DNA from: Prostheceraeus crozeri
Lineage: Eukaryota > Platyhelminthes > Polycladida > Euryleptidae
Assembly (NCBI GenBank): GCA_907163375.1
Contig: CAJQUW010009257.1
Coordinates: forward strand, 248,001-312,000
Direction of reading: 5' to 3'
Length of the DNA stretch: 64,000 nucleotides
Shown: positions 1 through 64,000 of the stretch, one piece after another
Numbering within the stretch: the stretch's first letter is position 1
Layout of the letters: the number at the start of each line of letters is the position of its first letter
Translations under genes and position numbers: made by a program
Notes under the pieces: generated by a model
Told to the model about the DNA's origin: nothing
Seen by the model: only the letters and a program-made list of their open reading frames with translations
Databases searched by the model: none

Positions 1-939
1 TCAACGATTAAGCGTCGTTATCATCAGGGTACATATTATAAAAAGAAACTATTCAACAACATGAGCTCAAAATTTGAAAAGGTAAAGATGCAAAAATAGA
101 TATCTGTAGCATTGAGCTGTGTCTTTGGGAAATCATAGTTATGCGATTTTACGGTAATAGCATGTAAGCATAGAAATTAACAAGACCATAGAAAGTGTAC
201 TATTATCTGCTTCTATGCATGTAAGTGTTTCTAAAGCTAAAAATAAAAAGATATAGGATCGGATTTACCGCCCATCACGGTCATGAAGCAGACAGAACCG
301 GGTTACATGGTACCGATTGCAAAAAACATTGATCTGACTAAAACATCTTAGAGTTACAGACTTTCGAGTTGCGGTTTAAAAGAATGCTGGTTTTATCAGT
401 TCCCAGAATAAGTAAGTTTTATCAAGATCGGCCCATTTGTTCACTGACAAACTTCAAATTTGTATTATTCCCATGCTCAGCCATTTGGTGAGTCACCACT
501 CACCATTTCCCTTGGTTGAGGTCAGATTTCGAATGCTTGACCTGTGCACGAAGGCTGGTCGCCACGCGTTCACAAACAACAGCAATTTTTCAAGCCGTAG
601 AGTTGCTGCCTTGCGCAATAAACTTCGAATCACTAATTACTTCATTCAATTAGGCAGACTGCTCTGTTTCCTAAACCAAGTTGTGTCGGTGAATAAGTTT
701 AGTTATCAATTAAATAGAGCTTACGGCTAAATTTTATGAGAATAAACAAGAGATAAGGGAGCCTTTCACTTTGTGCAACGATTTGGGAAACAGACTATAA
801 GTACAAAATCTTCCAGCAGAATCACTTCAAGTTGCTATCTGTGAGGTGCCTAATCAATTACAGTGTCTGAAACGAAAATCGTGTGGTTTTGATTGATTAC
901 CACATTGGGTGTTTCGCAACAACCCTGCTGTGCTTTCAT
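1..939. other. AT-rich stretch, no gene recognised
   Basis: I see no convincing coding region, RNA gene or repeat boundary here. The one longer open frame (437-730, plus) has no motif I recognise and is probably chance. The stretch leads into the decayed reverse transcriptase that starts near 940. Confidence 0.5.
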
Positions 940-1975
940 AACTTTCATTTTTAATATGAGTCTTCAAGAAGGATATGCTTCGAATTATTTGAAAAGAACG
1001 AATGTAATTCCAATTCCCAAGAAAAGCAATCCGTCAAAAGGAAATGATTATTAACCGATTTCATTACTCCCTATAGTATCAAAAGCATTTGAGAAACTAT
1101 TTCAAAGTGGTTTCTGTGTCAAATTGAATATGAACCAGCTTGCGTACATCCCTGGAACTGGTGAGGCAGACCATCTGCTTTGACATCCTTTACTTGCACA
1201 TTTTAAAGCATCCAGACTATTACTCAGGAGCGTTTTGTGTTGCAACAGCATCAGACTTGACGAAGGTGTTCGATAAACTTCTGCACTCCACCATCATTGA
1301 AACATGCATCACACCTACTCGTATGTTAGGTTTACCCTCTGAAATCATTGTGTGACTTGCAAGTTATTTGACAGACAGGCAACAAAGAGTAGGTGCAATG
1401 GTAATGTTTCTTCATGGGAAAATATATCTAGTGGTGCTGCTCAAGGAGCGTTGTTGGTCCGCTATTACTTACGTTGGTAATGGACACTATGTCAGCTAAG
1501 TGTGAAAATTCACTGTATATCAATTACGCGAATGACTTAACTGTATAACATTTTATGCGAAACAATTCTGAAGAAATTTGCAGACGGAACTCGACAACAT
1601 TTTCCAGTAGACTCAACAGTATGGCTTTAGTGTGAACGCATCAAAGTGTCTTATGGACATTGTCACCAAAAAATCATTGCAGACAGCTGCAGTAAACTTT
1701 CCCGAAAATTCGTGGTACAAAATGTTGATCATCTTAACATTCTGGACTGTGTTTTTTATCGAAATCCAAAATGGAATAATCACATCAAATTCATTGTAAA
1801 AAATGTATCAAAGAGAGGGTATCTTATATTGCAACTTAAAAGATCTGCATGTCCCGCCTTCGTGTTTTATGATCTCCAGACAAGTGTTGGTACAAAGTGC
1901 CTTCGGCTCTCGGGATTTAAAAACATAAAACCGGGAAAAACCATGGATTGTTTACTACTTATTGAATAGAAATCT
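940..1975 (+). pseudogene. Decayed non-LTR retrotransposon reverse transcriptase (jockey/CR1-like)
   Basis: Conceptual translation in shifting frames gives the landmarks of a non-LTR reverse transcriptase in the right order. First come a fingers segment reading like NVIPIPKK and PISLLPIVSK (about 1000-1090) and QLAYIPGTG (about 1135-1160). These are followed by DLTKVFDKLLHS (about 1255-1290), an SYLTDRQQRV segment (about 1362-1390), and a catalytic box that reads YAND rather than YADD (1525-1536). A thumb-like segment with GFSVNASKC and a KWNNHIKFIVKNVSKRGYLI stretch comes last (about 1630-1830). Several stops and frameshifts separate the pieces, and neither endonuclease nor ends were found, so this is a dead, 5'-truncated relic. 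Assignment to the jockey/CR1 group is inferred from motif style only. Confidence 0.7.
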
Positions 1976-2457
1976 TACATACTTATTTAATATTTCTAAT
2001 ATTTAATATTTTTTTTACTTATTTTATTTACTTTTACTAATTTACTACTTATTGAATACTGCTAGTCAATAGAAGCAGTATCAAGGAACCATAGTCATCG
2101 GCGCTTTGCTTGAAACTACCATGGACGCCTAGATATCTATAATTATATAAAGTATACCAGATTATTGCACAGTTGTAGAATCGTATTTCAGAATCCTTCC
2201 TATATTTCATACAATTTGCTCCCACGGAAAATCTTGGTAGAGAGGGATTCTAACGCAGATATCTATGGTCCTTATAATTTGACATAATGCATGATTTTGT
2301 AAGGCTTTCTATGTCCACAGGTTAACAGTTCCACAAAGCAGGTAATTATTTTCCTGGGTGGAAATAATTAACCTGGTGCAGACTTCTATGAAAAAAGGCA
2401 TGCATTATAACAGATAATGCATAGATTTCTTCGGTCATTATTTGTCATAACAACCTC

Positions 2458-2494
2458 GAGCCTTCGGCTCTCGGTAATTATAGCAATAATTACC
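2458..2494. repeat. Tandem hairpins, MITE-like
   Basis: A short hairpin (GAGCC, loop TTC, GGCTC, at 2458-2470) is followed at once by a near-palindrome GGTAATTATAGC-AATAATTACC (2473-2494). The string GCCTTCGGCTCTCGG also occurs near 1899-1913, so it is a repeated motif. The surrounding 2330-2500 also contains partial inverted repeats (GGTAATTATT, AATAATTAACC). It may be one end of a small palindromic element. No target duplication was found. Confidence 0.4.
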
Positions 2495-2568
2495 TCAAAT
2501 CTATTCATTATCTATTACATACTTTATAACGGATGGAGGATATCTATACCATGAACTCCTAGATATAT

Positions 2569-3818
2569 GTGACCGCTCTAAGAAAAGGAAATAAAGACAT
2601 TGGACCTATTGCTGCAGGTGAAATTCTTCGCAGAATTGCGAGTAAATGTGCTTGTACAGCACTAAGAAGCAAAGCTGCTGATTTCTTCCATCCCCATCAA
2701 TTTGGAGTCGCCTGTCCGAGTGGTACCGAAAAAATTATTCACCATCTACGAAGAATTATAGATGCTCATTGGAATGATGACGATTTCATTATTCTAAAAG
2801 TTGATATGGCGAACGCATTTAACTCTCCCGTCAGCTTATTTTCAATGAATGCCGCAATCACTTTCCAGAATTGCTTGCATGCATAAATGCATGTTATGGA
2901 GCACATTTTACGTCATCATATGGGAACGCTTACATCAGAAACATGCGTGCAGCATTGTTTTCCTTAGGATTACAGAGCATAATTCGCACAATTTCGAATT
3001 CAGTGTCCCTAGTCTTTCATGCCTGGTATCTTGATGACTGTGTTTTCGCTGGATCACGTGAATCTATTGTGCGTGTAATCGAATGTCTTGAGCAGGCTAC
3101 TCCTACGACAGATCTGAAAGTCAACTTTTTGAAATGCGAAGTTTTCAGTCGCTCAAACTTGAATTTCCTCAATCAGAGCATTAAGAGATCGAATATACCA
3201 AATTTTGAAATTCTTGGTTCACCGATTGGAAATGCAGAATTTTGTGATTCCTTCATCTCTAAGAAGATTGAAAAGGCCGGCGAACTTCTTCATGCATTGA
3301 GTGAACTAAACAATCCTCAAGTTGCCCTTGCTATTCTTCGGCATTGTTCAGGATTTTGCCGCTTTGTTCACATTGCAAGAACTACACCCGTCGAACAATC
3401 AACTGACGCCCTAAAGAAATTTGACGATTGTATGCGGAAAGCCTTGGAGGAGTGTACCGCCATTCAGTGTACGGATGTAGCATGGAAACAAGCGCAGCTC
3501 ACCATTAAGAATGGAGGCCTAGGTCTTCGGTCAGTTTCGGAACACGCTGTTGCTGCATTTATTGCATCTTTCTTGAAGTCTGGTTTAGAGCTTACAACTA
3601 ATTGTGAAGCAGCAGTGAGACACATAAACTTGCGCTTTTGTTCGAGTGATAGAGTTGACTTTGATACTTTAAAAGACTTGGATCTAAAATCCGTCCAACA
3701 TCGCTTTTCAATGAAGATTGAAAAAGAATCGAAACGACTGCTACTACAGAATTCAACCACAGCGGACATGGTGCGTTTAAAAAACATATCCGCTCCTCAC
3801 ATTATAGGTTTGTTATAG
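2569..3818 (+). pseudogene. Retroelement reverse transcriptase, frameshifted, QGDP box deleted
   Basis: The first frame (2569-2886) starts with a segment resembling the 'RPIAVGEILRRI' entry of a large animal RT family (GPIAAGEILRRIASKC). It continues through HPHQFGVACPSGTEKIIHHLRRI and KVDMANAFN, which holds the first catalytic Asp. The reading then shifts frame near 2838-2871 and continues to 3818 with ACINACYGAHF, the YLDD catalytic pair (WYLDDCVFAGS, about 3022-3054) and a long thumb/connection region rich in LGSPIG and GGLGLRS motifs. Between YGNAYIRN and the ALFSLGL segment the usual GVQQGDPLGP box is missing, so catalysis would be lost. A 30-bp gap separates its end from the Tc1 element at 3852. 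The clade is not resolved. Confidence 0.72.
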
Positions 3819-4071
3819 GATAATGCTTGAAAATATCGCATGATATCTATACTCTATGACATTAAAAATGATCCACTTGATGTAGAAAATCTCAGTGGAA
3901 GTGGACGACTTTTATTTCATACTGCACTGACCAGGATGTCTATGCATCAAATTTGTCATGCTAATATGAAGCAGCTGTCCATTATCGATATCTTTGGCAT
4001 AGTTGATGCATTTCAAATTCGACCTTTTATCACTATCAAGCAATTCTTTCTGACTAAATTTTGAAGCAAAA

Positions 4072-5146
4072 ATGTCGCAATCAGAGTTTGTAAAAGGAAT
4101 GGCTGTTGTAATGCTACGATGTGGAAAGAGTTGTAGGTTTGTAGGACGGAAGTTGGGTGTGTCACACTCCACTGTGAGCAGGTGGTGGAGTCGATGTGAC
4201 AATGATGGAAATGTTAAAAGAAGGAAAGGATCAGGGAGACCGAGATTGACAAACAATGCTACCGATAGGAAGTTGGTTATCTCAGCAAAGCGCAATCGCT
4301 TTAAGAGTGTTCCTCGACTGGCCATCAGCTGGAAAGCTGCAGCAGGAATTGCATGCAGCATACGAACAGCATATCACCGTCTAGCAGAAGCGGGCCTGAG
4401 GTCATGCCGACCTGCTGTAAGAATTCCTCTAAGTAAGTAATACGAGAATTTCACACAATGACATTGTTTCACTGCCAATTTTTTTCTCCGCAGGTCTCGA
4501 ACACGAGCGAAAGCATGTGGAATGGTGTGAGCAGCATCTGTTGTGGAGCACAGAGGAATGGCGTCAAGTGATGTGGACGGATGAATCCCGTTTCACTTTG
4601 GATTTTCACGATGTTCGCATTAGAGTGCATCAAATGGTTGGTGAGAGGTATTCATCCTGCTGCATATCTGAGCATGACCGCTATGGTGGTGGTAGCGTGA
4701 TGATCTGGGCCGGTATCTGGTACGGAGGTCGAACTGTCGCAGTCATTGTGAATGGGAACTTGAACGGAGAACGATATTTATCGAATATCATATCTCCAAT
4801 CGTCATCCCAACGGTAAATGAACTCAACCTCATATTGCAGGATGACAACGCTCGACCACACAGAGCTCATTGTGTAACAACAGCGATAGTGAGATCTGGA
4901 ATTCGCATCCTCCATTGGCCTTCACGCTCCCCCGACCTGTCTCCGATCGAACATGCTTGGGATGAACTTGGTCGGAAAGTGAGAGATGCATATGATCATC
5001 CCCCATCAACACTGACAGCTCTTTCAGAGAGACTCATCGATCAATGATCATTGCTGGATCAGGCACGGTTTGATCATCTTTGCGACTCGATGCCGATGAG
5101 ACTTCAAAGCTGCATTTCAGTGTGGGGAGGACATACTCGGTACTAG
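4072..5146 (+). pseudogene. Tc1-type (DD34E) transposase with one intron and a late nonsense codon
   Basis: Exon 1 (4072-4432) encodes two N-terminal helix-turn-helix regions joined by a GRPR motif (GSGRPRL, about residue 50). Exon 2 (4494-5146) encodes the catalytic core: first Asp in MWTDESRFTLDF, GGGSVMIWAGI, second Asp in QDDNARPH, and the Glu of SPDLSPIEHAWDEL. There are 34 residues between the second Asp and the Glu, the Tc1 DD34E spacing. Splicing 4433-4493 gives continuous homology with the neighbouring intronless copy at 6279 and a product of about 337 codons, the usual Tc1 length. A TGA at 5045-5047 interrupts the last 33 codons, where the second copy has Trp. The remaining tail reads in frame to TAG at 5144-5146. 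It is otherwise undamaged, so it died recently, or read-through or trimming of the tail is tolerated. Confidence 0.82.
4433..4493 (+). other. 61-bp spliceosomal intron in the Tc1 transposase
   Basis: The junction reads CTCTAA|GTAAGTAA at the 5' side and TTTTTTTCTCCGCAG|GTCTC at the 3' side. This is a strong GT-AG intron with a consensus donor and a pyrimidine-rich acceptor tract. Removing it joins the IPLS and LEH segments in frame (phase 1), exactly where copy 2 (about 6631-6650) is continuous. Unspliced, the donor region reads a stop at 4438-4440. Confidence 0.82.
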
Positions 5147-5261
5147 TGTCTCCCATTTATTCAAATATAATGTTTTATATAAAATGCTATCTTATAATTC
5201 ATGAGTGTGAGTGGAATAAAGTTCATATATTTGAGTGGAGCATTTTTTATGTCAGGCAGTA

Positions 5262-6048
5262 TATCATAGCGCATAGTTTTACCTGTAGTTCGGAGTTTGA
5301 TATCTGGTGGTTTCCGTTTGTTATGTACATAATACACGGAATGCATCAGGCAATAACCATAGATTTCTAAATGCTATGGAAATCCATGGAAATATCCAAA
5401 TCCATTCATTTCCATTCGAGTCCTTTCTATCAATTCTGTTTTTAGCCTACCACTACACGTACATCAATAGTGTGAAATTGTTGTTTTCTAACTTACAACT
5501 CAGATCCCAATGACGGGCATGGAAAGGAAGAAAATTTTGAATCTCGACATTCTTGAAATATAACATGACATATCATATTCAAGATAGCATGACTCAAACT
5601 TGATAAAATGCATAGGATTCAATGGTCCGTCTAACTCTGATGGCATTCAAAGCGTCAGCTAAAACTTGTGCATTTTATGACCTCCTCAAAGAATGAGTGA
5701 ACTTATATCAGCATCAAGAATCAAAGATGTCCTTCGGGGTTGCCCAATGATTGAAGAAAATTCTGCGCCATTTAACAATAAACAAGACCGAAGTCGTAAA
5801 TTTTGCCGTTGCATGTTATGGAGCATGACATACCACCAAGTGGGGTATCAACATCAATGGACAGTGGCAGATTACAGTATGCGCTCAATTAAGATGGAAT
5901 TCGTCGATGGACCCTATTATAAGAAGCAAACAGGCCTCCAATCCAAGCTTCTATTTCGCAAAATTATGAAGTAATTTTTTTATATGTGCTTATAGCGACA
6001 CACTAACAGACCTTTTCCGTTGAACCCAAGCTCTTCAAACTATATATA
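5262..6048. other. Spacer between two Tc1-type elements, nothing recognised
   Basis: An AT-rich stretch. The open frame 5693-5974 has no recognisable domain. A short piece near 5810-5830 (gttgcatgttatggagc) resembles the sequence at about 2886-2902 in the RT relic, so a further RT scrap is possible but not supportable. The (TA) run at 6041-6050 is the target of the next Tc1 element. Confidence 0.4.
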
Positions 6049-6050
6049 TA

Positions 6051-7368
6051 CTCACTGACATAAATAATGAAACCAACTATCATTGACTTGAATGGAAGTT
6101 TGTTTCATTTTTTCTATGGTTTGAGATGATATCTCGCTTTCTATGTATCACCATTGAACTCCATATGATAAGGGAAATGATATAGGACCATCAAATTTCA
6201 AAATTTGATATTGATCACAGTAACAGCTAGAAGTTGAACAGAATCACCACCTACTGCTGACCAGATTTAACTTATGAAATGGCGCACGATAACTTTACCA
6301 GAGGAATGGCAATTGGGATGATGCGTTGTGGGCAAAGTTCTACAACTGTTGCGAAAGAATTGAAAATTTCAAGGGTCGTTGTATGGAGGTGGTGGTGTCG
6401 TTGGAAAGCAGAAGGAAATGTGGAAAAGAAGAACGGATCAGGAAGACCAAGGGTATCATCCAAGCGGACAGATGCACGCTTAGTTTTAGCTGCTAAAAGA
6501 AACAGATTTGTGTCCGTCCCGAAGCTAATTGTGTACAGGAAGGTTTCTGGAAACGTTGCCTGTAGCGTTCGAACTGCATATCGAAGATTGCGAGAAGCTG
6601 GTATACAGTCTCGACGACCCACTGTGAGAATTCCGCTGAGCCTGGAACATCGAAGGAGACGAGTGACGTGGTGTCAAGGTCATCAGTCGTGGAGTGACAG
6701 TCAGTGGGAACGTGTGCTCTGGACTGATGAATCGAGGTTTACTCTCGATTTCAACGATGGTCGGATCCGTGTTCATCGCTTGCCAAGTGAACGATTTGCT
6801 CCATGTTGCGTCAAAGAACACGACCGGTACGGCGGCGGTAGTGTCATGGTTTGGGCCGGTATCTGGCACAATGGAAAAACACCAGCAATCGTAGTGAAAG
6901 GAACATTGACATATGCCGACGAGATCGTGACACCGGTCGTGGTTCCAGCAGTGACATCGAATCAATTGATTTTTCAGGATGACAACGCAAGGCCCCATCG
7001 CGCTTCAGTGTTCTCTAACAGGATAGCAAGCAGTGGAATCCCAACCTTGGATTCCCAACCTTTCCCAACCACCAGTGTCTTTGAAGATGTTGGCCGACAG
7101 ACTGATCGAGCAGTGGAACCTCTTAGACCTGGCATTCATCCAGCGACTGTGCTCATCCATGCCCTCATGCATCGATGCCTGTTTGGATGCTCGCGGTGGT
7201 CACACCCGTTTCTAACTTAAGTTGATAAAATCATGAGTATCAAATTAAATGTTTTTGAGTAAAGCATTCGAGTTCGTCTTTTACAAACAACAAACAAACG
7301 TACAGTACAACCAAGTTTAAGTCATAAGTATTCATATCAGGACTTGTTTCATTCTTTTTGTCACTGAG
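6051..7368 (+). mobile_element. Tc1-type DNA transposon copy 2 (1318 bp)
   Basis: The left end starts CTCACTGACATAAATAATGA after TA 6049-6050. The right end is the inverse complement, reading inward CTCAGTGACAAAAAGAATGA, and ends at 7368 before TA 7369-7370. The TIR is about 28 bp with a few mismatches. It sits within TATATA tracts on both sides, the preferred TA target of Tc1/mariner. The length is typical for a Tc1 element. Confidence 0.82.
6279..7215 (+). pseudogene. Tc1-type transposase, intronless, catalytic-Glu region deleted
   Basis: The ORF opens at ATG 6279 and matches the copy-1 protein through the paired HTH region (GSGRPRV), the first Asp (LWTDESRFTLDF), GGGSVMVWAGI and the second Asp (FQDDNARPH). 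After about 7050 the WPSRSPDLSPIEHAWDEL block and following residues are absent. The frame then shifts: the C-terminal tail (LADRLIEQWNLLDLAFIQRL to GGHTRF) lies in another frame at about 7087-7215. An internal deletion has therefore removed the third catalytic residue, and the long open frame ending at 7220 has an out-of-frame tail. Unlike copy 1 there is no intron between the IPLS and LEH segments. The element could move only with transposase from elsewhere. Confidence 0.82.
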
Positions 7369-7370
7369 TA

Positions 7371-8229
7371 TATATATGTGATATTTAGTCATCTAGGAAT
7401 TCATGAAAATTTCCGTGTGATATTTTTTCATATCATACACTAAAATCATTGGAAAACCAGAGATATCTGCACTAAACTATGCGCTATACACACTTACTGA
7501 AGCCTGGTGTGAATCGACAAATTCTTCTTCTGGTCTCTCTCGACTTGAAGTTTTGTTAAGGCAAGAGTAGGGATCAATAGCCTGACTGAAAGCACGTCTT
7601 TCCGGATTCGATAAGTGATTGAACTTTCTGGCGAGGTTGCGAAATATAAGTGACCACCTGTGAACTTACCACTGGCTCTTTTAAGGGCCATGCGGCTCTA
7701 CAGAGCCACCAAACAACAAAGAAAATTTTATTTCAACCTTTATTTTATTAGTCTGCCGAATTTGTACTAATTGACAAAGCTTCATTAAAGTCAGACAAAA
7801 TTAAGGTGGTGCACCTTTTGCGATCATCACCGTAGAAATACATTTATTTATCAGACAACGATAGTTAGCGCCGCTAGCAGTATAAACATTTAATTTCGCT
7901 GCTATGCACGATGAGGAGAAGACTGTGAAATTCTATCTCTGAAGAATTTAGGAAATTTTGAAAACTATCAAGGGGATTACAAGGACATTTCAGGACATTT
8001 GCAGGATATCCTAATAATGTCAGAATTAAGTTTACATTTATGAGAACTTTGCAAGTAATCTAAATGAACAAACTCTGAGCTCTTCACTTTAGAGCATGAT
8101 AAAGAAGCTAATATAATCTTGTAATGACGAGCAGTTTGCATTTTTTACTAAAGAATTCTGCATATCATCTCAAAACTGTGAAAGTGATTTCGTTAGCAGC
8201 ATTGCTAAACTGCAAGTCAAAGGCAATGA
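7371..8229. other. AT-rich spacer, nothing recognised
   Basis: No domain, RNA gene or repeat border is visible. The minus-strand open frame at 7494-7691 shows no motif and is not supported. Confidence 0.4.
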
Positions 8230-9840
8230 CTGATGATTTACTTGACTTAATTGCTTAAGCCACGATCGCCCCTTGCTCCCACCAGTTTTCTCCAACGGTT
8301 CCAACTTCCCCTATTCTGAGCTTAGCGTTCCAATGTGTTGATTGGCAGGCCCGTGTCCGTTCGCATTTGGTCCCTCCATCCCTTCGCTGGTCTTCCGCGC
8401 GGTCTGGGGTTGCAGAAGTCCTGCCTGAATGCCCTTGAGACATAGTGATCTGACGGTCTTCTCGTTACGTGGCCAAACCAGCTTAGCCTTCTCTTTAGAA
8501 TTACATCTACGGTGGTGGTGTTCATGTGGAGGTTCCATCTGATGGTTTCGTTCGGAATACGGTCTCGAATGCTGGTTCCATAGTAGACACCGCATTTCGA
8601 AGACCTCCAGTTTTCTGTCTCTTCACTTCAGTGTCCATGTCTCGCATGCGTGGATGGCTATAGGTATTGTGACGACTTTATTAGGGTAACGCCACATGAC
8701 GAGCTTTTGAACCGCGCTGTGAAAAGGTTTGTATGTGTTTCAATCGGAGCGGCCACACTTGTAGCTCCAGCTGCGCTGTGGCAGCTTGTCACAGATAGCT
8801 TCGAGCTGCGGTAATTTCTCTCTCAATTACCACAGCTCAAAGCTCGATAGGTGGGATGATCTATTTTTAGAACTAACGTAGTAAACCAACAATTCTGACG
8901 AGTGGCGATCGGTAATTAAGCTGTGCGGCTTATTATGTGGCCGCGTAACTCTCACAGCTCAAAGCTTGACAAAGCTATACGTCGCTGCTAGCTTTAAAGC
9001 GCGGCTCGTCATGTAGCCTTATACCTAGTCCCATCTTAAGAGTACGGCTGATACGGCGCTCGTTCCAGATTGATTTTCGTAGACGGCCAAAGGCTTGGGA
9101 AGCTAGAGCTGTCCTATTTATGATGTCAGACAAGGAATCAGGGACAACGCTGCCTAGAAAGGTAGATTCGTGAACGCTTTCAACTGGCGTCCCGTTGATA
9201 AGGATGCGATCATTGCTGGGTGACACAACTTTGAATTTGTCGACGCTGATCTTCATGCTCCACTTTTCACATGAATTTTCTAATTCTGTTGTGGACAGCT
9301 GTAATTTGTCGAAGATTGCTGAGATTAGAGTAGTATCATCTGCGTAGCGGATGTTGAAAGAAAAAGAGTTGCTCAGGCTGAGGGAGGAGTCTAGGGATCA
9401 TGCTTCTAGACAGCTGTCATCACAAATTTTAAGAAAACATTGAATAGGATAGGAGAGAGCAGGCGGCCTTGTCTGACAACTTTGAACCAATCTGTCAAAT
9501 GTCTATCTATAACTACTGCACTTTCGGTTTCCTTGTACATGGATTCTATTATTCTGACAATTTTTGGATAAACTCCAATACCTCGCATCGCTTTCCAAAG
9601 CGCTTTCTTCCACACTGTGTCGAACACTGCTTTGAAATCAATGAAATTGAAATGGTGGGGACGTTGTGTTCTTTGGCCTTTTCGATTATCTGACGCGTGA
9701 TTAAGATGGCATCGATGGTTCCTCGGTTAGGTCTGAAGCGAAGCTGGCTTTCATGAAGTGCTTTTTCACTTTTCTCTCTCATTCTGTCTAGTACGATGCG
9801 ACAGAAGACCTTCCTTCCCTTGTATAGAGAGAAGTACAAC
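8230..9840 (-). pseudogene. 5'-truncated RTE-like non-LTR retrotransposon, reverse transcriptase remnant
   Basis: Read on the minus strand from 9840 down, translation gives the RT palm entry FRPNRGTIDAILITRQIIEKAKE and then FDTVWKKALWKAMRGIGVYPK with a VVRQGRLLSPILFNVFL box (RQGCLLSP-like) at about 9406-9627. A thumb follows: KISVDKFKVV, ILINGTPVE, FLGSVV, ALASQAFGRLRKSIW (8975-9256). After an insertion at 8694-9014 come CETWTLK and the RTE-type C-terminus MNTTTVDVILKRRLSWFGHVTRR, RPRGRPAKGWRDQM (8322-8525). Frameshifts and stops break it into pieces, and the endonuclease half is missing. The 3' end is rich in TAAGC/AAGTAAA, as in RTE tails. Assignment to RTE is by motif style. Confidence 0.8.
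8694..9014. mobile_element. 321-bp palindromic MITE-like insertion in the RTE relic
   Basis: The ends are an exact 11-bp inverted repeat (ACATGACGAGC at 8694-8704, GCTCGTCATGT at 9004-9014). It lies precisely where the RTE reading is broken between the thumb and the CETWTLK segment. Inside, GAGCTGCGGTAATT (about 8809-8822) and AATTACCACAGCTC (about 8825-8838) form an internal hairpin. No coding capacity is seen and I could not fix the target duplication, so the family is unknown. Confidence 0.5.
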
Positions 9841-12800
9841 GTCTGATGATTTTTTCATAATTATGTATACTGTTGGCAGCATCCCGCTGCGAGTTGGACA
9901 TTTTCTAATTTTAGCTATAAACTGTGACGGACTGAATATTTTCTCTTTCATACATAAAATGTTGTGTACAGGGTTAGGAGCAGTTATAAACGCTAGAATG
10001 CCAGGACCGGTCATTTGAACGGAAAATGACTTTGCAGCTATCGCAATGCGTTTATTTCAGTGAATGTGATTAAGTGGCTCTACTCATAAATATTGTTTTT
10101 CAGGTTAGTGATAATTCTATTGGTTAAATAGATTTGATGGATGTTGATTCAATACGCTCTGGCAAATCTACCTCCAATGCCCAGACCGGTCATTTTGAGC
10201 GTGGTCACTTAAGTCTCCTTTATTGAAGCTTTTTGCTTTGTTTGTCACACATGTGGATTTGACACTTACCTAAAATGATGTCACACCGTGCGTTATCTGA
10301 CACTTGTCGATGGTGTAAATACCGATCAACCATATGTTCGCGAGATATATTAGATACAGCCTATTATAGGCCTACTCCTAGTCTCAATCTCACTTATCGG
10401 CATCCTAATAGGGGAGAGAAATAAAGCCAAATAATCTGAAGGTTGCATAGCCAATCGCTATCGATAAATTGAGTAATTGGTACCAGTAGTTTTGGCACTT
10501 CTTGATAATCAATTGTCAATCACTGCCCACATCAGTCTATGGAAAGCGCGGAAGTTGACTGTTCCCTCAGGTTCCCCGATTTACGTTGTTGATCAGATCA
10601 CTTTTCACATAAAGCGTGAAACTCGGCAGCTACGACAGCACAATTGTACAGTGGGACGATGGTCATCCAGAGGCGGCATGGTTTTATCCCGGACTTATTT
10701 GAGAAGGAATGTATCCAGCCATTTCAGTGAAGACAAAACATGAGCATCTATCTATGCAAACCGAGCAAGAATGCATTTCCTTACACCCAGCTTTCATGGT
10801 TCTGCTGCCACAGACTCTGAAGCTAATTAAAGAAACGCAGAGATTATGAAATATTACTATCAAAATAAAGTAGGTATACATGCTATGGATATTTTACAGC
10901 ATATTTTACGCCTGTATAGTTACAAGGCAGCATTGAAGATGGCCAGGTGGCAGGTGTCCTGTGATCTTCTGGAAAAGACTGCTCTGAACTCATACATAAT
11001 GCACAGAGAAGCTACAAGTATCAGGATCTGACGAAGACAATGCATTTGGATTTAGCATGCTCGTTATGCAGAAGAAAGTCTGAAAGACAATAAATACAAC
11101 ACATGCCTGCGACGGAAAATGAAGGAAAAAACGGAAAACCTGATCATTCTCTCAAAGTGTGAAACATCTTGTCTTCATTTTGACACGTGCGACATTAGTG
11201 GACAGCATGCCGAAAAGCGACTAAAATAAAATCGCTGCAGTTGTGATATGCAAAAACATCATTTTATTCGAAAGAAAAATTGAAATAAAGATGTGACACA
11301 AATTTAGTCTTCGAATTTGGCATGAGTAGGCATAAATTATGATTTTATTCTTCATATAGCCTTTATGACGTAGGCTAATCAACTTATTTGCTGGATAGAG
11401 AACAACAGCAAATTTCATACGTGGCGGTAGAAAGCCCATTTACATTTTCAACTGTGATAATATAAGGAAAGCGAATTATAATTGACTAAAAAATACAGTA
11501 GCCAATATTGGAGATCACAAATTAGGATTTGGTCACATGCGGTGGCGTCGCGTGCTCCCTGACCATAGGCCTTCACTCGCCATTGGAATACTATTTCTAT
11601 ACTAGACTTTTTTATGTTGCAACATTAATTTTCATAAAAGCTGAATTTTTAATAACAATTTTCCGAACCATTTTTGAGGTCAAGTAAAAGTGCACATAAG
11701 AAGTGATTGCTCATGTCGCTTAACCGCCTTACTCAAGGAGCTGAGATCACTATATCCCCTCTCTGTCCAGACCACATTTTCTCGAGAAAAAAGAAGGCAA
11801 GGTCAACAGTTTCTTGTGTTTCTCACGGCCGGTCAGCCACTCACATGATTGAAATTTTGATGCATTAAAATGTCTTGTGTATTTCCTATTTCTTTCTCTG
11901 TGAGTGCTTTCAATTTTTATATCAGGTGCTGGCCTACCTTGCTTGACGACTGTCATCTTTTCAGTATATTCCCTTCGGACGAAAGGCGTGATTATGATCT
12001 CATCTGCAGCACTAAACATAGCGTCACATCAATCACGTAAAAACAAATGATGGAATTCTACCGAATCTGGGTGTTCGAGTCAGATGCATTACTGTGCATT
12101 CATTGGAGAACGCTAATCATCTGATCGTAGTCTTGTCTGAACGTCAGCCATCTGCTACTGTTGACGTAGTGACCTCTCTCACATTAAGCGAAGTTAGGAA
12201 CAATTGGGTTGCGCTTCCCTTACTATATTTAGGCACCGCGTCTCGATCAAGAATTGCGTAGAATTTCATTGCAAAAATTGGAGAAGGCAAAGCATTATGT
12301 CTATTGGGAAAGCCAATATTGGCGAGGGCGCGTGCGCTTACTGCCTCACACGCACACAACTCTCTTTCGCTGTCTGAGCATCAGTGCTGGATCCGTCTGA
12401 ACACACGACCAGTTTGTGTATCTATTTGTTCGAAGAAAACAGCTGTGATTCAAGCACGTGCTGCAAAATTGTTCACTCTTGAGGTTCAGCGTCTGATTTT
12501 GAGACGGAAAGCTGTGCACAACTATCACGAGAAGCTTATAGAATTTAAATGATTGATGACACTTCATTTTTATAAATGTTGGTAAATAATTTTTGAGGAT
12601 GCGCCGAAGGCCTCGCAGGTACGGAGAAGACGCCACTGGTCACATGCAACCATTGAATTCTAATTAATAATCAATGTTTTTTTATTTGCAAATATTGTTG
12701 ATATTTTTCTAGAACAGGAATTAAAAGTTAAGACATTTCTCAAGACATTAAAGGAACATGAATTTACACGAGCGGTTAAAATGGCTAGTATGCGCATTCT

Positions 12801-13469
12801 AGGTATGGACAAATGCCGGTCATTCAAGTGTTAAACCATCTATTCACACATGCCTATAGAACCTGTCACTGTGAATATCCTTGTTAACAGATGTTACCCT
12901 GTTAAAGATCTACGTCTAGGTGCCACACATGTCCTCTGTAACCATATATGAACCTATTACAAAAGTTTGAAATTTTTCATGTAAAGAGATTTTTTGATTG
13001 TTGTGTGTAACAGGTGTCACAGCGTCCGCCTTTCTACAGCGGGGTTCGCCAAACAGGGCATACTGGAAATTAAAGGACCCAAAGTAGTGAATTCAATTTC
13101 GATTTCGCCTCTCAATCTCGAGATCACGAATTCGATATCACAAGTTGGCCTATATCAGATTGTGACAACTACTTAGAAAATGAAAATAATTTCAGACAAT
13201 TGCCAATAATTGTACAGTAGTCTAATTGTAGGCATAACTACAATTACCCATCTCTATTTGCAATTGAAATGAAAATATCAACACAAGTCTGGACTGCAAT
13301 CGACATTCATTGATGCAATTTAGTACATATTGTTGCAGAAAAATGTCCTCACAGCTGAGAATTGTTTCCTGCCGTGACGGAGTTATATGGGATCCCAGAT
13401 TAGCATGACAGTGGCTATCTAGGTGTTCATTTAGTTTGCATGAGTATTAAGTTATCATCAATCCTCCTG
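9841..13469. other. Unassigned AT-rich stretch
   Basis: No gene, RNA or element with defined ends was recognised. Open frames of 60-90 codons on both strands show no motif. The only repetition noted is the 12-mer GACCGGTCATTT at 10005-10016 and 10184-10195, with a weaker match near 12814. The region probably contains decayed elements beyond recognition by eye. Confidence 0.4.
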
Positions 13470-13958
13470 AGCGCAGCTTGGCTGCAGTGGAGGCGGGTTA
13501 ACGGCGTGCTCTGTGACAAGCGAATACGCACGGGCTCAAATCAAGAGTTTACAAAATGGTAGTGCGACCAACAGCGATTTATGCAAGTGAATGCTTGGCG
13601 AATACCGTGCGCTGCACGTCATGCGATGCGCATGCTGCGATTATCGCTGGGACTGACGCTGTTGGACCACGTGCAGAACGAGGAGGTGAGGAGCTGTCTT
13701 GTTTTGGCGGCCATTCCCCTAGAAACTACGCGAGAACGTGCTCCGGCGGGCTCCGCTGCGCAAACCGCAATGGAATTGGAGATACCAGGCACGCGGCCAC
13801 GCGGGAACCCCAAGAAACGATGGAAGGACACCATCAATGAAGATCTGCGTGAAACCCAACTGAAGGAGGAGTACACCAGTGATCAATCAAAATGGAGACA
13901 TGCCTACCGCCACGCCGACCTTGAGGGAGAAGGCGAAGATGATGATGAAAACTTTTGA
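13470..13958 (+). pseudogene. RTE-like retrotransposon, C-terminal fragment
   Basis: Translation across two frames gives AAWLQWRRVNGVLCDKRI (about 13473-13526), then VVRPTAIYASEC (13556 onward). It shifts to MRMLRLSLGLTLLDHVQNEEVRS and MELEIPGTRPRGNPKKRWKDTI, followed by an acidic end DDDENF before TGA at 13956-13958. This is the familiar post-RT tail of RTE/BovB-like elements, in which the GRPKKRW motif precedes a short conserved helix. Only this last portion is present, consistent with 5' truncation at insertion. It differs clearly from the RTE copies at 8230-9840 and 25140-28196, so it is a separate family. Confidence 0.78.
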
Positions 13959-14449
13959 GCGGAAATCAAGAACTTACTAAATGGTGCCACACTTTGGTTT
14001 TACGATTGACTCTCAAGTAGGATGACCCCGCAAAAAATGCTAAGAGCCACATGTTCGTGCCGCATAATCGTCGCTAGAATGTGATTGCTCATAAATGCAA
14101 TACATGACAGGAACTCAAGACGTCTCGTGTCTGACAATGGCCGATTTAATTTCGCAATTCTGTCTTTATTCTTTGCAGAAATATTTCACTTACGAAGAAT
14201 CAGGATGAATTGCGCAAGTACGATGAGAACAATGCTTCCCGAGACTTTAAAAGCCTGCTTCATTATCTCAAATGAAAAGAATTATGTTAATCTGAGTTCT
14301 TAATATCAAGCTAGACAAAGCACAAGTTTACAATATGAATAAAATTACCGGATTCTTGAAGAACATAATGTATGCATGGAAAGAAGGCCTCAACTTTTGA
14401 AAAATGGAGATTTTTATGCACTAATGAATGAAGTACTGCATATACAAAG

Positions 14450-15240
14450 TAGAGATGCGTAGTCCTATCATTTTCATAGGACTCCGACTGGCAATTATAT
14501 AAAGCCTAGTTTTTTTAAAAAAACTGGTAACCTACATCATAGATCAATTATAAGCTTACCTGAACCTATTTTTAGTGATCATTGCTGTATCAATTATCAA
14601 TCATTTCCGATGAAAGTTTAGCAAATGTCGCTTTCAGTTGGAAGCACACGACTGTACTCCTCCCATCTTCCTGATGCGTGCTTCACACGGTTTTTCTCCT
14701 GTCTCTATCAGGCAGGAAAATACCACATTCTTCTCCAAAAAATATGAGTACGCTATCAATTTTAATGTGCCCTTTGGAGGAGTCATCACACACGATTAAC
14801 GTGAGGGCAAGAGGCAATGTTCTCAAATAAACTAGTACATATTTCATTTTTGTCTCTGATGTGACCTTTAGTGCGTAGGTGTGATCGAGACTAGGAAGAC
14901 TTGTCATCTGTACTAAATCACCGAGTGAAACGACAATCCTTTTTCACTATCACGGCTCAATTCCTTCAACCATGGACTACTTGTTACTATATTAAGAAGT
15001 CCATGCTTCAACTATTACAAGCTTTGCATGCACTGCTGTCTCGACTGTACTTTTGTTTGACGGAGAAAGTTGACATCAAGACAATGACAGCTATGCACGA
15101 GGACAAATAATTTGTTTGTATTATATTTCGGATCTAGTTATAGGCCGGAGTCCGTAGTCCTATCATTTGATAGGACTCCGACTCATACTACGACACCATC
15201 AAAAATGATAGGACTCCGAGACTGCGACTTCGCATCCCTG
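14450..15240 (-). mobile_element. Non-autonomous hAT element with BED-like finger, copy 1 (791 bp)
   Basis: An exact 8-bp target duplication ATACAAAG flanks it (14442-14449 and 15241-15248). The right end reads CGCATCCCTG (inward CAGGGATGCG, a hAT-type terminus) and the left end TAGAGATGCG, a degenerate match. Subterminal regions carry several copies of GGAGTCCTATCA. On the minus strand it encodes a 74-codon frame starting MTSLPSLDHTY (14907-14683). In an overlapping frame it has a BED/C2H2-like segment ending KRHLLNFHRK (near 14620-14690), here broken by a stop before KRH. An 18-bp palindrome AGTTTTTTTAAAAAAACT lies near one end. The same element occurs inverted at 19558-20334. Confidence 0.82.
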
Positions 15241-15354
15241 ATACAAAGAAATTTCAGAACTTCGAGCAATGAAAAACCATTGAGAGACAGTCATAAGTTT
15301 TTGCAAAGCTGATCATGCAGCGAAAAATTACTTCAGTAATGAAATGTTTGGATA

Positions 15355-18178
15355 GGGAATCATCAGCAGGGTGCACATGTTCTATCATCAGATATTCGGA
15401 ATGAATTGAATGACAAGCATCCAACTCCTACAGAAGTTGATGAAACTTCGCTTCTCAATGGACCGATTGACCGTATACCATCTTATGTGTTTGATCAGAT
15501 TGATGAGCTGTTGGCTACGAAAACTGAAATGCGAACGAAAGGCTCAGCAGGTCCATCGTGTATGGACGCAGAATTATACCGCCTAAGGCCGCTGTCACAC
15601 AGGAAATGGCGTCTTCCACCTTCCAATTAGGATTTCCCTTTAATTGTAATTAAAGAATACAGCCTATCACACAGAAAAGTCATCAGCCATAAGTCATTTC
15701 CATCTTCCATCGGCCGTTACGCTGTCACACAGGAAAAGTCATAAGGCGTCGTCCATCGGACATAAGGCATGAAATTATGCGGCTGATGAAATTCATTTCC
15801 ACCAGACGTCTTTCATCAGCCGCGAGACTGTTCTAAAATTAGAACAACGTGAAGTGACGTCTGAGGGAATATATAGGGAACTGTGATTTGCAAAGAGAAG
15901 CAATGCATCAGAAAACAGCTCTTTGTTCACCATGTCGAAAGAGGATCAAGACAGCAGTCATAGCAAAGGTTAATAGCAAGAAATAGCGATGACTGTTTCG
16001 GAAATGGATTTCCCTAGTGTAACTGCGGTAGGTGGAAGATGAAAGATGGACGATGGAAGGCGGAAGACGACAGATGAAAATCGTCTCATCACGCATTATG
16101 GAAGACGCCTTATGAAGAATGTGCATAGAGGCGAGTGACATGGAAGATGGAAGACGCTTTTTCCTGTGTGACAACGGCCTGATATTATTTTCAAAAATTT
16201 CATTGTACAAGGGAAACAGCTTGCAGCAATGTACAGAAATACGTATATTGTCAAGGAATTTCCATCCGTTGTTTTTATAGAAAGTGACTTGTTTCACGCC
16301 TCATTCCTCTGGATGCAGGTCTTAGACCAATAGGTGTCGGGAGGTAGTCAGACGAATTATTGGGAAAATGATCTTCTGGACCATGAGTGAGGATATCAAA
16401 GTTGCCGTCAGTCCTCTTCAGACATGTGCGTGGCATACGGCAGGATCAGAAGCTGCAATTTTTGCGATGAACGATTTAATCAGAAGAAGTCACATTGATT
16501 GATGCTCGAAATGCATTTAATACGATGAACAGAAAAGCCGCATTGCACAATCTATATTACATCAGTAACTCATACAGAGGAGATAGTCGCTTATTTATAT
16601 CTGGTGGTTGAGAGATTATGTCCTAAGAAGGAACAATACAAGGTGACCCGTTAGCTACGCCCTAGTACTCTATCAGTACTTCAACAATAATACGTATTTT
16701 AAAAGTTCATGTGCAGAATGCAAGGTAAGTCTGGCTAGCGGAGGATTCGTCTGCAGACGAAAGGCTGAATGATTTATATGAGTGGCTTAAGAACCTGGAG
16801 ATAGAAGGGGAAAATTGGGTATTTTGTAAATGGGAAAAATTGTTGGCTGATTAGAAAATCAGAAGATGAAATGATATCTGCAAAACAGATATTTGGCAAT
16901 GAAGCAAATGCCACAGTTGAAGAAGAGCGACATCTTGTTGCAGTTTTGGCAAGTAGAAAAAGTGGGTCAATGAATTGAAAGCATTGACTGAAATATCAAA
17001 ATCGCAGACTCAAGTGGAATTCACAGCTTTCAGCAAATGCTTTAAATCGAAATTTACATTTTTCATGAGAACTATATCCGATTCTGAAGATTTTCTTGGG
17101 CCATTAGATGACACCATCACTGATGAATTTATCCCGACTCTCTTTAATTGTACTGGTCCCCTATAGAAGGATATTCAGGAGCTTTTCAAGCTTCCTATTT
17201 CTATAGGAGGATTGAGTTTGCCAATCAGAACCCTCTTTTCAGCACCTGTAATCAAAAATGCCAACAGAGTCACATGCATCATCAACTCTGTCGCAAAGTC
17301 TGATAAGGAAGAGCGGTGATGTGAAAATGACGAAAATGAAAATTGAACATTTGAAGTCAGATCATCAAAATGCAAAAGTGACGAAAGATGAAGAAGCAAT
17401 TTCTCCTGAAATGTTGAGACTACTAAAACAAGTAAAAGATTAAGGGGCAAGTTCTTGGCTCAGTACAATGCCATTGAAGGATCAAGGATTTTCAATGAAT
17501 TATGAACACTTCAGAGACTCGCTACAACTGCGTTTTGGTTTAATATTGCCCAATCTACCATCGTTTTGCACTTGTGGAGAGAAACTCACTGTAAATCACG
17601 CGATTTCATGTAAAAAATGTGGCTTCATTTCGCTGAGGCAGGATGCCCGTATTCTCTTGATCGGTTGACTTGCCATGTTGTGCAAACACGTCGAGTCCGA
17701 GCCCCATCTGCAGCCGCAATGAATCATTTGAATTAAAATCTGCCAATGTTTCATTAGGCAAAGCTGGATATTAAGGCAGGTGGATTTTGGTCGCGAAGGG
17801 CAACCTCATTACGATGCACTTGTTCAAACGTTAATTCTCCAAGCAACCAAAATAAATCTACCTCTGACATTTTTATCCAACATGAGAACGAAAAAAGAGA
17901 AAATGTCTACAGAGACTTTTGAATGTAGAGCATGGCTCATTTACTACATTTGCTGCATTACTACATTGGTGCCGACAATTCTTGAAGACTCGTGCCCTAA
18001 GACTGGCTACACGAGATCAAGAGAACTATTTCTCTGAAATGACGTGGCTCCGAACAAAAATATCCGTAGAAATAATTAAGTTAGTTCATCTGTGTATAAG
18101 AGGTTCACGTGTGCCCTTCAAAAAAGAGTCAGTCAATGTTATTATGGATCAATTCTGTCTAAATGCATTCAGGTTTTA
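15355..18178 (+). pseudogene. RT retroelement of the 'AGPSGxDA' type, decayed and interrupted by a MITE
   Basis: Motifs occur in family order across several frames. They are KHPTPTEVDETSLLNGP and TKGSAGPSCMDAELYR (15415-15583), then after the MITE an ILFSK segment (16182 on). Next come RPIGVGR and a PLQTCAWHTAGSEAAIFAMN-like segment (16325-16480) and [10 protein letters not shown] with the first catalytic Asp (about 16504-16530). The palm ends with TIQGDPLA (about 16634-16660) and WLADDSSA, the ADD box (about 16733-16757). Later pieces are KSQTQVEFTAFSKCF (16975-17166), FCTCGEKLTVNHAISCKKCGF (17560-17630) and a C-terminal EHGSFTTFA to WLRTKISVEIIKLVHLCIRG block (17925-18110). Similar proteins are common in cnidarian and mollusc genomes. 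I cannot place the clade. Many stops make it inactive. Confidence 0.75.
15586..16180. mobile_element. 595-bp MITE with about 40-bp inverted termini
   Basis: The left end reads AGGCCGCTGTCACACAGGAA and the right end, on the other strand, AGGCCGTTGTCACACAGGAA. Both then continue with similar GCGTCTTCCA...CTTCCA sequence, giving a TIR of about 40 bp. Two more direct copies of TCACACAG(G)AAAA lie inside near 15665 and 15725. It splits the RT retroelement exactly between DAELYR and ILFSK. The middle holds a TATA-like segment and an ATG frame (15933) that soon stops, perhaps the remnant of an autonomous parent. No target duplication could be fixed and the superfamily is unknown. Confidence 0.7.
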
Positions 18179-19557
18179 ATGTTTTCTCTTATACCGTGAC
18201 TTTATTGGTGTCCAGTCACCGTCTCTCAGGCGCTGTCGCGCCCTCGAATGTCCAGCATTATTTCCGTCAAAAATCCATGTTTATGTTACATTGACTATGA
18301 TTTCCATCAAAATAAATCTCATATCCGTGTAATGCAGTGAGCATTCCTCAAATTTTGATCAGGGCTAGACTTCTGTATCCATGTTTATTTCTGTCCAGAT
18401 GATTTCCTTCCCTTGAGAAAGTTCAAAGCGAAAATTTGGGAGTCTTAAAATCTCAACATTTTGTTTTTTATTTTGAGGAAGAAAGGCTTTAATAATGATA
18501 TTAATTGAGGAAAATGGAAAATAAAAATACTTTTATGAATGCAGTAGTTGCTGCTGGGTGCACTTTTGCCAGAGTAAAAATAAAGAGAGTAGATAGTTAA
18601 AGTCTTTGCACGGTAAGTAGCAGATCACATGTAGTTATCGAAAATGTTCATTATCTTTTTGTCTCTCCATTTCAACGTATGAGATTCAAAGATGACTATT
18701 TTCACAGGATTTTGCAGTAATTCTTATTGGCTCAACATGATTGAATGAGGCGATACAAATAGCTCCTAGAATAAATTAAGTTATAAAGCAAGCGCATCAA
18801 CTTGGATTCAACTTTGTTGGTAAGTTCAATAGGTGTTTCATATGATTGTTCCAATACATAAGGCCACAATATTGTAGATGATAGCGATCAAGAGTATCCA
18901 TGAGTATATTCTAAGTTTGTCCTACATTTACCTGAGTGACTGGTATTTACTTTGCGAGTATTTCCTCGTAAGAAATGACTATTTGACTTTTCCACACTTC
19001 CATTCATTTCTATGTTTCAACATTTCCATTATGTATTCTTTTAGTTATTTTAAATGATGTATTATTTATGCATTAATTCATTCCTATTTATGCATTATTC
19101 AGTAATCTGCATGTGCTGAACGAACCATCACCAAAAATGTTATATAGATTTGGAAATTTTCGTAAAACTTGGTTTTTCGTAACTGTGATCTATGTATGAT
19201 GTCAAACTAAAGCATTTCACTACATTTGATTGTTATCTTTGGAGTATTGTGACCACAACAATCTTCTAAAATGTAAATGGTTTCTCTCGGGGTAGAATTT
19301 CAGATTATTTTGTGGAATAATGGTACCAAGTGACAGAGTTAAGCGATAGCAAAAAACACATAAGCATGTAAATCATTTTGCAGACAGGACTACTTGGTGT
19401 TCATTGGTAGACTTGTGTAAAGGCACAATAGATCACTCACCCCTTGAATCATGAGACAACTACAGCAATCTCAACATTTTGAACTGACATTCAAGTGACT
19501 AACAAATTGAAAAGAGCTACGCTGCAAGTCTAAATTCGACAATGCTATTGCGCAAAC
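18179..19557. other. AT-rich stretch between elements, nothing recognised
   Basis: No coding region or repeat with defined borders was seen. It lies between the end of the RT retroelement and the second hAT copy. Confidence 0.4.
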
Positions 19558-20334
19558 AAGGGATGCGGAGTCCCGGAGTCCTATCATTTTTTATGGTGTC
19601 GTAGTATGAGTCGGAGTCCTATCAAATGATAGGACTACGGACTCCGCCTATAACTAGACCCGAAATATAATACAAACAAATTATTTGTCCTCGTGCATAG
19701 CTGTCATTGTCTTGATGTCAACTTTCTCCGTCAAACAAAAGTACAGTCGAGACAGCAGTGCATGCAAAGCTTGTAATAGTTGCGGGAATTGAGCCGTGAT
19801 AGTGAAAAAGGATTGTCGTTTCACTCGGTGATTTAGTACAGATGACAAGTCTTCCTAGTCTCGATCACACCTACACACTAAAGGTCACATCAGAGACAAA
19901 AATGAAATATGTACTAGTTTGTTTGAGAACATTACCTCTTACCCTCACGTTAATCGTGTGTGATGACTCCTCCAAAGGGCACATTAAAATTGATAGCGTA
20001 CTCATATTTTTTGGAGAAGAATGTGGTATTTTCCTGCCTGGTAGAGACAGGAGAAAAACCGTGTGAAGCACGCATCAGGAAGATGGGAGGAGTACAGTCG
20101 TATGCAGCCACCTTAAAGCGACATTTGCTAAACTTTCATCGGAAATGATTGATAATTGATACAGCAATGATCACTAAAAATAGGTTCAGGCAAGCCTGAT
20201 GTAGGTTGACAGTTTTTTTAAAAAAACTAGGTTTTATATAATTGCCAGTCGGAGTCGGAGTCCTATCAAAAGTCGGAGTCCAATCAACCCCCGGAGTCGG
20301 AGTCCTATCAAGATGATAGGACTACGCATCCCTG
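19558..20334 (+). mobile_element. Non-autonomous hAT element with BED-like finger, copy 2 (777 bp)
   Basis: The termini AAGGGATGCG (19558) and CGCATCCCTG (ending 20334) match the hAT-type ends of copy 1. The flanking octamers GCGCAAAC and ATGCAAAC agree at 6 of 8 positions, an eroded target duplication. On the plus strand it encodes the same MTSLPSLDHTY frame (19842-20066). An overlapping frame (19960-20148) ends in a finger-like CLVETGEKPCEARIRK...LKRHLLNFHRK with an H-x4-H end as in BED fingers. No DDE transposase core is present. Copies 1 and 2 are inverted relative to each other and about 4.3 kb apart. Confidence 0.78.
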
Positions 20335-20342
20335 ATGCAAAC

Positions 20343-21074
20343 CATCTGCAGAAAGTATTTCTTAAAGATATCTTGCTTATCTGCACATGTGTACAAATGT
20401 GTGGCAGATTCATCAAAGATGTGCCACTCTGTGCTCGTGCGTGTATATTCCGAACCGAAGATTTTGTAATGAGCACTTTTCGATTTCTCATCTGTGGTTT
20501 AACCCATTAAACAAGAGGGATGAATAAAAATGCCAATTAACGTTTTCCCATTTATGCTTCACTTTATGAGTGAAAATTCGTCTTCAGGATTATTTCTTTT
20601 TGATGAAGCATAATAGAACGATGCTCAAGATGTTGAATCACTTTTTCATCTATTTGGCGGGAGATTCAAATTGCTTTTCAGAATGGCGCGAAGAATTCCT
20701 TCATTTTAGTAAATTGAGCAAAATGTTCTATTTTCAACTTTCATAATCGTCCCGTGTCCACCTGACGGTATGCATATATCAAAACAAATTGATTCCGATG
20801 AAATCAATGTTTTTCATGCGCGTGTCATAGTATTTACAACTCCTTCCTCAATGGATGCACACAAAGTCGAACGACAAACAGTGATTTCATGAGAGATGAT
20901 TGATTTGATTGCAATTAAAAAATGACATGATATGCAAATATGCAGCAACAATCTACAGAGCAACGTAAACAAAATCAATAAAAATATTCCATCAACAATG
21001 TCATAAAACTCTGAACTGTGAAAAGACAAGTTACAAATTCAAAAATAAAAGAATGGATTCGTCTTTGTTATTCA
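20343..21074. other. AT-rich spacer, nothing recognised
   Basis: No gene or repeat border is visible between the hAT copy and the Penelope-like relic. Confidence 0.4.
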
Positions 21075-22402
21075 CTACATTATCTGATTCCTTGATTGAA
21101 ATTGATTCGAGGAATTTGCGATTGATATTCTAAAATCATTCTTGTTTGAAGGGTGTGGATGTGTTGAAATTTCAGCTGGAGCAGGATAGCCATTGAAATG
21201 CTCATCAATACGGGTAGTAAGATATCTGGAAATTTCTCTGAAATAGACGCAATTACTCCACATCCACAACTGACGAAGAATGTGAAAAATTGGTCTGACT
21301 CTTCTTGGTAAAGTTATGTATTTTCTTTTTCAGAATTTAACAATTTTCATGAATGTAGGGTAAATTCCAGTTAATAACTGTCATTTTTTCAGAAGGGGAT
21401 TTTTGAAACTTTTAGTCAACTTCATCCTTTGCGTTATTGATAGACTGCTCTTGCAGCCATTGTTAATAAACATCACAAGACTGCTCATAAGTTTCAGAAT
21501 CTGAAGAAATCCGTTTGGCTCAGCAAAACAAGGACCTCATAGCTGCCAATATACTGTTTTGGCATATTGAATTGGGAATATATACTTCTGTGTTAGCATC
21601 TTTTTGAGTTTTTATTAGTATCCCGAAGTTTTGAGCCTTTTGTCAATATTGTTAATTTTTGCATCCAAAAAACAGATGCTGTCATTGTGTTCGGTTTCCA
21701 GTGAAACTGATATCAGTATCTTCCTCATCAAGGAATTCAAAAAATGTCTGAGCATCTTCATCTTTCTTGAAAATAACAAAACAGTCGTCGACAGATCTTT
21801 TGTAAAAGACTAAGTTATTGCAACTTAAGTTTTCAAATTGCGACTCAATTAACCTCATGGCAAAAGCAGCCCTAGTTGGACCAAACTGAGGTTCGATCCC
21901 ATCATTTATCAGCCTATATATAATCTTGTTCAAGAAAAACAAAACATTCTTACAAGCAATAGTCAAAAGTCTCGAAGAGTACCTTTCGAGATTGGAAGAT
22001 TGTCTTCATCAACGGTACAAATGATGTAGTCAATGGTTCGATCCACGATCGATATTAGTAAATAAGTTCGAAACGTCAAAAATACACATGAAAATCATTT
22101 TCATTGCTGATATGAACGTTTTTCAGGGCCTCGATGAATTCAAATGTATGTATGACGTTTAAAGATTTTGGAAAGTGGTCTTTCAAAATCGAATCAAGCC
22201 ACATACACAAGTTCGAAAGATATGAATTATTCACACTTAAAATAGTGCGATATGGTGGATTTCTAGAATCTTTGTCCACTTTCGGCAGCCCATCACTCCT
22301 TCTGGTTGAGATATGATTTTTATCTTGATTTGAATTTGACCAATGAATGATCTTAATCTTGATTTTATTTACGAGCTGCAGATCGTTGCTGCACACTTGC
22401 AT
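21075..22402 (-). pseudogene. Penelope-like element: RT and GIY-YIG endonuclease remnants
   Basis: On the minus strand from 22402, translation gives SDGLPKVDKDSRNPPYRTILSVNNS, the Penelope RT entry (GLPKxHK...PxRPIxS). It is followed by a LDSILKDHFPKS segment and a DVSNLFTNI-type box near 22075. After a frameshift comes GPTRAAFAMRLIESQFENL and the catalytic YKRSVDDCFVIFKK (R-V-DD, about 21820-21780), with DISFTGN after it. A VYIPNS segment follows near 21580. At 21269-21075 the frame reads CVYFREISRYLTTRIDEHF and ISTHPHPSNKNDF, which matches the Y-x-GE-x-SR-x-L-x-TR-x-x-EH core of GIY-YIG endonucleases that Penelope elements carry after the RT. Stops and frameshifts throughout make it a relic. 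Confidence 0.78.
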
Positions 22403-25139
22403 GTCATGTCATTTTAAACTGTAATCAAATTAATCATATGAACAGACAGATGTCCTCACACTTGAACAAATTTAAGCACAACAATTCCTTGGCAGCCGTA
22501 GACGCTGAGTTTCGCCCTACAAGGACTGATCAGCTGTACGGCTCTGAATGGCCCAAACTAGCTTAGAATATCTAGAATGCATGGCTGAACAAGCTGAAGG
22601 ACTGCACAACAGGCTGCTCTGCGTTCATTTATCCTGACTTTGCTGTGCGGCTGAGAATCATGAAGATTGCAGAATGCCAGTTCTCCAGGACAATGAATAG
22701 AAAGATTCTTGAGAGAGAGAGAAATGTTTCTGTCCGCAAAAAATCAAAACAACAATTTAACACTAGTGCTCCCAATATATCTTCAGGTGCTTAATTAACA
22801 ATTGAAGAGAACTTTTGTCATTTTTCATCAACGTTTAAGCAATAAAACAATCACAGTAACACATTTCTTATATAACACCCAAAATCGCACTGAAGACATT
22901 GTTCATTTTTACTCAATTTTTCATTAACTGCCTATTTCACTTTTCATTACAACTAATTCAAACCTGACTAACCTAATTCTTACAAAATATTCATTCTATA
23001 ATTATTCGGTGTATTCGACTGACGGTAACAGACAGTGATTAGCTTCAACAAAAACATAATCTCATGCCTTGTGCATTAGTCACGTAAAGCTGATGAAATC
23101 AAATGCATTGATAGTCAATACCTGACAAAAGTAGACGATAGGAGGATTTAAGCTAAAGGATGTGGTGTGTGAGTTCGATGACACGACAGGCAGTATAGAG
23201 ATACGGACCCATATGAATATATGTTGGTTAACAATGAATATTTAAGGCAATGGAAGTCTCCCATGTACAAGTACCCAAATATTTCCATTATTTCCCATTT
23301 TCCCAGTAATTACCAGTTTTCCCGGTTTTTACCATTTTTATCCGTTATTAGGCCTACCAGTTTTCCCACGTGCCTTAATGAAAACCAGCTTTTCCCATAT
23401 AATTGCCAACCCTGTTCGAAACACAACCATGGCGAGTACCTACCTGCCACTGTTGATGACCACTGACTTCTCACAGCCATATGTATTATTGGTTTTATAC
23501 CTTTCGATATTGTTCTCCATTATGCATTTGTGGCTTTATAAGCAGATTGTACAGCATTTTGAGCATAGAAATAAATGTATTATGTGTACCTGTAATTCTC
23601 GTGTTTAAATCTATTATTTATGTTTTATACCTATTTCCGTGATTTTGTGAGACATTTCCTGAGGATTAAGATGGTGAGACAAAAAAATAATAATCCGACA
23701 TGCAAGGCTGGCAGGCTTTCGCATGTTGAAAGCAAAAAAGGTGTGAAATACAAGTACATTTTACATTTACATTTTTTTACTTTGTGATTGACCATGCTTG
23801 GTCTGTCGGAGTGGGAGTTGAATTAGTGAGAATTCCGTATAAATTTATGAGAACGCTGATCACTCATCGACAGCACTATAAGAATTAATTGAGAATCAAG
23901 TAAATACTACGTTTCCTTACAACATCTATACGGATTGTTGCACGTCACTTGAAAATGCGTATGAAAATCCTAGCTCAATTTAAGAAGACAGTTTTCACAC
24001 ACTCCTTGTCATAGATGTCAGACGGTATTAATGTATATACCAGCGTTATTTACTAAAAGTAAAAAAATGATAAAAAGTCATTGATCGGCACAGTGACTCT
24101 GCCAGACGGAAGATTGATTGTTGGGTATGGCTCGGAGATAACATAGGCAGAGTTTTAAGAGACAATTTAACAGATACTGATTCACTGTGCATTGATGTCA
24201 GATGGCATCTTCAACGATGGAAGTATGCATCATTAAAAATCATCAGTCTGCCGAGAGGGAACGTTAAAGATTATGAATGTGCTTGTACACGTAGACACGC
24301 AAGCGAGGTAAATATTAAATAAGACAAAAAACATTATACGATTATGCCACAATGAAAATTCTAGTGATAGAAATGTTGACTCCACTAACTGTTTCATTCA
24401 GTTGGACAACAGAACAAATTCTGTGAGAGTGAATAAGCGTCTCTATGATATTCTCAATGAGGGGATTTTTCAAAATTGCATTTTTTAAACTAGGTAGAAA
24501 CTGGGTGGGAAAATCTACTCTTATTCTACTAGAAAGAGTGCAGGTCAAGCAATCTATTCTCTACAGCAAGCAACTGCTCGTGAACTATCGATAGAGGCTT
24601 TTAATAGTGATATCACTGACATTTCAGAAAATAGAAAATGAATTAAAGGCTTTTATCTCCCTTTATTCATTGAGTGCATCATTCAATAATGATATTTCTA
24701 GAAGAAAGTGATAAAACAATTTACCAATAGACAATGGAAAGTCGTTTCGAGATGAAAGAACGTTCTTAAAAGTTCTTGCTTGTAATTTGTTGAACTCAAC
24801 TTCTCCAAAAATTGCTGTATCGTGTTTCATGTCCTATGTCCAATTCTTAGCATCGAGCATTGAAAGAGCAGGTGGATGGATGTCTTAGTATCTTAGAATT
24901 GTGATCTTTGACTAATAGAGCTTTATTTCCTCCTACACTGCATTGGGGATGTGCAAGGACTATGGAGTGAAAGTTGCATGCTGCATGCATGGGCATGGCA
25001 TAGTCACGATTGTGTGATTGGTTTTTATTGTGGCCAAACCCTTGTCTCGCAAATAATTAGTTACTTCAGAAAGCATCAATTGCGGCAAATCCGTCAGTAT
25101 AGGTTACCCCTAAATAATTGATTTTAGTTCTTTAAACTC
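22403..25139. other. AT-rich stretch, nothing recognised
   Basis: No supportable gene. About 23280-23370 is pyrimidine-rich with repeated TTTCCCA(G)TTTT-type units. A plus-strand piece at 22480-22760 and one at 24080-24300 read as protein-like for short runs but match no family I know. Confidence 0.4.
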
Positions 25140-28100
25140 AGGTAACCTGGGCGGGTAGTGGACCCCTTGACGGAGGAAATGCCGTCAAAAACTACTTGGT
25201 ATCCACTTTTTTATGGTCAAGCGTCGAACCGGCCCCTGCCGCTCGATATCATATAAATGTATCAGTAATAGAGTCCGAAATGGTACTGGAAGACGGGATT
25301 TCCGGGTTTGAAGCTGCATCTGATATTACCAGGGAGGACGAAGCGGCCATGCGAAGTAGTCGCTTCCGTAATGATGCCTTTGCACCAAACCCTCCGGGGA
25401 GCACGAGGTTGATGGAGATGGTTACGAACGACGGAACGTTAGTCTCTGGAAGAAACCTATTATTGTAGGATCGTGGAACGTGGGAACCATGAGAAGCGTC
25501 GGGTAAGCTGGAACTTCCCCTTCGTGAGATGAAAAGACTGGATGTGAGCATTATGGGACTTAGCAAGGTCAGGTGGAGCGATTCTGGTCATTTTGATTCA
25601 GGAGATTGCAGGATTATTTGCACCGTTGGATCGAACGGGCAGGCTGGAGTAGAGTCAATCCTGTCGGGAAGCACGAAGCGTAGTTTGATCGGTAATTGCC
25701 ATTTCTAGCAGAATCATTGCTTGCAAACTGAACAACAAACCGTTTCCAACAACTCTAATTCAGGTTTACGCGCCAACGTCGGCCCATGACATTGAAGTTT
25801 CTGAAAGTAACGATGTACAGTCAATTTTGGATTCTCTTAAAAGAAACGAGCTCTTTTTGATTATGGGTGACTTCTGCACTAAGGTAAGCGATCAGCCGGA
25901 TATTGAATGTGGTATTGGTAGGTTCGGGCTGGGAAATCGCAACACAGATGGTGAAATGCCTGCTGAATTCTGCCGTGCAAATGAGCCTTTCTTGTACAAC
26001 ACTTGCCTCCAGCATCCTAGACGGCGAAGATATACATGGACGTCAACAGAGGGAACAACACACAATCAAATTGATTACTTTGCTGCACCCAGACGATACC
26101 GCGAGTATTTTCTTGACTCCAAATCGTTTCCAGGAGTCGACTGTGACTCGGATCACGTGGTGGTGTGCACTAGATTATGAAATCGATTACGCAAGCAAGC
26201 AACAGGAGAACACACGATGCACTATAACACAGAAGCATTGAAAAATCATAGCTGAGGCATGTAGTGTTGCTACGAAAAACCGGTTTGAGGCCTTGGCAGA
26301 AGAGATTGACACTGACTGTCATCCAGAGGGCCTGTGGACAGAGATTAAAAACACTTATCGTGAAGTAGCTAAGTCGAAGCTCGATTGGTAAGAACCGAAT
26401 ACAGAAACAGAAGAACGGGATTACTCCCCATGGATACTAGCCATGGTTGATCAGAAAAGACAAGCCTGCCAGCGTAAAGACAATGACGAATACAAGCGCC
26501 TGAAAAAAGTATGTCGAAAGCGATTACGACGTGACAAGAACAATTGGCTTGCAGAGAGTGTAGTAAAATAGACGAACTCGACAGACATCGCAACTTGAAA
26601 GCTCTTTTCGAGAAAGTCAGGACCACAAAACGAAAAAGCTCAGCCATGAAACAAGCATGCATTAAGGACGAACGATGCACTGTTTTGTCAGGCACAAATG
26701 ATGCAATCGATCGGTGGCAGCGTTATGGAACTCATTTCAAAAAGCCCGCTGATCAGTGACCTTCAGAACGGGTAGAATTCATTAAAGCGGATCCAGTAGC
26801 GTTACTGCAAGGGGTGGAAGACGCTATTGCAAGGCTCAAAAATGATAAGGCACCGGGAACTGATGGCATTGTGGCCGAACTAATCAAACTATCTAGTAAA
26901 CCTGGGGCTGTAATTGCATAAAGTGGTGTGCAGAATCTGGGATTCATGCAACTGGACGGACGACTGGCGGACCCAGCAATTCATGCCATTGTACAAGAAG
27001 GTTGCCGGAGCATACACAATCAGCTTACCGGAAAGTCATGGGGTGTTCTAATCTGTTACATCCTTACAGGCTTTGATTGAGAAACTGGACTCAACAAAAA
27101 AAAACACCGCCTGCCTGTTTTGTTATAGATTACAGCAAAGTGTTTGACTCACTCAGTTATGTTCAACTCTTCAACATCATGACATTTATGAGTGGCCACA
27201 TAGCCACTCTTCTCCAATGATTGCATATTGATCACACAGCAATAATCAAATGGAATCAGATTTCTACACCAGCTTTTACGATTGCGAAGGGTGTTCGTCA
27301 AGGATGCATCGTCTCGCCATGCCTACTTTGTAAACGGAACAGGTGATGAGAGAGGCAGAGTTTGAAGAATTCCGAGTCCACACAGGTTGACGAACAGTCA
27401 CGGACATGCGCTGAGCTGACGATGCAGTGCTAATATTTGACGGCGGCCAAAATCCATCTGTTGCCTTAAAGAAATTGGACGATGCAGGCCGTAGCAGGCA
27501 TCTGATGCTTAACAACAGTAAAACGAAGGCGATGTTTGGTAACTCTCCGAACACTGTTGTGGAGCTGAATGCGCAACACATTGACTCGGCATCGCAGTTC
27601 AAATACCTTGGATCCATCAGAATGGCGAATGGTGACTGCAGTGCAGATATTAAGTGCCGCATCGTCATGGAAAAGAAACGAGCACTCGATTTGGTTCCCA
27701 TCTGGAAAGATCGTGGCATCCGCAAGGAAGTCAAGCTTCGCATTGTTCGTGTTCTGGTGTGTTCGGTGTTAACGTATGGAGCGGAAACATGGACAATAAA
27801 ACCAACAGACGTCAAGCGGATTAAAGCTGCAGAGATGTGGAATTCGTAGGATTCTTAGGGTGACTTGGCATCAAGGAAGAAGCAACACGAGCATTCTGTC
27901 AGAGCTCGAAACAACATGAGAACTGTTAGAGATGGTGAAGAAACGGAATCTGATACACTTTAGCCACGCGTATCACGGAGAAGGTCTACCTCGTGATATG
28001 ATGTTCGGATTTCATCCTGGGAATCGAAGACGCGGGACACCTCGCCGTAAATATATCGACATCAAGGAGTGGACACGAGAATCAATGGCACAAGCATTAC

Positions 28101-28196
28101 GAAGGACAGCAAACAGGACCGAATGGAGGATTCGAGCGAAACGCTCATCTGAAGAAGGGCCATCCTCGAACTCGTGGCCGCCCTGAGTGAGTGAGT
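25140..28196 (+). pseudogene. RTE-like non-LTR retrotransposon, near full length but decayed
   Basis: The order and span (about 3 kb) fit a complete RTE element. The APE-type endonuclease starts with SWNVGTMRS (about 25474) and continues at 25827-26180: GRFGLGNRNTDGEM, RRRRYTWTSTEGTTHNQIDYF and DCDSDHVVV, holding the NQIDY and SDH catalytic motifs. The RT follows with LKNDKAPGTDGIVAELIK (about 26835-26890) and a degraded QGC box near 27300. The YADD box then reads stop-ADDAVLIFDG at 27412-27440. The thumb and tail run 27427-28186 with QFKYLGSIRM, YGAETWTIK and the RRRGTPRRKYIDIKEWTRES end. The 3' end finishes in GAGTGAGTGAG, a short tandem repeat typical of RTE. Multiple frameshifts and stops inactivate it. 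Confidence 0.85.
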
Positions 28197-31100
28197 TCTT
28201 AAAAAGAATATATTTAATTTCAAGTGCCTTTAATTGCAGATACACTTGTTGCACATGGTAGGATTTTAGCGGATATAGTAAAGCGAATTCAGCAATACGA
28301 TGCATGCAGATAGATAAAGCCACTAAGCTCTAATCCTGTTTATTATGCTGCAATATCAATACTCAATATTGATGTACATGTACGTTTATGTTGATGTATA
28401 TTGTCATTGATGATATCTTGAGAACCTTCTGTCATCGCCCGCGGCTTAAAAATCTAGGCCCAGCCACCACTCGCTCGTGTGCCCGGCGGGCCGAGCACGA
28501 GCCGTTCCAATACCTGGGCCGCGCATCATTAATGGTGGAGAATGTTGCAACATGTGCATCCTTTGTATCATCAAACTTGCCTAATGATGATTGTCAGATG
28601 ATAGGCTGAATTAATTTGATTTGCTTTCATATTCATTTCATAAAAATAGCATAAAAATGCCACCTCATAGAACTTGTTCATGGAGTTTAAAACTTAATAG
28701 ACAATTAGTTATTAACATATTATTCAAGGCAAGCGAATTCTTAAGGATATGAAAGATGTGGATAGGACTCAAGGAAACTGTTTAAGCAATCTAACATTTG
28801 AAGACAATAATATTGTTGAAAGACACCTGTCGATCCTTTGAATTTGATCTTGTCTCAATGAAAATAAGAAACAAATCAAATTTGACTTTAAAAATATTTT
28901 CTTTGCCAGAAGCTTTTACTTATCTCAAGAAAAAATGTAATTGCTGTAGCAGACATTATGGCTGTTGCAGACATTATGGATTGAAGAACAGAAATGCTAT
29001 GCTCTTCATATCCTCCTGGATAGAGTGTTTCAAAAATGTTCATAGATTGCCTTCTGAAGCTTCATAAAGATGGTTGCATAGCGACGAAGATTGTGGCATG
29101 TGAAACATAAAGTTCTGTGTCATATTTAGTCATGTATGATGGAAAAAATGCTGACATCTTGAAAGGAATCTTTAGGCATGAAAATAAAGGACAAGAGAAT
29201 ATCAACATCAAGAGACACAGCAATGCCTGAGAGCTTGTAGCTCATTGCCACCAAGGGTGTCTGTCAGATTATAGACTTCATTTCCTTTTGCAATGTTTTC
29301 ACTGACTGATAATGTCAGAAATCTAGTCTCAGAAGAGAGAGTTAATAGCCATCTCTGGCTAATAGCATCATTTCCATGTGCAGCAATAAAGTGTCAGGCG
29401 GAAAGTTGCCGTAAAATGGTGCTGATTAGAAGATCGTGCCAATCAACTCAACGAAGAAGATAATCGACAGCATGAACGGTCACGAAAAAATCTTTAAATT
29501 CAAGGATAAATTAAAGAATCGCTAATTGTAATTAGATAGGGCATTCAAAATTCTTCGAGAAATCAACATGTGAACCTATGAAAGTCCTTGTGTATTCAAT
29601 TATCCAATTTACATTAACCTCGATGACATATTTTACTCCTTGTAATTTAAGTTTCATACTGGAAATCAAGAAAAGATTGTAGACTTCGCTATTATATTTT
29701 CGAGGTCTTGATTTACTTACTGAGACTTAGTCTATGATTTCGCCTTCCACAGATGTTCCATTTGCGCAACCATTTGCGGTCTGAAACTCTGCATCGATAT
29801 CTCGGATGACATGTATGGTTGAGGCAGCATTCATTGAAACCGCAAAGTAGCTTCTCATGAAGCCCAGAACTTTTAGGTACTATAAGCAGTCCAAGTCCTA
29901 TTTATGTCTTGGCGACCTACCACTCAGTAATCTCTAAATTCTCATATTAACTACTAATATATAAATTATTCTGCAACCCGTGGTGAGAGAACAAAAAGAA
30001 TGAGCGAAACATAATCTACAGATAATGAAGACGTTTATCAAAATTTTGTGTGATTTGAAATCACTGAGCAAACATCATGTGAGCAAACATCACCTAAATG
30101 CATTATGACGAGAGCATAAAGAAGTCATTAATAAAGATATGTTTCATTTAAATCCTGTTCAAAGTAGAACAAAGGTTATTCCACACTAATAATGTTGATG
30201 TTTTCTATAATTACACACATTAAACAACAACAAAGTTTACTCTGTACTTATCTCATATCATACACAGAATTGATTTGCGAGACGTTCTCCAGTTTACAGG
30301 ATTTCAGATCGTTGACTTGAGGCGGAGACATATGAAAGCATGAGTATAAGAATATAGAGAAAAAATTCGGATACGTCTGGACCATTATGAAATTAAATTC
30401 TACTTCAGGTCACCTGATGTGACTGAATTTGATTATAGTAGGCCTACTTATGAATACTAAGGTGGATTCCCATTTGCTGATGACACAAGGAGGTCAGTCA
30501 CATAAATTTTTAGATCGTAATCCGTCTCAATAATCGATTCAAGGCATTTTTAAGAATTGGGCATAACATGAACAACGATTATTGCCAAATAGTACCAATG
30601 AATTTATTGTACAGTTGTGGATGCATCAACATTATAGAGCTCTTAATGTTGAGTCTTAAGATAGAGGGCTCTCTGCCTCATCCTTGTTCAGCGAGAGTTG
30701 CATAAGTTGTCCGAGAACATTGTCCGTACTCCTCAAAGTGCATTCTCAGTGCTCTTAGCGTTTGGTCTCTGACAATCATTCTCGCTAGGATCGGAAGGCT
30801 TTGAGAATTTTTCCTTGAATGCTCTTGGTAGTGCAGTGGTTTGACACCACTGGAAGTCCGCATGCAATTGAGGTATATGAGCTATATTCGTTTTCACATG
30901 CTACAGTCTATTCTCTGATAAACAGTCTGACGGTTTCCCTTGTTGTAGTTAATAAATGTTGGAATAATGTTGTTCGTTTACTTAGTTGTTTCATAATTCG
31001 CTTACCACTATCAAATTCAATCATATAAATGCTCTGACTTCAATTTCAACGTATTGATTGATGTTGTTTTCAATTACTATCAATTGGTTGCTCACGAATG

Positions 31101-33508
31101 CGAATTTCAATTACGGTTGATTGATAATTGATTGAAAAGATGCAATACGTTTTTGATGATCCAGCTAATAACTTGTTGTTCATAATTTGTCATGGTCCTG
31201 TTCGATCTTTCTTGATATAGCGAGAATTGAAATTCCGCTCAAGTATCAGTATCATTCAGTGGCGGCGCCATTCGATTTCGAATCGTGCGACTTATTGCAC
31301 GATTAATTGAAAATCACGCGATTCTGAATAGTTTGAAATTTTCTTAACTTCAGGGATTAGAAGTTTGTAGTTCGTCTAGCTTTTGGATTATTATTTTTTA
31401 GACCATTAGTTTCATTACAAAGTTGATAATTTTCAATAAAATCGAGACTATGAAACACTTGCTCTATTTAGACATTAAGGTTATTGCTACCCTACTCCTA
31501 TTTATACAATTGTAAACCAAAACACACAAAAAATCTTGTGAATATATTGCTAAGAATCTTCTGCAAATCTGTGCAGTGCTAATTCTAAGTAAATATTGAT
31601 TAAGTTGGTAAACCGATACCATTAGGCTTAAATGTGGCATTCATGCAATCAATGACAAGTTATGCCACTTTCTTGATGAAATACTCTCGCCTCTGAGTAT
31701 CCGTTCATTTCCATTATGAGTTCTACATTTAGTCGCCTAGAACTGAGTAGTCTTAAGTTTTTTGATGTTCATCAAATCTGTCAATCCTTTGCATGCATCA
31801 CAATCAAGGATGATAGCTGGCTGATTTGAAGTGATACGTCAAGTTTTTGCTGTTGTGAGATATGAGAGAGAAGTCTTTATTTATTTCAGGACATACGATA
31901 TTTTCATTATTCCGTTTTCGTTTACGTGTTTTGGTGTAATTTACTTCTCGATAATTTTGATGATTCGAAACTTGTGCGAGGCATCTTGCCGCCACCGGAA
32001 AGAGTTCTTTTTACTATCAGACCATGGCAAAGAAGACCAAGAAATCAGTGGACAGAGAATGATAAGTGAAGTGTCTATCCAGCTATGTTAATAAGTTCAG
32101 ATTAGATTCTTGATGGGTAGTCAACTGACGAACAGCTTTCGACCAACCTCGACGATGAAAGGTTTGTTTTGGCACGCATTCGTTGATTTGTTTGTTTCAT
32201 GTATTGTTGCATGATTGATCGAGACACCCAAAAATTCCATTGAACATAATTCGGTGGCATAGAAATTGATACATTAAGACATAAAAATTTATGTCAGACC
32301 CGTAGTAGTGAATCGATGACTGATATTGATGTTATAGTTCAAGTTATGCTACCATCCTTATTTTCTCATCAATTCATGCCACTTAAAATTACAAGCTCAA
32401 AGATATTCAATTGTTTAAAAGGGCTAGATGAGAAAAAGATGCCTAAATTTGAGCCCATTTTAGTACGGTCCTTATCGTGGCAAAAAAAGCATTACGGCAA
32501 TGGGGCGAAATTGCTGTTTTGTCGGCTGTGCGATGTGCGATGCGACAAAAAGCATTAGAAATGGTATATGATGTAAAGCATAATTCACTGATATTATGTG
32601 GCAGGTTTCAAGAATATCCATTCAGCAGTTTCTCTGAAAAAAATTGTTGAAGACGATGGCGGTTTACGGCAATTTAATGCAGCACTATCAATTTGGAAGA
32701 AAAATATTCAGATGAAGACTGATAGGTTATTGCGGAACAGTCAACTCCCTCAGTAGAATTCATGACTATCAAGAAATTCAGTGAGAATCCGAATATTAGA
32801 CTGAGGAATTGGCTATTAATAAGGCTTACCCATGTCAACAACGCTCTTCAAGTTATTCACCAAGTTGAAACTACAATATTGATCTATGTATTGCAAATAC
32901 ATAGAGAGGGCATTTTAATAGGTCCAAGTGGAATCGATCATCGGATGTCTGTCAATGTCAAAGATGTTGTCAATGTGCATTTTTTGTGTATTGAGCTTGT
33001 GATATTTGCGTATAACATGCCTGTTTTTATTTGCTTAAGCCAATTTTATATCAAATTTTCTGATAGTTCACCTTTATTTTTTTCTGTTGTATCATGTAAT
33101 TTCTTAGCGCAAAATTACATAAACATGTTAGATTACTGCCAAGCTTGGCAATTGCGTCTGGCGTGGCCGGTCACCGGTGGGCACACTAACGATATACATG
33201 TTCAACCACAGCCAGGCCCCGTACTTTTTACAAACAAACAGTCTCACTGCATGGTCAAAAGGAAAGACACAGTTCATTTTTCTGTTCAGAGAAGTCATTT
33301 AGTCAAGTATTTGGTGAACTGTAAGGGAACCTCACTCTGCCTTCATCTAAAAATGAAACAATTGGTTTTCATTTGTGTTATTCCTATTTAACATGCGCTC
33401 TTCAGATTTAATAATCAGCTGACATAAAATCAAAGACAATGGACAAATACATTATCTTTGCATAAAATAATGCAATGAAGTCTGATTGAAGGAATTGTAT
33501 CAATAGGG
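28197..33508. other. AT-rich stretch, nothing securely recognised
   Basis: No gene could be supported. A GC-rich spot at 28440-28530 contains an imperfect hairpin (GCTCGTG at 28473-28479 with CACGAGC at 28496-28502, extended by GCCCG/CGGGC). At 32450-32610 a frame reads KLLFCRLCDVRCDKK followed, in another frame, by YDVKHNSLI. This might be a decayed hAT-type zinc finger, but it is too broken to annotate. Confidence 0.4.
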
Positions 33509-33695
33509 TACCGTATTTTCTCTAATTGAAGCCCCCGGCTTCTATTTTTTAAAGTTAAATTTACCCCGGCTTCAATTAGAAGTCGGCTTCTATTAGAGGC
33601 CCGGCTTCTATTTTTTTAATCGACATAACTATGATAAGAACTCTATAACTATGATGTAAAATTCTTTATTTTAGTGATTAAGGAAGCTTACCCTC

Positions 33696-34963
33696 TCAAT
33701 TGGATTCATCACTGTCGCACCATGAAATATTGTCATCGTCACTACAATCGATCGCCAGGAGATCTTCTTCACAGTCACTTTCAACTTCATTTTCAGCTAC
33801 ATTGAGTTCACTCATCGAGGAAGCCAGTTGAGTCAAACCATCCTCACAACCTCGGCCAGGTTTAAAGCAAGATATTTGTGAATCTTCCGAACCATCCAAA
33901 GAGTTCGTGATACCACATTGTTTCATTGAGTCAGATATTTGAGAATTAGGTATCGCATTCCACGATTCTCGTACCCAATCAACCAATTGATAGAATGAAG
34001 GTGGTCGCATATTCCCATTCTTGGTAAATGAATGTTCTCCGATATTTTGCCATTGATCATACTTATTTTGAATTCGTGATTTCAGTGATCGATTTCAGCT
34101 TACATCAGCTGGCTGAATAAGTCCCGTGCACCCTCCTGGAATCACAGCTGTTTGTATTCTTAATCTCCGAAGAACAGACTGAGTTGTTTGTGAAATATGA
34201 CATCTGAAAGCATCCCACACCATTAATCGCTTGGTAAAGGAAAATTCTCCAACCACTCGTTTCAAATATTCTTCTGTAAGACAATCGTCCATCCAACTTT
34301 TTGTGTTGTATTGAATGACAACATCGCTCATATTATTCAACTCCGCTATAGGTCTTTTTCTAGGGATAGCGATGAATGGTTTCAGTTTGACTCCATCACC
34401 ACGTCCAGTCAGAATTACCGTAACCCTGACTTTTTCATGACCTGCATTTTTCAATGGTACATCTAAAGATCCCTTCTTTGCGATCGTTCTTGATCCGCAA
34501 CTTTCCAGCCATACCGGGGTCTCATCCATTGCGTATATGCTTTCCAGAGGATAGTCATTTTTCATTCTCATTTGTCGAATATATAGAACAAATTGAACCA
34601 GTTTAGTTTGATGATCAGCAGGAACTTTCTGACATATAGTAGTCCTTGATCTCATGACAAATTGATTTCGCGATAGAAATTTGCTAAGCTAACCATTACT
34701 TGCCTTGAAGTTCGTGGGTAACGACAATTCAACTGATAAGGTTTGCGCCATCTTCTGAACATTTTTTCTGGAGACTCTAAGTCGTCTGTCTCTTTGCTCC
34801 ACTATCCAAGCGCGCAATTTTTCTTCCAAAAGATCAGATTGTATTCGTCGTCCAGCCCCTGTCAAACGCTTTCGTTTTTGATTGCCTTTTTGATCAGACG
34901 CCACCTTCCGAATATCGTTTTCTTGTTTTCTCCATTCTCTTATTTGTTTTCCATCAACTTTAA
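33696..34963 (-). pseudogene. Pogo-type transposase, C-terminal four-fifths
   Basis: Reading down from 34963 the frame encodes VDGKQIREWRKQ, then GAGRRIQ...LEEKLRAWIVEQRDRRLRVSRK, the second (CENP-B-type) HTH, to NFKASNG and a TAG at 34689-34691. It resumes with RSRTTICQKVP and the DDE core (34655-34095): MDETPVWLE (first Asp), GHEKVRVTVILTGRGDGVKLKPF, MVWDAFRCH (second Asp) and VIPGGCTGLIQPADV (third Asp). About 35 residues separate the last two Asp. A TGA at 34095-34097 then interrupts before NRSLKSRIQNKYDQW. The C-terminal part (to 33696) contains SFYQLVDWVRESW, MKQCGI and an acidic tail. Both stops fall where family members commonly have Trp, suggesting single-base decay. The N-terminal piece lies beyond the insertion at 52059-52165. 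Confidence 0.87.
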
Positions 34964-35011
34964 CCCTTTCGCTGCTGAGGCAAATTTTGTCTCATTCCCT
35001 CAGGTGCGGAT

Positions 35012-35071
35012 GGTAAGTTAACTTACCATGATCAACATTCTCCTCAGTGCGGGATGGTAAGTTAACTTACC
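35012..35071. repeat. Two subterminal palindromes of the piggyBac element
   Basis: The perfect 16-bp palindrome GGTAAGTTAACTTACC occurs at 35012-35027 and 35056-35071. Each is preceded by a similar CTCAG(G)TGCGG(G)AT segment, giving a direct repeat of about 30 bp. A diverged copy lies just inside the other terminus (52027-52042). The position suggests transposase-binding sites, which is inference. Confidence 0.65.
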
Positions 35072-37861
35072 ATTGATAAGATCACTCATCTTATCACCTA
35101 AAACCCATGTTCGAATGCAAATGACACATGTTCAACTTGTTTCTCTTCATTGCTTTCTCAACTCCTTTATGCGCCCCACGGCGAGCGCTGATGTTTTTTC
35201 TAATATCTGACATTCTCATTATCTCATTCTACTGATAAGGTGTCAAAGCTTTGAAACCGCTTTCTGAAGAAGTTGCTATTTAGCTCCAAATTGCTCGCAC
35301 ATTATCAAATTGACGGTTCCCTTGTTCATTGGTATGAAATTCAGGTATGCGTGGTCATAAAGAAGCGATCATTTTTCCATTGGCTTCGAGACTTTTTGAT
35401 CAACATAATAATCGGTATTCACTATTCAGAGATAATTTATTGCAGTGAGACATTTCTTGCTGCGGACATTTTGCATCCATTTGAGTGACATCGTATTGAA
35501 TTACGTCTCTCGTCAATAAAAAGATGATAAGAAGTAGAATATCAGAAATTTTAAATCGAAAAACACAGGCGCTAGAACGCAAAGAAATGACTTGATAGAT
35601 GATAAGAAATTTTATTTTATCATCGATTTGCAATAACACATTTTATTTATACATTCTTTGTCCGATACACCGTTATCGGTTTAAATTAAATTAAGTGTGT
35701 GCAGTTTCAGTGAGGTGATGTCATGCATCTACATATGGGCGAACAAGTGCATACAAAACTATACGTCTAAAACCGCCCTTATTCAGGTTCTCGTAGTATT
35801 TTTGAAATGTTCTGTTGTTAATCCTTTGTTGACAAGAAACTGCCATACGCGCATATCAGTGGCGGCTTGCACCACAAGCAAACTTATTTAAACTATAATT
35901 ATTAGCATATTTATTATTACAGTCGCCATTGCTATTCAAGCGACTACCTGATTCTGTGATGTAAAATCAAAACCTATTTCACGAAAGGGTGAATATTTCC
36001 AAAAAAGTTACCTTTATTCGAAGTCAGCTCCTACCTTTCTCATGATGATATCTTTTCTTCTGTACTATTATGAAGCATTCTGAATTTGTTTGTATAGTTT
36101 GATTTTCATTTACAAATTCATATATACTTTCTATACTTTCTATGAGAGACACATCCGAATATATCATAAAATTGTTCATATTTTAGGACGACTTAGTTTG
36201 GCGCTTTCGACAGTGATTTTTCTAAACAAACTTGCCAGTGAATTCTTTTGTCCTTCTCATAAAGACTGTCAATGACCTTTTTCACATACATGTGCTGTTT
36301 ATTGACAGATGACAACTAAACAAAGTTTGAAATACTATTATGGAAAATTTGTCGTGAGATCTTCCTCCACAAAAACAAGTTCAACGTTTATAACCCCTGA
36401 AAATAAGAAATCGTCCAATGGGAGGTAAATAATAAGATATTGAAACGATTTCATGAGAAAATGATGCGAATAAGCGAAAAGGGCTTGATACGTCGAAAAT
36501 TCTATCTGGGATAAAAATCCTAATTTGAAAAAAATCTGAATATCAATTGAGTTTTGAGTTCTGGAATACAAACGTTGAGACCTCTTGACAGTGCTAGATT
36601 TCAGCTCGATAGTAGGGGGAAGTTTTCGACCGGAAGTTTTTGGAGTCAACGTCGTAACTAAAGCCGGAAAAAAGTGGTGATCAAAAGGAAAAGGACATCG
36701 ATTCTTATAGCACCAATCTCATCCTCGCATCTATAGAATGCACGCGAATAATTTTAAAAATGCTCGCATAAATGGAAACCATAAATGCAATGAGGAGGAG
36801 ATAGTCATATTTGATGCTTGAAAGGGATTCCCCAATGCATTCATTTAGTAATAATTCCTTTTAATAATTCCATTAAGCATTTTCTCCAACTTGAATTCCT
36901 TTGTCATCTTTCTGAACAAGGAAAGTTAATAATTGATGATTAGACAATTAAGTTTATGAAGAATCGCGAGGAAATTAGTCCTACACCTATCAGTGTTGCT
37001 CATAACAAAAGTAATAAATTAATGCTCAGTCAATCTAGTTGAGGCAATGTAAGGCCTATCTACTGAAATTATTCTCCCCCCGTCAGGAAATAAAGGCATA
37101 TCTTCAGTACCGGGGATGAGACGAGACAGAGCATAGAGGTGAACTTCTGCACTTTCCTGAACACAGATTCCTGGCGTCATTCACCAAAGACAGCGTTTGA
37201 GCAATTTGACTCATTTGAACAAAATCACATAAAAATTCGTAAAGGTTGATTAGGTCGCGTGATCACGGTCTGAGTGAGTAGCATTGAAAATTCTCCGGAT
37301 GACGTCATCACATGAAAATTACGCTCCCTGGAGGCATGCCCTCTCTGTTCCATGTAAAACTGTCCATGTGCGAAATGATTAACTCGTTCAACGATGCTGT
37401 ACTTTGCAATGGCCCGCTTATTCCTAGCTGAAATGGGAAAGCTAACCTGGTCGAGAGAGAAGCGATACCACATACCTGTGAGCCTGTGAACGAGACGAAC
37501 TTGTTGACTGTATATACATTTGCCAGTTTGATAAATACGTGCGACTGACTGATGCTAGTTGTAGTAAAATAAAGAATAAGAAGTAGAAAACTAGAAAGCG
37601 TAGCGGATTAAAAGTGATAAATTTAAAGTCAGCTATTCGTGAATCTGAAAATCAGTGGAAGCATTTTCATCAATATTGTGCATATTGATGAATTATGATC
37701 TTAAATATAGGACTATAAAATCAATGTCACGATTCATGATATCGATATTATAAAATAGAGTCCGATCCTATGTGTATTACATAATTATGATTATCATTTG
37801 CAATATTAACAATAAGAATGAAATAAAATAAACGATAGATCAAACTGTCATGGAAAAGATG
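35072..37861. other. PiggyBac interior, left part, no gene recognised
   Basis: An AT-rich stretch without a recognisable domain. About 37060-37600 has some features reminiscent of a long terminal repeat (TATATA near 37511, AATAAA-like sites near 37566), but no partner copy was seen. Confidence 0.35.
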
Positions 37862-37908
37862 TGCGACTGTTGGGATTCGAACCTACGACCGCAGGCCACC
37901 TAGACCTG
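37862..37908 (-). other. tRNA-derived fragment with intact B box
   Basis: On the minus strand GGTTCGAATCC (37883-37873) is a perfect RNA polymerase III B box. It is preceded by GGTGGCCTGCGGTCGTA and followed by CAACAGTCGCAC, as at the 3' end of a tRNA or tRNA-derived SINE. The T stem does not pair properly, and no A box lies at normal distance, so this is a fragment and not a functional tRNA. Confidence 0.5.
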
Positions 37909-40148
37909 AACTTTGTCTTCATAATAAAGAGAAAAAGAGTAAATTTCAAGAGTGGAATAAGCCTTAGTCAATGCGTTGTATTTTGATGCGAGAAGAGGAA
38001 AACAACTTTGTTGGCTCGCATCCATCGATGTAATGAACGAACAGTCACAATGTCTGACAGCTACACTGATGGCAAGATAGCACATTACAGACCGACAGCA
38101 GTCACAAAGAAAATGGGAATCCTCCACTAACTGTGGACTGTCTCAGATGAAGAGATTGTCACACACAGTCATTCACATAGTCATACACAACACAATGAAA
38201 AATGATTTTAAATAATAATGACATTGAATTTCATTTATGACAGTGCTACTTCAAATAACAAACGTAATTCAAAAAGTAGCTTGCGGAATCGATGGAGACA
38301 GTAGGATTTTGAAAGTTTCATAGCCTTACTGTATTCCCGAGAACAGTCCCGGACAATTTCGGGTACTAATTTCAGAGAGTTAATAGGACTAACCATGTGA
38401 CAATGATGTCATTGTTCTGCTATAACATAAATGTAACACATTCATTAAATTGTGATTTATTTTGCATTACATAGTTCGCAATTACTTGTCTTTATTTCAT
38501 CTTCAATTAAATTAGTAGTGTTTCAATGATGGAGTATTTGTTGAAGAGATTGACTGAAGAAGTTAAAAATCCTGATATTTTTCGTTTCTTTGAATTTCAG
38601 TCACATTCTTTCAGCCTTATATAGGATAACCTTATTCTGATAAACAATTTTTAAAGGAAACTACAATACATTTTGAAATTACAATCAACTATTAAACATC
38701 CTATAAACTTTAAAATATGATTTTTTGAAACATTAAGCTTTTTGAGTTAATCATTTATTTACTGCACTTATTTAAAAAAAAACTCTTATGCTGTGCGATT
38801 GATTGGCAAAAAGTCAACAATCTAATGAAACGAAAGAGGCACGAGTATAGTTACATTCAAGTTGCATTCAAATTTATTCAGCCCCTGATAATTTTGAACA
38901 TCGAAATCCGATGCTCTGTGTTATTAAAGGACCAGCACGGACATGCATTTTCGAAACTGACTTTTAGGTGGCATGTGTAATGTGATATGATCATTTATGT
39001 ACAACAAATGTCAATTCCATTCATGAAGTGCAATCTGAACCTAGCAGTGGTGAAAGTACTGTGATTAGCAACTCTGACTGTCCTTCTTGAAATTCAAAAC
39101 CGGTGCGATGTCTGATCAATATTGATTAAGCCGGATACAAATCCGATTTGCTGGTCACCTCAAATCAGAATAAACAAATACCGGTATTCAAAGGTTTTCA
39201 TAAATGAGGCAGAAAATATTTTGTGTGCAGCGACGAAGATATTAGGTGGCACTTCGTCCTCTGCGACAGGCTTCCGGACGTCCACTTTTGATGGAAACTC
39301 CCTTATTTCTCCATCACAATGTGCGACAGACAGCATGTTTTCAAATGTTTATCAATTGTACGCAACTGCAAAAGTCACCAAATTTTATATCGGAAAAGAG
39401 ATAAAGATAGAGGATGAGGTCTGCAGTGTGTCATAATATGACAACAAGAGCAATGTGTTGGTTGCATTTAATGTATTTACAGTGGCGTGCGGATGCGGTG
39501 CATGCGACCTCACTTATATTCTGAAAATTAACCATTTTTATCCCTCCCAAGATTGAGGACAGTTTGGCTCAGAATATCGCATAAAATCCAATAGAAAGTC
39601 ATTTCATTGAGGGAGATGACATCTAAAGAGCTTTAACAACGGTGAGGCATCGCCCCATTCACTGGTGCTATCTTTTTACATTGACCAACTCGCAGTCTGT
39701 GCACGCTGTCTTCTCGCACAGCTCCTATACAAAAGCCTGTGAAATTATATAGTGGCTACATTCGGCGAAATTGTCGCATCGCTCACTTTAGGGAAAATGA
39801 TACAGATAGCCCAGATCTCATCAGACTGACTTGTGTGCATGTGTATGCATTGCATGAGCCAGTCCGATGTGTTATTATTGGTCATCCATCACCAGAAAAG
39901 AACAAAGCGTTGTCTGATGTACGATGCAGAACTGTCTTGGACATTTTATGCTGTCAATTGGTTTACCGATCTGGCAGAATAAAAAATGTTGTTGAAGCTG
40001 GGCGACCGATGCCCAAAATGAAGTTCAAATGAAGACCGAAACGCTGAAAGACGAAAAGGCGTACATTCGTCGATACGACGATTTTTCCATAGTGGTTTTG
40101 AAACCCAAGTCTAAATGTCCATTGAGAAAACTTCACTTGTAACCTTCG
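37909..40148. other. PiggyBac interior, no gene recognised
   Basis: Plus-strand frames at 39122-39436 and 39739-40032 have no motif I can name. The N-terminal half of the piggyBac transposase, with the first catalytic Asp, would be expected upstream of 40897, but I could not find it here. Confidence 0.35.
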
Positions 40149-40784
40149 AATGATGTAGGAAGGCTTTTTCTATCATAATGTCATTTGATGACTTCGTTAA
40201 AAAGTCAAGGAGGATGGATTTCAATTTGAGGTAATTTCGTGAATATTCGCGTTACGTGTTAGCGCCATTTTCAATATCGAATATGATACATGCCATAGCG
40301 TGCAAGGAATGATGTAGGAAGGCTTTTTCTATCATAATGTCATTTGATGACTTCTTTAAAAAGTCAAGGAAGATGGATTTCAATTTTAGGTAATTTCGTG
40401 AATATTCGCGTTACGTGTTAGCGCCATTTTCAATATCGAATATGATACATGCCATAGCGTGCAAGGAATGATGTAGGAAGGCTTTTTCTATCATAATGTC
40501 ATTTGATGACTTCTTTAAAAAGTCAAGGAGGATGGATTTCAATTTTAGGTAATTTCGTGAATATTCGCGTTACGTGTTAGCGCCATTTTCAATATCGAAT
40601 ATGATACATGCCATAGCGTGCAAGGAATGATGTAGGAAGGCTTTTTCTATCATAATGTCATTTGATGACTTCTTTAAAAAGTCAAGGAGGATGGATTTCA
40701 ATTTTAGGTAATTTCGTGAATATTCGCGTTGCGTGTTACCGCCATTTTCAATATCGAATATGATACATGCCATAGCGTGCAAGG
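40149..40784. repeat. Tandem repeat, four units of 159 bp
   Basis: Units start at 40149, 40308, 40467 and 40626, each opening AATGATGTAGGAAGGCTTTT and closing CATAGCGTGCAAGG. They differ at only a few positions (for example TTCGTTAAAA in unit 1 against TTCTTTAAAA in the others), so amplification is recent. The period is a multiple of three, so a minus-strand frame stays open for 72 codons across about one and a half units. I do not take this as coding. The array lies about 110 bp upstream of the piggyBac transposase reading frame. Confidence 0.92.
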
Positions 40785-40896
40785 ACAAGGTCTAACTTTG
40801 AACGCATGGACATTTAGAAAATATCAAATTCTGTGTCTGCATATCACATGCCTATCAATAAGTAGCACCGCACGTAACTGTGTATTTATATATTGA

Positions 40897-41787
40897 TATG
40901 TACATGCACCTGGATATGCAAGTATCCTCAACTTTGACTTCCATTCCATGAAAACTGAGCATGATCGTTTTGCTCAATACGCAACAGCTCTCAGCCCCTC
41001 CGAACGGATAGTGGTGCATTTGTCGGAAGAATACCTTGACCTCGGGTATCGCATTTTCGCTGATAATTGGTTTGCAAGCGTGCGGCTAGCTTCTTATCTG
41101 CTTTCTCGCCGAACTCACTTCACGGGAACAATTCGTCCAAACCGCGGTGTTCCTCAAGATCTTGCAAATAGCATCAAAAAGCATTCGAAGTTTGCCACGA
41201 ATGGAAACTTGATCGTTTCAAAATTCTGTGACAAAAAGTATAGTGGAGTAAAAACAGTGTACATGATCGACACTTTTAACAAGGCAACCCTTCACTCGAC
41301 GGAAAGAATTGTGCGAGGAGGTGAGAGGATATCTGTAAGAAAGAGTGTCAGTATGGTGGACTATAATATGAGTATGGGAGGTGTTGACAGGGCTGATCAA
41401 AATCTACACTCATATGATGCCACTAGGAAAAGTTACAGGTGGTTTCTCAAAGTTGGAGTTCACCTTATTCAACGACTGTGCCTGAATGCATTCATTATCT
41501 ACCGAAATTACGGTGGAAAACTGTTGTTAGAACAATATTTGATATGTGCTTCAAAATTTCTTACTGGAGCAGAAAGTCTCAACTCGACCTTTCATCTTGG
41601 TAAGCGAACTGGCCAGCATTTTCCTTCTAAGATTGAGCCAAGAGGAAGCAATCAATGTCCTACGAAACGTTGTCGTGTGTGTTACAGCAATGGAAAAAGT
41701 AAGCGCTCTTCATACATTTGCATCAAGTGCCCTGGAGATCCAGGTTTATGTTCCTCTCCTTGCTTCGAACAATTTCATTGTGGATGA
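40897..41787 (+). CDS. PiggyBac transposase, C-terminal part (PGBD-like)
   Basis: A DNA transposase of the piggyBac family, presumed to cut and paste at TTAA. The frame is open from 40897, with ATG at 40948, to the TGA before 41788. Homology already starts upstream of the ATG (GYASILNFDF). The second catalytic Asp sits in FADNWFAS. GTIRPNRGVP and SKFCDKKYSGVKTVYMID are family landmarks. The third region MGGVDRADQNLHSY holds the last Asp pair, followed by YRWFLKVGVHLIQRLCLNAF. The protein ends in the cysteine-rich finger CRVCYSNGKSKRSSYICIKC...LCSSPCFEQFH. The N-terminal half with the first catalytic Asp is not in this frame. It was either lost or lies in an unrecognised upstream exon (a possible acceptor AG lies at about 40921). 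It lies inside the TTAA-flanked element. Confidence 0.85.
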   Translation, partial: YVHAPGYASILNFDFHSMKTEHDRFAQYATALSPSERIVVHLSEEYLDLGYRIFADNWFASVRLASYLLSRRTHFTGTIRPNRGVPQDLANSIKKHSKFATNGNLIVSKFCDKKYSGVKTVYMIDTFNKATLHSTERIVRGGERISVRKSVSMVDYNMSMGGVDRADQNLHSYDATRKSYRWFLKVGVHLIQRLCLNAFIIYRNYGGKLLLEQYLICASKFLTGAESLNSTFHLGKRTGQHFPSKIEPRGSNQCPTKRCRVCYSNGKSKRSSYICIKCPGDPGLCSSPCFEQFHCG

Positions 41788-43308
41788 TTAGCGACATTGG
41801 TGAATGGTGACTAAAGATTTTTAATGCAATTTAGCCATGAGCTTTGCATTCTACCTTTTTACTCACGATGATTTCTTGCTTGCAGTGCAAGTTTTGCATG
41901 TTTGCGTATTTTCCAAGCATTCATTTCATGGAAAATTTTAATTGCTTTTATTTTGAATTAAATCTGCTTTGGTCACGCAGTAAACCAAAGGCAGGATTGG
42001 GGAGGCAATTTACTTACTTTGATAAACACAAAATTACAGCATCATCAGTGATGTGAAATATAAATGGTGTGGGTTGAGATATACTGATGGATGAAACATA
42101 CTTAGTTTGAATGATAGTGTTTCTTCTGTATTATGTCACGTAAATATACTTGCAGTGTGCACAACAGCACTGTTTGTGAATCAAAAAATCATGGGAAAGG
42201 ACTTTATTATCAATAACTGACGCCTTCATAAAATTTTAAGTAATATCCATCAGAGAACACAAGTAAGCCTATCTAACCAAAGCGCAATGCATCATGCAAC
42301 AATTTACGTCAATAAACACAATGTTCAAAATAAATTTCATTCTTAACGTTGACTCACATGCAACTATCACTGTCCAACTTTTCGGAACAATATTTCTGAA
42401 ATTACCTTGATGATAGTATTTATAATAATGAAGAATTGAATAATATCATTGAAAAATTTTGAATTACATCACTAAACTCAAATCAATGGGAAATGAACTT
42501 ATACGGTGTATTTTCTCATGATAGAAATGTATAAATTAGTTGCTAATTATCAAATTCATAAAAATTTCGATTCACCTCCGACATCCGAAGTTTTTGTACG
42601 AAGGCCAAGGAGACAAAAACGTTTGCGAACAGTGTTGTTGCTGCTGTACTGTTTAGATTAATAAATATACTGAGCAATTTGAGACAATTTATCGAATACC
42701 ACGCTCTTCTGTGTATTACTTATCAAATACACACTTGTGATGAAAATTTCATTACATTCTAAAGAAAGTGACATGGATCCTGTATAAATTGTTACAATAT
42801 TAGATTGCGAAATACAATTTCATAAAACGCAAACTAATCAAAATTTTTTATTGACATACAATTTTAAACAGCAAACAGAGCCATAAAGACAAGAGCATGC
42901 CACAAAGCATTTTACATTAGGCCTACAGCTAAGACCGAGCTCATTTGGCTGTCCTATTTAACCCTACTAGAAATTTAACCGGAAGAAGATTAAACATATT
43001 CAACGCTGGCACAATCATACAGACCACTGATAATCTGTCAGTTCGCTGTTATAACGTCGCTCATTCATTCAGTAGTAATAATTCGTAAATTCAAATAGCC
43101 AAATTCAATCATCCAGCACGAACTCAATTGACTACTCAACGAGAGATCAGTCTTTTGGCTCTAGCATCGCAAAAAGTATTGACGGCTTTCATATGAAAAA
43201 GTTGAATAAATCACATATCAGCTCGAAAGAATGCATAAATTTCAAATGACTAAAAGTGCCTTTATAATTGACTTTTAATGAATAGAAGATTTTTATTCAT
43301 TAAAGTAT
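41788..43308. other. PiggyBac interior downstream of the transposase
   Basis: An AT-rich stretch without recognisable genes. It ends at the GTAT target duplication (43305-43308) of the LTR retrotransposon. Confidence 0.4.
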
Positions 43309-43830
43309 TGTTATGACTTATACTTTTATTGAAGGACAAAAACATACGTTCCCCGATGACAGGGTCCAGTGGTACAAGCAATAACACAAAGCAGCCCTTA
43401 AAAGGGCAAGTTAGGCGTTCACAGTTCGTAATGCAGCGACAGTTCGGTACTTGACAGCAGCAGGCTTGACTGAGACAACGGGAGAGAGAATGAGAGCGCG
43501 CCGGTCCTCCAGGGCCAGTTTGTGCGCTGGGCGTGTTGGTGCGTCTTGGCTTGTCGGCGTTGCCGCTCAATCAGCCACGCTAAGAGAAATACGCCGGTTC
43601 TCGTCTCACGATACGCTAGATTTTGGGCGTCGAGCGCTCTTGGCCGGCGTTTTTAAAGTCAGTTGAGAGGGCAACAATCAATGTCATCACAGTGTCTTTC
43701 GTTGCGGCATGGGCAAGGCTCCGCGCGCGGGAGTATGGAGAGGAAACTTCACTTGTCCTTCGTTGCGGTAGGTAAAAATGATGACGCAGCAGATAATTGA
43801 AAGGAGAGAGAGAAATGAGAATGCGTCACA
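43309..43830 (-). repeat. 3' LTR (522 bp)
   Basis: It begins TGTTATGACTT and ends GCGTCACA on the plus strand. In element orientation it carries AATAAA about 20 bp from its downstream end (plus positions about 43324-43329), suiting a polyadenylation signal. Its sequence matches the other LTR wherever compared, including an identical 71-codon spurious frame. Confidence 0.92.
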
Positions 43831-44061
43831 CCTCCAACGCTCTAAATGAATAAAAATTCAGCGTGAATTTTTATTCAGAGTCAAATCAGTGATCAGTAAC
43901 AAAACTTCACTGCAGCAACGGCTCGTAGAGGCTGGGTTCCAAACTTGAGGGTATCGGATTCTTTGAAGGGATAGCAGATTTGGAATTGATTGGTAGGACA
44001 TCGAAGGGCTTGAAGGGATCGTAGGTTTTGAGGTAGCAGCAGCTTGAGTCCATGCCTGCCT

Positions 44062-47000
44062 TTAAAGACATGCGCGAGAAAGGCAGTCGGCAACCACATT
44101 GTCTCGTCCTCGTATGTGCTTGATGTCGAGGTCAAAGTCTTGAATACTGAGACTCCATCTTAGGATCCGCATATTCCTATCCTTCATTTTGTCCATAAAC
44201 ACAATTGGGTTATGATCGGTAAGAACGACAGTCCGAAACGCAGTATTACTCAAGTATACAGAAAAGTGTTTTAGCGCTGAGATCAAGCCATATGCTTCCT
44301 TTTCTATAGTTGAATAACGTTTTTGGTGCCTATCAAATTTTTTTGAAAAGTAGGACACTGGGTGATCAACCTCGTTATGATTCTGTGATAAGATGGCTCC
44401 AACTCCTAAATCACTTGCATCTACAGTAAGGATAAATGGTTTTTTCATATCAGGAGACTTTAATACAGGAGGAGACGTTAATAACATCTTAATATTCTGG
44501 AATGATTTTTCGCATTCGTCAGTCCATAGAAATTTAACCTTAGCACTGGTTAGGTTAGTAAGTGGCGAAGCAACTTGAGAAAAATTTCTACAAAAACGTC
44601 TGTAGAATCCAGCCATGCCTAAGAAACGCCTTAACTCTCGTTTAGTAGTAGGACGAGTGAAGTTACAGATTGACTCAACTTTTGATTCAATAGGTTTAAC
44701 TGAACCATATCCTACTTCGTGACCGAGGTATTGAACTAGTGCTTTTCCAAACTCACACTTTTTCAAGTTGATAGTAAGGTTGGCGGAATTTAGTCTAATC
44801 ATCAAATTTTCGATTTGATTAACATGATTGTCCCATGAGGAACTGAAAATGACTAAATCATCAAGGTAAGCAGCACAACCTTCTAAGCCGTTAATAATTT
44901 GGCTAACAAGACGTTGGAAAGTAGCAGCTGAATTTCGCATTCCAAAGGCCATTACTCGGTATTGCCAAAGACCATCAGGAGTGGCAAAGGCTGAACAACG
45001 CTTGGCTCTATCGGTTAACGGTACTTGCCAAAAGCCTTTCATTAAATCAAGTTTTGAAATATATTGAGCATTACCGATCATGTCAATACAGTCGTCTATT
45101 CTAGCCATAGGGAAGTTATCAGGTACAGTCAGAGCATTTAGTTTACGGTAGTCGGTACAGTAGCGACTCGAACCATCACTCTTGGGCACAAGTATACACG
45201 GTGAAGACCACTCACTTGTACTCGGCTCAATGATATCGTTTTCAATCATATACTGGATCTCTTGTTTCATTAATTTCATTTTCTCGAAATTTACTCTGTA
45301 AGGATGCTGTCGTATAGGTTTCGCGTTGTTAGTCTCGACATCATGCATTATCAGATTCGTGACTTTAGGGCTGTTACTAAATAAGTCTTTGTATTTTTCT
45401 ATCAATGAAATGATATCACATTTTTTATTATCTTCAAGATGGGAGAGATAATTATCTAAGTCGCTCAGAATGATAGAATTATCTAATTTCAGTGGAGGAA
45501 TTATGTCAGTAAAATCCTCTTTGTCATATTGAGGTATATCAGTTATCTCGCTTTTGGCAAGGACTTGTACTGGTTTTGGTTCACTTTCCAAATCTCTTTC
45601 GTGATACTTTTTTAACATATTGATGTGACAGACACGAGATTTCTTTTTGCGCTCGGGAGTTTCTACGACGTAATCGAGATTGCTCAATTTCTGTTTTATA
45701 AGGCAAGGGCCATAATATCGCGCTTTTAATGGGTCTCCTTGAATTGGCAAATAAACCAATACTTTGTCTCCCGGAGAAAAACGTCTTTCGGAAGAACTTT
45801 TGTCGTATCTGAATTTCATTTTCTTTTGTGATTCAGCAAGATTTTTACGCGCTAAGTCTCGGACTTCGTGAAGTCGTTTCCTAAAATCGGAAACGTATTC
45901 AAGTAAACTGCTTGATTCAGCATGGTCAGTTTTTAGCCATGTTTCTTTAAGCATTTTCAATGGACCACGAGCTTCGTGACCAAATACTAAATCAAAAGGA
46001 CTGAACCCTAAAGATTCCTGGACAGTCTCTCGAGCAGCAAAAAGCACTAAAGGAACACCCTGACTCCAATTTCGGTCATTTTCATGGCAATATGTTCTTA
46101 GCATATTCTTTAGGGTTTGGTGAAATCGTTCGAGAGCTCCTTGAGACTGAGGGTGATACGCACTAGAAACAGAATGAGTTATATTAAGCTCATATAAAAC
46201 TTGCTTGAAGACTTTCGAAGTAAAATTACTTCCTTGATCGCTTTGTACGGTTCTTGGTAAACCAAATAATGAGAAAAATTTGATCAAAGCGTCTATCACT
46301 GTCCTAGCAGTAATGTTTCTCAGTGGAATAGCTTCTGAGAAGCGTGTCGCAGAGCACATAATAGTGAGCAAGTATTGAAAACCGCGTTTACATTTTGGAA
46401 GAGGCCCTACACAGTCAATAATAACGCGACTAAACGGCTCATCAAAGGCCGGAATGGGTTGGAGAGGTGCTTTCTCGGGTTTTGAGTTTGGTTTGCCAAC
46501 AATTTGACAGGTATCGCAACTTTTGCAATAATTAGAAACGTCTGACATAATCCCTGGCCAAAAGAAGTGTTTCATTATTCGAAATCTTGTTTTTCTGACA
46601 CCTAAATGTCCAGCCATGGGATGATCATGTGCCAAACTGATAATTTCTTTGCGATATGGAGTAGGTACGACAATTTGATTAATTACTTTCCAGTCCTCAT
46701 CAGCAGGTGCATCAATAGGACGCCACTTGCGCACCAAAACGTCATCTTTTAGAGAATAACTTGGAACTTTCTCTGTGTCTGCAGTTTCAGCTAGATTGAA
46801 TAACTTCTGTAAACTGTTATCGGACTTTTGATCCTTGACTAGAGTCTCGCGATCTAGTTTTAGGTTTACGGAATCATTTTCAAGAACTAGACACCTTTTA
46901 GTTCCCTTGACATCGGTGTCAAATAAAAACGTTTCACTGAGATCAATTTGGTCATTATTGTTTACCATTTCTTTTGCCTTAGATCTAGTGACAGCGCAAG

Positions 47001-47538
47001 CTGGGAATAAATTATCGTCAGTTACTGTAACATCTACAGGTCTGTCTGTCATAATTGGCGTAAACACACTAGCTCCCATGAGATCATTACCGAGTAACAA
47101 ATGAATTCCCTGAATAGGTAACTCATTGATAACACCGACTTTTATCGGTCCATTGATAAGATCAGATTTCACGTGCAGTTTGTGCAGAGGCACTGAAACG
47201 CGCCCCGTAACACCTTTTATGGGAACTGTTGACTGAAGGAAAGTATTATCGGACACAGGAACAACTCCTTCAACAAGTAATGACTGATAGCAGGCTGAGT
47301 CTCGCCATATCTTTATGGGAATTTGACTATTTGTGTCAATACCTATGGAACCAAACGTGGTAAAGGCTTTTTCACCTTGCTCAATTAATAATTCCTCACT
47401 ATTTTTTGACACTTGTAATTCCTTAGCATCTTTCGATTTCTGAAACTCAGTACTTTTATTATGATCAGTTATTGTAATTGCAACTTGTTTACTGGAAGAT
47501 CTTTCTTCCTTACGTTTGAGAACCCAACAGTCAGTCAC
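44062..47538 (-). CDS. pol: Gmr1-like Pol polyprotein: protease, integrase, RT, RNase H
   Basis: An intact 1158-codon frame supplying all enzymes of the retrotransposon. The protease has the active-site D-S-A at residues 80-82 and an LLLGNDLMG box at 147-155. Integrase has a HHCC finger (H304, H311, C338-C344), catalytic D375, D434 and E470 (35 residues between the last two), and a GPY/F-like end near 608-640 (YYGPCLI). The RT spans about 735-935, with CTDYRKLNALT, LDLMKGFWQV, MAFGMRNSAATFQRL and YLDD at 891-894. RNase H follows with D1040, E1079 or E1081, and D1108. Integrase standing before RT is the copia order, but RT and integrase motifs are Ty3/gypsy-like. The frame's first residues (TDC) supply the last Cys of the Gag zinc knuckle, so gag and pol were one frame before the hAT insertion. 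The ATG at 47538 is therefore not the native start. Confidence 0.92.
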   Translation of the reverse strand: MTDCWVLKRKEERSSSKQVAITITDHNKSTEFQKSKDAKELQVSKNSEELLIEQGEKAFTTFGSIGIDTNSQIPIKIWRDSACYQSLLVEGVVPVSDNTFLQSTVPIKGVTGRVSVPLHKLHVKSDLINGPIKVGVINELPIQGIHLLLGNDLMGASVFTPIMTDRPVDVTVTDDNLFPACAVTRSKAKEMVNNNDQIDLSETFLFDTDVKGTKRCLVLENDSVNLKLDRETLVKDQKSDNSLQKLFNLAETADTEKVPSYSLKDDVLVRKWRPIDAPADEDWKVINQIVVPTPYRKEIISLAHDHPMAGHLGVRKTRFRIMKHFFWPGIMSDVSNYCKSCDTCQIVGKPNSKPEKAPLQPIPAFDEPFSRVIIDCVGPLPKCKRGFQYLLTIMCSATRFSEAIPLRNITARTVIDALIKFFSLFGLPRTVQSDQGSNFTSKVFKQVLYELNITHSVSSAYHPQSQGALERFHQTLKNMLRTYCHENDRNWSQGVPLVLFAARETVQESLGFSPFDLVFGHEARGPLKMLKETWLKTDHAESSSLLEYVSDFRKRLHEVRDLARKNLAESQKKMKFRYDKSSSERRFSPGDKVLVYLPIQGDPLKARYYGPCLIKQKLSNLDYVVETPERKKKSRVCHINMLKKYHERDLESEPKPVQVLAKSEITDIPQYDKEDFTDIIPPLKLDNSIILSDLDNYLSHLEDNKKCDIISLIEKYKDLFSNSPKVTNLIMHDVETNNAKPIRQHPYRVNFEKMKLMKQEIQYMIENDIIEPSTSEWSSPCILVPKSDGSSRYCTDYRKLNALTVPDNFPMARIDDCIDMIGNAQYISKLDLMKGFWQVPLTDRAKRCSAFATPDGLWQYRVMAFGMRNSAATFQRLVSQIINGLEGCAAYLDDLVIFSSSWDNHVNQIENLMIRLNSANLTINLKKCEFGKALVQYLGHEVGYGSVKPIESKVESICNFTRPTTKRELRRFLGMAGFYRRFCRNFSQVASPLTNLTSAKVKFLWTDECEKSFQNIKMLLTSPPVLKSPDMKKPFILTVDASDLGVGAILSQNHNEVDHPVSYFSKKFDRHQKRYSTIEKEAYGLISALKHFSVYLSNTAFRTVVLTDHNPIVFMDKMKDRNMRILRWSLSIQDFDLDIKHIRGRDNVVADCLSRACL

Positions 47539-47546
47539 ACGGTGAC

Positions 47547-49530
47547 CAGTGGCGTATCCAAGGGGGGGACACGGGGGAATGTCCCCCCCCCTCTGAGAGA
47601 TATGATTTTAACACATGAAGAAGAAGGAATAAGGAGTGCACAATCAAACATACATTCTCACATTCTTGAGTTAGTGCTTGATTTGGAGCTTGATCTTGTG
47701 GAGTCTTGTGTCAGATTGTGACGTTGCTTCGATAGCCATTGCCGATAGCGCCGAAAGCCGATAACACAAAAACAAACCAGCAGTGGCGCAGCGTGCGTAC
47801 TTGTTCCACGTATTCAGTGAATACCTGAATATATTCCACTGTGTACTGTTAACTTAATGAATCATATCTATTAATAAATAGCTTTTTGTTTTAAATAATT
47901 TTGGTCTTTTGAAAAACAAAAAAAAAAAAAAGAAATCTCATTTATTATTAATACAGAATTGATTTAAAGGCTCATTAATTGCATCAATCAATAGCTATTT
48001 GGTCTTTGTATGTCTTTGTCTTTCTTTTTCTTTTCCTTTGCTCTAAACTTTCCGAACGTGTTCCATCACCATGTCCTTGATTTCAATCACCCTCCTCGAC
48101 AGTTTCTTTGTTCTTCTATCTCATTCTTATAGCATTTTATTGACTTGACCATCTGAAACTATGACTGTGAGTATTCCAATCGTTGAATGAATTCTCATCT
48201 ATTCATTCGTAATATAACATCATTCATAGGATAATCGTGTTACAATTCACTCAATTCGGACTCACAAGACAATAACTTTTTTCGAACCCCAGCCTAAGAA
48301 ATTCATTTTGTGGCAGGCCATGGAAGAAGTTCAACATGTAACTGACATCTTCAGGTCTTGGGAAACTGACATCTTCAGGGTCATAATGAATTACGCAGAA
48401 GCGATACAGCTGAATCCTGCAGATTCATTCGAAAGCTGCAGAAAGATTCAAAGACGAACGACTGACATCAAAGGCGATCGAAAACGTTCGACCGAAATCA
48501 AAATAATCGAAATCGATCTGATTATTACAGAAAAGCTACATGGTTTCCTTTGGTTGATGCAATCATCTCACAGTATCACGAACGTTCTTCAGTATCCTTT
48601 CAAAAACTGCCCTATCTATGTCAAACTTCAAACCAGATCGAGTTGCCGATGTCATGCAAATAAGATATGACTTCATATATTGAAAATAATAAACTGTAAC
48701 TTGAATTCTAAGAATGGAATCGTTGATGGAATTAACGATATGGCAGCGAAAAATGAATTCAATTCCTAAACAAATCGCGAATGATGGCATTCTTGTGGAA
48801 GTCCTGAATTCCCTATCGCTGATTAAGTCCCTAATATTGTAATTCTTGAAAAGTTACCTAATATCTCCCAGTAACTCGCAGTGCTTCAGAGCGGTCGTTC
48901 CAGCTTCATCTTTCAAAGTAAAACGTACCTCCGATCAAGGAATGAGTGAAGCAACAATCGTCAATTGACTTTGCTGGCATACACAAACACATAGGATGAC
49001 TTTGCTGGCAATACACCAAGACATTCCAATGGAGGAAAGACACTCACGACTCAAATTGTAATTATAATACTTTAACTTAAAAGCTTCACGTCGTAAATTA
49101 AATTGTAATACGTTAAGTGAAAAAAACGTTTTTTGCTCGTAAAAGTATATTGGTAAAGCCAAAAATATTTTGTTTTTTTTAGCTCAGGTTCTGATAAAAA
49201 GATTCTTGCATCTGAGATATATTGTAGAATACATGTAACACTGTCACGATAATATAACTGTTGTTTACAGAAGATGCTACGTGTACCAATATTACTGTTG
49301 AAATCAATTTTATTTATTACGGGTATATAAATGTGGGTTCATAAAAAATCAGGATTAGCGAAAATGATTATGAAAAATGAGATTAAATTAATCGAAATAT
49401 TTACGCGAAAATGAATAAATAATTATGATTATTATATTTATTTATATTAAATATGCTGATGCTTCTATGTAGGCCAAAAAATCTATTATTAATTTTGTAC
49501 CCCCCCTTTAATCTTCGGTGATACGCCCTG
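47547..49530. mobile_element. hAT-type element, 1984 bp, nested in the LTR retrotransposon
   Basis: An exact 8-bp target duplication ACGGTGAC lies at 47539-47546 and 49531-49538. The left end reads CAGTGGCGTATCCAAGGGGG and the right end, inward, CAGGGCGTATCACCGAAGAT. Both are hAT-like and near a G-rich tract. The interior has a poly-A run at about 47920-47933 and a 120-codon plus-strand frame (48308-48670) without any recognised domain. No transposase core was seen, so it is non-autonomous or strongly decayed. It is the youngest layer of the nest. Confidence 0.85.
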
Positions 49531-50544
49531 ACGGTGACCTCTCTTTTTGCAATATTTGCATTCTATTGCTTTTCCTGTCAGTTTCTTTATATCACTCACA
49601 ACAGGTGGTGATGTAATAATTTCGTGTTCCCCTTTATTGAAAATTTTCTGGGGCTTCTGGTCTGCCAATTTGTGAGTCAAATCATACTGATCTGCCGCTC
49701 TTGCGGCATCTTGCAGACTAGTTAAATTTCTCTCATTGAGATACGCTCTGATGTTGGTTCCAGTACAATTTTTGAACTGCTCTATAAGGATAATCTGTCT
49801 TAAAGAATCAAATGTTTGAACATTTGCTGAAGAGCACCATTTATCAAAAAGAATTTCTTGCTCTTTTGCGAAATCGAGATAACTACTTCCTACATCTTTT
49901 CTTTTGTTTCTGAATTTTTGACGATAGGCTTCAGGAACCTTTTCGTAAGCTTGTAGTATCTCTAATTTTACGACATCATAATCCTTAGCGCTGAAATCTG
50001 ACAACGCAACGTAGACTTTTTGAGCCTTTCCAGTGAGAGCTGTCTGTAGCAATAAGGGCCATTTTTCTTTTGGCCATTTTGAAGCAATAGCTACACGTTC
50101 AAAATTTTGGAAAAATATTTCAACGTCATTTTCGTTAAATTTAGGAACCAATCGAATTTGTGTAGCCAAATCTACATCAGAATTTTTAGAAGCGTATGCG
50201 TGTTCGAGTCTCAGTTTTTCCAATGTTAATTGCTGCTGCATTTTCATTTCCTCAAGTTTCAATTTAAACTCTTGCTCAATACGAATTTTTTCAAGTTCAA
50301 GAATATGCCTTTCATTTTTGCTTTGATCGGAATCGTTAGTAGTGCTACTGTTTTCTGAATTTGTTTCGCCAATATTGAAATGAGTCATTAAAGCGTTAAT
50401 AATCATGTCTTTGCGCATCGATACGGTTACTTCAATGTCAAAATGTTTACTAACTTCAATTAATCGAGCCTTAGTACAAGACCTAATCTGATCGACAGTA
50501 GGATTTTCTTGAATTTGTTTGATTAACTCTTCAACAGAATCCAT
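49489..50544 (-). CDS. gag: Gag polyprotein of the Gmr1-like element, truncated by the hAT insertion
   Basis: The structural protein of the retrotransposon starts at ATG 50544, about 140 bp downstream of the primer-binding site. Residues about 80-120 are a charged coiled coil (ELEKIRIEQEFKLKLEEMKM). A capsid-like region follows (LVPKFNENDVEIFFQNFERVA, then a block with FAKEQEILFDKWC). The C-terminus has CKYCKKRGH, the first three ligands of a CCHC knuckle. Native coding ends at the hAT boundary (49531). The last 14 codons to 49489 come from the hAT end and are spurious. The fourth ligand lies in the Pol frame at 47530-47532, in phase across the insertion. The current product lacks a complete knuckle and its link to Pol. 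Confidence 0.88.
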   Translation of the reverse strand: MDSVEELIKQIQENPTVDQIRSCTKARLIEVSKHFDIEVTVSMRKDMIINALMTHFNIGETNSENSSTTNDSDQSKNERHILELEKIRIEQEFKLKLEEMKMQQQLTLEKLRLEHAYASKNSDVDLATQIRLVPKFNENDVEIFFQNFERVAIASKWPKEKWPLLLQTALTGKAQKVYVALSDFSAKDYDVVKLEILQAYEKVPEAYRQKFRNKRKDVGSSYLDFAKEQEILFDKWCSSANVQTFDSLRQIILIEQFKNCTGTNIRAYLNERNLTSLQDAARAADQYDLTHKLADQKPQKIFNKGEHEIITSPPVVSDIKKLTGKAIECKYCKKRGHRQGVSPKIKGGVQN

Positions 50545-50683
50545 TTTTAAGGATGTTAGTAAAAATACACTTAGAAGCGAGAGTAATTTCTTAAGTTACA
50601 AACTTGACGCAACTGACGAATGATATAAACTTAAAATACTAATAGCTTACTCAAACACTACCACGCTCAGGACTATCGATCCT

Positions 50684-50701
50684 ATCCCGGCTGAGCCCCC
50701 A
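50684..50701 (-). promoter_or_regulatory. Primer-binding site, tRNA-Pro-like
   Basis: In element orientation TGGGGGCTCAGCCGGGAT starts four bases after the 5' LTR. It ends complementary to a tRNA CCA terminus and differs from the known tRNA-Pro primer site (TGGGGGCTCGTCCGGGAT) at two positions. The primer identity is inferred. Confidence 0.65.
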
Positions 50702-50705
50702 ATTA

Positions 50706-51227
50706 TGTTATGACTTATACTTTTATTGAAGGACAAAAACATACGTTCCCCGATGACAGGGTCCAGTGGTACAAGCAATAACACAAAGCAGCCCTTAAAA
50801 GGGCAAGTTAGGCGTTCACAGTTCGTAATGCAGCGACAGTTCGGTACTTGACAGCAGCAGGCTTGACTGAGACAACGGGAGAGAGAATGAGAGCGCGCCG
50901 GTCCTCCAGGGCCAGTTTGTGCGCTGGGCGTGTTGGTGCGTCTTGGCTTGTCGGCGTTGCCGCTCAATCAGCCACGCTAAGAGAAATACGCCGGTTCTCG
51001 TCTCACGATACGCTAGATTTTGGGCGTCGAGCGCTCTTGGCCGGCGTTTTTAAAGTCAGTTGAGAGGGCAACAATCAATGTCATCACAGTGTCTTTCGTT
51101 GCGGCATGGGCAAGGCTCCGCGCGCGGGAGTATGGAGAGGAAACTTCACTTGTCCTTCGTTGCGGTAGGTAAAAATGATGACGCAGCAGATAATTGAAAG
51201 GAGAGAGAGAAATGAGAATGCGTCACA
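50706..51227 (-). repeat. 5' LTR (522 bp)
   Basis: The same length and sequence as the 43309-43830 LTR, beginning TGTTATGACTT and ending GCGTCACA on the plus strand, then GTAT. In element orientation it would drive transcription toward gag. I see no clear TATA box. Confidence 0.92.
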
Positions 51228-52026
51228 GTATTTTCAATTAGAAGAACCACGAGCGAATTTTTCACAAACATGCAGCTCCTTCGTTAATTTCAAATTAAGT
51301 CGGTAGTCTCTTTCAGACCGCTAACTAATTCTAACATAAACATACATTGCCCAAGTTTATGCACATAACAAGTCAATAACATGCATATTATCGTCGTGAA
51401 GCACTATATCATGGCTCCATTCACACCGAGTAGCCTATATTAATATGAAAATTCAACTATCTGTAATTAATATTCTGACCTTTATCATTCAAGCCCCCTT
51501 CTTGACTTATATACTTGTTATATAAGCCTTATCTATCTACGCAATGTACGCCTATCGCTTTACACAATGAAAAATATGGATACAAAACGTGAGAAAATAA
51601 AATAGAAGTGCAGCCAGACTTCAAAATTCTATTCTGAATCTCAATCCGGACGCATAGAAGAAGGGCTAAAACCCGAACTTCTAGATGGGCTGCGTTTGAC
51701 ATATTTGCAAGCCCCTTGCTAATCCTAATGTTGGTTTAGAGATTGTGATAAGTTTGAGACTTATTCAGTGACAAAAATTTGAGAGGATGACATCCACACT
51801 TGTCTTCCGATATTCCAATAGACTTCGGTGTCAAATTTCTTATCTCTAGTATAAACAGCTTCTTGTTAACCCCACGCCGTTAATGAGCTGCATTGTAAGT
51901 GGGACCAAAACACATGTTTGTTGATTGTAACTGTCATTGCCCTGTCGGTGGATTTTACAGAGAAGCATAAAGCACTGGAGAGAATGAATGATAAAACTGA
52001 CGTAGCACAGGAGAGAATGCACCCAT
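51228..52026. other. PiggyBac interior, right end region
   Basis: An AT-rich stretch between the LTR element and the right terminus of the piggyBac. No gene was recognised. Confidence 0.4.
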
Positions 52027-52042
52027 GGCTAGTATACTTACC
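52027..52042. repeat. Subterminal palindrome at right piggyBac end
   Basis: GGCTAGTATACTTACC is a diverged copy of the left-end palindrome GGTAAGTTAACTTACC, placed 16 bp inside the right terminus. Unequal spacing at the two ends is common in piggyBac elements. Confidence 0.55.
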
Positions 52043-52058
52043 ATCAGCAGCGAAAGGG

Positions 52059-52165
52059 TTAAAAGTTCTGGCAGTCTCTTCAACACTATGATGCTTAACA
52101 AAATCTATAGCTGCAGTTTTCTCACAGATCGTGTACTGTCTTCGCTTTGCTGACATCACTGTCAC
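52059..52165 (-). pseudogene. Pogo-type transposase, N-terminal piece
   Basis: From the ATG at 52156 (or 52165) the frame reads SAKRRQYTICEKTAAIDFVK and EETARTF, an N-terminal HTH of pogo/CENP-B-type transposases, until the TTAA at 52059-52062. The continuation lies 17 kb away at 34963 on the same strand and in the same phase. Confidence 0.85.
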
Positions 52166-52430
52166 CCCTTACTGTCCAGAATGAAATGATGCCCATCTCA
52201 TTCGTAAGGCAAGACATGAGAACAAATGAGTCATCAGTTAATCAAGTTGACGACAGTATCCATGTTACGACCTGCGACTGCATACTGCATTACAATGAAT
52301 AAAACTTTTCTATTTATACCCGGCTTCTATTGGAGGCCCGGCTTCTATTTTTTCTAGTACCGTTTACCCCGGCTTCTATTGGAGGCCGACTACTATTAGA
52401 GGCTCGGCTTCAAAAAGAGTAAATACGGTA

Positions 52431-55400
52431 CTCTTATTTACAACTGCGTTTTGCAAAGCATTTGAAAACGTAGAATGTAGACTATTATTTGTTGCAATTT
52501 GGACGTTGTTTTTAGACATATATAAAATTTCTTGATTCATTACTAAAATGCGTTTTAGTTCTGAAATTACTAAAAAGGGACAATGAAAGGGAATATTTGT
52601 TGCTCGCTTACAAATATTTTCAAATTCATGCAATATCAGCTGATTTTCACTGGCTTCGCTGTACACAAAGTAAAAATGCGTCTATTTCTTATCTAGCCCT
52701 TTATAATATCAAATATCTTTGGACAGGCTACATATGTAGTCTGCTGGGGGGGGGGAACATGTGAAATTACATGATAGTTTGTTTAAATCAACAAAATTGG
52801 TTGGAAATATTCATAGCAAATGGTAGCGGGAGTTCTTTGGACATGAGATTTTGTTGAAATTGGAGCTGAACATCATGATTTATATTGAAATGCAACTCAC
52901 AGAACTACATGCCGCATGTTGTCTGGTGATCTGATGAAGGTTAAGGAAACAGACCCCTACTTTCCTCTGATTATTCACCATAAATGATATTTGTAATACT
53001 AATAATTTCAAATTATTTTATCTAAAGACAATTAAGTAAAAAAGGTAAAATCGAATCCACTCACGTTGTATGGAGCAATGCTGTTCTTGAATATTCTCGT
53101 TGTTAGAATAATGCGCAATGAGCGTGGAAAATTTGCTAAATTTATTAATTAAAAAATAATTTAATTATTATTATAAATACACCACGATCATGACACTTCA
53201 GACTTCAGCTTTCCCCCTCAAAATATAGCTCTTGGTAGTCTCGTGATGCAGTTTAAGAATCTAAATAAGACAATCTCAGCCTAGATGTGCATCATACCAT
53301 CACGTCCTTCGTGTCAATGTAAATTTATCCATTTCGAGAATCTTCCAAATATTATGCTAGCAATGCGAATGAATGCATGCCTGATATACTTATACAGATG
53401 TAGAAATTCAATATCATATCAACATGAATCTAGATTTTGTCTTTTTACATGATTTCACGAGATTCTGGCAATGACTCCTTCAAAGTTTGAACGTAAAATG
53501 ACTTTAGAGAAAATATTACATTTACAGCCTGAGTTCTTAGAAAATTATTTGCGAATTCTTGAAATTTCAGATGTCGGATATTTTAATTACTTGCAATTGG
53601 AATTCTGTTCTCCTGAATTTTTGGATGTCTGTTCTCTTTAAAGCGTCACAGATTTCATTAGTGAATTTGATAAAAAAGTGTGTATAATGGTGTCTGATGG
53701 TCCTCAGTGAATGGCTCGAGAGTTGTTAATAAGCTATTTCAACGGAACTGGAAATCAATTTTTGCAAAAATTGTTGGATTTGGACAATTAATTGAAATTT
53801 GAAATTTGTCTGGTTTAAAAAGCATTTCTTTCGGAGTTCCAAAAAAATAGAAGAGAAATAGATAGGCTATTTTCACCTGAGCCAGTCGATGAATGCAGCA
53901 ATGCACGAGTATACCGTTGTCATATAATTTTAAGTGGCTTAGAATGTTATTAGATTCTCATGAAATTTCAATCGTCCTCATGAGGACTGAGGTAGCGTTC
54001 TCATAAATTTGTACAAAATTCAAACAATGGTAAAGCCCTTACTAATCTAACTTTCTAATAGACTAGACAGATCAACCATAAACTAAAAATTAAAAGTATG
54101 AAATTTATAGCATGGTTTCTTTTCATCCAGTCTCAGAAAAGTAGCTCGAAAAAGTGTCACATGTCGATTTTTAAAACTCTGGGCTTCTATTTGGAGTCAA
54201 TATTTTCTCACAAAATGGATGAAAACTAAATTGATGCCCATGCACTCTGTCATCGGTTTTCTTGAAAACCACATGGTTTTTTCGAACCTTTTGGCTTCTT
54301 AAGAAAGTCATTGGTTCACAGCAAGCTTTACCAGAAAATCAAAGTTTGTATTCTTGTCCTGTGGTTCCAGCGAATTTCGGTTTACTAGTTATTGGTTTCC
54401 AAATAATTAGACTGATTTTTCTAGAAAAACAAATTTAGCTTTTGGAGCCGAAAATTTGAATTTGGCTCTAGAAAGTCAGATTTGGTTTGGTCTCTATTGG
54501 TTTTCTTGAAAATCAAATTTTATGGGTTCTCTAGACAACTAAAATTGGGTTTCCAATTCGACAAAGCAAATTTGACATTTTACTTCAACTTGGAAAAATC
54601 ACAAAAACAAGTTGCTTGAGAAACCGTTTTTTTCAGTGTAGGCTTTCAAACGGAAAAATGTGGTAATTTTCGCGTGGAAAAATGTGGAAAAAACGACTGT
54701 TGATAGAATCATTCAAGCATAACATATTTTCCAGACTGCTGCATATTTTTATTCTCACCATCATTGTTGTAACGTTGTAATGTTCGTTTACATAAATGAC
54801 TTGTACTTTCATGTTTGTGGGCAATAAGTCATAAAAAAAGCTCATAGACAATCATAAACAATGTTCACAAACAAAGTTTTTGTAGAACTCTTTTCTAGTT
54901 TTCCAGCTTCATCTCGTAATTCTACATCAATTGACGAAGGAGAATTGTCTTCATCACTGAGATCCTATATTTATAATTCTATATTTTATGCAAATTTTTG
55001 ATGAATTCTTCATGACTTTTATCAACTTGATCACTTTGACCGTCATTACAAATATAAAGAGAAACAGCTATAATGTTACATCAAAGACACATGAAAAAAT
55101 CCAAATGTTGAAAATGCTATGAAGAAATGATGGAAACTTTTTACGTGTACTTCATGGATTAACGATGTCGATACAAACTCGCATCAGTGAACTATTAGGT
55201 CTAGCCAGGCCCCAGTCATCCGCTTCGATACGTGATAATTAGAGTTTGATGTCCGTACAATATACATAGATGCCAATGCCATAAGCTCAATAATTTGAAA
55301 ATTCACTCTTACAAATCACTATTAAAATAGGTATGAGTAAATGCATGACGTTTCAAGAGTCAGCTGCTTCATTCTCAAGTGGAAAGTGAAGGACAGATTA

Positions 55401-58400
55401 ATGTGCTGGGCAATGTTTGGTATCAGCACTGAACACAATTTACAATTCTCGTAGGTGTCAGGAAATCGAGTTGAAAGAAACTTCTTTTGACATTAAGAAC
55501 ATCTACATTGTTGACATTTTTGATAAAAGAAAATTTGATTACTCTGAAAATCTAGAATGGGAAGAACGAAATACAACTTGTAATTTTGGCATAACCAGAG
55601 GAAAGACAAAGGCTAGCCAACGCATATCCTTCATTGAAGGAGGAAATGGATGTCTTGTGGTCATTTACGTGTATACTAAAAGAACAGGATAATGGTGTCA
55701 TTCTCGGCGGCCGAGTCTCGGCCCAATAATTATCATTGACCAAAGAACAACACTTTTGTATTCCGGTTTCCATCTATCAACTCAAGATAAAAAGAGGCTA
55801 TGAGAATGAATAATACAGCCAACAATAAAGTGCTCCGAGTATCGAATTCCAGATCCCTGCTCACAGGTGATTTTCAAAGGCGTACAGCTACCGGTTCTAC
55901 TTCGGCGCTTCGGCGATGGCAGCGTTTTGATTGCCATGCAGAGATACCTGAATATGTGCCATTCAAACAATGATGCACTGTCCTTCTATCATCCCATAAA
56001 TCGTGTATAAATTCGTAGTCGACACGTATTTCGACGCAGTCGACTGCAATCCTCGTGTTCCCGGAGGATTTTGCAAATCTCAAAATACCGGGGAGTCTCT
56101 TCACTTTTTCATTCAGTAGCATCTCAGCAGTTTTTTATTAACCTGTTCGACCTATCGTCATCACTAGGCCTATTGGTGCGCATAGCTATTAATCAGCAAA
56201 ATACTTAGATTAGCTAATTAAGCTTCATGTAGAAATCGACCGATGACTTCAGTAATTTTTTGAGTGATTGTCAAACATAAAATAAATTGTCAAGCACCCT
56301 TGTAAGTTTTGTCCATGAAAATATATTTAGCAATGTGCCCGCAATTGAAGCCATGGATACACCGGTAGCTGCTGGTAGAATGTTAGCAAACATAGTTTCA
56401 ATGAAAAGGTCCTAATGTTGCGTGTTACGTCTTCAATAGATTAATGACCAGTAAACTATTCATATCCACGATGAACTTTCGAACGCGAGGTAGCAGTTAA
56501 ACACGCATAACATGTAACACTATAAAAGGGATGAAATGGCATAGACTATTATAAAATGTGAATGTAACTGTCGAAACGCAGAAGTTGAAAAATGTTCAAC
56601 TGGAGACAATCTGACGCCGTTGTGCGATAATTTTTTGCACGGTTAGCCTACATGTATATGTTGGCGTTTCACACGACGTTCAAAACACAACACGCAATAC
56701 GTAGGTGATGTGATGCCGCCTTTACGTGTGATTTAACTGAAAAGCTAAGAAGAACGCCACCAGCGTTCCGATAAACGATATTTATTGCAGCAGATATTCA
56801 TCAAGGTCATGCAACCGGCTAAAAGTAGAAACAATATTTACAAACTGCTAGTTACAGATACAAAAGCGAAGATGAAAGGCAATAATAACAGCAATAAAGA
56901 GAATAATAACAATAATAATGAGATTAATTTCAATTTGTGATGAATGGATATCCTAGGAGATTCATTGACAGAACATTTCATTGTTTCAAACAAGGAAATG
57001 CAAAATGCTGAGTATACAGATCTTACACATCGAAAAGTGATCATCAAATGTCCTCACGATGATGAGGAGTCCAAGAGGAAATCCCATGCATTCTTCAGGC
57101 GCATAGATGTTATGGAGTTTGTCAAACAATGGTTTAATGGTGGCAAACTTCTGAAGAAGATTTCTCTCCCTCCATGAGAAAGATAACAGTGCAAACCTCA
57201 TTGCAAGTTTTGTGCAATATGTAGGCTACTCGGTCAAATTTGTGCAGCATCAAAAATTCCATAAACAGAAAGAGATGTTGCCTCCGTAAGCTAATTTACA
57301 TCAGACAAACTAAGCGAAGCATTAACTCTCGCATTAGATGAAAGTTGATACTGTATCGCAGCAGTAGACTGCTGCGAGCTACCATTTCAGTTGTCATCCT
57401 GAGTCAAATGTTTTTTTTTGAATGAGATGTTCTGCATAGTTGTGTCGAAACCTGTCACAAGCGCGCGTCTGGCATTGGAATCTATGTACATCAGGAAGTC
57501 TGACCCAGGCCCTCACTTGTTCTCGAGGAAGAGAAGTACTTTTCCGCTGTGAAATCTGATCTGAAGTAAGACTCCATTAAAGTTTTCAATAATTATTTCA
57601 TAATTGTTTTCAATTAGAAGCAGACAAAGTGTGCAGAAAACACATTTCCTTGATTATTTTAAGTTTTTGCTTATAGAACGGTATTCAATTTTATTTCGAA
57701 GTACTATATGAAGTATAGACTATAGATACCTATTATAGTTATACCTAGTTACTACCGTTTATCTAAACTATTGAATGTCAGATGCTGGTCTGTATTGAGA
57801 CTGTAACATTGGCAGAGGATTATGGTTGTAATTGTCATCAAACAGTAAAAAAAGCAGCAGAAGTGGGCAATGGTGATGCGTAGGCCTAATATAAAGTAAA
57901 CACAGTAGTTATATTTTTAGATATCAGAATGAACATTGTCATGACTGCAAAGCTGAGTATCAAATATTTACGTAAATAAAATTAGGGTGCTTGGATGTTT
58001 GTATGAATTTTCATGGTGGAATTCAAATCAATTCTGTTCCACAATTTAGAATAACGAAAATCCAGTAACTAGGGTTAATGAATGATGCAATTTATCAGCA
58101 GACATATGCAGCTGGGAAACTCCCTTGGGGCCAACTCTGGTTAATGCTTCCTTAGCAAATCTCGAACATAAATGATGTGCATTATAGCCTGCTTTTTTAC
58201 CGGTGAACATGCAAATTTACTTCACAGGCTTTTGTATATTCAACATACATGTAATTACTTGCGTTTACTTCGAGGATGGAGGTAACAAAGAATTTCCTTC
58301 TTTGTTGCACTACTTGGTCTTCTTCTAAATTTAAATGTTTTATGTTCTCGTAAATGGAAAAGCACTTCTTGTCTTGGGCATGTTACATTTTGCTTACAAT

Positions 58401-60219
58401 TTATCTACTCATTGGAGCTTTTTCCACCATGAGTGTAAAAATTACAAGTTCCTTAACAAGAATAGTTCATCTTTAACAATTAGTTGAAAATACAATCAAT
58501 AAATTTATAGATAATGGAATGAATAATTCTCCGCGTCATGCGAGTGATGAGAATTAAAGTAAAGCAAGTCAAATTCAGCTTATTGGTCACAAAAGTTCAA
58601 CAAGAGTTTGAAAAAAATATTTAGTAAACTCAATACTGATTACAGAGTCAGTATGACTTCATTCAAAACTGGGAAGCTCAAAAATATGTTAGGTTCTGAA
58701 AAACAATCACTTCCTATTGTTTTCAATGTCAAGTTCATTCTGATTGCCATATATTTCGCAAAACGAAGCGGCTTTTGATCAACGTAAATATGAACATTCA
58801 AATGGCAACAGCACTGTTTCGAAACATATTGAATACTGAAGTCCTTGTTTTCTATATTGCAGTGTTTGCTTCAAAATGATCTATCGAGGTATCTTCTGAC
58901 TTTAAGATAGGTATTACCGAATCTATCCAAGTCTATCAAAAATAAATTCTCAGTTAAATCGCACCTTGGAATGCAACGGTGCTTCGCATTTCATAAAAAT
59001 ATTTAATCTTTCATTCATTATTTAAAAAATAGTTATCTTTTATGCTTCCATATTAACTCTCCTTTCTTACTGGTGAGATTTGTTGCATTAAGAAGACTTT
59101 CTGATTGCCGTATGAGTTTAATTCTGCATTTTTGCTCATGCAAATTAAAATTATTTTACGAAATATGGAATATTATTCTATGACTTCAGTAGAATTACTA
59201 AATGAATGATCTATTCGGTTGTGCCATTTTAATGTTCAAGCAGTCCGGTCAATCATAGTTTAAATAACGAACAAGTAATAACTTAATCAATGATAAGAGC
59301 CTATAACACAATTGTCTCCCATTTCTTGACTTTCATAATTCATGTGCTTATCAAAAACACTCGCAGATTTGCAAGAGACTGACTAAATATAGCTCCAAAG
59401 TAGTGATTTACTCAAGTTGGAAGTAAAAGAAAATGGCAAACAATCAATGAAGCATACTAAATTTGAAGAGGGTTCTCTACGATTGTTCTTGCGAAAGTTA
59501 GTCTGCCATTTACAAATACCAACGCGCATTTTGCAATATGTATTTAATTCATGCGTCGACAAGGACACGCAGGTCTATGTTTATAAAAGTCTGTTAATTC
59601 ATATTTACTTGAATATTCAATTGTTGCTGGTAATACTCAAGCAAGGAAGAGAATCACCGAGGAAACAGAGAAATGCATCAAAACGAAGCATGCTTGTAAA
59701 ATTTGAATGAATAAGCTTGTGAACACAATCATAAATCAAGAGAGAATTTTTTTGCTGTAGGCACAAAAAAAAATTATACGTCACTTGAACAATTTCTACT
59801 TCAATTTTGTTTAACAACTGATTTTGATTTGAGCAATTCTATTTTTATGTTCTTTTGGCTCATAATATATGCACGTGGCACGTCCAATGCGTTTTCGGAC
59901 TAAGGTAGAAATTCTGCAGGTATTTGAATTAGGACATCAAGGATTTTCAATGTGGAATATTTGGGCAAAGATTCCATGAAAAATCATGAAAGCTTTAATT
60001 TGTAATCAGTCTGCTGGGAATAATGCTAGAAATACTGGGAAAAAACAAGAAATTTCGCATATTTTGATGAATTACAATTGTAAACAGCATCCATTTGGCA
60101 TCTGCATGTTGTAGATCAGTTTCATGGAATCTGTTAATGCAGTTAGGAATTTATCAACATAGGCGTTCTGCTTACAATCAGATAATAATGAAGACAATTT
60201 TGGAAAAGTGCACTGAATT
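52431..60219. other. Long AT-rich stretch, nothing securely recognised
   Basis: No supportable gene in about 7.8 kb. A run of ten G lies near 52746. The region 54180-54620 has loosely repeated TTGG-TTTTCTTGAAAA-type units. A short (AAT/AAC)-rich tract lies at 56880-56920. Near 59885-59960 a frame MRFRTKVEILQVFELGHQGFS might be a scrap of transposase HTH but is too short to call. Confidence 0.35.
56880..56920. repeat. AAT/AAC-rich microsatellite, imperfect
   Basis: An interrupted run of AAT, AAC and AGC-type triplets on the plus strand. It is a simple low-complexity tract. Confidence 0.6.
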
Positions 60220-61032
60220 CTATAGAACATTGCACTGGCTTTGTGAATTTTCTTGTCTAAGTGATGCTCGCACATATCGTCCATGCCTCTCTATGAAATC
60301 CTCAGGCATGAATCCAGAAACAAAAGCGTGGCGTCGCAAAAAATTAAAATCATCATGGAAATCTTCATCAAGTCCTGACAGAATGCTTGAAAGGGAAGAT
60401 TCTGATTCCTCAGAAGAATCGTCAATGTTTTCGCGTTTGTATGAGCAGGTATTTATATGATTCTCTAGGTCTTCATATCGAAGAATGATAGGACAGCCGT
60501 TGACGTGATAGTCACATTGAACCGTTTGTTGATTCAGCAAGTTCTTTATATCAGCTGGTGGAGTGATGAAGTCATTGGTGGCTAAGCATTTTCGATCCAA
60601 AGGACATGCTTGTTCTGTTCTCAGCCATCTCACAATACATTTGCGGCAAAACATGTGATCACATGGAGTCTTTATCGGATCCCTGAGAATTCCATAACAG
60701 ATAGTACAAAGAAGAGCATCGGGAACGTCGCTGACTGATTGGTGAGAGTCGATGGCAGCATTTGACGATGGTTGGTCATTTTCTTCACAATTGGTTGCTA
60801 TAGAAGCAACTTCGCGAAATTGTCTCACATTGAAGACTTCACCAGGAGTATCTAAACCTGAATATGTGATATCAAAGACTACCAGAAGTCCATCTAAATT
60901 GAGCGACGAATCTGTGGAAACGCATTCCCGAGGAATTGTGAAGTCTCCATAATCTGAGAGAATTTCTATTCCTGGTTCTGAGGAATGGATGATACCGTTG
61001 ATGTTCTCATGCACTGTCGAGTAATCAGACAT
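60220..61032 (-). CDS. RING and TRAF-type zinc-finger protein, putative E3 ubiquitin ligase
   Basis: A single-exon 270-codon frame with ATG at 61032. Residues 1-105 are acidic and without known domain. A RING finger follows: C109, C112, C124, H126, C129, C132, C143 and D146. The last ligand is Asp, as in TRAF6- and NRDP1-like RINGs (CPLDR). A TRAF-type finger follows at C173, C180, H192 and C196, then a Ser/Glu/Asp-rich segment (about 201-230) and a basic tail. RING proteins of this layout recruit E2 enzymes and ubiquitinate partners through the TRAF-like region. The specific target cannot be inferred. No intron was seen. It is the only clearly cellular-looking gene in the window, isolated among repeats, and a retrocopy is possible though no poly-A or target duplication was noted. 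Confidence 0.85.
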   Translation of the reverse strand: MSDYSTVHENINGIIHSSEPGIEILSDYGDFTIPRECVSTDSSLNLDGLLVVFDITYSGLDTPGEVFNVRQFREVASIATNCEENDQPSSNAAIDSHQSVSDVPDALLCTICYGILRDPIKTPCDHMFCRKCIVRWLRTEQACPLDRKCLATNDFITPPADIKNLLNQQTVQCDYHVNGCPIILRYEDLENHINTCSYKRENIDDSSEESESSLSSILSGLDEDFHDDFNFLRRHAFVSGFMPEDFIERHGRYVRASLRQENSQSQCNVL

Positions 61033-63483
61033 GATGGAATGAATAAATGGTTGATTGCAGGTGTCTTATATCATACATTCATCAACAAATCTATTTATAG
61101 AATAATTATCTCAAAACAATGCATGACGAACTTCATTTTGTCTGACGAGAATCCATGCGTTTACCTCTTTTCACTGTTTTAAATGCATCACTGCGTATCT
61201 GAATCTATTAACAGGAAATTAACTATACAGATTATAAATAATTGTTGCAGATAAACAAATAGATTGTCCAGATCACAAAATGACATTCACAGAATTTATT
61301 TTAGGCACGATATTTTTCATTTAATGAGGACGAGAATTTAGCAGGGATTGTGAATTGAGATAGACAATATCGACTTCTTCAATTCGACTTCTTACTTCAA
61401 CTGTATTCCGGCAAGTGTAGACGGTATCCTTATCACCTGCGTGTATTAAGTACTTCGGTCATTCTTGCTGATTGTTTTAATTTCTAGCGAACCCACAGGA
61501 TTAGACAGGTCTTGTTCTGTTTGACTAAGAAGGAAACATTGGAACATGTAACGTTAATGAAATGACACAATCTGCTGACATAATACCATAGTAATCGAAC
61601 AATGGACAGCCAGTTCAACATTAAACACGTCAAATTGTGCAAGTTTCAGTGACTGTTATCAACCGGATCACACAGCAACGAGAAACAGACGATATCAAGT
61701 TATGCATAGAAGTTTGTGAACGTTTTTTCGTGCACCTGCTAACTTTTTAAATAATGATCGGAATGGCCAACATCATCGAGAAAACTTTTGCGCAATGATC
61801 TGAATTCTTCGAATCTGAAAGAATCGTGACGATCGGAGCATATTTAAGGAATTCACAACAATCCACAAGCGACGTACGACAAGAAAGTTATCTACGAATT
61901 GTTGTAGGCTGCCAATTTAACAGCATAAGCGTTATACAGGTATTGGCTTAATGCATTGCCTTTTTTCATGTATTATTTGTTGTATTTCACGCAAAATGAT
62001 ATATACAAAATTCTGTCTAACACAATATGCATTACATCTAGTTTAATGGATTAAATTCACAAGGAAGCCATGTAATCAAAGCACAGTTTAAAAAGCTAAT
62101 TAAACAAATTATTAGATAGACATTTACGGTAGGTCTACATCAAAGTTGATGATAGCACAGTTTTATCATAGAAAGACCAATCGTGTGGTTGAAGTAGGTT
62201 ACATATCTACGTGTACATACATGTAAGCTTACATGTAGATGACTTGCTATGACATGATGTGGTCATTTTCTAAGGTAGAATTTTTCCTAGAAAACCGCAA
62301 ATGATCATTCATGGTCAATTTCTTTACTCTTGGGTTCTCACTCTTGGGGGAATGTAACACAACAAGAGGTAAATGTAACCTAGATAAACTAGAAGTTGGT
62401 TGACTAAGGACTCTGCATCAAATACAACCATTTTTGAAAATGCCAGCCTCTACGAATATAATGGTTTGATTTGTTGGATGAACCATGTAATGGCTTACCA
62501 TTCAGTGAGTATCATTATGTGAATAGCATAATATACATGTAAATAGCGACAGTGGAGTTCAGTCCTCCATCTAGCGTCTTGCTGTCTTCGCATTGCGGTG
62601 GTCATAATCGGCATAGCTTAATAATACTGTCCACTAAAGAATTGGAAACTCGGCCCGAGAGGGGACCGGGCCCAGAAATTCTGGACTGGTTCCAACTCTA
62701 CATGGTAATGCTCCTGTGTATATAGAAAATATATTCATGTTGTAGACAATCAGCAAGTCAGGTGCGGATAACTGTCATTCGCATCATAAAAGTCGTTCAT
62801 AAAAGTCAGCATATTTTGCTCAGAGACCTGGGTTTTCCATACATCAGCCATTTTCCATACCATCAAAATCCTGAAGGAAGTCCAATGAACCTTTTTCACT
62901 TAGGCAGGAGAAACACAAAATATGCCATAAGTCACAATCCGCAAATAAAATTCCTTCGCATACATTTCAATGATAGCTGACATACAGAGTAAAGCCATAA
63001 GGCTTATCCATATGAGCCAAAGATCAAAGTCGCCATAGTCACTTAGCAATGTCCTCCGGCTTATGAAAGATTGTGATGCAAAGTGCAGGGGATGTCTGTT
63101 TCCTGGGTACGTGTAGCTCAATCTAACTACACCAAAAAACACCACATGAAGAATCTTTGTGAAAAATAATGATTTTACATAATTATGCATAAGACATTGA
63201 TTCATTATCAATAAAAATTGAAAAAAATTGAAAGCATGACTCTGAATCACTCAGTTAATTGCATAATTGAAATACCACTGAGGACTTCCGTTCTTCGTGA
63301 AATCTCTTATTCTTTCTGGTGTCTCTTTCATGGATAATGTGATTTTGTACAACGTCTAAAGCGGCCTACAGCTACAGTCGTGTGAGAATTAAAAATATTT
63401 ATGAAGCTTTAGTTCAAGAAAAGAAGTTCAATTTGTCAATACGAGGTCGCTTGAAGCAAAAATGCTTGTATATTTATCTTATT
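61033..63483. other. AT-rich flank of the RING gene, no other gene recognised
   Basis: It presumably contains the promoter of the minus-strand RING gene just above 61032, but I can point to no clear motif. A GC-richer spot with CGGCCCGAG and GGACCGGGCCC lies near 62650-62675. The minus-strand frame 62900-63250 has no recognised domain. Confidence 0.4.
62219..62236. repeat. 18-bp perfect palindrome
   Basis: ACATGTAAGCTTACATGT reads identically on both strands. No function is evident. It may be chance or the centre of a decayed palindromic element. Confidence 0.5.
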
Positions 63484-63644
63484 ACAGTTAAGTTCGCATA
63501 ATGCGGTTTTGTCTAATACGGTTATTTGTATGATGCATTAAATGATCTTGTCCCGAACGTTTTGCTATTAAAATATATAGCGTCAATATCGTCAATAAAG
63601 GTTTCTTCTAAGACGGTTTTTCGTGTAATACGGTGGACCATATT
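63484..63644. repeat. Possible pogo/Tigger-type terminal repeats
   Basis: ACAGTTAAGTTCGCATAATG with a following GCGGTTTTGTCTAATACGG resembles the CAGT-starting ends of Tigger-like elements. A diverged direct copy (TTCTTCTAAGACGG, TTTTCGTGTAATACGGTGG) follows about 120 bp later. No transposase or opposite end was found in the window. Confidence 0.35.
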
Positions 63645-63780
63645 TATAGTAATAAGTCGATAGATGTCGTCTACTACAGTCAAACATTTATATACACAGA
63701 GAGAAGACGATAAGTAAAAATTATAATCTTGTCATAAGGAACATTGTCTTTGCATGCAATTGAAGGGGTCAGATGTATGA

Positions 63781-63936
63781 GGGGATAAGCAGCATTCTTT
63801 CAGAAACAAAGATATGTCACCCCATGTAATGTTTCTCTTGACCGAGTTAGACGATGATTGGAGGTTTCCTTAAATGGCTGCCAGAAGGTGCATAAGGGGA
63901 TAAGCCACGAAGTTTAGCATGAACAAAGGGATAAGC
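63781..63936. repeat. Three short direct repeats (G)GGGATAAGC
   Basis: GGGGATAAGC occurs at 63781-63790 and 63896-63905, and GGGATAAGC at 63928-63936, the last two followed by CAC. It could be a subterminal part of an element that continues beyond the window. Confidence 0.4.
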
Positions 63937-64000
63937 CACTATCTGCACTTTAAAGTCCAAGGTCCAAAGCAAGAAATGGACAATCATGTCGTTGCACAAT

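Follow-up and report, generated by a model that had tools for sequence, protein, structure and literature searches.

Five nested mobile elements in the genome of the polyclad flatworm Prostheceraeus crozeri, the innermost a hAT insertion with a disordered body

The locus lies in a stretch of 64,000 nucleotides (C7680:248001-312000, hereafter the window) and consists of five mobile elements, each inserted in the next; from outside to inside they are an inverted-repeat DNA transposon, a pogo element, a piggyBac element, a Gmr1-like LTR retrotransposon, and a hAT element. The window was compared with its own genome assembly, which comprises 2,048,925,868 bases in 14,165 contigs. The original prediction described four nested layers with readable target duplications, and all four boundaries and their duplications were located in the sequence; the element identities, the split frames, and the order of insertion held, but a fifth layer, outside the pogo element, had been missed. 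No match was obtained in an Rfam scan of the window at the gathering cut-off, a tRNA scan of the window found none, and a protein search with the frame at 60223-61065 returned no match at E 0.001.

The outermost and oldest layer, a repeat family of this genome with an element length of about 1.4 kb and no assigned strand, spans 32398-52721 in total and is assembled from a left part (32398-33510) and a right part (52429-52721), the latter recognized by its ends and by the adjacency of the flanks in other copies, with the pogo element sitting at its TA. The left flank of pogo gave 1609 first-look candidates in the genome, 40 of which were scored. Of 29 other copies that were fetched, all but one have the two flanks within 38 bp of each other and lack pogo; exactly TA is common to both flanks in 12 of these 28, while in the remaining 16 the matches end 3 to 82 bases before the site. 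L028 is the sole copy examined (1/29) without the right flank at the site, and it counts against the explanation given below. In several copies, roughly 46 bp at one end match the other end in inverted orientation, and the 8-bp duplications, taking the best pair for each of the 17 copies in which both ends were found, are exact in 9 and differ by at most two mismatches in 16; counted by pair, with some copies entering twice, 12 of 23 are exact and 20 near. In the copy L024, the outer 8-mers differ at six positions. In the window, the eight bases beyond the left end are TACAAGCT (32390-32397) and those beyond the right end are GACAGGCT (52722-52729), which agree at 6/8 positions, as expected of an old insertion. 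Layer 1 is an inverted-repeat DNA transposon with 8-bp targets; it has the 8-bp target duplication and inverted ends expected of a hAT, and perhaps belongs to the hAT superfamily.

The second layer, pogo, occupies 33511-52428 on the minus strand between TA dinucleotides at 33509-33510 and 52429-52430, and 20 of the 23 bases at its inverted ends are alike. Its left part (33511-34963) encodes DDE_1 and a Tc5-type DNA-binding domain (HTH_Tnp_Tc5) by Pfam, in a transposase frame with two in-frame stops, and its right part (52059-52428), delimited by its boundaries, frame, and continuous copies, holds the first transposase codons. Together with one TTAA, the piggyBac element adds 17099 bp (2 mod 3), and once this length is allowed for, the right piece predicts the pogo frame that the left piece has; the frame arithmetic thus agrees with the prediction that the pogo transposase continues in phase across piggyBac. 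Since the two stops add to the split by piggyBac, the transposase frame is broken in three ways. In a comparison with 50 candidates, 39 other places were scored and 29 fetched, and pogo runs continuous across TTAA in all 29, with four shared bases in 28 and three in the remaining one, where the TTAA site itself is altered.

The third layer, piggyBac, lies on the plus strand in a left part (34960-43308), identified by identical 19-bp ends and by other copies, and a right part (51228-52062). It is bounded by TTAA at 34960-34963 and 52059-52062, and the identical 19 bases include the TTAA. Its ends start with CCCTT, and it encodes the C-terminal part of a piggyBac transposase (40897-41787, plus strand; Pfam DDE_Tnp_1_7 and zf-Tnp_2), and a tandem array of four 159-bp copies lies within it at 40148-40785 (plus strand). 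The TTAA target, CCCTT ends, and DDE_Tnp_1_7 domain are those of the piggyBac superfamily as described in the part of PMC10813416 consulted, whereas the length of the window element, about 9.2 kb without the retrotransposon, contrasts with the approximately 2472 bp given there for a well-defined piggyBac. Foreign inserts peculiar to the window copy were ruled out as the source of the extra length, because the copies on C8011, C5327, and C2949 each span the same 8345 bases as two overlapping pieces. From 103 candidates, 39 other places were scored and the first 10 read; all 10 run through the GTAT uninterrupted, and the number of shared bases is four in nine of them and three in the tenth. Other left ends were also read, and 11/11 start at TTAA.

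The fourth layer, the Gmr1-like LTR retrotransposon (43309-51227, minus strand), is flanked by GTAT at 43305-43308 and 51228-51231, and its LTRs (43309-43830 and 50706-51227) are identical at 522/522 positions. One open frame (44062-47607, minus strand) carries pol together with the remainder of the zinc knuckle, its first codons lying within the hAT element, and contains Integrase_H2C2 (314-370), rve (391-486), RVT_1 (807-965), and RNase H (1028-1158) by Pfam. Thus, this Gypsy-type pol has its integrase upstream of the reverse transcriptase, an order regarded as the mark of the Gmr1 clade of Gypsy/Ty3 in the sections of PMC8220671 and PMC2774666 available to us. Likened to that clade by domain order, layer 4 displays no feature differing from what these sections describe. 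A second open frame (49489-50595, minus strand) encodes Gag with a SCAN domain, a domain that was likely exapted from a retrotransposon capsid according to the portion of PMC6525542 consulted. SCAN in Gag together with the integrase-first order is also present in five relatives, chosen among the 120 matches listed, from a sea urchin, two sea cucumbers, a scallop, and a sponge.

The innermost layer, a 1984-bp hAT element with a disordered body (47547-49530, no strand assigned), interrupts the zinc knuckle of this Gag, the Gag part of the second frame ending at the hAT with its last codons inside it. The 8-bp target duplication ACGGTGAC flanks the element at 47539-47546 and 49531-49538, and the hAT plus one duplicate measures 1992 bp (0 mod 3), so that the frame is kept, again as had been predicted. 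Translated separately, the Gag pieces end in ...CKYCKKR on one side and begin with HRVTDC... on the other; joined through a glycine codon lying across the duplication, they have CCHC zinc-knuckle spacing. The LTR list for the Gmr1 comparison held 177 candidates, 40 of which were scored, and 11 copies with LTRs 5.4 to 6.1 kb apart were read, leaving out the window itself, a pair on C8882 that lies 30 kb apart, single LTRs, and an array on C1643. All 11 have a gag continuous across ACGGTGAC with eight shared bases, and the LTR spacing of 7397 in the window becomes 5405 after subtraction of 1992, compared with 5406 on C8868. The search for insert-free copies that the original prediction had proposed was carried out at the pogo, piggyBac, and gag sites, and every copy read there is continuous.

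Boundaries, target duplications, insert-free copies of each host layer, and the continuity of both frames are all direct observations, and the nest is very probably best explained by five successive transpositions at one place, with ordinary transposition being what we infer for each step. The inverted-repeat DNA transposon with its 8-bp target duplication would have arrived first; pogo would then have inserted at a TA of that element, piggyBac at a TTAA inside the pogo transposase gene, the Gmr1-like retrotransposon at a GTAT of piggyBac, and finally hAT at an 8-bp target among the codons for the Gag zinc knuckle. Chance duplications are excluded, because genomic copies run continuous across each site. 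The same continuity at each junction makes it extremely improbable that the whole nest is a misassembly of unrelated repeats, even though every part of it is a repeat and the innermost body is suspect, since a false join would yield neither correct target duplications nor two genes split in phase. Besides the single outer copy without a right flank, three observations count against the five-step explanation: the outer 8-bp duplication matches at just 6/8 positions, the disordered hAT body indicates that at least some of the stretch is either unsoundly assembled or out of the ordinary, and the divergence of the innermost layer opposes the order of insertion.

Comparison of each layer with its family, the check by divergence that had been suggested, agrees with the nesting for the four outer layers. 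Mismatch to other copies is 8.0-12.5% in layer 1 (29 copies), 0.8-2.0% in pogo (27 of the 29 copies, those past the length filter), 0-1.5% in piggyBac (10 copies over 400 bp), and 0-1.6% in Gag (11 copies); the medians drop inwards from 10.6 to 1.16, 0.5, and 0.14%, followed by the difference-free LTRs, as the nesting demands. The check fails for the hAT, which, being innermost, is necessarily the youngest insertion, but whose long matches to its family are just 67-72% alike. Its genomic matches of at least 1.2 kb are 68-72% alike, with shorter pieces reaching 80% (141 candidates, 40 scored), and a multiple alignment with five relatives gave 67.3-67.8%. Dating by divergence would invert the insertion order at this locus.

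The family to which the window copy belongs is young: with the relative L102 as query, all 40 places scored among 509 candidates, L102 included, are 95-100% alike, and 30 of them are full-length. The five relatives fetched have exact 8-bp duplications (5/5), and L102 contains Dimer_Tnp_hAT (Pfam, E 5.3e-15), both in likeness to the hAT superfamily; the window copy differs in its disordered body and in having no Pfam match, including in its longest frame. Its length class, its ends, and its collinear order group it with this young family.

The differences in the hAT body have an unusual spectrum. The alignment of the window copy with L102 comprises 1572 matches, 149 mismatches (46 transitions and 103 transversions; ts/tv 0.45), and 211 indels, many of the hAT indels being longer than one base. 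By comparison, neutral decay as seen in the copies of the outer element (23/29 copies, with more than 900 bases aligned) has a ts/tv of 1.70 and 0.20 indels per mismatch, the five hAT relatives, compared pairwise (ten pairs), total 82 transitions, 65 transversions, and 34 indels, and neutral divergence simulated to a similar number of matches produces about 250-300 mismatches, 77-120 indels, and a ts/tv of about 1.6. Neutral decay of the body is thus ruled out by its wrong spectrum of substitutions and indels. Simulated uniform indel noise does resemble the observed spectrum, with a ts/tv of about 0.5 and upwards of 220 indels, but retains only about 5-8 exact runs of at least 14 bases, versus 26 between the window copy and L102, so that uniform random noise alone is ruled out at a similar number of matches. 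An exact permutation of a hAT is ruled out as well, because the base composition differs. Within 50 bp, inserted words are repeated more often than expected (4-mers, 44/62 against 22.1; 5-mers, 16/42 against 6.3; 6-mers, 9/30 against 2.6), in counts that score overlapping words from one duplication several times, while total local repetition in the window hAT is no higher than in the ordinary members L103 and L105.

That the body is a consensus resting on few reads seems most likely. The insertion itself would be real and the true copy no different in kind from other members of the young family, but the body would probably represent uncorrected sequence from one or a few error-prone reads, most reads, from the other allele or from other cells, lacking the element. 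In favour of this reading, the element matches the young family in length class, ends, and collinearity, and it has an excess of indels and a low ts/tv relative to neutral copies. Confinement of the disorder to the insert is expected if many reads cover the flanks but only one or a few the insert, whose body would then have gone uncorrected; over 700 bp on each side of the hAT, the retrotransposon agrees with the 11 other copies at 97.5-100%, and with seven of them at no less than 99.9% on both sides, and the pol frame is open over 3.5 kb. However, the changes are clustered, as the 26 long exact runs indicate, the inserted words recur at 2-3.5 times expectation, and the indels often exceed one base; clustering and local repetition are evidence against simple uniform noise. 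If the consensus is backed by few reads, the insertion may be heterozygous or rare.

The fact that the genome holds no long match above 72% among the 40 places scored of 141 candidates would also suit an old hAT subfamily, distinct and present in a single copy, that had recently moved or been horizontally transferred. This is unlikely, given the exact runs of up to 45 bp common to the window copy and the young family, a ts/tv of 0.45 with more indels than mismatches, which is unfit for neutral divergence, and the lack of a Pfam match in any frame of the window hAT. The changes, which are clustered, in part repeated locally, and limited to the insert, might alternatively reflect true hypermutation of a newly inserted hAT in the living cell, caused either by error-prone repair of a break or by an unknown form of silencing, with the surrounding retrotransposon left untouched. 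We consider this quite improbable, as overall local repetition does not exceed that of L103 and L105 and no such copy occurs in the 40 scored places most like L102, although a disordered copy would rank low among the 509 candidates.

Nested transposons and their ordering by nesting are already established, and the structure of this nest is of a clean but ordinary kind. REANNOTATE resolves insertion order from nesting automatically, as a standard method, and Table 3 of its description reports that 38% and 48% of the repeats on human chromosomes Y and 2, respectively, are inserted in other repeats (PMC2672092, in the part consulted). The clusters described in that part likewise comprise insertions within insertions, ordered by nesting level, with LTR identity bounding the ages of neighbours; the window nest differs from them in combining five superfamily-level kinds, readable target duplications, and an innermost divergence that contradicts its rank.

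The locus records five element families of a single genome as a completely resolved stratigraphy and, since insert-free copies exist for every host layer, it can be used to calibrate divergence clocks. It also shows a failure mode of such clocks, in that the layer that is obligatorily youngest appears oldest by distance from its family. If the sequence of the hAT body is real, it would point to an unusual mutation process; if the body is a poorly supported consensus, the locus would point to a heterozygous or somatic insertion, and to a kind of assembly fault that would mislead repeat dating.

Among the matches listed in the P. crozeri assembly, the piggyBac copy closest to the one in the window lies at C8011:208452-217473, on another contig, and matches it at 99-100% over the left 8.3 kb. 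This copy, which is found outside any pogo element and does not contain the retrotransposon, is a candidate close relative of the piggyBac that was inserted in the window.

The window's piggyBac carries, upstream of its long transposase frame, a 159-bp tandem repeat present in four copies (40148-40785). In other piggyBac copies of the assembly, the match pieces overlap, which suggests that the number of repeats varies between copies of the element. Just inside the left piggyBac end, the perfect palindrome ATGGTAAGTTAACTTACCAT occurs twice (35010-35029 and 35054-35073) and, judged by eye only, is a candidate binding site for the transposase. Elsewhere in the window, the frames at 4054-5047 and 6261-7220 resemble, by eye, two Tc1-type transposases, and that at 60220-61065 resembles a RING-finger protein; a protein search with this last frame returned no relative at E 0.001.

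A head-to-tail array of the Gmr1 retrotransposon occupies one end of contig C1643, which is 120,111 bases long (C1643:1-38749; loci L107 and L108), with seven full LTRs, all in the same orientation and at spacings of 5443-5466, in addition to a partial LTR in the first bases of the contig. This may be a real tandem array, an assembled one-LTR circle, or an assembly fault. In another Gmr1 copy, L073 (C4349:372900-375200), a small segment close to the hAT site is missing, and about 730 foreign bases are present, which are a further insertion within the Gmr1 family.
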